This document shows, in pieces, positions 1-64,000 of a DNA stretch of 64,000 nt. Within the stretch, counting starts at the first letter, position 1; the number at the start of each line of letters is the position of its first letter. A program made the position numbers and the translations under genes. Origin of the DNA: Beroe forskalii (lineage: Eukaryota; Ctenophora; Nuda; Beroida; Beroidae); NCBI GenBank assembly GCA_011033025.1, contig WFMF01000020.1, positions 806,001 through 870,000 on the forward strand, written 5' to 3'. Under the pieces are notes generated by a model. That model was not told the origin of the DNA, searched no databases, and was given only the letters and a program-made list of their open reading frames with translations.

Positions 1-848
1 TCCCAAGAGGAGGGAAGGGTGCTGGAAGGAGGAAATACTAGAAATTAACAAGAGGAGGACCAAGGGAGGAATGCCTAACAAGAGGAGGACCAAGGAAGAG
101 GAAATAATTGGAAATATTCTAACAAGGAGGAGCAAGTGAAGGGAGCGGGGGCGCTGGGGAGGAGGAAATAATTGAAATTCTAACAAGAGGAGGACCGGGG
201 GCGCTGAAGGAGGAGAAATAATTGGAAATATTCTAACAAGAGGAGGGACCAGGTGCTGGAAGCGAGGAAATACTTAGAAATTTAACAAGAGAGGGACCAA
301 GCGGAAGGAGAAATAATTGGAAATATTCTAACAAGAGGACCAACTGCTGGAAGGAGGAAAATAATTGGAAATATTCTAACAAGAGGAGCGGGCGCAAAGA
401 AAGATGAAATAATTGGAAATATTCTAACAAGGGGAGGGAGCGGAAGGAGGAAATAATTGAAATGGGAGGGGAAGGAAAATAATTAGAAATATTCTAACAA
501 GAGGAGGGACTGGGGCGCTAGAAGGAGGAGGAAATAATTGGAAATATTCTAACAAGAGGGAGGAGCAAGTGCTGAAGGAGAAATAATTGGAAATTTAACA
601 AGAGGAGGGACCAAAGGCTGGAAGGAGGAAATAATTGGGAATATTCTAACAAGAGGGAGGGACGCTGGAAGGAGGAGGAAATAATTGGAAATTCTAACAA
701 GAGGAGGGAGGGGGGAAGGAGGAAATAGTTGGAAATATTCTAACAAGAGGAGGGACCGGGGCGCTGGAAGGAGGAAATAATTGGAAATTCTAACAAGAGG
801 AGGGACCGGGGCGCTGGAAGGAGGAAATAATTGGAAATTCTTAACAAG
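1..848 (-). repeat. 52-bp satellite array (acceptor-type), left copy
   Basis: About 16 tandem copies of a roughly 52-bp unit. Read on the minus strand, each unit is a pyrimidine tract ending TTTCCTCCTTCCAG followed by a C-rich stretch. The same unit forms the array at 40406-41525, where its last copy is the working acceptor of a zinc-finger exon. Unit lengths here are less regular (several lose 3-10 bp). The minus-strand open frames across it are only repeat translations and are not genes. Confidence 0.85.
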
Positions 849-1015
849 AGCAAATCCTTTGCTAATAGCTATAATTGTGCGTACGAAAAATATGGAAATT
901 TTAACATTATTAGAACTTCCAATCGTCGTACCGCATGTTAATAATATATAAAAAGGATTTAAAAACCCCAATGTTTTGTAAAAACGGGCCAGCATGAAAT
1001 GGCCTGGGTACAAAA
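849..1015. other. Flank of the 52-bp array
   Basis: The array ends in GAGCAAATCC and CTAATAGCTATAATTGTGCG. This flank resembles the flank at 41527-41575 (GCTAATAGCTATTGTGCGTA) and, in corrupted form, 4085-4205. It places the left end of the window in another copy of the locus seen at 40-41.6 kb. Confidence 0.6.
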
Positions 1016-2532
1016 GGGGGGAAATTGGGAAAAAATTGTACCGGGGGGAAAAAAAAAAATTAAAAAAATTTCAATGGGGACCAAAATTAAATTTTTCCAA
1101 AAGAATAAAAATTAAGAGAAAAGGGAAAAGAGCAAAAAAAAAATTTTGGGGGGCCCCCAAGTAGGGCCAAAGGCTGGGTCAATGGGGATTTTGGGGTTCG
1201 TGTGGGCATTTGGTTAAACGTTACGTCGGGAAGCTTGGGGGCGGTTCCCCCACCGGGGGCCCAAAGGCCCCCCCAAAATTTGCGGGGAATTTAAAAAATT
1301 TTTTCCCCGGAGAAAGGGGAGGACTTTTTGGGGAATCCAAGGGTCAAAAATTTTTTGAAGGCCCCCCTTGGCCCGGTTAAAGGGGGGATTGTTTAGGCAA
1401 AAAATTTAAGAAAAAACTTTTTCCCCTTTAAAAAGGTTTTAAGGGTTTTTTAAAATCATGGTTTTTTAAAAAATTATAAAATTTTGGGAAATACTTTTGT
1501 AAACAAAAAACCCTTTTTCCCCGCACCCCGAACTTTCAAAAAGGGAAAAAATTTAATTTTTTTGCCTTTGGCTTAAATTTAGAATAAAACCCCCCCCAAA
1601 CCTTATAAATTTCGGAGGGTGAGTTTAAATGGGAAATGAAAATAAAATTTAATTTAAGGGGAAAAAATTTGGCATTTTTAAACCCCCGGGGTTTTTCCCC
1701 CCAAAAAAAGGGGGGGTTTTTTGAAAACCCCAATAAAAATTTTGGGTTTTGCCCCAAATTTTTTAAAAACGGTGAATTAAAACCCCAAAAAAATTTTTTA
1801 AATTTCTTATTTTCAGGGGTTTTAAAGTTTTTTCAAAAACCCCCCCCAATTCCAAACAGGGGGTCCCCTGTTTTGGTCCAAAAGGGGAACGGGTTTTTTA
1901 AAAATTTTAAAAACGTAAAAAAAAAGGGGTTTTGAAAAATTAATTTTGGAAAAAGTTAAATTTGGTTTCCGTTTCCCCCCTTAATGAATAATTAGGGGAC
2001 CCCAAAAAAACTCATGGCCCAAAAATTAAAAAAGGGAAAAAAAAAAAAAATTTGGGAAAAAAAAAAAAAAAAATTTTTTTAAAAAATTTCTAACAAAAAA
2101 CTTTCCCGGCCAACCAAACCCAAAACACAACACAAAATTTTCCCAAAAATCTCCCCCCCAAAGGGGCCCAGTTTAGGAAAGTCTGACCCGGCTCACACAG
2201 ACTCTTCCTCCTGGTCTTTTTTTTCTTGGTAGGGAAACCGGCGGAGGTTTATTTCTTTTAACCCTTTGGGGGGCCCAACCCCTAAACCCCCAAAAAGGGA
2301 ACCCCTTGCCATTTTTAATTCATCGGGGGGTTTTTGAGGGGGTCCTCCCTGTTTTTTAAAAAAGATTAAACTCTTTCCAAAAATCACAGAGACATAAGGG
2401 ATTAGAACACAACCCACAGGGGCCCGGCAGGCCCCGTCCACTAATATTTTTTGCCATTTTTTTTTAAAACCCAAAAATTTGTCACACTGAAATTTAACAA
2501 ACCCAAATTTTGGGGCACTTACTATAAAGTAT

Positions 2533-2664
2533 TTGTCACACTGACAAACCAACCCTTTTATCCCAAAAGGACTTTTCTCCCATGGGGATGTACCGACTGT
2601 TTGTAAGTGTGTTTCAGTCTCCTACCCTTCCCGTATTGCGTATTTGTTCTTTGTGACGGAGGGG
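2533..2664 (-). pseudogene. Remnant of the zinc-finger exon corresponding to 40232-40405
   Basis: It aligns colinearly with the exon at 40232-40405: CTTACTATAAAGTATTTGTC at the donor side, GTAAGTGTGTTTCAGTC inside, and TTGTTCTTTGTGACGGAGGG beside the acceptor array. The frame is broken by many indels. Because the surrounding sequence is poor, it may be an intact exon read badly rather than a real pseudogene. Confidence 0.55.
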
Positions 2665-4085
2665 CCCGGGGGGGGAAATAATTTGGGAAAAATTCAAAAA
2701 GAGGGGGACCGGGGGTGAAAGGGGGAATAATTTTGGGAAAATTTAACAAAAGGAGGGAAACCGGGGGTGGAAGGAGGGAAAAAATTAAAAACTAACTAGA
2801 GGAGGACCGGGGTGGGAAAGGGGGAAAAATTGGTTTTTAAAAAGAGGAGGAGGGGGGGGGGGCTGGGGGAAGGAAAGGGGGGAAAATTAAAAAATTTAAC
2901 AAGAGGAGGGGCCGGGGCGGGGGTTTTGGGGGGGAGGAAAAATAATTGAAAAAATTCTAAAGAGGGGGACCGGGGGGGAGGGGAATAATTGGAAAAATTC
3001 TAACAAAAGGAGGGAGGGGGGCTGGAAGGAGGGAAAAAAGGGGAAATTTAACGAGGAGGACGGCTGGAAGGAGGGAAAAATGGGAAAAATTCTAAAAAAG
3101 GAGGGGGGGCTGGAAGGAGGAAAAAAGGGGAAATTTTAACAAAGGAGGGGCCGCTGGAGGAGGGAAAAATGGTACAACAAGAGAGGGAGGGGGCGGAAGG
3201 AGGGGAAAATTTGGGAAAATTTCTAACAAAAGGAGGACCGGGAGGGAGAAAAAATTTGGGAAAACAACAAAAGGGGGACCGGGGGTGGAAGGAGGAAAAA
3301 GTTTTAAAAAGAGGAGGGAGGCTGGAAGGAGAAATATGAAAATTTTAAAAAGAGGGAGGGGGGGCTGAAGGAGAAAATGGAAATATTCTAACAAAAGGGG
3401 GAGAAGGGGGAAGGGGAAATAATGGGAAAATTCAAAAAGAGGAGGGAAGGGTGGGGAGGAAAAATTAAATTCTAAAAGAGGAGGGGGCTGGAAGGGGGGA
3501 AAATTTGGGAAAAATTCTAAAAGAGGGGGGACCGGGGGCTGGAAAAGGGGGAAATAATTGAAATTAACAAAAGGAGGACCGGGGGGGGGCCCGAAGGAAA
3601 GGGGAGAAATAATTGGAAATTTCAAAAAAAGGAGGGCAGGGTTTGGGAAAGGGGAAATAATTTTTAACAAGGGAGGGCAAGGGGGGGGAGGGGAAAAATG
3701 AAAAATTTTAACAAGAGGAGGGGCGCTGAAGGAGGGGGAAAAAATTAAATATTCCAAAAAATAAGAGGAAAGCCCGGGGGGCCGGAAGGAGAAAAAATTT
3801 GGTTTCTAACAGGGGGGGAGGGGGGTGGGGGGAGGAAAATAATTGAAATTCTAAAAAGAGGGGGAGGGGCAAAAAGGGGGAAAAATTTTGGGTTTCTAAC
3901 AAGAGGGGGGACCGGAAAAAGGGGGGAGGAAATAAGGGGAAATTTTAACAAGAGGGGGGAGTGGGGGCCTGGGGGAGGAAATAGTTGGAAATATTTTTAA
4001 CAAGGGAGGGGACCGGGGCTGGGAAAGGAAATTTGGAAATTTAAAAAGGGGAGGCCCGGGGGCCTTTGGAAGGGAAAAAAATTAA
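2665..4085 (-). repeat. Corrupted 52-bp acceptor-type satellite array
   Basis: GGAGG, CTGGAAGGAGG and TCTAACAAGAGG words recur at about 50-bp spacing, with G and A runs of variable length. It lies on the acceptor side of the exon remnant at 2533-2664, exactly as the clean array lies beside the exon at 40232-40405. Confidence 0.7.
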
Positions 4086-5296
4086 AATTTTAACAAAATT
4101 TTTTGGAAATTTTGTTTTTTATAAAAAGCGTCCCCAAAAAAAATATAAATTTTTAATATTAGAATTTTCAATAAATTTTTTCCTTTAAATATAAAAAAGG
4201 ATTTGCCCCATGGAGAAAATTTAAAAAAATTAACAAAACCAAATACGGGCAACTTTGTCCCAAAGAGATGATATTTCCACCTTAACCTTTCACAAAGGAA
4301 ACTTTTGGTTTGAGCCCCATTTTGGGGGGGGTAAAAACCAAAACCAAATTAATAATATAATTTTTGAACCCTGTTTTTTTTTTGGTCAACGGCTTTGGGA
4401 ACCCCTTTTACATTTTTTCGGGCCTGGGAACCAAAATTTGCCCCTTTTTCGTTAATGGTGTTTTAAAGTTTTTTAACTTTTAAAGGATCAAATTTTTTTG
4501 ATGCTTAAAAAGATTAAACGATCAAATTTCAAAGGGTTAGAAATTTTGGGGCCCAAGGGGGCATTCTTTTAATTAAATTAAGAGCACTAATTATTCTGTT
4601 TTCCCCGCCAAAATTTTAAATTAAATTTGACTTCCCCAAAAAAATCAAGAAAAAAGGGAATTTGAAAACCCAAAAGGGGTTCCAATTGTTGGGGTTATTT
4701 GCCAGGCCATAAAGTGTTCAAATTAGTGTTCCCAAAGTTGTCAGAATTTGTTTTTTAAATGTTGATTTTTTTTAAATTTTAAAGTTCATGTTTTCCCTTG
4801 AGGCTTTAAAAAAAGGAAAATTTTAAAGTTTAGGAAAGTAGGGATTAATACCTTTTTAAACGGTAAGTTCAAATGAAAAAAAATTTCAAAACGATTTTAA
4901 AAAGTTAAACGCCAAAATTTAAGAGGGTTCATTAGTTTCGGAACATTTATTAAACGGGGGAAAAAAAAAAATTTTAACAAAAAAATAACAAAACCCATTC
5001 TTTTAAATTGTTTAAAACTTTTTGGCCGCGTTTTAAAAAGGGAATTTCAAGCCCATGTTTGAAAAAATGGCCAAAATCAATGTTTTTATTTTGCCTTAAA
5101 ACCACACCAAAAGGGTAAAGGGTTTAAATAAAAATTAAAAAACCCCAAAACTTTTTTTTTTGCCCCCTTTTTTTTTGGGGAAATTTTTGGGTTTTAAAAA
5201 TTATCCCCCAAGGGTTTTGCTAGTTTTTTAAAAAATTTAAATGACAATTTTCGGGATACTAAAACCCAAGGTAATCAAAAAAGCCCCCAAATTTGT

Positions 5297-5371
5297 TCAA
5301 TATTTCCCCATTCGTCACAAATCCCCAATCTCTTTGGGGAAAATCATCCCCCCTGCTTTTTCAACCCAGAC
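5297..5371 (-). pseudogene. Remnant of zinc-finger exon corresponding to 41765-41847
   Basis: The stretch containing CCATTCGTCACAAATCC and TCAACCCAGACCGAATTGAT aligns with the exon and acceptor at 41765-41860. Several codons are scrambled. It should be exon 15 of copy A, the exon that follows 5792-5882 in the transcript. It is unreadable as given, probably because of poor consensus quality. Confidence 0.55.
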
Positions 5372-5791
5372 CGAATTGATTTGGGTCCAAGTTAAAAAAT
5401 GGCCCGACAGAGGACATGATCAAAAGGGTCAGTCAGGGGGTTTAATTTGCCTTTTGGTCGGTCCCCCAATGACCTGCCCGGGCATGGGAAAAGGGAGAAA
5501 AAATTTTTTTATGGTTTTTTGGTTGAAAAAGATTTGGGGGTTCGATACCCATGAAATATTTCCCCCCCCTTCTTTAGGGAAAGCAATAAAGCTGAACCTG
5601 TAGAGAGAGTGGGAGATGAATAATATCATGAACATTTCTACTACTAGAGGGCCCAGGCGGCGCCCTGGAGAGGAAACTACTGGCCGAGGCAAGCGCTTTC
5701 TAACTCCCAGGCACCCGGATGGGACGAGAGTCCCGTTCCTCCCCGGTTGCCTCCCTGCCGGGACAGGAACATTGAACCCTATTTAACCTAC

Positions 5792-5882
5792 CTTGCGTTG
5801 AAGCTAGCGGTACACTTGTTACACTGCCAGTCCGTTATTTTCCCGTGCACCTCCTTGTTATGCCGGATAATACTCCGAGGAT
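5792..5882 (-). CDS. ZF gene copy A exon 14 (fingers 9-10)
   Basis: Completes finger 9 (DPRSIIRHNKEVH) and starts finger 10 (CNKCTASFNA). Donor AG/GTAGGT. The next exon lies in the degraded region. Confidence 0.85.
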
Positions 5883-8800
5883 CTGGAAATGACGTCATCA
5901 AGGGGTGGGTTGTAAGGGGGGGGGGGGGGGGGTGGGTTGTTGCTAAAAAACATAAATAAACCTAACTCAAGGTCCTGGTTATCTGGAAGTGACGTCATAA
6001 AGGGGTGGGTTATTGCCAAAAAACCAAAAACCTAACCCAAGGTCTTGGTTATTTGGGCAACAGCCCCTTATCTAGGGATGAAGAGGGCAATGGATGATTT
6101 AAAACCGCAAGCGGTTTTCATCGCAACTCCATCGCTTCTTATTAATGGACAAAACGGAGGAGATTTACACCGAATTAAAAGTCGTCACCTTCGGAGAACT
6201 TTAAAACTGAACAGATCTTCACCAAATTAAAAGGAGGAACTGGGCTCTTTTAAATTTATTCAGAACGAACAGATTAACATCACACCGAATTAAAAGAACT
6301 TGAAGTGAAGTACTGAAGTACTGAAGTAAAGTTAAAGGACGAGTAAAGCGAAATTTAAGGTATATTAAAAAATTCATATTATGATAGGTATCATAATTAA
6401 AAGCACTTTAGTCAAAGTCCGATGTTTCTATTCACTTCCCTACCGCACGCTATAGCTAAATCAAAGAGCAATTCTAGGCGCAAAAATATGATGCAGTATG
6501 GTCCCCAGTATCAAATTACACCCTGAGTTCACTATGTAAACACAGTATATATTGCACTGTTATTGACGGTTTTGATTGATTCTTTCGCCTCGATTATTAA
6601 TTAGATAGATTTTTTGGTTTCTTTTATTGACTCCAGAAAATTGAGAATTCCACTAGACGAAACAAAACGGTGTTTAACCACTCATATGGGATCGATAATT
6701 ATACCAAAACGCAAGATAAATAACATACAAAGTACATAACATGCAAGGTCGCGTGGAAGGAAAGGGACCAGATTTCGACATCAAGTGCATGTTATGTATG
6801 ATAAATATGGAAGGGAATATCGTCTTGTGGGTGTGGTAGAATCTTCGTTTTAACGATTAGATTAGAGAATTGCCCTAGATTCTGTGTACAACGTCTCAGA
6901 ACTATATTTGAACAAAATTTCTTCGCTTTACTCGTCCTTTAAGGAAATTGAGCAGAAAGTGGGTACCTTCAAAGAACTTGTCGCACTCCGGACAGAAGCT
7001 GTCTATGTAGCAGTTGTGTACTTCGTATCTGTGTCTGTCCATGGTAGCCCGCTGTAACAGAGGAAACTTTTAACCAAAAAACATAGATCAAAATTGCGTG
7101 TTCAGAAGGCATCAAAGATTGCTGCTTATTACAATTATGGTATGTTAACAGACTTTCTCTGCTGCCCGACCTATTGGCTATTTTCAAACGCTCATAGCAG
7201 CTAAAATAATTAGAGTAGGATGGTGGAACAAAGTTCATTCCACGCCCTAAATTCTATAGAATTAGCATTTGGGATAAATGTTATATTTGGGATTAACCCT
7301 TTCAATGTACCTGCATGAAGACTTGCTTACAGATGTTACACTGCCACTCTGCAGCACTGCCGTGTTCCTGCTTGCTGTGCTGCCGCAGTTTCTGAGGTGA
7401 GGAATATGAGCAAGTTATTTAGGTACCGCAGATTCTGAGGTGAGGAATATGAGTGAGTTATATAGGTACCACAGATTCTGAGATGGGAAACGGAATATGA
7501 GCAAGTTATTTAGGTACCACAGATTCTGAGGTGAGGAATATGAGCAAGTTATTAAGGTACCACAGATTCTGAGGTGAGGAATATGAGCGAGTTATTAAGG
7601 TACCACAGATTCTGAGATGGGAAACGGAGTATGAGCTAGTTATTTAGGTATCACAGATTCTGAGATGAGAAATGGAATAAGGGAGTTATTTAGGTACCAC
7701 AGATTCTGAGATAACAAATGGGAATTAGCCATTGCAGTTATTTATCGCAGATTCTGAGATTACAAATGGGCATTAGCCATTGCAGTTATTTATCGCAGTT
7801 CTGAGATGACAAATGGGAATTAGCCATTGTAGATATTTATCGCAGATTCTGAGATGACAAATGGGAATAAGCCATTGTAGTTATTCATCGCAGTTTCTGA
7901 GATGACAAATGGACACGTTCAACAAAAACATGTCTGAAATTCTCTTTCTGGTTTTGCACATTTTTGGGATGTGAAAGAAAATTTTAAAAACTGTAAGGGA
8001 AGTTCATATGAAGAAGAGATGTCCAAACTTTCTGATACTGAAATCACGAATAGTCTATCTCCATCAGATCATGAGATATGATGTTTTAAAGTGAAATGAT
8101 ACAAAAATCACATCCAAGACATTTTCAGATTGATACTGCATTTCATAAAAATGCAGCTGAGCATCGAAAATGACCAATATTTTAGGAGTGCATTGATGTA
8201 TTGTTTACATACTTGTTCCAATGAAAATTTTCACTTTGGGGTCAAAGATGATACAGTAGTCACACATTTTCTTTGAAAATTTGCCCATTTCTATGTCGTG
8301 ATTTAAGTATCTTCAATCTATCTTTTCTAAGGTTTCTCAGTTTAATCACATAGTTTCATGCATCTGCTGATAGCTAAACATCACGAGAATCACTTTAACT
8401 CGAAAAATTGATACAAAGGTCACATCTTTGTAACTGATGGAATAAAATGATAGAAGGAAACAAATGTGTGATTTTAAGTATCATAGAAGGTATTTTTATG
8501 GAAAATGATATGATTTTTCACATCTTATAAGTTAACCTATCAATTAAAATGAACTTTCCCTCAATCTAAGGTCAAAAAAGATATAAAAATCACTCATGAT
8601 TTTCTCCATTGTAGTGAAACCATTTTATTGTGATCTCAGTATCACCAATGACATTTTAGGTTAATATTCTGTATATTTTGGAAAGTAAACTCCTTCCAGA
8701 AACTGTACTTGCCGTTTGATATGAGATAAATAGTCACTTTATGATACACTGATCACATTATTTTGCTACAAGTGATAATAGTTGGCCAAAGAATCCCACA

Positions 8801-11800
8801 GTATTGGTATTGTAAGGCATGTGATGAATATATCCATTTACAGATCTGTGATTTTTGATCCAGATTCAGCTATAATATAGATGTAACTTTCACTAGAAAC
8901 TAAAAACTCACGAAACTATGTCCAATATGGATACAGAAATCACATATAATACAGAAATTTGTTCCACATGAATATGAGATCTGGTGTTTATTATGTGATA
9001 TTGGTATCAAAATTGGCCACAATTTAATTTTGAGCCCCCAATATCATAGCATAGCAATATTCTCAACAATTTATGGTGTTTTGATAACCATAAACTGTAT
9101 GGTTTCACTGTAATGGCCTCTTGATTTAAGGAATACAGGTACATAAAACCTCTATGTGACTTTAGTATTATTTCATGGCCATTTGCCTGTGACTCGCCAA
9201 CCATATTTCGAAAACCCATTCACTATGGATACACAAATGGCTACACAATGTTCACATGGGTGATATATGCAAATTATTCAGTCTAGGGCCAAAAAATGAT
9301 ACTACAGTGATTCTGGTATCATAAATGGCCCTGTAAATATTATTTTTTATCAGAAGAAATTGGAATGTGATAAATAGTCAATTATTGACCTTGTATCAAA
9401 TTTTGACACCTCTAGGATTCAAGGCAAATGATCTATGAACAGTTTTGTGAAATTTGTCACATTTTTGAAAATGAAATTTTGAATTTCAGACATGTTTTTG
9501 TTGAACGTGTCCAAATGGGAATAAGCCATTGTAGTTATTTATCGCAGTTTCTGAGATGAAAAATGGGAATAAGCCATTGTAGTTATTTATCGCAGAAATA
9601 GAATAAGGGAGTTATTGAACATTCATGATTTATTTAGTTATTATTTCAACTTTCAGAACATTTTATCAATTCCTCTTATGGCTATTTCCTTAGAGGCACG
9701 AAGTGACTCTGAAAATTTGAACCACCATTTGCCATTATTGATTTCCACGGGGGGTTTATGTGGGACAATGTTGCCCCCCTAAAATGTATCAGACTCCCCA
9801 CCTTGAGATCATCGAAGAACTGGTCGCACCCCCTACACATGAAGTCGCACTCAATGTTGTGTTCCTCGTACTTGTGTCGGAACCTGATGTTTCAGAGTGT
9901 AAATTCGTTTGGAAAACACAATATTTTGAATTGGCTTTTAATGGTATATCGTAACTTGAAAACTTTTTGGCTTTCAGGTATTATCTCTAGTGATTGTGAC
10001 TTAAGTTTAGATTTAGGTCACTCTTAAATGGCTAAAATATTTCCCTCTCATATATTTATTTGACAAAGTCTAAGCGTGTAAGAAATGTTTTAATCTATCT
10101 CCTGATTTTAAAGTTTATCGTATCATTTAACTTGCTCCCTAAGATATCTACTATTAATTTACATGTTTTGATTTATCTATTATTTATTTACATGTGGATG
10201 TATCTATTATCTATTTACATGTGGATGTATCTATTATTTATTTACATGTGTATCCTGTCCGTGAAGGTCTCCTCACACACAACACACGGGTACTCCATCC
10301 GACGACTGTGGGACTGCTCCACGTGACGACGCAGCGAGTGGTGGTCTGAGGAAAACATGGTTTACAGTAGAATAACATGGTCATTTTACTTTTAGAATGT
10401 AGATCAGGTGTAATCTATAACACAAGTTGTAAAAAGTGAGTGGTGGTCTGGGGAAAACATGGTAAAATGATGAAGAATCGTGAAAACAAGGTCAAATGTT
10501 TCGTCGTGAAAGTTCTGAGGGTAAAATAAAATGGTAGAATTCAGCAATTGTGACGTGACGAAGCAGGAAGAATCTAGAGACAAATCGCATAATTCGGTGA
10601 CTCACCAGGGAACCAATAGAGCTACAGATCGCATACGTTTATACGTCGTGCGCGAGAAATAGGCGGGTAGGATGACGTCATTGAGTTGATGACGTTGAAC
10701 CGCCTATTCCTCATTTATTGACTCACCAGGGAACTTCATGCCGCACTTATCGTGGGTGCAGGTGTTGAAACTGACACCGTGCATCTTCTGCTGATGTCTT
10801 TTAAGCAGGTAGGGCTGGGTGAAGGACTCACCGCACTCCTCACAACTAGAGAAAGAAATTATTATTAAGACTTAAAGATAACAAGATACTATCAACTATG
10901 ATACTCAGTAAACGACCAATTTCAGAATTTTGGCCGAAGCCGAGACCGAGTTTAAAAATGGTCGAGTTTGGCCGAGGCCTCGGTCGTTTACTGATGATAC
11001 TCTCCGTCCTCACACGGCTCGAACGTGCTTTCAAAGGCATTAATGAGAAGTCACAATTACAGATAATTTCCTGGTTAGAATTTGAGAAAAAGAACCTATT
11101 GTGAATGAAACTCTTGGAAAATGGTTACAGAGAAGTGTATGACTCCATTCAGATTTGGGTATGGTGAAGAGGCGATCTCAACTGAGAGGAATAAAATCTC
11201 AGGCTGTATTGGCAGCCAGAGATTCACACAAGGTTCACACCTGTTATCAGTAGGATCCTTGTTGGACGATCTCTCATCCACTGAACCGGACACAGACACT
11301 CTGTCAGAAACATCTGTAAGGAAATTGTGAATTATATTCAAACTCCAAAGATCAAAAGATTTACAAATACTCGAAGATAGATTTAGTAAAATTCCATGGT
11401 GAAAATCGTGAAAATGCGGAAACACTGGGAAGTGTTTTTGGAAGGTTTTTGAAAAAAGCTTGCAAAATGGCACTAAAATAAAATATGGCATGTAGAACAT
11501 GGCATGTAAAAGATGCCTTAACTTATCCATATCTCACCATAGCCCGAGTAGCCTCCCCTCCGGTGCATAGCCTTGACATGGCGAGCTAGTCTGTTAGGGT
11601 CAGTGAAGGACTTGTCACACTCCTTACACTTAGTATCCACATTAAGGGGCGGAGTGTGCAGGAACATGTGCTTGTTGAGAGTGGAGATGGAAGAGAAACT
11701 CTTCTTACAGATCTGGAGGAGACAAGGTATTCATGACGATACTGTGTTATTCTTATCAATAATAATACCATATTCCCATGATAGTTTTAATATAATTTCT

Positions 11801-14800
11801 TATAATCTCAAATATTGTTACATTTATGAATTTATAATGAATGTCTAACTTTATTTAGAGGCAAAATGATAGATCATTGACGACCTCAAAAAGATTCAAA
11901 ATTTTAACATCTGATTATGTACCTGACAGAAGTGCTCAATGGTAGCTTTGTGGACCGTCCTGATGTGAACCAGGAGTTTCTTGTTGTCAGTGAATGTACT
12001 GCTACACTCTGTACACTTGATGAGTCTCCTGCTGTTCCATGATCTCGTGGTTCTGGTGTTGTTCTTCATTTCCTCTTCATCAATGTAGGTGTCATCTGAA
12101 TTTGGGATGAAATTTAATTAACATGGACATGGAATTGTATTTTGTAAACATTAATTTGCATAGAATATTTAGTTAATATTAATTGCAGTTCCACTGCAGA
12201 TTACATGTCAGCAGCCAGTGGGGTAAGGTACCTTCCAATTCATCATCGAGTTCATCAAGTTCCTCATCATCAATGTCCTCATCTCTGATCAGAAGATCGC
12301 CATCGTCATCTTCATCTTCATCTTCTTCTAGCTGTTCTTCCCTAACTTCTGCACTGTCTGAAGAAAGGTCAAGGTTGAATTGAAAAACTCATAAAGCATT
12401 TAGTACTTTAGTAGTATTATGGCTAGCTGTTTGATTGAGGAAATACACATTACATCTTACAACACAATTCCATCTTACAACACAAAATTGATTTAGGAAG
12501 CAACTTGAAATGTTCAATGATACAATGAAGTTTAAAATCAGGAGCTTTCAAAAATCATGTGATTTAAGTTGTCAGCTGATAATTTGCTTCAAAGTTGATT
12601 GATTTTTACCATGTTTCTGTTGTTTGACAGGTCTGTCTGAAATGTCTTCTGAAGTGCTCCCTCCCCTTTTCAAGTGCTTCCTAGTATTGAACTCTTTGTA
12701 GACATTACTTTGTTTGTCAAGGTCATAGATCACCTGGAAGTTTTTAATGATACCTTAATAAGGTATTAATGAATGTATCTGAATGAATTATGTATTGACC
12801 ATGATACCTGGGGTTCAGCAGGGGGTCAGTATGGGTTCAGTATGGGTTCAGTTGGGGGTCATTGGTATTCTTTCATATGGCCCATCATTGATCAAAGGAA
12901 TGGTGTTGGATTAGATTTTGGTGTCAATCACAAACCTCACTATGCTGAGGGAAACCCCTGTAGTCTCTGGCAATGTGCTGTCCCTCAGTGTACCCTGTAG
13001 TGGGATAGTTAGCACTTCCTTCTGGGTGATGTCTCGAAACATTGCCTGCTCCTCCAGCAATTTGAACACTCTGAAACAGATTATTGCTTGATATTTTGAT
13101 GAGATCTATATTCTGTATATAATTTCATTTACTTCAATTTAATTCATATTATATTGTCATAAGATCAATTAAACAGTACTAAAACCAAGATATCATAGGG
13201 GAGACATGGGGCAAATGATCCTAGTTTATGTAATTTGTAATGACTTCGTCGTAAATCAATATATGGCTCCGTTTTCCATTGAAAGTCCATCTAAATAGAT
13301 TTTACCTCATTTTCAGATACCTCCAGTAACATTTTAAAGTTCAGAATGGCCAATAATGATATGATCATTTGACCCCATGAAAAAGGCCCCTTTCAAAATG
13401 CTAGGGTCAAATGATCTGTGCCTTTTAGGGTCATATGATCGCATCATTTGACTCTAAGTAGACTCATTTGACCCTAAATTTTGCAATTTTAGTCGAAAAT
13501 AATTTTTCCGGCTGTAATTTGTGTTCTATGTTAATGAAATGGATTAAAACATGAATAAAATGACCACAAGAGTATAAAATGTTGTCTATAGATGCATTTA
13601 ATCTATAGTCAACAAAATAATCCCTAAAATTGAACAAATGCAAGCAAAATCTACTGTTTAAAACCTAATGTTAGTTATTTAATGCAATAGATCTATTCAA
13701 AAGTACATATCTTATGTATACAAAGAATTAGAAAGACGTGGAGGATCCAACCGATGTAATTTTTTGGTTTTTTGATCAATTTTACCTATTATGTTATTTT
13801 TAAAGGCATTATTGAAAGTATTTCTGATCGCCTATGATCATAAGTAGGTACATCTATAACATGATAAACTTATAAATGCATTTAATAGCCACAAATTTAG
13901 TGGAAGGGATGAAAAAGCCTTTAAAATCGACTAAAATTGGGTCATATGATCACGTTCAGGGTCAAATGATCTGCGATCATTTGGTCAAAATTCAATATTG
14001 ATCATTTGGGCAAAACAGTGGGGCTGGACAAAATCCAATTAGCACCTAATTAGATGCATGTTCATCATAAACAACGTTGTAAGAGTGAAAAATGGATGTG
14101 TAAACTTATGCTTAGGCTGAAAATTTTGAGAAGTCGTTCAATAGGGACAATACTAGTAGCCTCCAAAATTGCATGAATATCCTAGGAATTCTTGTTTTCA
14201 GTTGCATGTACGTGGTTTCTGAGGGTTAAAGCTATCACAGCCATTGGAATTAAGTCAGGACATGATGTTGTTATCTTCAATACGTATTACACTGATTTCA
14301 ATCGTTTACAATGTACAGGAAGTGATAAAAGGCAATTTCTCATTTGACCCGATAGGATCATTTGACCCACGTTTCCCCTAATTCATGTTGAGATCTGTGT
14401 CAAAGAATTTGAACCTCAGTGTATTGAGATCTCATCTTCATGATATCCTCAGCAGTTGGCACTTCAACATGTGGTATGTCAAGCCTCTCTTTCCCTTGAT
14501 ATACTGCATAATCAGGCTGCTGATTTGGAACATTTCCACCCCTGTGATTTAGGGGTGTAGTCAGGGACGGAGGGTAAGCTTGTAATAAACTTATGGCAAA
14601 ATTTAAACTTTTAAATGTGAACTTTAGGTGGCTGGGGGTGTAAGGTTGATTTCCTGCTTTGAAACGAAACTTTTGTGAGACCTTATTTTTTAGGCCTTAG
14701 AAGTCAAAATATGGGGTTTCAAAGTTGGCTCCTGTCCAACAAACTCATTATTATGATATGATTTTTTTCAATTGCTGTAAAATGGAAATTTTATTGATTA

Positions 14801-15152
14801 AAAGAATGGTCAAAATAGACTTATTCTTTCTTCTTTCTTCTTTGTAGAACAAAAATAGAGACTTTAAAATTTCAAAAGGCCCTATTTTGACTTCTGAGCC
14901 CTGCGGAACTATCTTGAATATCTTTCCCTGGCTACATTACTGCTTTGATTAAATTTTCAGAGCATGGATTAAGCTAATTTTCAAAGATCAGGTAATTCAT
15001 GTCAAGCCATCTTGGAGTGACTCACTTCGATCTGGAAACAATATAAACTCACAAATTACAACAAACAACCATCTACCATACATGATTAAAATTACTCACT
15101 GGCTGTCTCTTTTGCGCTGACGGCTGTAAACAGCCATAGGGGGAAGCTCCAT
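5792..15152 (-). CDS. Multi-C2H2 zinc-finger protein, copy A (gene span)
   Basis: Coding exons in transcript order: 15152-15100, 14541-14415, 13070-12936, 12733-12610, 12357-12232, 12095-11923, 11712-11538, 11313-11241, 10845-10727, 10345-10246, 9883-9802, 7391-7311, 7051-6967, 5882-5792. Reading phase is consistent across every junction with no stop, giving about 514 residues. The first 200 or so residues are low-complexity with a strongly acidic Asp/Glu stretch. Ten C2H2 fingers then follow (CxxC, F, L, H-x4-H), the tenth cut by the degraded region. The likely role is nuclear, DNA- or RNA-binding; the target is unknown. I cannot assign an ortholog. Nearly every finger is interrupted by an intron just after its phenylalanine. 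Further exons should lie below 5.6 kb. Confidence 0.85.
5883..6060 (-). repeat. Acceptor-side duplication and G-run in copy A
   Basis: The intron sequence next to the exon 14 acceptor (CTGGAAATGACGTCAT, AAGGGGTGGGTT) recurs about 100 bp further at 5980-6010. A G homopolymer lies between (about 5918-5932). In copy B this part is replaced by a different minisatellite. Confidence 0.6.
6967..7051 (-). CDS. ZF gene copy A exon 13 (fingers 8-9)
   Basis: Completes finger 8 (RATMDRHRYEVHN) and starts finger 9 (CPECDKFFE). Donor G/GTACCC. Confidence 0.85.
7311..7391 (-). CDS. ZF gene copy A exon 12 (fingers 7-8)
   Basis: 81 nt in phase 0. It completes finger 7 (KLRQHSKQEH) and starts finger 8 (CNICKQVFMQ). 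Its acceptor CCTCAG/AAACTGCGG is the template for the tandem array to its right. Confidence 0.85.
7386..7905 (-). repeat. Acceptor-type tandem array beside exon 12 (copy A)
   Basis: Units of about 43-50 bp, each with a minus-strand CTCAG followed by AATCTGTGG or AATCTGCGG, imitating the exon 12 acceptor CTCAG/AAACTGCGG. About 11 units lie here and about 2 more at 9512-9600, beyond an inserted element. Copy B has about 6. Confidence 0.8.
7912..9511. mobile_element. 1.6-kb TIR element inserted in copy A
   Basis: Perfect 32-bp terminal inverted repeats beginning GACACGTTCAACAAAAACAT. The flank CAAATG occurs on both sides (7906-7911 and 9512-9517) and only once at the empty site in copy B (near 43625), giving a 6-bp target duplication. 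The interior is AT-rich with many degenerate GATACAnnnnTCACA words and no credible ORF. It is a non-autonomous DNA transposon of unknown family. Confidence 0.85.
9802..9883 (-). CDS. ZF gene copy A exon 11 (fingers 6-7)
   Basis: Completes finger 6 (FRHKYEEHN) and begins finger 7 (CRGCDQFFDDLK). Acceptor ATCAG, donor AAG/GTGGGG. Confidence 0.85.
10145..10245 (-). repeat. 27-bp donor-type tandem repeat beside exon 10 (copy A)
   Basis: Minus-strand units read CATCCACAT then GTAAATAAATAATAG, repeating the junction of exon 10. About three extra copies are present here, against about one in copy B near 44.19 kb. Confidence 0.7.
10246..10345 (-). CDS. ZF gene copy A exon 10 (fingers 5-6)
   Basis: Completes finger 5 (HHSLRRHVEQSH) and starts finger 6 (CVVCEETFTDRIHM). 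The donor is ACAT/GTAAAT, required by phase. This donor is tandemly repeated in the intron that follows. Confidence 0.8.
10636..10716. mobile_element. GAGAAATAGGCGG MITE, copy 1
   Basis: Palindromic element with arms GAGAAATAGGCGG and CCGCCTATTCCTC around GACGTCAT/ATGACGT. It is related to the elements at 28151 and 37288. It is flanked on both sides by GACTCACCAGGGAAC, which is the exon 9 donor junction. Confidence 0.65.
10727..10845 (-). CDS. ZF gene copy A exon 9 (finger 4, start of 5)
   Basis: Finger 4 (CEECGESF ... LLKRHQQKMH) and the knuckle of finger 5 (CTHDKCGMKF, a CxxxxC variant). Donor G/GTGAGT. A second copy of this donor junction lies at about 10600. Confidence 0.85.
10906..10993. 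mobile_element. 88-bp MITE with 8-bp target duplication (copy A)
   Basis: Starts CAGTAAACGACC and ends GGTCGTTTACTG, flanked by ATGATACT on both sides. The same insertion at the same place occurs in copy B (46026-46112), so it predates the duplication. An 8-bp duplication suggests a hAT-type transposase in trans (inference). Confidence 0.8.
11241..11313 (-). CDS. ZF gene copy A exon 8 (Ser/Asp linker)
   Basis: 73 nt encoding VSDRVSVSGSVDERSSNKD, a polar linker with no finger. The phase (2 nt in, 2 nt out) links exon 7 to exon 9 exactly, which supports this small exon. Confidence 0.7.
11538..11712 (-). CDS. ZF gene copy A exon 7 (fingers 2-3)
   Basis: Completes finger 2 (ICKKSF ... LNKHMFLH) and contains all of finger 3 (CKECDKSF ... 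LARHVKAMH). A Gly/Arg-rich tail and donor GTGAGA follow. Confidence 0.85.
11923..12095 (-). CDS. ZF gene copy A exon 6 (first finger)
   Basis: An acidic start, then an Arg/Asn-rich stretch, then finger 1 (CTECSSTF ... LLVHIRTVH). It ends in HFCQ, the first Cys of finger 2. Phase 0 end. Confidence 0.85.
12232..12357 (-). CDS. ZF gene copy A exon 5 (acidic)
   Basis: Encodes a run of Asp and Glu (EEQLEEDEDEDDDGD and DEDIDDEELDELDDELE). Such acidic segments are common in chromatin and transcription factors; a role is only inferred. Donor GTACC. Confidence 0.8.
12610..12733 (-). CDS. ZF gene copy A exon 4
   Basis: Acceptor TTCCAG, donor GTAAAA. It encodes VIYDLDKQSNVYKEFNTRKH and a Lys/Arg/Ser-rich tail. 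It leaves one base for exon 5. Confidence 0.75.
12936..13070 (-). CDS. ZF gene copy A exon 3
   Basis: 135 nt in phase 0. It encodes SVQIAGGAGNVSRHHPEG and a Tyr/Gly-containing stretch ending GFPQHSE. Donor is GAG/GTTTGT. Another frame is also open, but only this one keeps phase with exons 2 and 4. Confidence 0.65.
13198..14378. mobile_element. 1.18-kb TA-flanked TIR element inserted in copy A
   Basis: Ends GGGGAGACATGGGGCAAATG and its imperfect inverse CATTTGACCCACGTTTCCCC, flanked by TA. Copy B has the empty site CATAATTC at about 48364. The interior repeats GGGTCAAATGATC-like words in both orientations and has no ORF. A mariner/Tc-type non-autonomous element is the likeliest class because of the TA target. 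Confidence 0.85.
14415..14541 (-). CDS. ZF gene copy A exon 2
   Basis: Acceptor CACAG, donor GAG/GTTC. It encodes GGNVPNQQPDYAVYQGKERL and more, polar and with no recognised domain. One leading base completes the codon begun in exon 1. Confidence 0.7.
15100..15152 (-). CDS. ZF gene copy A exon 1 (start codon)
   Basis: The ATG at 15152 opens MELPPMAVYSRQRKRDS and ends with 2 nt before donor GTGAGTA, joining exon 2 in phase. A basic SRQRKR cluster could be a nuclear localisation signal (inference). No upstream in-frame ATG is close by. Confidence 0.75.
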
Positions 15153-15890
15153 TCTTTTTGATTTCTGTTTGATGCAATCAATCTAATGGTCAGAAGCTGT
15201 AGCTTCTAACTAAAGTACAGTTTGCAGTGATTTCAATAGCTTCTGAAGATCTCCCATGAAACAGTTGTGCCTCAGTGAAGATGAGTGGAGTAATAATATA
15301 ACCAACAATTTTAGTCATAGTTAATAAAAAGACAAAATGCAACTGTAAAGCACTGCCTCAAATAGGTATAGAGCAAACTTATAATTAGCAGTTCTGGTCC
15401 AGCTAGAGAACAAACATAATACACTTATAGCACAAGATCTTAAATATTTCAAGTGAAAAAAAAGTGATACAAATTCTCTATTGGTACATATGAGGGGAAT
15501 GTTACAGTCCCAATTGTCTTTGTCCCAGTCACTCTTTGAAGTTTGGGACTGGTTTTTGGGACATTTGTGACAGACCAAAAAACAAAACAAAAAAGATGAA
15601 AATAAAGTGTGTCCATTTCAGATGTCTCTGCACTGAGATAGCTCTGTGAAAATTCATACGTCTCGAGGTCAAATCTAAGGCATTCCCTCACAAAGCCTAA
15701 CTTACTTTGGTCAATTTGTTATCAATTCACTATTGGCATATGTGTGTTTTAAAGGATTGATTCTTTAATTGTTGATAGATTATGAACAAAAGGCAGTCAA
15801 TCACTATATTCAGTTCAATATATAACTGGGTAAATTCAGCGAACCGTCCATTTAGACAAATTTTGTGGTTCAGCATTACAGTAATATTTT
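15153..15890. other. Upstream region of copy A
   Basis: About 740 bp before the first coding exon, shared with copy B apart from insertions there. It should contain the 5' UTR and promoter, but no TATA box or clear CpG island was identified. ORFs of 60-90 codons on the minus strand show no domain. Confidence 0.4.
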
Positions 15891-15893
15891 CAT

Positions 15894-16860
15894 TGTCAGA
15901 CGTTCGCGTTGTCTGACCCGCTGACACTAGCCGCGAAATGGCTGCCGTTGCCTTAACCAGGACCTTGTCAGGCGTTGCCTGACCCCCTCGCGCGCGCTAC
16001 GAAATAATGGACCTGACAACCAGGAGTCAGTACTTTAAGGTTTTCCCCTAACAAGGGGTTTCCCTAACCAGGGGTTTTTCCAATTCCCCTAACCAGTTCC
16101 TAAGCCCGCATAGGTGTGTGTACGCGCCGCGCGCTTCCCTACGGGAGAAGCGCGCCGCGCGAGCCACACAGGGATATACGTGTTTAGCAACTAACCAGGG
16201 GTGTTGGAGCAAGGCGCGGCGCGCGCGTAAAACCAGGGATCTGGTTAGAGCAAACTTTGGTATTCATTCTAACCAGAGCCTTCTTTTGCGCGCGGCGCGC
16301 GCCGTCGTTTCACTCCTTTGGTTCCGCCCACAGAGTGCGCGGCGCGGCAAGCGCTAAACGTTTCGCGACGCGTCTAGTTAAGAAAACATCGGGCGCGCTT
16401 TCGCTCCTGGTTCATAGGCCGTGGCCGCGAGCGCGTGAGTCGAGCATCTGCTTTGGTTAAATTTCGCTTAAACAGGTGCTAAAATGCCGATGGGCAAAGT
16501 TTGAGGCGTGAAGCGACAGCGCGCGCGTCGCAATAGCGGCTTCCCCTAACCAGGGACGTCCCACGTAACCAGGGTCCTGGTAAGGGCAAAATAGCGGCAA
16601 ATTTGTTTGACGTACGTTGCCTATGCAAAACACATATACCCTTTTCGCGCGTTGCGCGACCCGCGCCGCGTACGCACACATATTCGGGCTTCGACGGACG
16701 TTGCCCCGTCTATTTCTTCTGACTGGATGGCTATCAATAGACGGGGGAAACTCGTTTTCCCGCGGCGCGCATTTTTCCTGCGCGCTTACAGACTATTATA
16801 CAGTACCATTCACACAGGGCAGTATCTTTCGCGCCGTGAGAAAAGTACAAAGATTCCAAA
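15894..16860. repeat. GC-rich repeat block (copy A side)
   Basis: Starts TGTCAGACGTTCGCGTTGTC, the same terminal sequence as the element at 52245. It contains many GCGCGC words and repeated CCTAACCAGGG / AACCAGGGTCCTGG motifs. No matching right terminus was found here, so its limits are uncertain. Short overlapping ORFs look spurious. Confidence 0.55.
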
Positions 16861-17438
16861 ATGGGACAAAATTGTGACACATTTTACAGTAATTGAAACA
16901 ATGAAATTGCAACATATACAAGTACAACAAATGCAATCTGTCAATCAATAAACCCAGAGAATCTATTCACATGAAAATTTTTTGTTTTTATTTATGAAAC
17001 TGAAAGCAGTCTGAAAATGCATATTTTTTTCTGTCCACCACTGTACCATTGCATCAACTTAATTACCCGGCGCCCTCCGTCATGAAACTCAAAACTGTGG
17101 TACCGGCACATATACAACAGCAACATATACAACGGAATTCACAAAAAATTCATTAACTCAGGCGTTTAGAAATGAAGTGAAAAATTGTTGCTATGTCATT
17201 GATGACTCTTCGAACCGTGTTATATAACGTTTTGTACAGCGGACACCTTCTCAAAGAGTTTCATCATCATGAAACTATGAAATTTCGGCGCCACGATTGA
17301 AATGGCACAAAAACCTTAACACTAACAAAATGGCTTAAGCACCGTAAGTAAAATTACACGGAAACGAATTTTGGACATAAATTGTTCCCGAAATGCTGAG
17401 TCAAGCCCGTCACGATATTACCTCTTCTCACGAGAATA

Positions 17439-17715
17439 TTAAAGGCCACTGTGTACTCGACTCACTGTACTGACCAAGACCTGGCAGTCGATGTACCCGA
17501 TGTAGAAGGATGAGGGGCTACAGTGATCGGTGTCTTGTTTGCCATCCGTCATCGTTGTAACATGACGGGCTGATGACAGAAAAGTAGAAAAGCAGAAAGG
17601 GGAGATCTTGTTCCAATCCAGTGCCACAGTTGTCTCGGTCATAGCCCGCATTCCCGCAACTAGGAAATTGGAGCCGACTGTTGGACACTGGCACGACGTC
17701 TTGGACCACAGCAGC
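17439..17715 (-). CDS. Possible orphan exon, unknown protein
   Basis: Open minus-strand sequence after a pyrimidine-rich acceptor, with a good donor GTGAGT at its low end. Two frames are partly open, one with Cys-rich SCGNAGYDRDNC. No family is recognised and no neighbouring exon was found, so it may be noncoding. Confidence 0.2.
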
Positions 17716-17799
17716 TGTTATCTGAAAAAATAAAAATGGTCAATTGTCAAAGAATTCGGGTTATCAGCTATACCTGAAAAAAACAAAAATCAGCTTTCT

Positions 17800-19400
17800 A
17801 TGGGTACCTGGTACCTACATCAAAGGACGTTCATATTACGTAATCATCTAGGGCGAGGGGGTATTTTCAAATTAACGCAGTGTCGCAGTGAGGGGATGGT
17901 GTTTATGGTTGATTATGTAATTGAAGTATCCAGTTTTCGACACAAGTTTCTAAAATTTTTGCCCCGAATTCTCGATATTTTTCTGGCAAAATTTCCAGAA
18001 TATCGACTCAAAAGCAACATTTTTCAAACCATTCCTCTACATTTTGTGTAGAATAGGGATTTCTTCGTCAATTTAATCAGAAATAGGACGAGTAGAGTGG
18101 TTACGAACATCTTCAATTGTAACAATTAAAACGTCGTGTTCTTGTGATATTTCAATGAATATATCATTCATCATAGTCATACATTCTGAGAAGTTTATTA
18201 GAGCTGGAAAGAAACATTTAATTCAAAATTTCAAAAACATGCATAAGGCATGTTGATTCAAAGCATCATAATCAAAATGCTCTCAAATGTATATTTGATT
18301 AATTCTCAATTAGTTGTAATATTAAAACTTTTCTTGAATAAAAAGGTCTTCAGTTTATTCTTAAAAATCCCAATATCAGTACATTCTTTTAGTTCAGATG
18401 GGAGTTTGTTCCAAAGACTAGGCGCACTAGAAGTGAAAGATTGATTACCAGAAACTTAACAATTAAATCGAAATAGATGTAATCAAATTGACCAACATAA
18501 ATAACGTATTTAGATAAAGATACTATAGGTCTGTGCGCAACGGGTGAGTCAGCAAAAGGATAAAAAACAAACACTGAACCCTCATAGTCATAACTTAGAC
18601 AGAGTTTGGAATTTCTTTTGTGCATGGGTTATGAGTTTTTGAGTTTTCCACCACCTCAAAAAATAGATATCAAGAGAAAACTGTTTCAGCAATAAGCATA
18701 AGCATGAAAGAATAAGAAGTAAAGAAAAGCAGCTTGCAAGTTAATAAGTTAATACCAGCCCGAAATAGTTTGTTATGTGTAGTAACAGTACTCAACGATC
18801 TAAGCGAACCCGCTCCGTAAACTGGATTTCAAATTCGGCGAACGGCTGTGAGTTAAATAACACCAGATAGCAAGTTAATAATAACACCCCACTGACCAGG
18901 GGTGACGATTAGCAGGCAAAATGCTCGTGCTCACACGAGCAACGGAAGACGGCGACAGATTGTGATTTTAATCAAACACACTAGATAATTTATTATTTGG
19001 GGAAGTCATCTCTTAGATTATATAGGAGGCCCTCCATGAGATATATAATACAACTACCTAGCTATCAGTATCGTAGATTATCTGTTTAACATGTAAGAGG
19101 ATGTTATCAACAACTGTCATGTGATATAAACCATCTGGGATATGTTAGATTGTTAGAGCTTGAGTTGAATACTTAAATATATTTGGAACTTTGGACATGA
19201 TCAATAAATATCATGCGTTGATAAATGGTCGCCAAAATGGCACCGGTTAACGTTCACACCATGCCCACGAACAACATATAAAAATATGGTCGTACGAGTG
19301 AATTTCGACGACACACCTACGACACACCTGCGACACACCTGCAACACACCTGCAACACAACTCAAACCTAAGTTCAATTTATACCTTAAAATAGGTAAAG
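17800..19400. other. Gene-free stretch
   Basis: AT-rich, with no ORF showing a recognisable domain and no clear repeat except a short run of ACACACCTGCGAC-like units at 19310-19350. Confidence 0.4.
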
Positions 19401-19429
19401 TTTAGGGCAAAATCCCATTGATGCAGATC

Positions 19430-19585
19430 GCTGATTCGGCGCCGATAAGCGCCGAATCAGCAGCTATAGGCGCTTATAGGTTTTTTAGGCTCCGATTTTT
19501 GTCACCGCTTATGGGCGCCTGAGCTTGTTCAATTCATCGGCGATCATCGGCGCCTATAGTTGCCGATAAGCACCTATGTACCGTA
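19430..19585. repeat. Cluster of CGCCGATAAGCGCC-type palindromic words
   Basis: Repeated GGCGCTTAT / ATAAGCGCC and CATCGGCG words in both orientations, able to form several hairpins. Probably a degraded inverted-repeat element. Confidence 0.45.
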
Positions 19586-19810
19586 ATATTTAAGTAACTT
19601 ATGTCTGATAAGGCACAATGGAAACAATTACTGATTTAACTGCTATCTTAGAGTATAACATTTCACGGGAAGCAACACTCTTGAGAATAAACCGATAGAA
19701 TGCCATATATTATTTCACAAACATAATATAACCATAATCGACAACCAACTATAATCTGATGCTGCCTACTAAACGATTAATTCTAACATTTTCCAGCAAC
19801 TTAGTCTGGG

Positions 19811-20461
19811 AGCAGAAAATGACACTAATTTCAGCACTTCCAAATTAATAATTTACTGTTTGAAGGTGTTAGAAGTTGTCAAATGTAGTTAAACAGTAAG
19901 GAGTTCAGTGAAGCTTATAATTTGCCAATCCAGGATATCGAAATACCGTTAATCAGGCAATTATGCAGGTGCCCCCAAAAATTGGTTTGGCCCATATCAA
20001 ATCGCATTTCGTGTTTGTTTTTTGTATGTCAGAAAATGACACTAATTTCAGCACTTCAAATTAATAATTTACTGTTTGAAGGTGTTAGAAGTTGTCAAAT
20101 GTAGTTAAACAGTAAGGAGTTCAGTGAAGCTTATAATTTGCCAATCCAGGATATCGAAATACCGTTAATCAGGCAATTATGCAGGTGCCCCCAAAAATTG
20201 GTTTGGCCCATATCAAATCGCATTTCGTGTTTGTTTTTGTATGTCAGAAAATGACACTAATTTCAGCACTTCAAATTAATAATTTACTGTTTGAAGGTGT
20301 TAGAAGTTGTCAAATGAAGTTAAACAGTAAGGAGTTCAGTGAAGCTTATAATTTGCCAATCCAGGATATCGAAATACCGTTAATCAGGCAATTATGCAGG
20401 TGCCCCAAAAATTGGTTTGGCCCATATCAAATCGCATTTCGTGTTTGTTTTTGTATGTCAC
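19811..20461. repeat. Three tandem copies of a ~216-bp repeat
   Basis: Begins AGAAAATGACACTAATTTCA at 19812, about 20031 and about 20246. The copies are nearly identical (small indels in C- and T-runs). The 112-codon plus-strand ORF across it is a repeat translation. Function unknown. Confidence 0.9.
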
Positions 20462-21001
20462 GCCCCATGGCTACGCGCGCGCGAAGGAAAAAAATGCACG
20501 TTCATATAAAAGTATAAATTGTGCGCGTGTTTATTTTCTTTAAATTCTGTTTTGATTTCGCTCAAAACTTTTCATCTGATTGCAATACCAAGCACGGGCT
20601 CTTTATATTTTCAGGCCCAACGGGCCTGCTAGTAATATCTTAATACTTTAATGTATTAAACTGCAATTACTGATCATTAATAAGATTACACCGACCCTCC
20701 ATATCAAATGCAATAATTTCTGTGAACACATATACGACACTAGAAAAAACATCTCAGACGACACCTAAACTGCGTACAAGCTAGGTAGACGCACACTGAT
20801 CCGATACTGATATTACTTGTCCCACATAGTCACCCGGTTAGATCCTAAATAGTAAATATATGTTCATATTTACAAGAACAAATATTAAATCTAACTTATA
20901 TTATATATTTACCCAGGTGCATTATTTTCAACTCAACATTTCAAATATAATTGCGTAAGACTCGCAGGCCGCAGCTCAATATCTAATGCATCTAACCCGG
21001 A

Positions 21002-24000
21002 CATAGTTGCCGAACTTTGAAAAAACCATAGCAGGGCATGATTTTAGAGCCAAAGAAGAGCATTTAGAAGGGCAATTTTAAAGTACCTTTTTGAAAAATC
21101 GCCAAATTTGGTACCTTTTGACGCCAAATTCGCTCATTTTTTGTCCTTTTTATCACTTTTTCCAGTGAAAAAGAGGTACCTTTCCAAAAAACCGTTAGTT
21201 TTGGTGCCTTTTGAGGTCTGATTAAGATATTACTGGTACCTTTTTCAAAACTGGTGCAATAGGTACCTTTTTGAAAACAATCACTTTCTCCAATGTAACT
21301 TGAGAAATAGGTACCTTTATTGAAAACAATCAATTTCTCCAGTGTAACTTGTGAAATAGGAGCCTTTTTGAAAACAACAATTTTCTAGATCGAGTAACTT
21401 AAGAAATAGGTACCTTTTCGATAACAATGATTTTCTCTAGTGAATCTTGCGAAATGGGTACCTTCTTGAGAACAATAATTTTCTTGAGAGGACCTTGTGA
21501 TAATCAATAGGTACCTTTTTAGAAGCAATCACTTTCTCTAGGGTAACTTTTGAAATAGGTACCTCTTTTTCAAAACAATCATTTTCTTTAGAGTTCTTAT
21601 GAAATAAGTACCTTTTTGAAAACAATCAATTTCTCCAGTGTAACTTGTGAAATAGGAGCCTTTTTGAAAACAACAATTTTCTAGATCGAATAACTTAAGA
21701 AATAGGTACCTTTTCGATAACAATGATTTTCTCTAGTGAATCTTGCGAAATGGGTACCTTTTTGAGAACAATAATTTTCTTGAGAGGACCTTGTGATAAT
21801 CAATAGGTAACTTTTTAGAAGCAATCACTTTCTCTAGGGTAACTTTTGAAATAGGTACCTCTTTTTTGAAAGCAATGGTTTTCTCTATAGTGTAACTTGT
21901 GAAATAGGTATCTTCTTCAAAACAATCATTTTCTTTAGAGTTCTTATGAAATAGGTAACTTTTTGAAAACAATCAATGTAACTTGCAAAAAACTAAAAAA
22001 GGTACTTTTTTGGAAACAATGATTTTTTCAAGTGGAACTTCAAACTTGTGGAATCGGTACCTTTTTGAAAACAACAATTTTCTAGATAGTGCAACTTGTG
22101 AAATAGGTACCTTTTCGATAACAATTATTTTCTCTAGTGAACCTTGTGAAATGGGTACCTTTTTGAGAACAATGATTTTCTCCAGTGAACCTTGTGAAAT
22201 GGGTACCTGTTTGAGAACAATAATTTTCTTGAGAGGACCTTGTGAAATTTAATAGGTACTTTTTTAGTGTATCTTTTGACATAGGTACCTCTCTTTTGAA
22301 AGCAATGGTTTTCTCTAGTGAAACTTGTGAAATGGGTAATTTTTTGAAAACAATCATTTTCTTTAGAGGACCTTATGAAATAGGTACCTTTTTGAAAACA
22401 ATCACTTTCTCCAGTGCAACTTGAGAAATAGGTACCTTTATTGAAAACACTGATTTTCAAGTGGAACTTGTGGAATTGGTGCCTTTTTGAAAAAAAAAAA
22501 CATATTTTTATAAATAGTGAACTTCTAAAATATGTACCTTTTTTAAAACAATGAAATTTCTTTAGAGAACCTCATGAAATAAGCACCTTTTTGAGAACAA
22601 TCATTTTCTCTGTGGTAACTTATGAAATAGGTACTTTTTGAATACAAACGGTTTCTCCAGTGTAACTTGAGAAATAGGTACCTTTTTGAAAACTATCATT
22701 TTCTCTGGTGTAACTTGTGAAATGGGTACCTTTTTGAAAACAATCATTTTCTTTAGAGGACCTTATGAAATCGGTACCTTTTTGAAAACAATCATTTTCT
22801 CTAGTGTAACTTATGAAATAGGTACCTTTATTGAAAACAATGATTTTTCAAGTGGAACTTGTGGAATTGGTGCCTTTTTGAAAACAAACATTTTCTAGAT
22901 AAGTTAACTTCTAATCCAGGTACCTTTTTGAAAACAATGATTTTCTCTAGTGTAACTTGTGAAATAGGTATCTTTTTGAAAAAAATTATTTTCTTTAGAG
23001 GACCTTGTGAAATGGGTACCTTGTTGAGAACAATCATTTTCTTTAGAGGACCCCATGAAATAGGTACCTTTTTTGAAAATATTCATTTTCTCTGGTGTAA
23101 CTTTTGAAATAGTTACCTTTTGAAAACTATCATTTTCTCTAGTGTAACTTATGAAATAGACACCTTTTTGAAAACAATCCCTTTCTCCAGTGTAACTTGA
23201 GAAATAGGTAATTAGGTACCTATATTGAAATAATGATTTTTCAAGTGTAACTTGTGGAATTGGTGCCTTTTTGGAAACAAACTTTTCTACATAATGTAAC
23301 TTCTAAAATAGGTACCTTTTTGAAAACAATGATTTTCACTGTTGTAACTTGTTCAATAAGTTCCTTTTTTAAAACAATCAGGAACCTATCTCTCATTTTC
23401 TCTTTTTGATATCCTTTTTGACAATCATTTGCTCTAGTGTAACTTTTGAATAGATAAATTTTTGTGAACAGTGAAATGAGTACCTTTTTGAAACCAATTT
23501 TTCTAGTTTACCTTGTTAAATGGACACTATTTTGAAATCATCTACAGCAATTAACATTTATTATGTGATTACACAGTTGACTATGCACAATTTATAAAAG
23601 GAAAACTATGTATCATTCATATTTCCAACTTAGTCATCGATGGCTTGACTTTTTTTTTAATTTTTGAGCAAAATCAAGAAGACCTGACTTGCATCAGCAA
23701 AAATAATATAGTTGGGAATTTTTTCTGCCTAGAACTGACCATATACATCTCAAATATTCACCTTCACTTCAAACCCTTAGTTGTTCTACCAACTAAACTG
23801 TTTGTGGTTGTTGGCAATAATTTCATTTTTGCCCTTTTGCGAACATCTCAAAGATGGGATTTTTGGATAAAATTCTAACTTTCTAATTAAATTTTATAAA
23901 TTGGTACCTTTTCTGGTCAGGTACCTTTTCAAAAATGCCCTTCTAAAGCAGGGTTGACATTGTTTGGCAGGGCGTAAAGCAGGGCAAAGCAGGGCGCCCT

Positions 24001-24029
24001 GCCGAAAGAAGGGCGGTTCGGCAACTATG
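21002..24029. mobile_element. 3-kb TIR element with internal GGTACC satellite
   Basis: Ends CATAGTTGCCGAAC and GTTCGGCAACTATG form terminal inverted repeats. The subterminal parts contain GGGCA / TGCCC words (GCAGGGCATG, AAATGCCCTTCTAAAGCAGGG). The ends resemble those of the smaller element at 33948-34449, so they form one family. The interior is almost entirely a satellite. No transposase is seen. Confidence 0.7.
21060..23520. repeat. ~50-bp satellite centred on GGTACCTTTTTGAAAACAAT
   Basis: Roughly 45-50 degenerate units, each with GAAATAGGTACC, TTTTTGAAAACAAT, ATTTTCTCTAGTG and TAACTTGTG. Blocks of several units are repeated as higher-order copies (21350-21640 resembles 21650-21990). All ORFs here, on both strands, are repeat translations. 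Confidence 0.9.
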
Positions 24030-25330
24030 AACCCGGATCCTAATTTCGAACTTTGGATCACCCCCAAACTTCTATAATACTTTAGTAGGTACCCCACGAA
24101 ACATACTTGCTGGACAATCATACAATGTTTGATATACAGTAATAGGATTCCTGGAAATGCGATAATGGAAATAATTGTACGAGTTAAAAATTTGAAAATT
24201 TGGAAAAAATTTTTTTGCGTGGGATGCGAAAATATGAAGATTGTTTGTAAATGCCCAAATTTCGTTAACGCATAAATATGCCTCGTTTGGTAGCTTATTA
24301 TGAAAGTAAGTGAGTAAGTAAGTAGACAATCAAGCACTTAATTAGTTAATTAAGCTTCAACCTTGTCGAGTAAGTCTATGAAAATCACTCAATTTAGTGT
24401 TGCATAATTTATTGGAGCATCATCTGGAGAACTACTTTCGCGATGATTCACTGCAACGGTCCGGTTCACAACTCATACACATCAAGGTGCAAAGTGAACT
24501 GAAGTGGATTAAAACGCTGGTTATTCATATTTAGCTTTTGCGGTTGTTGTTTTCAAGCTCGCTATGAAACGCAAAGGTCACTTAACTATGATATGAATCC
24601 AACATATGAAACCAGTCCTGGTAGGTAAGTCGGTTATAGATGTAATACAGTATATCCCTCTGGTAAATCCCCTAATTTCACACCATAGCACCATAAAATT
24701 AATCAATAAAAATCTCCCGTGATTTATATAATAGTTGGTTAGCATGACGTACATTTTAACTTTTAATCAAAATCTTTAATAAATGATAAATATCCCTCGT
24801 AAGGTAAACGTCAACGATTAATTCCTCAACCTAAACCATGATGCATGTGTGCAAATCACTGGGTAGATTGAAGGAGGGCTTGATAAAAACACGTAAAATC
24901 ACTGTGCGCACGTAAACATTCGATATTATAAATGCTATCGAAAATACCTCGTGTAAATGGAGCGCTTTGCACACAATATGCGTAACAGTGTGCTCTCCAG
25001 CTCCTACATATTGCTCGTACACATTACAATGTACAGCATGGGTTGTGAACTGTGAAGATTGACATGGAGCATAATCAACTATTATAATACTCTTTATAAT
25101 ACAATCAAATTTGAGATTATGAACTATAAAAGTTATAAAAGTGCTGATGATTAAAGAAATATTAATTCATTATAAAATTGCTGGTGATTAAAGAAATTAA
25201 TTCATCATTTTGTTATTATTAAAACTTCTCACTGCTCTAGAGCTGTTTTTATCCATCAATTTGATTATTCTGGAAATTGGCGTATTGCTCGGTCAATCCA
25301 CGTTGAGGCAATGGTTTGCGAGGAATGAGG
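24030..25330. other. Gene-free stretch
   Basis: AT-rich with no supported exon. A 147-codon minus-strand ORF at its left edge overlaps the TIR element end and shows no known domain. Confidence 0.35.
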
Positions 25331-25334
25331 TATA

Positions 25335-26078
25335 CCTTATTGTAGGAAATTAAGCACTCAAAAAATTAAGCCTACATGTCATTAAGCACCATGAAATTAG
25401 GCCCTTTTGAGAGGTCTGGTGCTTAATTACATGTTGGCGTAATTAAATGTAGGCTTCATTTCATGAAGCTTAATGCAATGTTTTCATAATGTATTCAAAT
25501 TACACGCAATTTTTTCTACATTTTCTATGCGTTGAATTACACCTGTAAGTTCTCTGTAGAACAGTTCTGGTCTCCGATCACACATGGAGGGCTGGAAATC
25601 AAGAGACAGGTCAAAGCTGAATGGTCACTTGTAGAAAAGGCTAAGTTTTTGGTGCTCCGTGCTTACGTCAATGATAACTACAGCTTCGAAAGATCTGACA
25701 CGGATGATTCGAAAGCTATACTGGAGAGGATCATTGATAGCATCAAGGACAGTGTCGGGGAGCAAGATGCAGATGACGATGAATTGGAGGATGCAGAACC
25801 AATTCTTTTGGATGCTGTAGATGATGAGATGGTGGCTGAAGACGAAAATCTTTGATTTGTTCCATTATTATTTCGATTCTGTACTTTGATCATTGCTTTA
25901 CATTATCACTGAAAATGTAGCAAAATATCGAACATTTTATGCCATTTTGAATCCCAAAATTAATTGAAAATTGAGATATTCAAAAATTAAGCGAGCACGT
26001 CATTAAGCACCATGAAATTAGGCCCTTTTAGAAGCATTGGTGCTTAATTTTCTGAGTGCTTAATTTCCTACAATAAGG
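25335..26078. mobile_element. 744-bp TA-flanked TIR element
   Basis: Ends CCTTATTGTAGGAAATTAAG and its inverse CTTAATTTCCTACAATAAGG are flanked by TA. An inner inverted set built on ATTAAGCACCATGAAATTAG occurs near both ends. A 107-codon ORF lies inside. TA targets suggest the Tc1/mariner/pogo superfamily. Confidence 0.8.
25532..25855 (+). CDS. ORF inside TIR element, possible transposase tail
   Basis: 107 codons, with a polar middle (KRQVKAEWSLVEKAKFLVL) and an acidic C-terminus rich in Asp/Glu. A C-terminal remnant of a transposase is possible because of its position inside a TIR element, but no catalytic DDE/D motif can be assigned. Confidence 0.35.
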   Translation: MNYTCKFSVEQFWSPITHGGLEIKRQVKAEWSLVEKAKFLVLRAYVNDNYSFERSDTDDSKAILERIIDSIKDSVGEQDADDDELEDAEPILLDAVDDEMVAEDENL

Positions 26079-26099
26079 TATGCCAATTTCCAATACGCA

Positions 26100-28150
26100 G
26101 ACTTTTATAGAACTGACGCCGCATTAGCTTTATTATAGCCATAGCGCCATAGGATCCCATCATGGTGTTTACATTGACCAATCAGTGCGCGAGTTTACAT
26201 TCAACCTGCGCACTCATTGGTCAATGTTGAAGGGACCAAATGGGTAAACTCATATACGTTGCCGATGATAGTACAAGTTGAAACACTATTCAAGATCAAC
26301 AAAAATCTAAATGTCGTTCACAAGAAAACGAAAAGAATGATATCAAATTAATTTTAAAAACAATGATTATGACGTCATCATAAACTGCCTATTATTTACA
26401 TACGCACGGTTCAGATAGAGGGGTCATAGATTTATGGCAACAAAGCCACTGACAATGAACTGCCGTCAAATCATATCGTTATTTTCGAACAATCAACACA
26501 TAACCGAAAAGCGAGAAATAAAAACCTTTTTTTCCGTTAAAGCTAATCGTTCTTTATAAGCTTACCGTTCTTTTATAAAGGTGAAACGCGGCTGGCTATT
26601 TTGAACAGACGTAATATTTATAAAGCCCGGAAATGTCTACAGCTCATAGATGTACCACAGGGGACAGGGGTGTACAATTCCACTGCACACTGAACGGAAG
26701 AAATTATCGGGGAATTATCTCATTTTATGCAGCTTACCAGTTTAAATCAATATTCAACTGATCTCTTAGATCTAAATTTTCGCAGATTCCATTGAAATTA
26801 AAACTTATTATTATTCAAATTAACGTGACAGCAACAACCAACAACCGGCAAATATTTCTAAATGATTAATGGGAGGCAGTATCACTAACCTGGAACGACA
26901 GAACGAATATATCAAAGTATCTGTTTGATAATATTTTGAAACTTGTCCGTGTGTGACTCGTATCTTGGTAAGGTGTCTGACATATCAGATAATCAGATAT
27001 TTTAGATGAAAGTACTGTCTCAACTCTCCAGCTACCGACACCGGTCATGTGAAGATGTAGAGAGGATGAGATATGTGCAAGCGAAACAGCATGAGGAACG
27101 AATCTTAGCGAAACAGACAAAAAAGAAAACAGAACAAACGAAACAGAAAGAGGAACGACTCTTAGTGAAACAGACTTGAAAAAAGAATTTTAGTGCCTCT
27201 AGAGAAATGACTTTTTGTGCCTCACGAAGCAAAAACAGAGAAGACACTTATGAAAGATCTCTTTACTTCTTTGCATGCTGCTGAAACACGTTGATGATTA
27301 ACTCTTTTCCTTCATTATTGCAGATTTTTCAAATTATCAGAGATTTTATTAAAATCAGTCCCTCCAGAAATATCGAGGATGAGAGGTGGAAGAAGTTATG
27401 AAAACATGTTTTTCTCAAAGATTTATACCTTGACTGGGTAGCCGGGTGGGGCCAGCTTATTATTAAAGTAACGATAATCATTGGCACGTGTACGATAATA
27501 ATGAAAATAAGAATGAACTTATATTCATGTTCTAATTACTAAGTGGGATATCGCCAGCTAGGGAAATTAGGCAGTTTTGGAGTCATTCATTAATTATTTA
27601 CAAGCCCAGTGCACGCAACGTGATAAACTGACAAAGACGCAGGCAGAATAGCTGACAGTCAATACGATGTATAAGCTTATAAGCATTGACTGTGTGCTCC
27701 ATCAATTATGATTTATCAACGCAACCGACCTTTATATGTCAAGCAATACCACGCGTTTTGGCTGCACACGCGAATATCGAATACTATTTCATGTCTTAGA
27801 TCACTGTTACTTTGTCTGACCTTTTCCCTCAGTTCAACGAATGTGAATAGAAGGTGATAGAGATCGATTGATTGATTTGACACAGAAATTCGATGCAATA
27901 TAATCACATTATTTCCCAAATTTCCAATGATATATTACATATGAAAAAAAAATCGATGAGAGACCGAGAGAGCAATCGCTGTTGGAACCGCATACTACCT
28001 TTTACTAACGTACGTCCCTAAAAATGCAATGAAATGGTGCTCGATAACGAAAAGGCAATTAAATACTTAAGTAAAAAGTCACTCTCAAAGTGTCTTAAAG
28101 TCCCAAGGTGGATCGAGGAAGTAGGAAATCCGAATAGTATTATATACTCT
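26100..28150. other. Gene-free stretch
   Basis: About 2 kb without a supported exon. Minus-strand ORFs of 60-85 codons at 26.8-27.9 kb lack domains and splice-consistent neighbours. Confidence 0.35.
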
Positions 28151-28241
28151 ATGCACGAGAAATAGGCGGTTTAACATCATCAACTCACTACATAATGATA
28201 TGATAATGACGTCATCCTACCCGCCTATTTCTCGTGCACGG
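28151..28241. mobile_element. GAGAAATAGGCGG MITE, copy 2
   Basis: Arms GCACGAGAAATAGGCGG and CCGCCTATTTCTCGTGC, with ATAATGACGTCATCCTAC inside. Same family as 10636 and 37288. Confidence 0.75.
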
Positions 28242-28518
28242 CGTATATATATTATATATTTTGAAAATACCTAGTGACGTGTTGAATTAATAACTTTATA
28301 ATGTCGAGATGCCACCACCCTAGAATAAATGTACAGCAGATTGGCTCGAGTAATGGGACTATCAAATTGATTCTATCAGAACGTGTTTTACGATGAATAT
28401 ATAACATGTTGGTTTGCACAAGATGAAGTTCGAATATTTTTTTGTAAATGAAGAGAATTTTTGACGGATTAAGTCATACCAACTCTTGAGCGGAACGAAA
28501 TCTGCAAGAGCCGAATAA

Positions 28519-28545
28519 AATATATATATATATATATATATATAA
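28519..28545. repeat. (TA)n microsatellite
   Basis: About 13 uninterrupted TA dinucleotides. Confidence 0.9.
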
Positions 28546-28559
28546 ATTGACTGAAAATG

Positions 28560-29430
28560 TGACACAAGGTGGATGTACGGATCGCAATTACTAAAAATAA
28601 AGATGTGAACCATAAAACCACAGACCATTCTGCATTTAATAATTTCTAGATATTGAACTTGTTCAACAATATTACTGCTTCTTGATTTGTAATACCACAC
28701 TACTGTAACCTAGGTATACTTAACTTCAGCTATCAACAGTACTTAGAAATTTAGTCAAATTTCAAAGTTTTAAGTAAAACTAAAGTAGTTAGTAGGCGTT
28801 TTATTCTTAGTTTACCTACATTAATCTATTACTTCATTAATAATCTATTATAACTCAACAAGTACTACAGTATTTAATAGTGCAACTACAAGCAAGGATG
28901 GACATATTTCGATAATTTTGTGACAAGACCTCGACTCTAAAGACGATTGCTTTTCGGAACATACCTTATCAAAGTATAATAGGAAACTACCAAAGTACCA
29001 AGAATGAATGCCTACGCGCGCAAACAGGTGTTAAATGAATTCCCGCGCACACACTCAAATTAACGTGCCGCTTGCCTATCATGTACGGTTAACGATCACG
29101 TACAAAGGTTTCATGAATTTTCATGAACCGGAATTAGATAAGTTAGAGAAAACGAGCGCCATTCTTGTTTAGTTGTATACATGGTGCATGGACCACTGTC
29201 CACCATACTAAAGGTACGGCTTCGTTTTCCACATCAGAGATTCAAACGGATACAAAGGGCAGAAGTTCACACCAGTCACCAAATATCTAATTCGAGATCA
29301 AAAGCTTTTGAAAAGATCACGTAGTGACATAGCACTGAACTCACTCAAATCACTCAATCTTGCACTTAAATAAATCCAAATTTAGATTTTATATCCGATA
29401 CTCGATCAAGTTCAAGCCCACCCAGAATAG
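28560..29430. other. Gene-free stretch
   Basis: About 870 bp of AT-rich sequence. No exon, RNA gene or repeat can be supported. Confidence 0.35.
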
Positions 29431-29441
29431 TCAAATCGTTA

Positions 29442-30945
29442 TTGAAATTAAAACTTGGCGATATAGGCCATTCATATATTATCGGGCACGGTACAAAGGT
29501 CTTGTGCGACTTTAATAATAGACGACCCATGGCTATTGCACGAGGTCTCAGACTCTTAGACCACGATATTAAGTTATCAATATCAGAACTACCATTTACT
29601 CATTTAGAATCAGTGAAAGGCGTAGGGTAGAGCAGGGTAACTTTGAACAATTTTTGAGTTTTTCTAACAGCCCTCTGAGAAAAGAACACATGCCAAAAAG
29701 TTCGTGTGTTCTTGTAACCATTAGGGGCCCTGGCTAATAAACCTGGTATATGAGATGTGTCAGTTTGTACTAACAGAGCCATGATCACGTAATCAAATTT
29801 GCAACTAACTTGTTCAAAGTTACCCGGCTCCTGGGTAACTTTGAACACCCAATTAAACCAATTAAAAGCCTCCTTGATATAGATTTTTATGTTTTGGACA
29901 AATTCTGGGTCATTGAAAAGTTCATTACCACATAATTCATTTCATCAATTCAGATTGTGGAACCATGGTCACGCCCATTCAAAAGTGTTGTTCAAAGTTA
30001 CCCCAAAAAATTTTTGTGGTTTTTTGCTTCGAATTGTGCTAAATTGTATTTAAAACATGCTAATGATGCTTCTTATATGCCATTCTTACGAAAATAACTT
30101 TGGGCAATGAGATTTGACCACTTTTGAAAAAGTGTTCAAAGTTACCCCCATTCGCTAATAATTGTTTTCCAGATAAAATTTTGCATGCGCTCCTCTAGAT
30201 TATGATTTGGCTAGCCAAGGTCAACTTTCAACATGCATCTACTGAATTATTACAAAAATAAAGCCCCATTATTGATGTCTGGAAAAATTTGAGGTGGATC
30301 AAGGCCTTTAAAAATCAAATCCATAAAAGCATAATTAGATAATTGCCTGCATGAAAATATCTGAAACAAAACTCAAACAAAGTATCAAAAACACATTCCT
30401 GATGCAAGATATAATCTGGCAAAAAGTTTATGGACATTTGAATATGAAAGTAGGCTAAATATTACCAAATCTGAACGTACAGCCGAAAATATCGATTTGA
30501 AGGACTTTTCCATGAAATTGCTCGGAACAAGCAATAAAGAAGAAACCAAATGACTTCTATATGTGGCAGAATTGTTCTAAAAACTCGTTTGTTGAAAGTA
30601 GGAAACAAGGGAAGTGATACAGAAGCAAATCGTATTCATTTATTTGCTGTTCAAAGTTACCTCAGGAAAATTCAAAGTTACCCCAAGCTGTTCAAAGTTA
30701 CCCCATGTTCAAAGTTACCCCGCTCTACCCTATTTTTGAGTCAGAGAATGCCAGACTACCGGAACTTGCAGGGTTTAGACAATTTGTTAAGACAAGGGCA
30801 CAACGACCCCCTTTTACATTATACGTTGGGCCTTCTAGTAGGTCACAGAAAACCTGGCCACAAACGTACTAACAAAGACCTTGTCCCGTCTATCCAACAG
30901 ACCCAACTTTTTACCACAAAAAGATTTCTTCAGGGGCGTAGCTAG
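29442..30945 (+). pseudogene. Short ORF interrupted by a TIR element
   Basis: The ORF at 29442-29622 and the ORF from 30733 onward are in the same frame if the TA-flanked element at 29625-30730 is removed. Together they give about 131 codons, which suggests the element landed in an older open frame. Visible pieces include HGTKVLCDFNNRRPMAIARG and LLVGHRKPGHKRTNK (basic). I do not recognise the family; a retroelement or transposon fragment is possible. Confidence 0.4.
29625..30730. mobile_element. 1.1-kb TA-flanked TIR element with GTTCAAAGTTACCCC repeats
   Basis: Starts GGGTAGAGCAGGGTAACTTT and ends GTTCAAAGTTACCCCGCTC then TACCC, flanked by TA (29623-29624, 30731-30732). TTCAAAGTTACC words recur inside, clustered at both ends. 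No long ORF. Confidence 0.8.
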
Positions 30946-31354
30946 ATTTTTGAAAATAAGGTGCGCGTTACATTCAAAACGCGTTTAATTATTATTTTGC
31001 TTGGCTCTCATTTCACGTTGTAATATGTCGAAAAAAGGGGAGGCAGCCGCCTGTGTCGCCTTCCCCTGGCTCACTTGACGCTATTCCGCAAATCAATTTG
31101 TCGAATCATGTTGCTTTGATACCGGACAACCCACTGGTCGCTGGCTACAGCTGAAATTGGTTAAACTCTCTGGTAGACTACTCACCAGCGCGGTGGTCGG
31201 ACCTCTGATGACCTTTTCGACTCTCAGTTAAACTCTACCAAGTTGCCAAGTAAGTTACAAACTATAATGTACCTATACCTTATTACGTACTTTACCAAAT
31301 TACTTAAAATTAAATTTTTACTCCTCACTCATCAGCTCGTGGCAAAAGTGCCAC

Positions 31355-32102
31355 TTCTGTCGTTTAGAAGTCCTACCTCTTAGGGTCGGAGATGAAGAGG
31401 CCACATATCTCACATAACCACCGTTACATCCCAATTTATATTGATGAATGGTAACCGGTCGTTTAGTTGTCCTACCTCTTAGGTAAGTGGCCAGGTAGCG
31501 CAGTGGTTAGGGCGTCTGACTTTCAATCGCGAGGTTGGTGGTTCGATTCCCGGCCTTGCCTACCGTGCTAAGGGTGAGAACTCTCACCTAAGCAGCCACA
31601 CGGTTCACTCAGCCGAGCGTACAGGAAACTGTGCGGGAGGGTTAAATGAGGAGCTGCCCATTGCAGCGAAGTCTCGGGCGACGAAAGTATGGATTACACT
31701 TCCTTAACCGTCACTGGCTTGATTACTTGAATCCTTCGATTCCTGTCATTGGCTGTTACAGCTGTTGGATTAGAAGTAAAACCTTCGAAAAAAAGGGTCG
31801 GAGATGAAGAGGCCACATATCTCACATATGGTATCGTTGAGAAGTCCTACCTCTTAGGGTCGGAGATGAAGAGGCCACATATCTCACATATGGTATCGTT
31901 GAGAATTCCTACCTCTTAGGGTCGGAGATGAAGAGGCCACATATCTCACATATGGTATCGTTGAGAAGTCCTACCTCTTAGGGTCGGAGATGAAGAGGCC
32001 ACATATCTCACATATGGTATCGTTTAGAAGTCCTACCTCTTAGGGTCGGAGATGAAGAGGCCACATATCTCACATATGGTACCTATCGTTTAAAAGTCCT
32101 AC
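31355..32102 (-). repeat. 63-bp donor-type tandem array next to exon 32103-32209
   Basis: Each unit read on the minus strand carries ATGTGAGATATGTGGCC, CTTCATCTCCGACC and CTAAGAG/GTAGGA, so it repeats the last 45 or so coding bases and the donor of the exon at 32103-32209. About six units are seen besides the exon itself. A SINE sits inside one of them (31487-31794). Confidence 0.85.
31487..31794 (+). mobile_element. tRNA-derived SINE
   Basis: The 5' end is tRNA-like: GGTAGCGCAGTGGTTAGGGC (A box) and GGTTCGATTCCCGG (B box) about 35 bp apart. A unique body of about 220 bp follows and it ends AAAAAAA. It is inserted in the 63-bp donor-type array between CCTCTTAG and GGTCGGAG. The tRNA parent is not certain. 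Confidence 0.8.
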
Positions 32103-32209
32103 CTCTTAGGGTCGGAGATGAAGAGGCCACATATCTCACATATGGTATCTACCACTTCGTTATGGACGTTCCTACGGTGGTACTCCAGTGCCGAGAGTAA
32201 CTCGAATAC
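32103..32209 (-). CDS. ZF gene exon 28 (last seen)
   Basis: VFELLSALEYHRRNVH completes the finger opened in exon 27, then CEICGLFISDPK opens another. Donor AG/GTAGGA. No exon for the missing His half was found to the left. Confidence 0.8.
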
Positions 32210-35200
32210 CTGAAATAATGGTTTGATAGTTCCTACGGTGGTACGTTCCTACGGTGGTACTCCAGTGCCGAGAGTAACTCGAACACCTGAAATCATGGTT
32301 TGATGATGGGGACGGGCCAACATGGTACTCCAGCGCCGAGAGTAACTCGAATACCTGAAATCATGGTTTGATGATGCGGATGGGCAACATGTTTTATGTA
32401 TTTAATCGCTTCAGACAGTACCAGCAGTAGTCAGAAAACAAGAATCAGTCAGAATGACTAAATTCTGACCGAGTCCTCGGTACTTCGGTATAACACTTAA
32501 TATAATCCTCGGTAAATACCGACCGACTAAATACCGAGCAATTACTGCGGGAGACTCCCGGGAGCCCTCCGGGAGTAACCCGGGAGTCCTCCGGGAGTCC
32601 CCTGGGAGTATCCCGGGAGAACCACGGGAGGACTCAGTCCTGGTCAATCATTGCCCATACCTCCCCACAAGGCTCGCAGCTGTACATCTGATCGGAGCTA
32701 TTATGCATGGTCTTGTGGTGTCGCTCCTTGCCCCTCAACTCCTCAAAGTACTTATCACACGGTTCACAGTACGTGTCAACCCGTCTCAGGTCCTTCTCTC
32801 GGAGATGCTTGTCGAGGGCGGACCGTTTGTCGAATACCAGCTCACAGCGAGCACAGAAGAATGGGATCTTGTGGACTTCTCGCATGTGTTTCAGCAGACG
32901 TTTCGGGGTCTGGGGAGAAGGTGTTGTGATATTTGATGGAGATATATCGGGCGGAAATAGCGAAAATTCGAAGCACGAATAAGAATGAATAAGAGTATTA
33001 TGGAACCAGTCGCCACAACCTTGGCCAATCAGCGCGCATTTTAACGGCCAACCCGCGTGCTGATTGGTCAATGTCATTGTCCATTGTCCAATCAAAGCGT
33101 GGGTCACCCATTGGTGTCACACATTGGTGTCACCTGTTGGTGTCACCTGTTGGTGTCACCTGTTGGTGTCACCTGAACATGAACTGGTGTCACCTGTTGG
33201 TGGGTGGTACACTTGAAGCAGTAGGTATCCCATTCCCTGTCGTGGGTAAGTCTGATGTGGTTCATGTATACTGTTTTACTGGGAAACTCCCCGATATTAC
33301 ACTCCAGACACCTGGATAAAGTAAAAAAATAATAAATCCAAAACTCGTGAAGGAAAACAATGATGAAGCAGCAAAATAAACCCATTTTTAAATTAAATTT
33401 AAACCCCCATTGCATTTGCCATTTTTCGATATCCACCGGGCCCGGGGCTGTTTTGATTATTCCCATTATTATGGAGGTGGTTGCCGGTTAGACCCCTGTA
33501 AAAGGATGTCACCGGGATAAGTGGCTGGCCCGAAGGCGCCAAGGAGCTTTCTTTTACCTGTAGATGATAAAGGAGCACCCTTTCGTTTTACCTGTAGATG
33601 ATAAAGTCGTCCTCATCATCAGGTCTGTCGTCCAACTCATCCATATCTTCTTCTTTATCTGAAGATGGTTTTACCGATCAGTTGGGGGTCAGTAGGGGGT
33701 CAGTAGGGGTCACCAAGGGGTCACCAAGGGGACAGTAGGGGGACATAAGGGGTCAGTGGGGAGTCAGCAGGGGTCAGTAGGGGGGTCAACAGAGGGTCAA
33801 TACAGGTTCACCAGGGGGTCAGTAGGGGGACATAAGGGAGTCAGCAGGGGTCAGTAGGGGGTCAGCAGAGGGTCAATAGGGGTTCACCAGGGGGTCAGTA
33901 GGGGGACATAAGGGGTCAGTGGGGAGTCAGCAGGGGTCAGTAGGGGGCATAGCTGCCGACTTTTGAAAATTCTTTGGGAGGGCACTTTTTTACCCCATTT
34001 TGGAGGGCAAATACCGTTGAATGGAGGGCAAATTTCGTAGGTATATTCTTGGAATTTATATGGTGACTTTTTTTTTTTTTTTTTTTTTTTTGGACGACAC
34101 CTTAAAAGTGCAATCCGAGATAGTGCTTATTGGGTAAATTTTCAGATTTGTAGGTAAATTTTCAGGACCTTAGGTAAATTTTTAAAATTTATTCGAGATA
34201 GTGCTTGATAGGTAAATTTTCAAAATTGATCCGAGATAGTGCTTAGTAGGTAGATTTTCAGGATTTGGCGACCTTTTTTTAGGGAACGACTAAAAATGTG
34301 ATCCGAGATAGTGCTTATTAGGTAAATTTTCAGAATTCTGAGTAAATTTTCAGATTTGCTCTCCAAAAAGGTGGGCAAGGTCCAAAAGGAGGGTAAATGG
34401 AGGGCATGGGAGGGCGCCCTCCCAAAAGGAGGGCAGTTCGGCAGCTATGGTAGGGGGGTCAGCAGAGGGTCAGTGGGGGTCAATAGGGGTTCACCAGGGG
34501 GTCAGTAGGGGGACATAAGGGGTCAGTGGGGCGTCAGACGGAGGTCAGCAAGGGGCCAGCATGGGTCTGCAGGGTGTCAGCAGGGGGTTTTTAGGGGGTA
34601 AGCAGGAGAGTAACACGGCTCTGACGTAACCAGACAAACCTGCAGCATGTTTGACTAACCTGCTGCATGTATGGCCACTCTGTGCCTGTACAAAGCTTTC
34701 CTGTTCCCGAAGTACAAGTCACACTTGTCACAATACTGACGACGTGCCTCGTCGTGTGCATCGTGCAGATGTCGGAGTAGGTCAGCTAGGGGAAAAACAG
34801 TAAAATTCATTGATTTTCAAAAGCAGCAATGGAGCAGTAAAAAGTACGTTTTTAATAAAGGTAGAGAATTAATTTCTTTAATAACCATCAGCACTTTCGT
34901 CTTTCAGTATGACGTGATTGTCTCAAAAGTACCTCTGTAAAGTCTGATGATACGGAAAAAAGTTACAGCTCGTTGTGGTTATAATCGTGTTGTGGAACTA
35001 GGAAACTACAAAGTTTTACTGAGTAATTACAGAGTTTTACTACAAAGTTACAGACGCATTGTACGACATTTTCCGGAGGAACTTACCAGCGTTTTTGAAG
35101 GTGCTTGTGCACTTGTCACAGTTTATCAGTTTCTCTGGCTTTACGGAGTGGTTTTCACGGTTATGTTTGCTGAAGTCTTTCTGATCTGAGAGGGAAGGAG

Positions 35201-38200
35201 TTGGCAAAAATAATACGGAATGAAGGTATTAACATATTTTATATTGCATAATTTCATAACACTTCCAGATTGCCAAAGCTATTTAAGTATTTAGAGTGGC
35301 CATTTGGGGGCCGAGTTCGCTAATTTTGATACTTATAGATGTAAGAAGGTCTCAATTCTAAATTTCAGATTCAGTGAAGCAAGCCCATCCGGGATGTTAA
35401 ATACGTGAAAAAATCGCCAAAAAGTACGACGTATTGGCCTTTGAAGAAAAATACGCGTATTTTTCTCACAATACGTGACTTGAAAATAACAACACGGATT
35501 CTGAATAGGGGTTGTTAAATACGTGAAAAAGTACGCGCGCATGCGCTACCGAATATAGTAAAACGATTGTATCGTTAACATTTCGAGTGCGCGCGCGACC
35601 AATATATTCAGACAATGCCGTTTAATCGAAGTTTGAGCAAAATTTCAAAATTGTAGCCGAAAAAGTACGGCAGTTTCTGCCAAAAAATACGTATTGTACT
35701 TTTTGACGTATTTTTAAAAAATACGTATTTAACAACCTTGAAGCCCATTGCCCAAGCATCTTCAAAAGGGAAGTATCTGGCGAGTATTTAGCATAAAATG
35801 AATTAAAAAAGACACACCCGGTTCAGGGCAAACTCTCTGACCCATTACTCACTTGTGAAGAAGAGGTCACACTCGACACACATGGGGTTTACCGGAACCC
35901 CGTGACCATGGTACAGGTGTTTGGAGAGGGACAGCTTGTTCATGAAGGTCTCATCGCAGTCATCGTACGAACAGGTGTGCTTGGTTTGGGACTCGTGGAC
36001 CCGACGTATGTGACGCTGCACCAACGCTGGACCTGACCAAGGAGCATGTCATTAGCAGGGGGGAAGGGAGCAGCCTCCAACAAACGCCCCATTAAAACAT
36101 ATTGGTGGGACTGGCAAACAAAGTTTCCAAAAACTATTTCTCGGGCCCTGAGACTCGCATTTAACTAAATTTTTTACTATTTCAGCCTATTCTACCGTTA
36201 GGTTCACCGTCAGTGCTCACCCTCGGGCCCTAAGACCCGCAGACCGCCGCGGGTGGCTTGCCAGCCCCCTGATTCAAAGTGACTCCGACTTCTTCATATC
36301 ATACCTTCGAAGACTTTGTCACAGTACTGGCAGATAGTGTTTATCTTTTCGTAATGAATGTCTCTTCTGTGTTTGTCCAGCTCCACTTTCTTGTCAAACT
36401 GAGGGGGAAGTTTTAATTAACTTAACTTATTCAATCCAATTTGAGAACTGATGAAGATAATTGTATGAGCCTTGTAACATCGAAAAGTTTAAAGACTTTC
36501 TTAAAACGCGGTTCAATTTTGTAGCAAAAAGTACATTCGAATCAAAATTTCTATGAACTACGGTTCAAAAATACATCAATGCGACTCATATAATATCAAA
36601 CAGCCCGATCCAAAAACTGAACGAGGAAAATTTTCAAGACAAATGTTTAAAAGCGAAATATCAAACAACTACGTAATTGTTTGATATTTGATATTTTGAT
36701 GTAAAATTTCTAACTTCATATTTTGTCGTCTCGAGAGGAAATTTTATTTCTCTGACTTAAATTCGCTTCAATTTCATTAAATCAAACTGTAAGTAGGTTT
36801 TTCAATATAATTTTGTGACGCCAGGTAAATTATTGCTACCACTTGCTGACAGCTTAACTATTTAACCTAAATGATCATTAAAAATCATATTATAAATTTA
36901 TCAGCTTATCATGGACGTGCCCGTTTTCTTGAAACCTTGGTTAACACTTTTAATTTTTTAAATAATATTGCACGAACCATCAGTCCATCACAAGAAAAAT
37001 TAAATGCTCGCTCCTAAACTTGTGTAACCCACGTAACCTAAATTTGAGGTGTTACTGTGTTAAATGGGTTGGACGGTTGTCGAAACTTAAAAGTCGTAAA
37101 ATGGCTAGCTTGATAGGTGATTGAGTTTACGAAGAAAATTGATTTCTAGGGAAATGGATATAATGTTATATACAGTAAGATTAAATAAGATTCCAAGAGC
37201 GGTGCAGTTTCACAAGAGGATCGTGCAATGTGCTTTATGAACTTGCTTCTCAGTTTCCGTGAACGTAAAAATCTTGCCAAGTCACGCATTAAACGCCGCG
37301 CACGAGGAATAGGCGGGTAGGATGACGTCATTATCATAGCGTAACGTGGTGAGTTGATGACGTTGAGCCGCCTTTTTCTCGTGCGCGGCGGTTAATACCA
37401 AAATTATTCATTTTCCTTTTAGAAAGCTAACGCCCAAGTCGTGGGAGGGCTGTGGGATTACACGCCCCTCTAGTTTTCAAAAGACCCATGTAGAAAAATA
37501 GTAGAGGGAGAAAATTAAGGCTATATGAAAAAGGAAATTTTCTTATATAAATTTTGGCCCTCTTAGTTTGAAAAGGCCCTCTTAGAAAAAAATCTAGGAG
37601 GGGGGGCCTTGGCCCCCACTAGCCCGAAACAGTGTGTTATGGCATGGACGAACCTGCTCGTCACATTTAGGACACGTCCAGTTGATATCCACCCCGTGCT
37701 TAACGAACATGTGCTGCTTGAACTCCGTAGTAGCTGAGGAAAATGGTGTCAACAAGCATGGTGTCAACAAGTATGGTGTCAACAAGTATGGTGTCAACAA
37801 GTAGGGTGTCAACAAGTATGGTGTCAACAAGTATGGTGTCAACAAGTATGGTGTCAACGAGTATGGTGTCAACAAGTTAGGTGTCAACAAGTATGGTACT
37901 ATGGTGTCAACAAGGGGTATGAAAATGGTGTCAACAAATGTGGTGGCTGCTTTCAATAGTGTTGTGTCAACAACAGTGCCAGCTGATGACAATGGTGTCA
38001 ACATCAGGTAAAAAATATGGTGTGAAAAATTGTGGTGTCAACAATAGATTCGGTGACCGGTGTCAAAAGACGTAGTGTCAGCTGATAAAAATTGTGTCAA
38101 GATGGGGAGCATAATATATATGAATTTTGTGCCAAAAGAAGTATATAATGCCAAAAGAAGTACATAATGTCAAAAGAAGTACATTTCAAAAGAAGTAAAT

Positions 38201-41200
38201 GTTGTCAGCACTCACACTCGAAGTAGAGCGCACAGTGCTCGCAATGCTCCACCAGCTCATTATGGATCTTGTGTTGGTGTGCGTGTAGCCGGGACCGCTG
38301 GTTAAAGAGCAGGTTACACGGCTCACACGACCAGATCTTGTGCGCAGCTTGCGTGTCGAGCGTCTCACCGCCCTCACCGTGGGCGCGCATCAAGTGCCGC
38401 TCCAGCATCACTTTGTCCTGGAGTGAGTAAGGAATTTGGAGGGAATAAACTTCATTTACATTTCATGTCACTGAAGAACGTTAATAAGTTATAAGAGACC
38501 CAAGAGGGATGATTAATAAAATACTTTTCTGTATTTTTTAACCAGCCAGATAGCCAGGTTTACAAATACATTGTAAAAACACAGCGTCCTGTCCTTGGAA
38601 GAAGGAGTACAATTCATGATAGATGATGTTAATGACAACACATCGGACATGGACCATGGTGTCATTGACAACACATGGTGTCAATTGACAACGCATTACC
38701 TCAAAGAACTTATCACAGGAGATGCACATAGTGTCAATGCTTTCCTCGTGTTCCTCGTGTCTGTGTCTGTCAACTAGAACTGGGTAAGAAAACCCGGCCC
38801 CACACTCGTTACATGTGAATATCGGTTTCTTGGAGGTGTGACTGATCTGCGAAGAAAGAGAATGATAATCAATTAATCATCAAATTATAGGCAGTACTGT
38901 CATAATTGGTCTAACTATGGCAAGACCAGTAAAATCCGGCTCAGATTAGCTCAAAATGTGGAAAATGTGGAAGTTTTTCATGGATCTAGCGAATTACCTC
39001 AACTATGTCCAAACTATGCCCAGCGACTTGACATTGGACTAAATTCCCGAACATATATTAAAATCTGAGTGCCATGAACTCGTCAATGAAAGCTTCCTTT
39101 GACATGGTGTCAATGTTTGAAATGTCGCCAATGTTTGAATTTGCTTACTTTAACATGGCGTTGCAGAGCACGTTGGTCTTCAAAGAACCTCTCACATTCC
39201 ATACACATAGTGTCAACCTCATCCTCATGAACATGGTACCTGTGAGGAACAAGTTTAAAACGTTTATTAATAATAATAAAGCACACATTTATTACCCGCT
39301 TAACCATAATTAAGAAAATTAATTCTCTTGGCAACTAAGCGGTACGGTTCAAGAACCTTGTCACATCCTGTCTTGATCATTTCATGAAACATGTGATCAC
39401 AAATGAACATTATGCTAACATTAAACTTAACGATACGATAAAGTTTAAAATAAGAAGTTTTCGAAAATCATGATTATCGTCGTTAGCTGAAGATGGTATC
39501 TGAACGTTATCCGTTTCAAGACCAATCATATTAAAACCTCCAAAAATTAAACCCTTATTGCCATTTTTCGATATCCACCGGGGGTTTATTAGGGTTGCCC
39601 CCTTCCGTTTTCACAAACAAGATGGGTATCTCCTTATCACAAACATCACAGTAGACATCACGGGCATAGGTCAGAACAGCAACGCCACGAGGGCGCCATG
39701 GCAGTGCCACAGTAATGCCAAGTCTTACTGATCAAAGTATTTGTCACACGCTTTAAATAAGATATCGCTTACTATCGAAGTATTTGTAACCCACTCTAAA
39801 TTAGACATAACTCTAAATTAGACATCACTTACTATCGAAGTATTTGTCACCCACTCTAAATTAGACATAACTCTAAATTAGACATCACTTACTATCGAAG
39901 TATTTGTAACCCACTCTAAATTATACATAACTCTAAATTAAACATCACTTACTATCGAAGTATTTGTAACCCACTCTAAATTAGACATAACTATAAATTA
40001 AACATCACTTACTATCGAAGTATTTGTAACCCACTCTAAATTAGACATCACTCTAAATTAGACATCACTTACTATCGAAGTATTTGTAACCCACTCTAAA
40101 TTAGACATAACTATAAATTAAACATCACTTACAATCGAAGTATTTGTAACCCACTCTAAATTAGACATAACTCTAAATTAGACATCACTATCGAAGTATT
40201 TGTAACCCACTCTAAATTAGACATAACTTACTATCGAAGTATTTGTCACACTCCGTACAATAGACATCGCTCTCATCCAAGTGAACTTTGCTCCTATGGT
40301 GATCGTATTCTGATCTGTTGGTGTAAGTGTAGTTGCAGTCCCTACACGACCATTCGCTGTATTTGCTGTGCATTTGTTCCTTGTGTCGACGGAGGGAGCG
40401 GGGCGCTGGAAGGAGGAAATATAATTGGAAATATTCTAACAAATACTTTGCTAATTATAGCTATTGTTCCTTGTGTCGACGGAGGGAGCGGGGCGCTGGA
40501 AGGAGGAAATAATTGGAAATATTCTAACAAGAGGAGGGAGCGGGGCGCTGGAAGGAGGAAATAATTGGAAATATTCTAACAAGAGGAGGGAGCGGGGCGC
40601 TGGAAGGAGGAAATAATTGGAAATATTCTAACAAGAGGAGGGACCGGGGCGCTGGAAGGAGGAAATAATTGGAAATATTCTAACAAGAGGAGGGAGCGGG
40701 GCGCTGGAAGGAGGAAATATAATTGGATATTCTAACAAGAGGAGGGAGCGGGCGCTGGAAGGAGGAAATAATTGGAAATATTCTAACTAGAGGAGGGAGC
40801 GGGGCGCTGGAAGGAGGAAATAATTGGAAATATTCTAACAAGAGGAGGGAGCGGGGCGCTGGAAGGAGGAAATAATTGGAAATATTCTAACAAGAGGAGG
40901 GACCGGGGCGCTGGAAGGAGGAAATAATTGGAAATATTCTAACAAGAGGAGGGACCAGGGCGCTGGAAGGAGGAAATAATTGGAAATATTCTAACAAGAG
41001 GAGGGAGCGAGGCGCTGGAGGAGGAGGAAATAATTGGAAAAATTCTAACAAGAGGAGGGACCGGGGCGCTGGAAGGAGGAAATATAATTGGAAATATTCT
41101 AACAAGAGGAGGGAGCGGGGCGCTGGAAGGAGGAAATAATTGGAAATATTCTAACAAGAGGAGGGAGCGGGGCGCTGGAAGGAGGAGGAAATAATTGGAA

Positions 41201-44200
41201 ATATTCTAACAAGAGGAGGGAGCGGGGCGCTGGAAGGAGGAAATAATTGGAAATATTCTAACAAGAGGAGGGAGCGGGGCGCTGGAAGGAGGAAATAATT
41301 GGAAATATTCTAACAAGAGAAGGGAGCGGGGCGCTGGAAGGAGGAAATAATTGGAAATATTCTAACAAGAGGAGGGAGCGGGGCGCTGGAGGAGGAGGAA
41401 ATAATTGGAAATATTCTAACAAGAGGAGGGACCGGGGTGCTGGAGGAGGAGGAAATAATTGGAAATTCTAACAAGAGGAGGGACCGGGGCGCTGGAAGGA
41501 GGAAATAATTGGAAATATTCTAAAGTTCTAACAAGAGCAAAAACAAAATGCTAATAGCTATTGTGCGTACGATACGATGATATTCAACTATTCAATACCT
41601 AGCTCATTAGACTTTTTAATAAAGTGATACGCGGGGTTTGAGACCCATGTTGTGGGGGTAACACCCACTTAAAACCAGAATTATTCAATATAATGACAAC
41701 TTCTGGATACTACAGGCAAGCTAAAACGCTGCCAGGTAAGCTAAAACGCCGCAAATATGTTCACCTTCAAAGTATTTGCCGCATTCGTCACACATACAGT
41801 CCGCAATCTCGTTGTGTATCATCACCCTGTGCTTGTCTAACCCAGACCTGAATTGAGTTGATGTGTTGATCTCAGTTAAGAGTAGGCACGACACGATGTG
41901 ACATGATCAATAACGGTTAGGTGACCCAGTCACGTGGTAACTGCCTGCCACAAGGTCTGTCACGTGACCACCACGTGACCGCGTGACAGGCATGGGCAAC
42001 GGAGAGAAAAAAATTCTCTATATGGCATATTTTGGTGTAAAATGACTTGGAATCGATATCACGATGAAATATTTCCGTCCCCCTTCTAGTAGTGGAAAGC
42101 AATAAAGCTGAACCTGTGGAGAGAACGGGAGATGAATAATATCATGAACATAGAAACCTACCGTGCGTTGAAGCTAGCGGTACATTTGTTACACTGCCAG
42201 TCCGTTATTTTCCCGTGCACCTCCTTGTTATGCCGGATAATACTCCGAGGATCTGCAAATGACGTCATCAAGGGGTGGGTTGATGCAGAAAAAGGACAAA
42301 AACCTAACCCAAGGTCTTGGTTATTTGGGCTACAGCCCCCCTTCCAACCCAAGGTCTTGGTTGGTGGGCTACAGCCCCCTCCCCTTAACCCAAGGTCTTG
42401 GTTATTTGGGCTACAGCCCCCCTCCCAACCCAAGGTCTTGGTTAATTGGGCTACTGCCCCCCTCCCAACCCAAGGTCTTGGTTGGTGGGCTACAGCCCCC
42501 TCCCCTTAACCCAAGGTCTTGGTTAATTGGGCTACAGCCCCCCTCCCAACCCAAGGTCTTGGTTGGTGGGCTACAGCTTCCTTATCTAGGGATGAAGAGG
42601 GCAATGGATGATTTAAAACCGCAAGCGGTTTTCATCGCAACTCCGTCCCTTCTTATTAATGGACAAAACGGAGGAGATTTACACCGAATTAAAAGTCGGC
42701 ACCTTCAAAGAACTTTAAAACTGAACAGATCTACACCAAATTAAAAGGAGGAAGTGGGCACCTTTAAATTTACTCAAAATGAACAGATTCATATCACACC
42801 GAATTAAAAGAACTTGAAGTGAAGTATACTGAAGTAAAGTAAATTAAAAGAAAGAAGTTGGCACCTTCAAAGAACTTGTCGCACTCCGGACAGAAGCTGT
42901 CTATGTAGCAGTTGTGTACTTCGTATCTGTGTCTGTCCATGGTAGCCCGCTGTAACGGAGGAAATTATAACCGGGTTACTTTTAACTTTTTTCAGGGGCA
43001 TTGGAATCTGCAACATAACAACTTGAATAGGTATGAAAAAAAAATGTGGCACTTATAAGTAGGAGCCTTCGCTCTCCCAAAAAATCTGACACAAATGTAG
43101 TTTTAAAACTTTAATAACACTACGAAATTTTTTGCAATGTGGTTAAAAAGATAGGATGAACTTTCAATGTCACATCTGAAAGTCTGAAGAAAGGTAATGG
43201 ATTTTTTAATCAATTAAAGATTACCCTTTCAATCATGCTCGTCTAGACAGTACCTGCATGAAGACTTGCTTACAGATGTTACACTGCCACTCTGCAGCAC
43301 TGCCGTGTTCCTGCTTGCTGTGTTGCCGCAGTTTCTGAGAAAGGGAATATGAGGGAGTTATTTAGGTACCACAGTTTCTGAGGTGAGGAATATGAGGGAG
43401 TTATTTAGGTACCACAGATTCTGAGATAACAAATGGGAATTAGCCATTGTAGTTATTTAGGTACCACAGATTCTGAGATGAGAAATGGGAATTAGCCATT
43501 GGAGTTATTTATCGCAGTTTCTGAGATGACAAATGGGAATAAGCCATTGTAGTTATTTATCGCAGTTTCTGAGATGACAAATGGGAATTAGCCATTGGAG
43601 TTATTTCTCGCAGTTTCTGAGATGACAAATGGGAATAAGCCATTGTAGTTATTTATCGCAGAAATGGAATAAGGGAGTTATTGAACATTCATGATTTATT
43701 TAGTTATTCTTTCGACTTTCAGAACATTTTATCAATTCTTCTAATGGTGGTTTCGTTAGAGGCACGAAGTGTCTCTAACAATTTGAACCACCATTTGCCA
43801 TTATTGATTTCCACGGGGGGTCATCCCCCCTAAAATGTATCAGACTCCCCACCTTAAGATCATCGAAGAACTGATCGCATCCCCTACACATGAAGTCGCA
43901 CTCAATGTTATGTTCTTCGTACTTGTGCCGGAACCTGATGTTTCAAGAGTTTAAGATTCGTTTTAAAACACATTATTTCGTTTGAAAACACTACTATTTT
44001 GAATTGGCTTTTCGTAAATTGAAAACTTAACTGTCTTTCTTAAAACTTCAGGTATTATCTCTAGTGATTGTGACTCTTTATTAATCATAGTCTTTAGTTT
44101 AAACGGCTCAAATATTTCCCTCTCAGATATTTATTTGCCAATGTCTAAGCGTGTAAGAAATGTTTTAATCTATTATTTATTTACATGTGGATGTATCTAT

Positions 44201-47200
44201 TATTTATTTACATGTGTATCCTGTCCGTGAAGGTCTCCTCACACACAACACACGGGTACTCCATCCGACGACTGTGGGACTGCTCCACGTGACGACGGAG
44301 TGAGTGGTGGTCTGGGGAAAACATGTCAATTATGGGGGCAAATGATTCACAGTAAAATAAACTTATAAAATGGTCAAATATTTAGGAATCGAGAAAATAT
44401 GGGCAAATGTAAATTTCCTACAGTAAAATAACATGGTCAAATGAACTTTAGGAATCGTGAAAAATGGGCAAATAAATGTGGGGGGGGGGCCAACCCCCCA
44501 AAACCCCCCAAAATTAAGCCCCCTATTGGAAATTTGTTATATCCACCAGGGGGTTAAATTAAACCCCAAAATTAAACCCCCATCGACAGCAAAAAATTAA
44601 ACCCCCCAAAATAAAACCCCTATCGACAGCAAAAAATTATTCTAGTATGATTCAAAAGCACCAAATGAAGAAACAAAATGGTACCATTTGAAAAAGTTGC
44701 CAAAAATCGCGAATAAAAAGGTACCATTTCGAAAAGGCGCAAAATCGGACACAAATTTGGTACCATTTCCGAAAATCACAAAAATCACGACCAAAAATGG
44801 TACCATTTTGAAATGGTGCAAAAAATCAGAAACAAAAATGGTACCATTTCGAAAGGGTGCAAAAAATCAGAATCTAAATGGTACCATTTGAAAAAGATGC
44901 TGAAAATCAGAAACAAAAATGGTACCATTTCATAAAAGTTCCAAAATTCTAAACAAAATGGTACCAAAAACCGGAAACAAAAATGGTACCATTTCTAAAA
45001 ATCGCCAAAATCAGGGGACCAAAAATGGTACCATTTTGAAAAGGTGCAAAAAATCACGACCAAAATGGTACCATTTTGAAATGGTGCAAAATCAGGAACA
45101 AAAATGGTACCATTTCGAATTGGTGCAAAAAATCAGAAACAAAATGGTACCATTTGAAAAAGATGCTGAAAATCAGAATCGAAAATGGTACCATTTCATA
45201 AAAGTTCTAAAAATCATTAACAAAAATGGTACCAAAAACCGGAAACAAAAATGGTACCATTTCTAAAAAACGCCAAAAATCACGACCAAAAATGGTACCA
45301 TTTTGAAATAGTGCAAAAAATCAGGAACAAAAATGGTACCATTTGAGAAAAAAATTCCCCTTTTTTCTCTAAGAATTAAGCCCCCTAAAACCCCCCAAAA
45401 CCCCCCAAAACCCCCCAAAATTAAACCCCCTATTGGCGATTTTTTGATATCCACCAAAATTGAGGGGGTTGGCCCCCCCCCAAATGTGCAGGAATCGTGA
45501 AAGTTCCTACAGTAAAATAAAATGGTAAAATTCAGGATCGTGAAATTTGAACTGGAAGGGGGGAGGGGTTTCAGCAGTAAGTGGGAGGACGATATCACCC
45601 TTTCTGGTCAAAAATCCCTACTACCCACCCACCAGATAGCAGAATGCCTGCGATTAGACCCACCCCTACAATTTACAGAAATCAAGCGGGCTGGTTTACT
45701 TGAATCTATGTCAGCCCCTCTTGAGTGTAATGAGCAATGCCATCCATGACACTTGCTGTTGAATACCCCCCCCCCCCTATTTTATGTCCTGTCAGGAATC
45801 AGACGTGACGAAGCAGGAAGAATCTAGAGACAAAATGCACACTTTAGAGTCACTCACCAGGGAACTTCATGCCGCACTTATCGTGGGTGCAGGTGTTGAA
45901 ACTGACACCGTGCATCTTCTGCTGATGTCTTTTAAGCAGGTAGGGCTGGGTGAAGGACTCACCGCACTCCTCACAACTAGAGAACACAGGTATTAAGGTA
46001 ACAAGATACTATCAACTATGATACTCAGTAAACGACCAAGTTCAGGATTTTGGCCGAAGCCGAGACGAGTTTACAAATGGTCGAGTTTGGCCGAGGCCTC
46101 GGTCGTTTACTGATGATACTCTCCGTCCTCACACGGCTCGAACGTGCTTTCAAAGGCATTAATGAGAAGTCACAATTACAGATAAGTTCCTGATTAGAAT
46201 TTGAGAAAAAGAACCTATTGTGAATGCAACTCTAGAAGAATGGTTATAGAGAAGTCTATGACTCCATTCAGATTTGGGGATGGTGAAGAGGTGATCTCAA
46301 ATGACTAAAATTCCAGGCTGTATTGGCAGCCTGGGATTCATTCACAAGGTTCACACCTGTTATCAGTAGGATCCTTGTTGGACGATCTCTCATCCACTGA
46401 ACCGGACACAGACACTCTGTCAGAAACATCTGTAATGGAATTTTAAATTGTAAACGCTTGAAAAACATCATTATATTCAAACTCCAAAGTCCAAAGATTT
46501 TCAAATACTTAATTTAATAAAATCCCATGTAGAAAATGGTGGAAATGTTGGAACACTGGGAAGTGTTTTTGGCAGGTTTTGCAAAATGGCACTGGAATAA
46601 ATATGGCATAGAACATCATATCTCACCATAGCCCGAGTAGCCTCCCCTCCTATGCATTGCCTTGACATGTCGAGCTAGTCTGTTAGGGTCAGTGAAGGAC
46701 TTGTCACACTCCTTACACTTAGTATCCACGTTAAGAGGCGGCGTGTGCAGGAACATGTGTTTGTTGAGAGTGGAGATGGACGAGAAACTCTTCTTACAGA
46801 TCTGGAGAAAGATCAGGGTATTTTCATCTTGGACTGACGATGCTGTGTTATTCTTATCAATAATAATAATACCATATTCCCATGATAGTTTTAATTTAAT
46901 TTCTTATAATCTCAAATATTGTTGTTTATGAATTTATAATGAATGCCTAACTTTATTTAGAGGCAAATTATCCAATGATAGATCATTGACGACCTCATGA
47001 AGATTTAAATTTTACATCTAACTATGTACTTGACAGAAGTGCTCAATGGTAGCTTTGTGGACCGTCCTAATGTGAACCAGGAGTTTCTTGTTGTCAGTGA
47101 ATGTACTGCTACACTCTGTACACTTGATGAGTCTCCGGCTGTTCCATGATCTCGTGGTTCTGGTGTTGTTCTTCATTTCCTCTTCATCAATGTAGGTCTC

Positions 47201-49106
47201 ATCTGAATTTAGGATGAAATTTAATTAATATAATTATTAATAACTAAATTAATATAATTAATATACCTGATTGATTATAACATGAACATGGAATTGTAAA
47301 CATAAATCCTCACAAAATACTTAGTTAAGATTAATTGCAGTTACACTGCAGATAACATGTCAGCAGCCATTGGTCACTGGGGTAAGGTACCTTCCAATTC
47401 ATCGTCAAGCTCATCAAGTTCCTCGTCATCAATGTCCTCATCTCTGATCAGAAGATCGCCATCGTCATCTTCATCTTCATCTTCTTCTAGCTGTTCTTCC
47501 CTCACCTCTGCACTGTCTGAAGAAATTGAAATACTTATAAAAGCATTTAGTACTTTACTAGTATTATGGCATGTTGTTTGATTGAGGAAATACACATTAC
47601 ATCTTGTAAAACGATTACATCTTACAACACAAAGTTGATTAAGGGAGCAAGTTAAAACGTTCAATGACACAATGAAGTTTGAAATCAGGATCCTTCAAAA
47701 AATCATGTGATTATTGTCGTCAGCTGATAATTTGCTTCAAAGTTGATTGATTTTACCATGTTTCTGTTGTTTGACAGGTCTGTCTGAAATGTCTTCTGAA
47801 GTGCTCCCTCCCCTTTTCAAGTGCTTCCTAGTATTGAACTCTTTGTAGACATTACTTTGTTTGTCAAGGTCATAGATCACCTGGAAGTTTTTAATGATAC
47901 CTTAATAAGGTATTAATGAATATATCTGAATGAATTACATATTGACCATGTTACCTGGGGTTTAGCAGGGGGTCAGTATGGGTTTGGCAGGGGGGTCGGC
48001 AGGGGGTCAGCAGGGGGTCATTGGCATACTTCCATATGACTCATCATCGATCAAGGGAATGGTGTTTGGATCTGGATTAGATTTTGGTGTCAATCACAAA
48101 CCTCACTATGCTGAGGGAAACCCCTGTAGTCTCTGGCAATGTGCTGTCCCTCAGTGTACCCTGTAGTGGGATAGTTAGCACTTCCTTCTGGGTGATGTCT
48201 CGAAACATTGCCTGCTCCTCCAGCAATATTAACACTCTGAAACAAATTATTGCTTGATGTTTTGATGAGATCTATATTCTGTATATTTCATTTACTTCAA
48301 TTTTATTCATATTATATTGTCATATAATCAATTACAATTAAACAGTACTAAAACCAAGATATCATAATTCATGTTGAGATCTGTGTCAAAGAATTTGAAC
48401 CTCAGTGTATTGAGATCTCATCTTCATGATATCCTCAGCAGTTGGCACTTCAACATGTGGTATGTCAAGCCTCTCTTTCCCTTGATATACTGCATAATCA
48501 GGCTGCTGATTTGGAACATTTCCACCCCTGTGATTTAGGGGTGTAGTCAGGATTTTGAGGAGGGGTAACTATACTTGTAATAAACTTATGGCAAAATTTA
48601 AACTTTTAAATGTGAACTTTAGGTGGCTGGGGGTGTAAGGTTGATTTCCTGTTTTGAAACAAAACTTTTGTGGGACCTTATTTTTTAGGCCTTAGAAGTC
48701 AAAATATGGGGTTTCAAAGTTGGCTCCTGTCCAACAAACTCATTATTATGATATGATTTTTTTTCAGTTGCTGTAAAATGGAAATTTTATTGATTAAAAG
48801 AATGGTCAAATTAGACTTATTCTTTCTTCTTTCTTCTTTGTAGAACAAAAATAATAATAATAACTATCTTGAATATCCTTCCCTGGCTACATTACTGCTT
48901 TGATTAAATTTTCAGAGCATGGATTAAACTAATTTTCAAAGATCAGGTAATTCATGTCAAGCCATCTTGGAGTGACTCACTTCGATCTGGAAACAATATA
49001 AACTCACAAATTACAACAAACAACCATCTACCATACGTGATTAAAATTACTCACTGGCTGTCTCTTTTGAGCTGACGGCCAAACAGCCATAGGGGGGAAG
49101 CTCCAT
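32103..49106 (-). CDS. Multi-C2H2 zinc-finger protein, copy B (gene span)
   Basis: Exons in transcript order: 49106-49055, 48527-48401, 48236-48102, 47880-47757, 47516-47391, 47202-47030, 46801-46627, 46429-46357, 45976-45858, 44311-44212, 43934-43853, 43334-43254, 42949-42865, 42252-42162, 41847-41765, 40405-40232, then 39239-39149, 38846-38700, 38417-38216, 37733-37654, 36398-36305, 36032-35853, 35185-35087, 34785-34660, 33658-33592, 33311-33194, 32909-32661, 32209-32103. Exons 2-16 keep phase, as do 17-28. Exon 1 carries a 1-nt frameshift relative to copy A. Exons 16 and 17 do not join in phase, so one exon near 39.6 kb is missing or decayed, or these are two genes. About 30 C2H2 fingers in all; the last is incomplete, so the gene continues left or is truncated. 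Confidence 0.75.
32210..32395 (-). repeat. Acceptor-type duplications beside exon 28
   Basis: Two further copies of CCATGATTTCAG followed by GT(A/G)TTCGAGTTACTCTCGGC lie at about 32285 and 32356, each with about 30 bases of the exon start. A shorter CCTACGGTGGTAC duplication also lies within. Confidence 0.8.
32525..32635. repeat. CCGGGAGT minisatellite
   Basis: Seven or so units of CCCGGGAGTCCTCC-like sequence, with CCCGGG palindromes, in the intron between exons 27 and 28. Confidence 0.75.
32661..32909 (-). CDS. ZF gene exon 27
   Basis: 249 nt, phase 0 to phase 0. It completes a finger lacking the usual Phe (TPKRLLKHMREVH). A degenerate finger (CARCELVF, final His missing), a finger CEPCDKYF ... 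HHKTMH and the knuckle CEPCGE follow. If the donor GAG/GTATGG is ignored the frame runs to a TGA at about 32638, a possible alternative end. Confidence 0.85.
33121..33193 (-). repeat. 13-bp donor-type array
   Basis: On the minus strand CACCAACAG/GTGACA is repeated about four times at 13-bp spacing after one irregular unit. Every unit reproduces the last coding bases and donor of exon 33194-33311. Confidence 0.85.
33194..33311 (-). CDS. ZF gene exon 26
   Basis: Finger CLECNIGEF ... YMNHIRLTH and the knuckle CFKCTTHQQ. The donor is CAACAG/GTGACA. Phase 0 end. Confidence 0.85.
33550..33591 (-). repeat. Duplicate of the exon 25 donor junction
   Basis: TTTATCATCTACAG/GTAAAA, the exon end and donor, occurs again about 34 bp downstream, separated by GGTGCTCC-like sequence. 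Confidence 0.75.
33592..33658 (-). CDS. ZF gene exon 25 (acidic linker)
   Basis: 67 nt encoding KEEDMDELDDRPDDEDDFII. Acceptor TCTTCAG, donor ACAG/GTAAAA; phases fit exons 24 and 26. Confidence 0.8.
33676..34615. repeat. GGGGTCAGTAGG-type minisatellite
   Basis: Imperfect units of GGGGGTCAGTAGG, GGGGACATAAGG and GGGTTCACCA fill 33676-33947 and continue at 34450-34615 beyond the inserted TIR element. Short related stretches occur near 12820 and 47965. Confidence 0.85.
33948..34449. mobile_element. 502-bp TIR element (CATAGCTGCCGAC family)
   Basis: Ends CATAGCTGCCGAC and TTCGGCAGCTATG are inverted, like those of the 3-kb element at 21002. GGAGGGCA words lie subterminally. The interior has three or four GATCCGAGATAGTGCTTA / TAGGTAAATTTTCAG units and a T-run of about 25. 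It interrupts a GGGGTCAGTAGG minisatellite. Confidence 0.75.
34631..34659 (-). repeat. 20-bp duplication of the exon 24 donor junction
   Basis: The minus strand reads CATGCAGCAG/GTTAGTC, then CATGCTGCAG/GTTTGTC, that is, the exon end and donor twice in tandem. Confidence 0.7.
34660..34785 (-). CDS. ZF gene exon 24
   Basis: DLLRHLHDAH completes a finger. A whole finger follows (CDKCDLYF ... LYRHRVAIH). The donor CAG/GTTAGTC is repeated once 20 bp downstream. Confidence 0.85.
35087..35185 (-). CDS. ZF gene exon 23
   Basis: Completes a finger (QKDFSKHNRENH) and starts the next (CDKCTSTFKNA). Donor G/GTAAGT. Confidence 0.85.
35853..36032 (-). CDS. ZF gene exon 22
   Basis: PALVQRHIRRVH completes a finger. 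A CxxxxC-type finger (CSYDDCDETF ... LSKHLYHGH) and the knuckle CVECDLFFT follow. Donor A/GTGAGT. Confidence 0.85.
36305..36398 (-). CDS. ZF gene exon 21
   Basis: Completes a finger (FDKKVELDKHRRDIH) and starts another (CQYCDKVFE). Acceptor CCTCAG, donor G/GTATGA. Confidence 0.85.
36400..37280. other. Intron, nothing recognised
   Basis: About 880 bp of AT-rich intronic DNA between exons 20 and 21, with no repeat or ORF of note. Confidence 0.4.
37288..37396. mobile_element. GAGAAATAGGCGG MITE, copy 3
   Basis: Ends ATTAAACGCCGCGCACGAG and CTCGTGCGCGGCGGTTAAT, with GGATGACGTCATTATCAT inside. It is the most complete member of this family here. Confidence 0.8.
37654..37733 (-). CDS. ZF gene exon 20
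   Basis: Completes a finger (STTEFKQHMFVKH, its first Ser spanning the junction) and starts the next (CPKCDEQ). Acceptor CCTCAG, donor CAG/GTTCGT, which keeps phase with exon 21. Confidence 0.8.
37741..37905. repeat. 15-bp minisatellite ATGGTGTCAACAAGT
   Basis: About ten units next to the acceptor of exon 37654-37733 but not including any exon bases. Isolated GGTGTCAAC words continue to about 39.2 kb. Confidence 0.85.
38216..38417 (-). CDS. ZF gene exon 19
   Basis: DKVMLERHLMRAH completes one finger. A Gly/Thr linker, a full finger (CEPCNLLF ... LHAHQHKIH) and the knuckle CEHCALYFE follow. Donor T/GTGAGT. Confidence 0.85.
38700..38846 (-). CDS. ZF gene exon 18
   Basis: 147 nt in phase 0. 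It completes the previous finger, then CNECGAGF ... LVDRHRHEEH, and ends CISCDKFFE. Acceptor TTCGCAG, donor GTAATG. Confidence 0.85.
39149..39239 (-). CDS. ZF gene exon 17
   Basis: Starts with the end of a finger (YHVHEDEVD), then CMECERFFEDQRALQRHVK. Acceptor CACAG, donor GTAAGC. It needs an upstream exon ending with 2 nt, which was not found. Confidence 0.75.
39599..39720 (-). pseudogene. Decayed zinc-finger exon candidate
   Basis: The minus strand gives ARDVYCDVCDKE, like the knuckle of neighbouring fingers, but no acceptor or His half can be joined in phase. A dispersed repeat (CCATTTTTCGATATCCACCG, 39565-39585) lies directly against it. It could be the remains of the exon that once linked 40232 to 39239. 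Confidence 0.3.
39721..40231 (-). repeat. 60-bp donor-type tandem array (about 8 copies)
   Basis: Exact 60-bp period. On the minus strand each unit ends TTACAAATACTTCGATA then GTAAGTGATGTC, repeating the last 15 coding bases and donor of exon 40232-40405. The GATGTCTA at the unit start matches coding bases further up in the same exon. One unit (39841) keeps TTTGTCAC as in the exon. Confidence 0.9.
40232..40405 (-). CDS. ZF gene copy B exon 16 (fingers 11-13)
   Basis: Acceptor CTTCCAG/CGCCCCGC, donor GATA/GTAAGT. It completes finger 11 (APRSLRRHKEQMH), has all of finger 12 (CRDCNYTY ... YDHHRSKVH) and starts finger 13 (CTECDKYFD). Length 174 fits the incoming phase exactly. It is bounded by tandem arrays of its own acceptor and donor. 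Confidence 0.85.
40406..41525 (-). repeat. 52-bp acceptor-type satellite (about 21 copies)
   Basis: On the minus strand each unit reads TTGTTAGAATATTTCC, AATTATTTCCTCCTTCCAG, then CGCCCCGCTCCCTCC. The last 15 bases are the first coding bases of the exon at 40232-40405, so every unit carries a complete-looking 3' splice site plus the exon start. The units are nearly identical, with occasional GGC/GAC and AGGAGG variants. Confidence 0.9.
41765..41847 (-). CDS. ZF gene copy B exon 15 (fingers 10-11)
   Basis: Completes finger 10 (RSGLDKHRVMIHN) and starts finger 11 (CDECGKYFE). Acceptor TTCAG, donor G/GTGAAC. Its copy A counterpart is the unreadable stretch at 5297-5371. Confidence 0.85.
42162..42252 (-). 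CDS. ZF gene copy B exon 14 (fingers 9-10)
   Basis: Counterpart of 5792-5882; DPRSIIRHNKEVH and CNKCTASFNA, donor CG/GTAGGT. Confidence 0.85.
42285..42585. repeat. ~39-bp minisatellite in copy B intron
   Basis: About seven units of AACCCAAGGTCTTGGTT plus GGGCTACAGCCCCC, partly self-complementary (CCAAG/CTTGG, GGGCT/AGCCC). Copy A has a single such unit near 6030-6066, so it expanded only in B. Confidence 0.85.
42865..42949 (-). CDS. ZF gene copy B exon 13 (fingers 8-9)
   Basis: Counterpart of 6967-7051; RATMDRHRYEVHN then CPECDKFFE, donor GTGCC. Confidence 0.85.
43254..43334 (-). CDS. ZF gene copy B exon 12 (fingers 7-8)
   Basis: Counterpart of 7311-7391; 27 codons starting KLRQHSKQEH and ending CNICKQVFMQ. 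Confidence 0.85.
43330..43670 (-). repeat. Acceptor-type tandem array beside exon 12 (copy B)
   Basis: About six extra copies of the exon 12 acceptor motif, at 45-50 bp spacing. Shorter than the copy A array (about 13). Confidence 0.8.
43853..43934 (-). CDS. ZF gene copy B exon 11 (fingers 6-7)
   Basis: Counterpart of 9802-9883; FRHKYEEHN and CRGCDQFFDDLK. Confidence 0.85.
44212..44311 (-). CDS. ZF gene copy B exon 10 (fingers 5-6)
   Basis: Counterpart of 10246-10345. Donor ACAT/GTAAAT, followed by about one extra 27-bp donor-type repeat unit (44185-44211). Confidence 0.8.
44480..45481 (+). mobile_element. 1-kb G/C-ended element with GGTACC satellite (copy B intron)
   Basis: Ends GGGGGGGGGCCAACCCCC and GGGGGTTGGCCCCCCCCC, flanked by AAATGTG on both sides. 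Inside are CCCCTATTGG/GATATCCACC words and about 17 units of some 38 bp around AAATGGTACCATTT. Copy A lacks it. A near-identical copy in opposite orientation lies at 58904-59912. No transposase. Confidence 0.8.
45858..45976 (-). CDS. ZF gene copy B exon 9 (finger 4, start of 5)
   Basis: Counterpart of 10727-10845; CEECGESF and CTHDKCGMKF knuckles conserved. Confidence 0.85.
46026..46112. mobile_element. 87-bp MITE with 8-bp target duplication (copy B)
   Basis: Same insertion as 10906-10993, with ends CAGTAAACGACC / GGTCGTTTACTG and flanks ATGATACT. Confidence 0.8.
46357..46429 (-). CDS. ZF gene copy B exon 8 (linker)
   Basis: Counterpart of 11241-11313; the same 73-nt Ser/Asp linker. Confidence 0.7.
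46627..46801 (-). CDS. ZF gene copy B exon 7 (fingers 2-3)
   Basis: Counterpart of 11538-11712 with both fingers intact. Confidence 0.85.
47030..47202 (-). CDS. ZF gene copy B exon 6 (first finger)
   Basis: Counterpart of 11923-12095; finger CTECSSTF ... LLVHIRTVH. The donor is CAA/GTACA here. Confidence 0.85.
47391..47516 (-). CDS. ZF gene copy B exon 5 (acidic)
   Basis: Counterpart of 12232-12357, with the same Asp/Glu-rich coding run and donor GTACC. Confidence 0.8.
47757..47880 (-). CDS. ZF gene copy B exon 4
   Basis: Counterpart of 12610-12733, encoding VIYDLDKQSNVYKEFNTRKH with identical splice sites. Confidence 0.75.
48102..48236 (-). CDS. ZF gene copy B exon 3
   Basis: Counterpart of 12936-13070; 135 nt starting SVNIAGGAGNVSRHH. 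One substitution against copy A (VQ to VN). Confidence 0.65.
48401..48527 (-). CDS. ZF gene copy B exon 2
   Basis: Near-identical to 14415-14541 of copy A, encoding GGNVPNQQPDYAVYQGKERL and more. Open only in the frame that copy A uses. Confidence 0.7.
49055..49106 (-). pseudogene. ZF gene copy B exon 1 (frameshifted)
   Basis: The ATG at 49106 opens MELPPYGCLAVSSKETA. It differs from copy A by one extra C in a C-run and a net loss of 2 nt nearby, so the exon is 52 rather than 53 nt. Exon 2 would then be read out of frame and stop within it. This is either a real inactivation or a consensus error. Confidence 0.65.
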
Positions 49107-49408
49107 TCTTTTGATTTCTGTTTGATGCAATCAATCTAATGGTCAGAAGCTGTAGCTTCTAACTAAAGTACAGTTTGCAGTGATTTCAATAGCTTCTGAA
49201 GATCTCCCATGAAACAGTTGTGCCTAAGTGAAGATGAGTGGAGTAATAAAGTAACCAACAATTTTAGTCATAGTTAATAAATAGACATAAAATGCAATTG
49301 TAAAGCACTGCATTAAATAGGTATAGAGCAAACTTATAATTAGCAGTTCTGGTCCAGCTGGAGAACAAACATAATAAACATAATAAACTTATAGCACAAG
49401 ATCTTAAA

Positions 49409-50971
49409 GGTGCAGTCCGGGATATCGGCAAAAAATTAAAATTCCTAAATTTCCGCTCAAGTCGTTAGTATGATGCCCAACATTAATCCTACAAACGGAA
49501 TTCGAGTGAAAATAATCGTATCATCGTCTAATTGGCCACTGAAGTTCGCGCGCGTGATCCTTGAGCAGCATCCGCCCGCTACACTCAGCTTATATTTCAT
49601 GTATTTGCGCGGTAGTTTCGTTGTTATTTTACCACTCTACACTGTTTCTCGTTTTATCTGTTTTGTTTTCAGTCCTTACACAAACATAGGACAGTTGTGT
49701 GATTATTGGTTACTTGTTACATGCAATTTACTTACTTTTTTAGAACCCACTAATTAGAACCCAATGTGGTCCATGAAGTATTTCAGGCAATTTTCCCGAG
49801 CTTCTTTTTGATAGCTACTGCTCTTATTCACATATCTACCCAATGTTTCCCGTTTCTCAAACTTATATGAAATTATAGCTTTGCCAACTGCTCTTTTAAA
49901 TCTAAATTCAAGTAAATGAATATCCTTTTTCAGTCAAATTTGCCACAGTTCAGCCATGAAACCATTCAACACTTCAGATGCCTCATGTCTACCGTGTATA
50001 ACATAGTCTATCGTGATACTTAATAGCTCAGATTCGGTAAAATTTGAATCCGGCTTGTTGTGCCCTGAAACAAGGCTGCTCCAACATTCTGACTTATCAA
50101 GATTTTCTGATAGCAGGTTATTCAGTCACTAACACCGGCCCGTTATCAAAGTTCGACTATAATCAGAGCAGTATCCTGATGTCTACTGACACTTGACAGT
50201 CCTACTGTTTTATCAGGAAAGCTTTATTGTAATCCATTGTTATATTTACTGTGCCCAAACCTGATACGAGCAAAATCAAAGCATCAATATAAGTACATAT
50301 TTAGTAACTAACCAGCCTGATCAGAACTTTGATTTTGCCGTATTTGAATTCGATACTATCCTGGAAGCAAAATGCTCTTTAATCTTTACTAACTTACTTA
50401 AAAAGACTGGTCTAAGTTATACATTTGTCGTTTCACCATTCACAGGAGCCTGGTAGCTACCTCTGACAACAGTCTGCTATCTGACTATTGACCAGTCCAT
50501 CATGATAACAGTCTAGTGCCTCATTGCCTCATGGGATTCCCTAGCTATAACTCTATTACCCGATTTTTGGCGCACTGGTCCAGTACGCCAAAAATCGGGT
50601 TATAGAGTTATATACTGGATGACATCTCTTGTAAATTAACAGCTTATTTGACACCAAACTATAATGACTGTGCTGCTAAAACAAAGATATATTGTTAAGA
50701 CTGTGACTCTATACTGCACTGCTACCAATCATCGGTGTGTTTTTCAATCTTCCAATGTCAGTTAGCATACCTGATCCTAATTGTGTTGCTGTTGCAATGT
50801 AATTCGTATTGCGCGTCATGCCGGGACGCTGCTCAAGCGTCTGTGGGTGTAATTTGATACGCTAATTTTAGCATGATCTAATTAGTTCCGACGCGCGAGA
50901 CCCCGCTACATGTTGTTTATTCACGCCCTACTACCGATTTAGCTAAAGTTGTAAATATCCCGGACTGCACC
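49409..50971. mobile_element. 1.56-kb TIR element inserted upstream of copy B
   Basis: Ends GGTGCAGTCCGGGATAT and ATATCCCGGACTGCACC, flanked by TTAAA/TTTAAA. Absent at the matching place in copy A (about 15443). It contains a 95-codon plus-strand ORF without known domain and an inner 60-bp palindrome. Confidence 0.8.
50552..50611. repeat. Near-perfect palindrome
   Basis: Arms AACTCTATTACCCGATTTTT and its inverse surround GGCGCACTGGTCCAGTACGCC. A short hairpin or nested MITE inside the larger TIR element. Confidence 0.75.
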
Positions 50972-50977
50972 TTTAAA

Positions 50978-51400
50978 TACTGTAAAGCCATTAATTTTCG
51001 CGAGGCATTAATTTTCGCGAACTTATTTGGAAAAGAAAATCCGCGAAAATATCAGACGTATAGTTAATTTTCAATTTTGGAGATAAATTTTGGAGTGTCT
51101 CATTAAAAACATTAAGCCCTCACCTAAGATAACAGTATCGTTTACGAATGACATGCTGTAATGTCTGACAAACAGAGACGAACAAGACACCTCATTACTG
51201 GGCTTTTGCCTTTATACAATCACCGGCTATCAAGGTGTACAGCAATAAGCGAAAATGATAAATGGCCACGTACAAGCAATGGTTTATTTTTAAGGAATAC
51301 TTAATACTATTGCAATGCGTGAAAATTAAAACCGTGAAATTAGTCTGTTTCTAAAGAAACGCAAAAAATAGCACCCGCGAAAATATATGGCTTTACAGTA
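50978..51400. mobile_element. 423-bp MITE (TACTGTAAAGCC ends)
   Basis: Ends TACTGTAAAGCCATTAATTT and its inverse AAATATATGGCTTTACAGTA, with TTTTCGCG subterminal words. Inserted directly beside the previous element; absent from copy A. Confidence 0.8.
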
Positions 51401-52244
51401 ATTCAAGTGAAAATGATACAAATTCTCTATTGGTACATATTATGAGGGGAATGTTACAGTCCCAATTGTCTCTGTCCCAGTCACTCTTTGGAGTTTGGAA
51501 CTGGTTTTTGGGACATTTGTGACAGACCAAAAAACAAAACAAAAAAAGATGAAAATAAAGTGTGTCCATTTCTGTCTTTGCACTGAGATGTCTCTGCAAT
51601 GAGAGAATTAATTAATTAATTAATCTACTTAGTTATACACACAGTATAACCTGCTCCTTATTGTGAGCCCAATGAACAATATATAAAACAATTAAGTATT
51701 AATAACATTCTATTATGCTATAGCACACCGTGCTTTAAAACCAACAATAAATTAAGTGTAAAAAGTTTTTTTAAAAAAAGGTTGAAATCTAATTCACTTC
51801 CATACCTTTGAAATAAAATAGTAGCTAAATATACAAAATAGCAGTCCAAAATATACAGTATACACTCATACAGTACATTATAAATTATCATTCTGTGTGT
51901 CCATTGCAACAAGGTAATCATCTTTAAATGAGGAGTCCTTGCATATTAACAAAACAATGAGATAGCTCTGTGAAAATTCATACGTCTCGAGGTCAAATCT
52001 TAGGCATTCCCTCACTAAAGCTAACTTACTTTGGTCATATGCTATAATAATTTATTTATATATTTTTTGTTATCAATTCACCATGGGCATATGTGTGTTT
52101 TAAAGGATTGATTCTTTAATTGTTGATAGACTATGAACAAAAGGCAGTAAATCACTAGATTCAGTTCAATATATAACTGGGTAAATTCAGCGAACCATCC
52201 ATTTAGACAAATTTTGTGGTTCAGCATTACAGTAATACTTTCAT

Positions 52245-53159
52245 TGTCAGACGTTCGCGTTGTCTGACCCGCGGCCGCTGACATTGCTAAACACGTATAT
52301 CCCTGTCTGCGTTGCGCGGCGCGCTTCCCCAGAACAGGGAAACGCGGCGCGCGTACGCACACCTATGCGGGCTTGGGAAACGCCTTCGCTCCTGGTTCAA
52401 AGGCCGCGAGCGCTTGAGCATCTGCTCTGGTCAAATTTCGCTTAACACTTAAGCAAGTGCTAAAATGCCGATAAAGTGCTAAAATTTGAGGCGTGAAGTG
52501 ACAGCGCGCGCAGCGCGCAAGAGCGGGCTCTGGTTAGAGTAATGGTTAGAGTAATGGTTAAATGAACGCGCGCACGTCGCAATAACGGCAAAATTTGTTT
52601 AACGTACGTTGCCTTTGCAAAACACATGTACCCATTTCGCGTTGCGCGGCGTACGCACACATATTCGGGCTTAAAAACGGCTCAATGATTCCGGAGAGGA
52701 TGGGCGACGAGTAAGCGCTTAGAATTAGAATATTTTAAAGCCCGCATTAGTTGCTAAACACGTATATCCCTGTGTGGCTCGCGCGGCGCGCTTCCCCAGG
52801 GAAGCGCGCGGCGCGTACACACACCTATGCGGGCTTAGGAACCGCATTAGGTGCGCGTACCCACAGGGAAATTCGCCGCGCGCAACGAAAATAGGGATAT
52901 ATCCGTGTTAAACAACTTAAAATAATGGTGCTGGCTGAGGGCAAAATCGGCTCTGAAGGAAAAAAGATTATGAAATTTTGCCCTTATGCCTAAAGGCCGG
53001 TTTTAAAAGGGCCAGTTTTTCGTTGAAGTTTCTCCTAACCTGGCTTGCCGCGCCGCGCACTCCGTGCGCGTAACCAGGCTCCTGGTTAGGGCAACGTTGA
53101 AGTGGGGCCGATTAACTGAAAAGCAACATGCACAGGGTCAGGCAACGCGACGCCTGACA
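52245..53159. mobile_element. 0.9-kb GC-rich TIR element
   Basis: Starts TGTCAGACGTTCGCGTTGTC and ends GGGTCAGGCAACGCGACGCC then TGACA. Rich in GCGCGC and AACCAGG words. Related to the block starting 15894 in copy A. Confidence 0.65.
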
Positions 53160-53179
53160 TGAAAAATGATTTAGGTCAG

Positions 53180-53213
53180 ATGAATTGTAGAATTCTTCAA
53201 TTCTACAATTCAT
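53180..53213. repeat. Short perfect hairpin
   Basis: GAATTGTAGAATT, a 4-base loop, then AATTCTACAATTC, just outside the end of the GC-rich element. Confidence 0.7.
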
Positions 53214-53479
53214 ATACTGTTAAATTCATTCGATTGGCATTTTGCCTCTTGACAGCAAGCCTGCTGATCCAGCTGCAAGTGATGCGCAGCATGTTGCTTG
53301 GAAGGTCCACTAATCAATTGTAGGATGTTACCCTATCCTTGTGCATGGCGCAATGTTCCACATTTGGACGTCACTTTGCCATCCAGTCAGAAGATATAGG
53401 TGGGCAAGGTCCATCGACTAATTGATAGACAAACTGTCATTACATAACACTGATAATGAGTTTGGTCCAGTATGTGGTT

Positions 53480-55880
53480 TTTTATGCAATCTTCTCAGTT
53501 TATTATCTTTGGGATACAAATACAGTCATCTTTGTACAGTCAAGCCACAAAACTTTCCAACAGCTCTTTCCTTAGTCTTTGACAGGATCCAAGTGAGATA
53601 CCTTTATCAGAGATCTAGGCAGATCCAAACAAATGATACTGAGACACCAAAAATGATATGGTGTAATGAAAGCTAACACTGTGGCACACGGACTTGCGAC
53701 CGTGTTGTGGGGTTGAATGCATTTGACGGTTGCCCAACGCTCCCCCAACCACTATAGATGGTGTGTTAGTCTCATAAGCTTCAAGTTCATTCAGGAATTT
53801 AAGTTCATCATTAGTCTTTGTCCAGTGTAGGGAATTCAAAGCTCCATCTGGTCAAACTAGATCAAAAGATCAAGTCAACTGTCACATAAAGTGTAATGAG
53901 CACATTTGAAGGTGACTCTGTAGAGACGAAACAACCAGTGAAACAATGTCTCCATTCTGGGCGACTGTTTCCTTGCAAGCAAGGTATAAACAATTATCTT
54001 TGGGATACAAATATAGTCATCTTTGTACAGTCAAGCCACAAAACTTTCCAACAGCTCTTTCCTTAGTCTTTGACAGGATCCAAGTGAGATACCTTTATCA
54101 GAGATCTAGGCAGATCCAGTTTATTATTTTGTTATTTGATTCTGTTATCGTGATACACCATCCATCATGAATGTTTGGTGCTTTCTCGAAGTACCTATAT
54201 AATATTTGAATCTCCTCGGAGATTTTCGTGGTTGGTTGGTTTTCGTGGCTATTTATGAGAAATTATTCTTGTGTTGCATCTGCTTGATATTTTTAAATGG
54301 CTCAAAGATGACTCAATTTTTAAAAAGGCGGGTTAAAAAGCCGGCTAAATAAAGGCCGGCTAAGTAAAGGCCAAAAAGCGATGCTCATTTGTTGTGATTT
54401 ATGGCATTTTTCTCAAATAGTACCATTTTCGTGTCTGTTTTTGCTCCTTTTTTGTTGCATAATTTTGGTGCTTCCCTGAGAACAAAATCATTTTCAAATG
54501 ATACCTTTTTGCTTGCAATTTTGAACAAAGTTCCTGAAATGGTACCAATATTGTCTGTAATTTTTGGCACCTTTTTTAAATGGTACCATTGTTGATGATG
54601 ATATTTGGGCATTTTTCACTTTTGTGTACCTTTTGTTTCTATTTTTGCCCCTTTTACAACCCCATCCCCTTTTTTCAGTTGAGGAGGAAATTACACTGAG
54701 CTTCTTCTTTGTAGAACAAATACAGTCATCTTTGTAGTCAAGCCACAGAACTCTCCAACAACTCCAACCATAGTCTTTGACGGGATCCATGAAAGAAATG
54801 CCTTCATCAGAGAGCTAGGCAGATCCAAATAAAGCATGAGACACCAAAAATGATATGGTGTACTGAGAGCTAACACTGTGGCACACGGACTTGCGACTGT
54901 GTTGTGGGGTTGAATGCATTTGACGGGCGCCCAATGCTCCCCCAACCACAAGATGTAGTGTGTTAGTTTCAGAAGCTCCAAGTTCATCAAGGAAATTAAG
55001 TTCATCTATGTCTTTATCCAGTGTAGAGAAGATAAAGTTCCATCTGGTCCTAACAAGATCAAAAGATCAAGTCGACTGTGTTTACTTATAAACATAAATC
55101 AGGCTGTGACTCCGAAGAGACAAGAATGAACCAGATTATTATTATTATTATTATTAAATCATGATAATACATAACAAAATTACACATTATCAACCTCTTA
55201 TCGTAGGTGTAACATACCATTGTAAAAAGCTAGTAAAGTCTAATGAATTTATTAACCAGAGAAACAATGGGACTCCATTCTGGGCAACTTTACCCTTGCT
55301 TGCAAGGTTAAAACATCTTCTTTGTAGAACAAATACAGTCATCTTTGTAGTCAAGCCACAGAACTCTCCAACAACTCCAACCATAGTCTTTGACGGGATC
55401 CATGAAAGAAATGCCTTCATCAGAGAGCTAGGCAGATCCAAAAAAGCATGAGACACCAAAAATGATATGGTGTACTGAGAGCTAACACTGTGGCACACAG
55501 ACTTGCGACTGTGTTGTGGGGTTGAATGCATTTGACGGGCGCCCAACGCTCCCCCAACCACAAGATGTAGTGTGTTAGTTTCAGAAGCTCCAAGTTCATC
55601 AAGGAAATTAAGTTCATCAATGTCTTTATCCAGTGTAGGGAAGATAAAGTTCCATCTGGTCCTAAAAAGATCAAAAGATCAAGTCAACTGTGTATACTTG
55701 TAAACATAAATCAGGCTGCGACTCCGAAGAGACAAGAATGAACCAGAGAAACAATGGGACTCCATTCTGGGCAACTTTACCCTTGCTTGCAAGGTTAAAA
55801 CATCTTTGTAGAACAAATACAGTCATCTTTGTAGTCAAGCCACAGAACTCTCCAACAACTCCAACCATAGTCTTTGACAC
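53480..55880 (-). repeat. Tandem exon-like units of unknown gene
   Basis: A unit of about 490-600 bp occurs three times nearly whole (about 53510-53890, 54710-55135, 55320-55735) and twice in part (53995-54120, 55800-55880). On the minus strand a frame reading DELNFLDELGASETNT and VVGGALGARQMHSTPQH is conserved in frame between units despite base changes (one has DELKFLNELEAYETNT). That hints at a real, repeated coding exon or gene fragment. The family is not recognised, and the opposite strand is also partly open. Confidence 0.5.
54370..54670. repeat. Degraded GGTACC-satellite element
   Basis: Units with AAATGGTACCATTGTTG, ATGGTACCAATATTG and AAATGATACCTTTTT, related to the satellites at 44.7-45.3 and 21-23.5 kb. 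Inserted among the tandem units. Confidence 0.6.
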
Positions 55881-55899
55881 TGAGCTGATTGTTTAATCA

Positions 55900-56590
55900 A
55901 TTTCAACGTGGGGTGGGTTCATTTTTCAGTATGTGTCCCATATAACTGTGGCTGGGTGACATCACAGACCTTAATGTCAATCTTTTTGTATCCTTTACCT
56001 ATTTATTGCCCTAACCAAAACCCTAACCTCAATCCATACCCTTAACTTAACAAATCCTGGCCAATATCCTGATAGTTAGCCTTAAAGCACTAGATGTGCT
56101 TTTCTGAGTGATGTCAATATCATGGATAATGAAGTCTCAAATTATATGGAACACCAGCCCTTCTGTGTCAGAAAAAGGGGGTAACTCCACCTAGTTACTC
56201 CATTTTCTGGGAAAAGTGGTGCAGAAAATCTAGGAAAACTTTTCTGAAAGATGGACTGACACCTAACTTGAAATTTGAACTATACTTTGATGTACCTTGT
56301 TCAGCTGATCACTCATAAAACCATTTGTGAATGTCCAATCAATACCAAAATATGCATGGATACAGTTTGTGTCATAAGACAGTGACTGTAAAAATTTGAA
56401 GCATTTTTATCCAAAAGTAAGGAAGGAATTGCAAAATAAAGTCAGTTTCGGACCAGAACTGGAAGTTTTGGTCCAAAACTGACCAAATTTTGTTGTAGCT
56501 TGGCCATTATTATTATTGTTATGCTTATCATTAGGTATGTATCATGTCATTTCTTCATAGGGGTTCCAAGCATTAATGTGAAAGATAAGT
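55900..56590. other. Region upstream of PDS5
   Basis: About 690 bp between the tandem units and the PDS5 start codon. Expected to hold the PDS5 promoter and 5' UTR; no distinct element was identified. Confidence 0.4.
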
Positions 56591-56591
56591 C

Positions 56592-56666
56592 ATGTCAAAG
56601 CCACCTGCCCCCAACAAAGAAATTAGTGGTCAAATAGAGAAGAGTGAACTTTTAGAACGATTAAAG
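56592..56666 (+). CDS. PDS5 exon 1 (start codon)
   Basis: The ATG at 56592 gives MSKPPAPNKEISGQIEKSEL; the KEIS...RLK block matches the PDS5 N-terminus, which supports this start. Donor AAG/GTTTGT, phase 0. Confidence 0.85.
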
Positions 56667-59600
56667 GTTTGTTTCTCATAAATTTGAATTAATTATTTGT
56701 ATCATAGATAAATGTTATTGATTTTTGAGCTATGAAGTGATAAAGTCCAAATCTGGTTCAGTGCATGAATTTGACTACTGCAGTCTGCAAGTACTTTCTT
56801 ATGCTCTTATGGTGCCAATAATTGAACTAAAATAATGGCCAATTTATAGAGCATGTTTGCTTGATTAAGTCCCAGTTTATTACAGGAGTTTACCCCTTGG
56901 CCTCAATGAGATTAATCTCAAACCAAATGCTGACTAGATCCCAAGCAACTGACTTTTGCTCCATTTTAGACTCAGTAAATTTCTGTCCATGTTTATCATT
57001 TTACAGTCATTAAGTCTGAGACTCTAGAAAGTCATGTGCCTATGATAATTTCTCTTTCAGGCATGGGCTGCTTTCCTCTCAGAAATCGACCAGGAAGAAG
57101 ATAAGAGCGAGTTAGATCAGATCTGTGCCAGTCTAGTTTCTCCTGACCTCCTTGAGTACCAGGATGCAGATGTTAAGTTGTTTGTTGCTTGTTGTGCTGC
57201 AGATGTTCTGAGAATCTATGCTCCTGAGGCTCCATATGCTGATGAACAACTCAAGGTTTGCTGGAGAAGATTATTACTGGTTATGTTTGGCCTCTTATCT
57301 GGTGCTAACAGGGTACAAAATATGTGACAAAAATCCTCATTTTCAGCCACTTTTCAAATTTTTCCACTGGGAGAACCACCCCACCCCAGACAGAAATTGC
57401 ATTATAACTTCAAAACGAGATATTTGCTTATGTAACATAACTGCGAATCCTGATGCTTCTTGGGGCCATTTTACAAAATATTTCACAGTGTACTAATAGA
57501 CAATTATAATGTATCAGTAAATAACTGTTCTTAAATCTTTTAATGATCGTTTTCATGTTTAAATGCGTCCTCTTCTACACATTCCTAGAATTTGTGCAAT
57601 ATTCTCATGCCCTCCTCTCAAGGAAATCTTCATGATGTTTGTGGAGCAGCTTCGAGGTTTGGAGGATATTGAAGGCAAGAGTTTCAAGCGGTACTTCTAC
57701 CTGCTGGAGAACTTGGCATGTGTCAAGACCTTCATCTTATGCATGGAACTGGATGCACCAGATATCATTCTCAGCCTTTTCAGAACTTTCTTCCAGGTTC
57801 GTGCCTCCAAAAGATTGTTGTGTTCTGCAGTTGAAATCTCGAAACTTCATATGGTCACATGTGGTATCATTGGTGAATTTTGGATCTTTTTAAATTGAAT
57901 TTTGGGACTTCATGAGTATTAACAACAACGTTATATATCCCCAGATCTTCAACGACAGACATGTTGGGAAGGTACAAACGTTCATGGTGGACATCATGAT
58001 GACAGTGATGCAGGAGGGTGACTCCATACCCCAGGTAAAGTGTGGGGCTAACCGGCTAAACCCCCTCACTCTTGAGCTTTTGGTGGATATAAAAAGTCGC
58101 AAACACTAACAGGGCGTTTAATTGGGAAGGGGATTTTGGGAGCTCAAATTTAGGTTTTCTGTAAATAACGGAGGGCCCATCGTGTATTTGCTTTCTTGAT
58201 ATTTCACGCCTTTTTCCACGCTTCATTCATTTCCTGAGAGCTGCGAGTGTTTTCACTGGCAACGAAGCTTTTTGAGTAAACTTTTTGAACATTAACTAAA
58301 ACAGATTTTCCTCACAACCGTTTTTGTCCGCAGGATGTTATGGACATTATCCTGATGCACATCATACAGCCCTACAAGTCAAGGAAACCCGCTGCTCACA
58401 GACTAGCCAAGGAGCTTATTAACAAGAGTTCAGCTTACATGGAACCGAACATTCAGAAGTTCTTCAATGCAGCCCTGATGAAGGGTCTAGAGACCGATTC
58501 AGGTGGGGAACTTGAGAATTATATATTGAATATATTGAGTGTATTGTGTACTCATTTATACCGGTATTAAGTTACTCTCTCTAGAAATACATGATTAATT
58601 CCAATTATACATTATTTGCCTGTCAGTGTCCGATGTGTGCCCTAGGTGTGTCTTGTGTCCGATGTGTGCCCATGTATGCATCGGGCATTGCCAATACCCG
58701 AGTTACCATATAATATAGAACTATAGGTCGAAGGAGTAACCTAATACCACATATATGTAGTGAGCGCGAAGCGCGAACTATATATAGACGCATTATTGGC
58801 CGAAGCGAAGCTGAGGCCAATAATGGTTCGTTTTGGACGAGGCGAAGCCGAGTTCAAAACAATGTGGTATTAGGTACTCCTGAGACCTATGGTGATATTA
58901 CATGGGGGGGGGCCAACCCCCTCAATTTTGGTGGATATCAAAAAATCGCCAATAGGGGGTTTAATTTTGGGGGGTTTTGGGGGGTTTTGGGGGGTTTTAG
59001 GGGGCTTAATTCTTAGAGAAAAAAGGGGAATTTTTTTCTCAAATGGTACCATTTTTGTTCCTGATTTTTGCACTATTTCAAAATGGTACCATTTTTGGTC
59101 GTGATTTTTGGCGTTTTTTAGAAATGGTACCATTTTTGTTTCCGGTTTTTGGTACCATTTTTGTTAATGATTTTTAGAACTTTTATGAAATGGTACCATT
59201 TTCGATTCTGATTTTCAGCATCTTTTCAAATGGTACCATTTTGTTTCTGATTTTGCACCAATTCGAAATGGTACCATTTTTGTTCCTGATTTTGCACCAT
59301 TTCAAAATGGTACCATTTTTGGTCGTGATTTTTGCACCTTTTCAAAAATGGTACCATTTTTTGGTCCTGATTTTGGCGATTTTTAGAAATGGTACCATTT
59401 TTTGTTTCCGGTTTTGGTACCATTTTTTGTTTAGAATTTTTGGAACTTTTATGAAATGGTACCATTTTTGTTTCTGATTTTCAGCATCTTTTTCAAATGG
59501 TACCATTTAGATTCTGATTTTTTGCACCCTTTCGAAATGGTACCATTTTTGTTTCTGATTTTTTGCACCATTTCAAAATGGTACCATTTTTGGTCGTGAT

Positions 59601-62600
59601 TTTTGGCGATTTTCGGAAATGGTACCAAATTTGTGTCCGATTTTTTGCGCCTTTTCGAAATGGTACCTTTTTTATTCGCGATTTTTGGCAACTTTTTCAA
59701 ATGGTACCATTTTGTTTCTTCATTTTGGTGCTTTTTGAATCATACTAGAATAATTTTTGCTGTCGATAGGGGGTTTTATTTTGGGGGGTTTAATTTTTGC
59801 TGTCGATAGGGGGTTTAATTTTGGGGGGTTTAATTTAACCCCCTGGTGGATATAACAAATTTCCAATAGGGGGCTTAATTTTGGGGGGTTTTGGGGGGTT
59901 GGCCCCCCCCCCTACATGGCGAAATTACGTAAATTATGTGGTGGAAACTCATAAGAAATATGAAACATGACGTCTCATAGTTGTACTTGTATCAGGCGTC
60001 ATGGTGAGAATGCTCTCGCCGGTAATTGCATTTTTGTCGGGCCTCAAGACATGTACTTGTAGACATATGTCGATGGAATGCATATTGTGATGCCATGTAG
60101 CAATTTACCACAGTGAAGCAAGATAACGGCGTCATTTGAACAGCCTGTTGATCATTGGAGTCTCAAATACCACAAAATTCGAATATCTGCGTTCCAACCA
60201 AATTATTCAAATTGAATTGGCACTTGAGGCGGCAGGTATCGTTACTCGTGTAATGGTCCGCAAACAAATGTAGACAACTCACGTCATAAACTTTCTTATT
60301 GAATCTACGACGATGTCATCATTGTAAATACCCTATCAGCTCTTGGAAAATCCTATAACATGGGGTTATAGGATCCAAACGACTCTAAAAAGATATGTAG
60401 GCGACTCACGTCATAAACTTTCATATTGAATCTACGTCGGAGTCATCATTGTAGCTCGGGCTTATAGGGTCGGAAACGACCACATAACATGGGGTTATAG
60501 GATCCATCCCGACCCTATAATATTGAAATAACCCGATGTATATGGTTGCAAATAAGGGCTTATGAGCCATGTAATATATTATAGTTTATACCAGCCCTGT
60601 GAACTGTGGCTGTAACAGGATAAATACATCAAGGTGCGTTCTCGGGAAGTATCCCATAATGGACCCGACACGTATTTATGTATTTTATATACGTCAGGAC
60701 TATGCAATGATGATTTGATATATTGAGTATCGTAGGTCCCATGTCCTCGGCTAAACATCTCACAATATGTCAGGACTACACAGTCGAGTGTACGATTTAA
60801 TCAAGGAGCTGAACAGAGTGTGTCCCAGTATTCTGTTAGCAGTGCTTCCACAACTACAGGAGAAACTGAAGAGTGCCGATGTCAATGAAAGGCTCGAAGT
60901 TACCAGGTAGATATAAGATTTCAGGCGTATTTTGCATTCGCGTATTTTGCATTCGCGTATTTTGCATTCGCCATTGTTTTGGATTATATTTCAGTGTTGA
61001 GGTTTTGTTTTTGAAAAAGACGAAAAAGCGAAAGCATTCTTCTTTTAATAACCTGGCTGCATATTCCATACTGTTTCCATTCAAGTTCATTTCACTGTAG
61101 GATTGGATGGTTGAGAATCATTAGTATCAATGAGCTTAACATTACTCCCGCTGAGTTTAAAATAATTAAATTTAATTAAGTATGAACCTCCTTTTCCTCA
61201 GACTCCTGGCCGAAATGTTTTCTGACAAAGGCTCGGAACTGGCAACACAAAACAAGCAACTCTGGAGTTGTTTCCTGAGACGGTTTAACGACATAGAGGC
61301 TGCCGTGCGCGCTGAATGCGTCAGCACGTGCAAGAATTTCATCCTGAATCATCTGACTTTGAGTGATGTAAGTACTGTGCAAATGTATCGCTTTTTTTGG
61401 TTGTAAAGTGGCTATGTAAAGAATCGCTAATAGAACCTGGTTTAATTTTTGGGGGCTCAATTTTTAGGTATCAGAGTATTATTTTTTGTGGCATATTCAT
61501 CTTTTTTGGAGCGATATGATTATACTAAGAAGCATCGAGTCATGATTCGTGTAACGGTACTTCCATCCTCTTTTTTCAAATAGTTACACTCATACTTCAT
61601 GACATAAGGTATGCCTGGTTTAACAGAAGTTTTAATAAAACACACGGGGGATTCATTGAACTGAACTCATATCCTAACTTCCGGAATCCGGGGCTCCGTG
61701 CTTATTTCTAATATATTTTTGATGGTTTCAGTGGCTAATTTCACTGTCTTTCTTCGCCAATGGGGGTGGGCCTTTATTTTTTTGTATTTCGTTAAGAATA
61801 GAAATAAAATATTAAGGTGAACAAGGGAGGGAAAATTCTCAAGTCTATGATCCAACTATTCCTCAGGACTGCTACAAGTATTGGGCATATCAGATCTGAT
61901 AGTGATTTAAGGACACTGAGGATTAAAAATAGAATTTAAAAAAACGTCTATGATCCAACTATATTCCTCTAATCTAAATAACAATAAAAACCCCCACAGG
62001 ACTGCTACGCGAACCTTTGCAAGAGACACTGACCCTGACAGGTTATGCAGGAAAGTGGTATATGCTATAGCTTCTGAGATATCACTAGGATGACCCCCGA
62101 GCTCTTCCTTTATCTTACAGGTATGTGGATGCTATTCAGTCTCAAATAGACGGGGGTTGCAGCACAATTGCACTTTACTACGGATTGGGACTTTTGTTAT
62201 TTCATACTACACCCTCCCCGTTTAGACATTTTGAAAAATTTTGGACCCCTTGTTTTCCTAATCTTACAGGTCTGTGGATACTCTTCAGTCTCAAATAGAC
62301 AGGAAGGGGGGTTGCAGTTATTTGGATTGTTACTACGGTGGGGACCGTTATTTCACACCCTCCACGTTTAGACATTTTGAAAATTTTTACCCCCGAGCTC
62401 TTCCTTATCTAACAGGTCTGTGATACTAATTCCGGTCAAAAACCATGGAATTAAATTCTTCAAGATGGCATGGAATTGCGATGATTGATGAATTTGATTA
62501 TTCGAAAGTTGACGAATGCATTTTACAGGAACGAATGCTAGACAAGAAATGGCCGATTCGTCACCAAGCCATAATGAACGTAGCTCGGCTGTATAAAGAG

Positions 62601-62690
62601 ATAAACAACAAGAAAGACCCGACCAAGATACGACAAGTGGCTTGGATGCCCAACAAAGTCCTTCATACCTACTATCAGAACACTAGTCAG
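56592..62690 (+). CDS. PDS5 cohesin-associated protein, N-terminal part
   Basis: PDS5 binds cohesin and, with WAPL, sororin and Eco1-type acetyltransferase, controls sister-chromatid cohesion in the nucleus. Exons: 56592-56666, 57061-57255, 57623-57796, 57945-58034, 58334-58502, 60774-60906, 61202-61367, about 62000-62120, about 62529-62690. The conserved order of PDS5 blocks is visible: KEISGQIEKSELLERLK, LFVACCAADVLRIYAPEAPY, GLEDIEGKSFKRYFYLLENL, then RLLAEMFSDKGSELATQN and ERMLDKKW. About 430 residues of HEAT-repeat region are present against about 1300 in the family. Phase is continuous through exon 7. Exon 8 has frameshifts. No later exon is found before the opposing gene at 63.1 kb. 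Confidence 0.9.
57061..57255 (+). CDS. PDS5 exon 2
   Basis: 65 codons after acceptor CTTTCAG, with the family hallmark VACCAADVLRIYAPEAPY. Donor AAG/GTTTGC. Confidence 0.95.
57623..57796 (+). CDS. PDS5 exon 3
   Basis: 58 codons: EIFMMFVEQLRGLEDIEG, then RYFYLLENLACVKTFILC. Acceptor CTCAAG, donor CCAG/GTTCG. Confidence 0.95.
57945..58034 (+). CDS. PDS5 exon 4
   Basis: 30 codons, IFNDRHVGKVQTFMVDIMM then EGDSIPQ, aligning with the PDS5 HEAT region. Acceptor CCCCAG, donor GTAAAG. Confidence 0.9.
58334..58502 (+). CDS. PDS5 exon 5
   Basis: DVMDIILMHIIQPYKSRKP and ANI-type helix region (MEPNIQKFFNAALMKG). Ends with one base before GTGGGG. Confidence 0.9.
58713..58891. mobile_element. ~180-bp MITE
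   Basis: ATAGGTC and GTAACCTAATACCACAT at the left, ATGTGGTATTAGGTAC and GACCTAT at the right, with GCGAAGC words inside. Lies in PDS5 intron 5. Confidence 0.75.
58904..59912 (-). mobile_element. 1-kb G/C-ended element with GGTACC satellite (PDS5 intron)
   Basis: Almost the exact inverse of 44480-45481: same ends, same GATATCCACC stretch, same AAATGGTACCATTT units. Flanked by TACAT. The close identity implies recent movement. ORFs on both strands (LVPF/WYHF repeats) are repeat translations. Confidence 0.85.
59920..60770. other. PDS5 intron with a two-unit repeat
   Basis: GACTCACGTCATAAACTTTC and TATTGAATCTACG occur at about 60278 and 60405, and CATGGGGTTATAGGATCC at 60360 and 60488. Nothing else recognised. 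Confidence 0.6.
60774..60906 (+). CDS. PDS5 exon 6
   Basis: VYDLIKELNRVCPSILLAVL then PQLQEKLKSADVNERLEVT, a conserved HEAT segment. Phase fits exons 5 and 7. Three GCGTATTTTGCATTC units follow in the intron. Confidence 0.9.
61202..61367 (+). CDS. PDS5 exon 7
   Basis: LLAEMFSDKGSELATQNKQL then WSCFLRRFNDIEAAVRAEC; very close to the vertebrate block. Donor GAT/GTAAGT. Confidence 0.95.
61840..61880 (+). repeat. Extra copy of the PDS5 exon 8 acceptor
   Basis: TCTATGATCCAACTATTCC, then CTCAG/GACTGCTAC, repeats the intron and first nine exon bases of the junction at 62000 (CACAG/GACTGCTAC). Confidence 0.65.
62000..62120 (+). CDS. PDS5 exon 8 (frameshifted)
   Basis: Similarity moves between frames. 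DCYANLCKRH continues as DPDRLCRKVVYAIASEISLG only if one extra T in CACTGACCC is skipped, and the final TPELFLYLT lies in another frame. This is a sequence error or real damage. Both its acceptor and its donor have duplicated copies in the flanking introns. Confidence 0.6.
62121..62418 (+). repeat. ~147-bp donor-type tandem repeat after PDS5 exon 8
   Basis: TTATCTTACAG/GTATGTGG of the exon end recurs at 62269 (AATCTTACAG/GTCTGTGG) and 62415 (TATCTAACAG/GTCTGTGA). CTCAAATAGAC and ATTTTGAAAA sequences lie between. The copies at 62120 and 62415 share GAGCTCTTCC of the exon. Confidence 0.75.
62529..62690 (+). CDS. PDS5 exon 9 (last seen)
   Basis: ERMLDKKWPIRHQAIMNVAR then WMPNKVLHTYYQNTSQ, clearly PDS5. 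The donor GTAAGA is good. The acceptor is uncertain because the frame is open to 62445 upstream. Confidence 0.85.
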
Positions 62691-62794
62691 GTAAGAAATA
62701 GTTAGTTTTCGGGTTATGTTTCATTTTATCAAAATTTAAAATGTCAGAAAAAAAACCGGTGATAAATTTTGAATTTTCATTTGCGGTTCTGAAT

Positions 62795-62937
62795 GGTTCT
62801 AGGTCATTTGGCCTAACTGGACATTTGGCCTAACGCCTTAAACTCAAGAAATACTCAAGAAATTTTGAATTTATTTCTCTCCCCTGACCCTAACCAGTGT
62901 TAGGCCAGATGTCCAGTTAGGCCAAATGACCGAATAC
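62795..62937. mobile_element. ~140-bp MITE with 10-bp target duplication
   Basis: Inverted arms GGTCATTTGGCCTAACTGG and CCAGTTAGGCCAAATGACC, each with a second GGCCTAAC unit. GTTCTGAATG flanks both sides. Confidence 0.8.
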
Positions 62938-63091
62938 CGTTCTGAATGATAGCAACTTTTCGTATCTCAAGACGAATGTGATGCAATCAAAAGCTATATC
63001 TCCCATGTTTAAAATTTCGATTTCGGACTCCATTTTTGCTCCGAGGCCCAACATGGACAATATTGGACCAATGGACTCGTCTGATGGAAAC

Positions 63092-63146
63092 TGTTCAAAG
63101 TGGTGGGCCAGGTCGAGGTAGGATTGGTAGGCTTTATCTGCAGCAC
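63092..63146 (-). CDS. TTC29-like exon, low end uncertain
   Basis: ADKAYQSYLDLAHHFE after acceptor CTTCAG. Similarity fades after FEQ. Possible donors (GTTTCC here, GTCCAA at 63068) are weak, so the exon may be truncated. Confidence 0.5.
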
Positions 63147-64000
63147 CTGAAGAAAGGCCCAATGAATGGTGATGTGACGTAGAATAGGGGGGGATGTGGA
63201 ACTAGGATCGATATTCGTATTTTTGATAGACAGAATTTTAACATGGTAAAGATGTAAGAAATCTGAAGAAAGAAGCAAATACCTTCTAAATATAATATCT
63301 TGCTCTTATGTCACCAACTCTAGTCACTAGTGACAAGGAATTAGTTAATTCATGATAAAAGCAGAAGTCTTACCCTGGCGCCTGGCATCCTCAGCCTCAG
63401 TGAGTTTGGCTTTTAAAATGTCGAGTTTTTCTGGCTGATTGATGAGCAGTGGTACTTCATGCACGCCTGAGTCGCTGCCTGAAAAACCTAGGTTTTCAGT
63501 TTAATTCTTTGGTAGCTCAGATGTGGTTCTAGTTTTAAATTGAAACTCTCATATTGCAATCGACAGAAATTAAGTTTTTCAGATTATAAAATTTTAAAAA
63601 CGATGTAAAATTCATCTATCACTGCCGGCTGACTCCCTGTCCTTGGTCTGCTGGTTGAAGAGCTCGAACAACTCAATAAAACTGGAGACGTATCCCTCCT
63701 GGAGTATTTCCAGGGAGAGATTGTGCTGGTAGGTGTTCCTGAAGGCGCCAACATCACCTCGTTCTATTCCTGCTAGCTTCCCAACGCTGGGGAGAGAAGG
63801 GGGTGGGGGTCAACACTGAAAAGGAAGGGGAGGATGGAGTTATCAATTGTACTATGCCATGATAATGACGTCATCAACACACCATGTTAAGCTATGATAA
63901 TGACATCATCTCTCACCTGTGTCTGGGCGATACTCGGGGTGTCTTGCTGTTGCTCCTCTTGGACTGCCCCAAGTTGGGGAGTCCAGTGAGAGACTTGGCT
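63092..64000 (-). CDS. TTC29-like protein, N-terminal exons (partial)
   Basis: TTC29 is a tetratricopeptide protein of motile cilia and sperm axonemes. Exons: more than 64000-63917, 63786-63623, 63478-63374, 63146 to about 63092. Phase is continuous. Matching blocks: GAFRNTYQHNLSLEIL then QEGYVSSFIELFELF, QPEKLDILKAKLTEAEDARR, and AYQSYLDLAHHFEQ. These fit the N-terminal region before the TPR array, in the right order. The 5' end lies right of the window. No TPR exon is seen to the left, where PDS5 ends, so the gene is cut or its remaining exons are elsewhere. Confidence 0.75.
63374..63478 (-). CDS. TTC29-like exon
   Basis: HEVPLLINQPEKLDILKAKL and TEAEDARRQ. Acceptor TTTCAG, donor G/GTAAGA; phase fits both neighbours. 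Confidence 0.8.
63623..63786 (-). CDS. TTC29-like exon
   Basis: GDVGAFRNTYQHNLSLEILQ and FIELFELFNQQTKD, the most TTC29-like block. Acceptor CCCCAG, donor GCA/GTGATA. Confidence 0.8.
63917..64000 (-). CDS. TTC29-like exon (5' partial)
   Basis: Encodes a Ser/Lys-rich stretch (LTGLPNLGQSKRSNSKTPR) ending in 2 nt before donor GTGAGA. It runs off the window. Confidence 0.65.

Follow-up and report, generated by a model that had tools for sequence, protein, structure and literature searches.

The stretch of DNA analysed here, referred to below as the window, comprises 64,000 nucleotides of the ctenophore Beroe forskalii (C248:806001-870000, within a 216-Mb assembly), and its minus strand carries a C2H2 zinc-finger gene of which two copies, A and B, lie 35-41 kb apart (Table 1). 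The splice sites of all exons were picked by eye from their AG/GT ends and the frame and, for copies A and B, also from the agreement between both copies. Missing from the gene model are exon E11 and, probably, single exons between E2 and E3 and between E19 and E20; therefore, the boundary tests described below covered part of the boundaries of the gene; E9 of copy B, which is situated in a noisy stretch, was excluded from comparisons. The chain of 387 amino acids encoded by the exons of the zinc-finger gene matches PF00096 (E 2.9e-38). A comparison of the 20 exons available in both revealed 84 synonymous changes (483 sites, 0.174) and a single nonsynonymous change (2055 sites) between the copies, and no difference in exon-intron structure was observed in these exons. 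The likeness extends beyond the gene (about 780-821 kb versus 825-855 kb of C248), and copies A and B could be either genes in tandem or haplotypes that follow one another in the assembly. A search against Rfam at gathering scores gave no match for positions 37000-44500. The contig also encodes an HP1-like protein with 83% identity to a protein of Mnemiopsis leidyi and 94% identity to two ENA proteins.

Table 1. Gene copies and boundary-associated repeats of the zinc-finger gene. Positions refer to the window, except for those given in kb of contig C248.
Feature	Position	Strand	Remarks
Gene copy A	C248 about 838.1-853.2 kb	-	21 exons placed
Gene copy B	C248:798.4-818.1 kb	-	20 exons placed
C2H2 zinc-finger coding exon E10, copy A, 174 nt	40232..40405	-	open frame, AG/GT ends, identical protein in copy B
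Array on the acceptor side of E10; units of about 52 bp, with some 15 coding bases next to a TTCCTCCTTCCAG-type acceptor in each	40481..41534	-	TRF, 20 extra TCCAG/C acceptors
E10-adjoining acceptor-side unit, 90 bp, with 32 exon bases	40406..40495	-	trace of a larger boundary-spanning duplication
Array on the donor side of E10; units mostly of 60 bp, with a GTAAGT-type donor preceded by the last 15 coding bases	39754..40231	-	
Diverged outermost copy of the E10 exon end (GTGTGACAAATACTTTGAT...)	39724..39749	-	counterpart in copy B; probably left over from the founding duplication
Second boxed exon, E22 of copy A	32103..32209	-	
68-bp duplication spanning the acceptor of E22, on its upstream side; additional acceptors at distances of 77 and 145 bp	32210..32391	-	absent in copy B
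Donor-spanning array at E22, 62 bp x 5.7	31794..32149	-	absent in copy B
13-bp array (ACCAACAG/GTGAC) repeating the donor of E20 (33194-33311)	33103..33193	-	absent in copy B
20-bp donor-spanning duplication, E19 (34660-34785)	34633..34670	-	
43/48-bp acceptor-spanning arrays, E6 (43254-43334), copy A	43329..43661	-	
27-bp donor-spanning duplication, E4 (44212-44311), copy A	44185..44211	-	
27-bp donor array, 3.9 copies, E4 of copy B	10145..10250	-	
Acceptor-spanning 43/48-bp arrays, E6 of copy B	7386..7912	-	
Stretch of copy B resembling raw reads, with homopolymer noise; includes E9 and another, noisy E10 plus its array	870..5580	.	probably unpolished or mis-joined filling; E9 read by eye

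Exon E10 of copy A, which on its own matches PF13465 (zf-H2C2_2) with an E of 2.9e-6, under the curated cut-off, is bordered by tandem arrays on both sides. TRF reported a 52-bp repeat in 19.9 copies at 40481-41523 on the acceptor side (score 1850, 94% matches) and a 60-bp repeat in 8.0 copies at 39754-40228 on the donor side (score 838, 94% matches); both arrays were thus confirmed as real and far beyond chance, their exact unit counts resting on the assembly. In the acceptor-side unit, read on the minus strand, a pyrimidine tract is followed by CAG and some 15 coding bases (CGCCCCGCTCCCTCC and variants of it). The first-pass annotation of this DNA had described about 21 such units of 52 bp. 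This number stands when the real acceptor is included (21 occurrences of TCCAG/C, the 20 extra ones reaching 1086 bp upstream), but the spacing is less regular, i.e., 51-55 bp among the extra acceptors and 90 bp for the one that adjoins the exon. On the donor side, ACAAATACTTCGAT occurs nine times including the real exon end, and the eight extra copies, reaching 459 bp downstream, agree with the eight units counted earlier, although only six of them measure exactly 60 bp, the two closest to the exon being 43 and 56 bp long. Likewise, the GTAAGT donor ascribed to every unit is intact in seven of the nine copies, whereas the remaining two read GTGATG and GTAAGC. The central observation, that the units cross the exon-intron boundary on both sides of the exon, is borne out: in both arrays the units repeat the splice site and some 15 coding bases, and thus combine exonic and intronic sequence from a real boundary, as internal tandem repeats at exon-intron boundaries do, and they are minisatellites in the sense of head-to-tail units of 10-100 bp with high identity.

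The arrangement is not a peculiarity of one exon, as had been supposed, since E22 of copy A is boxed in by repeats as well. One-sided cases in copy A comprise the donors of E4, E19, and E20 and the acceptor of E6, and in copy B the donors of E13 and E17 are affected in addition to E4 and E6. Gene C, another zinc-finger gene (C248:762-768 kb), shows such duplications at the acceptors of C2, C4, C5, and C7 when five settings of the word test described below are pooled (4 of 6 acceptors), and the start of C5 has five upstream copies. Outside the cluster, four arrays were chosen for their repeated GTAAGT words, and one of these (L041, contig C1) appears to cross an exon boundary, its 34-bp unit lying over an apparent acceptor; the exon itself, without a Pfam match, is suggested by an open frame. 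Read by eye, two of the others (L042 and L043) are apparently intronic and the fourth (L044) has no exon in view.

The comparison of the two gene copies provides some insight into the history of the arrays, the number of units of which differs between the copies, as is characteristic of minisatellites. The acceptor array of E10 and the arrays at E4 and E6 are common to both copies, although the length of the E10 acceptor array of copy B is unreliable because the noisy stretch contains a second version of it. Arrays at E22 and at the donor of E20 are confined to copy A, and the duplications at the donors of E13 and E17 are confined to copy B. At the donor of E10, where copy A carries its array, copy B possesses one unit followed by a diverged copy (GTGTGACAAATACTTTGG), the counterpart of which sits at the outer end of the array of copy A. 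Therefore, the founding duplication at this donor is probably older than the divergence of A and B, and the expansion of the 60-bp units probably took place in A alone, unless copy B lost it. By eye, the exon and the upstream intron are joined in the 90-bp acceptor unit of E10 at about ACAA (4 bp shared), the founding donor duplication perhaps shares GAG (3 bp), and about 1 bp is shared at the 52-bp junction. To judge from the sequence, these junction words would fit a tandem duplication of the microhomology type that was followed by expansion.

Duplicated boundaries were compared with the intron background in four genes, i.e., three zinc-finger genes of one cluster (copies A and B and gene C) and the STT3 gene (PF02516), which lies in L026. 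In the word test used, the 16 bases centred on a boundary had to recur within 400 bp with at most two mismatches; the last donors of C7 and X7, ends of uncertain kind, were omitted, as were the positions in and near the noisy stretch from the intron control of copy B. A duplicate was found for 8 of 42 boundaries in copy A, 6 of 40 in copy B, 2 of 11 in gene C, and 0 of 13 in the STT3 gene, in total 16 of 106. The percentages of intron positions with a duplicate were 31, 16, 45, and 2%, respectively, and at these intron rates 24.9 of the 106 boundaries would be expected to have one, or 20.4 when positions in boundary arrays are removed. With the four other parameter sets, 12-18 of the 106 boundaries had a duplicate versus 22.7-25.3 expected from all introns and 16.3-17.3 expected outside boundary arrays. 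In exon interiors duplicates were found for only 0.4-4.0% of positions (0.0-4.8% over the five parameter sets). Boundaries, therefore, behave like intron and exons are protected. The STT3 gene, in which no boundary was hit where 2% of intron positions are duplicated, indicates that boundaries follow the local repeat load. A whole-genome count of the donor word CAGGTAAGT yielded 978 forward and 756 reverse matches versus 670 and 695 for the reversed word; this word is only weakly tied to real donors and, therefore, the whole-genome word test was dropped.

A special tie of such arrays to splice junctions is thus not supported, and an excess of boundary-spanning repeats, on whose genome-wide presence the first-pass annotation had made its proposal of a process acting at splice junctions depend, is not clearly seen in the four genes tested. 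Such a process (R-loops, template switching from RNA, or slippage at the boundary) would preferentially make tandem copies of splice sites, and it could account for the duplications at several exons of the three zinc-finger genes and at one apparent exon outside them. Some of the counts also lean in this direction. With a range of 600 bp, 18 of 106 boundaries had a duplicate, slightly more than the 16.3 expected outside boundary arrays, and in copy B alone 7 of 40 boundaries were hit versus 3.6 expected (P = 0.062), although against all introns, with 6.7 expected, this difference vanishes (P = 0.51). Random placement of the TRF arrays gave four spanned boundaries in copy B versus 1.27 expected (P = 0.031); in copy A, however, three were spanned versus 2.76 expected (P = 0.53). 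This array-based count misses E10 of copy A because the units adjoining the exon are irregular, and for this reason the word test is preferred. None of the five parameter sets of the word test revealed an excess over all introns and the boundaries of the STT3 gene were left untouched, so that we regard a process of this kind as very unlikely. The occurrence of two boxed exons among the 21 of copy A, given 3 acceptor and 5 donor hits, has a P of 0.128 and is, therefore, no surprise, such arrays being common. Similarly improbable, in our view, is the wider idea that ctenophores, whose introns are rich in tandem repeats, acquire tandem duplications preferentially at splice junctions by a mechanism linked to transcription or splicing, and that arrays of splice sites thereby form a standing source of new introns and exons, although an excess might show beyond the four genes.

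It is, in contrast, highly probable that the arrays arose when tandem duplications by chance extended across splice sites, subsequently expanded, and were tolerated as the exon-proximal site stays intact. Short duplications with one end in the exon and the other in the intron would duplicate the splice site along with some adjoining coding bases and, once two copies exist, unequal exchange or slippage could expand them into arrays. Selection would purge repeats within coding exons but would tolerate those crossing a boundary because the site adjoining the intact exon body survives and alone yields the protein. The two independent arrays of E10 would then be a coincidence of a common process. 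These are the mutational steps that we infer, and the proximal sites of E10 are presumably those that are used. At this exon, splicing to one of the 20 upstream acceptors or from one of the 8 downstream donors would in every case run into a stop codon, and the extra sites thus do not keep the reading frame open as tandem alternative splice sites do (20 of 20 acceptors and 8 of 8 donors fail in this respect). Since the protein, in which the two copies hardly differ, is obtained from the exon-proximal pair alone, it is most reasonable to regard the arrays as passengers that are tolerated.

These stop codons also bear on the earlier suggestion that the arrays offer many useful competing splice sites, which might regulate the gene, e.g., via unproductive transcripts. 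The preservation of GTAAGT in most donor copies and the series of acceptors with TCCAG/C are in line with functional sites, but every alternative site has a stop behind it, and copy B, which lacks the arrays on either side of E22 and the one at the E10 donor, specifies the same protein from these exons, which makes regulation of this kind hardly credible, although the arrays could conceivably lower the efficiency of splicing or act by way of unproductive splicing. Equally hard to credit is an assembly artefact, in which mis-joined long reads would have inflated copy numbers or created the arrays: copy B does contain a stretch of raw-read appearance and copies A and B may be haplotypes that were joined in tandem, but the arrays of copy A read cleanly, those at the E10 acceptor, E4, and E6 occur in both copies, and similar duplications are found elsewhere.

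Tolerated tandem duplication at boundaries has several relatives among described systems. Human introns have reportedly originated from tandem arrays, to judge by the title of the 2007 work of Zhuo et al., and the likeness lies, again by title, in introns arising in tandem arrays. Boundary repeats as such are already in print (PMC2812944; PMC4974935). In human paralogs, according to the available part of the paper, internal tandem repeats occur at exon-intron boundaries and vary in number between recent copies, with 162 alignments containing boundary repeats and 27 intron modifications after inspection (De Grassi and Ciccarelli, 2009; PMC2812944). The ctenophore arrays resemble these repeats in being of the minisatellite type, in their position at exon-intron boundaries and in their variability between gene copies. 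However, the human repeats, as portrayed in that part, change transcripts or make introns, whereas in the ctenophore the protein is almost unchanged and both sides of an exon are affected. A tandem duplication crossing an acceptor in the RdRp gene of potato resulted in the gain of an intron (PMC4974935, available part); the ctenophore arrays differ in having many copies with no new intron evident. The Rogers model, as outlined in the accessible parts of two papers (PMC4974935; PMC2891723), explains intron gain by duplication of AGGT-containing exon sequence. It has in common with our case that splice signals are supplied by tandem duplication, but it requires exonic AGGT copies that are turned into intron ends, whereas the ctenophore arrays multiply existing boundaries. 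Among the open-access titles and abstract openings listed, we recognised no description of paired acceptor and donor arrays around one exon, which is not proof of absence.

On this evidence, the arrays point to no new mechanism. They look like the outcome of ordinary repeat growth that is tolerated where it is harmless, with splice sites in the four genes hit about as often as the surrounding introns. The two gene copies, diverged but with an almost unchanged protein and with different boundary arrays, represent a natural experiment on the harmless multiplication of splice sites. Intron sliding and gain as well as exon extension can start from such boundary arrays, which also call for caution in gene prediction in repeat-rich genomes. 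For another ctenophore, the available part of the genome report gives tandem repeats over 13% of the genome (TRF) and a heterozygosity of 3.2% (PMC8527503). Tandem repeats with a period of 10 or more make up 11% of the 184 kb around our window and 3-41% of seven 10-kb samples from contig C1.

The two copies (A and B) of the minus-strand C2H2 zinc-finger gene have a synonymous divergence of 0.174, and nonsynonymous changes amount to 1 in 2055 sites, a pattern that may reflect either very strong conservation or tandem haplotypes that differ greatly. In copy B the dinucleotide directly preceding exon E18, at the site that corresponds to copy A, is AA rather than AG. Copy B also contains a noisy stretch with inflated homopolymers and the look of raw reads, in which noisy versions of its exon E10, the E10 array and exon E9 are repeated; the rest of the contig is clean.

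Coordinates of the features (C248, contig WFMF01000020.1; C35, another contig of the assembly; L026, stretch holding an STT3 gene)
Feature	Location
Copy A of the gene	window 32-47 kb
Copy B of the gene	C248:798-818 kb
AA at E18, copy B	C248:800365-800366
Noisy stretch	window 870-5580
Dispersed repeats	C248:741-746, 782-789, 875-884 kb
63-bp array stretch (L044)	C35:245801-247800
Open-frame tandem repeat	L026:4479-5051

The dispersed repeats, in both orientations and mostly 90-98% identical, are possibly a recent mobile element family. Every unit of the 63-bp array contains GAGAGGTAAGT, and no exon is in view around it within L044. The tandem repeat in L026 has several frames open on both strands (CAAQTCFAAQT..., CGANVLCGANV...).
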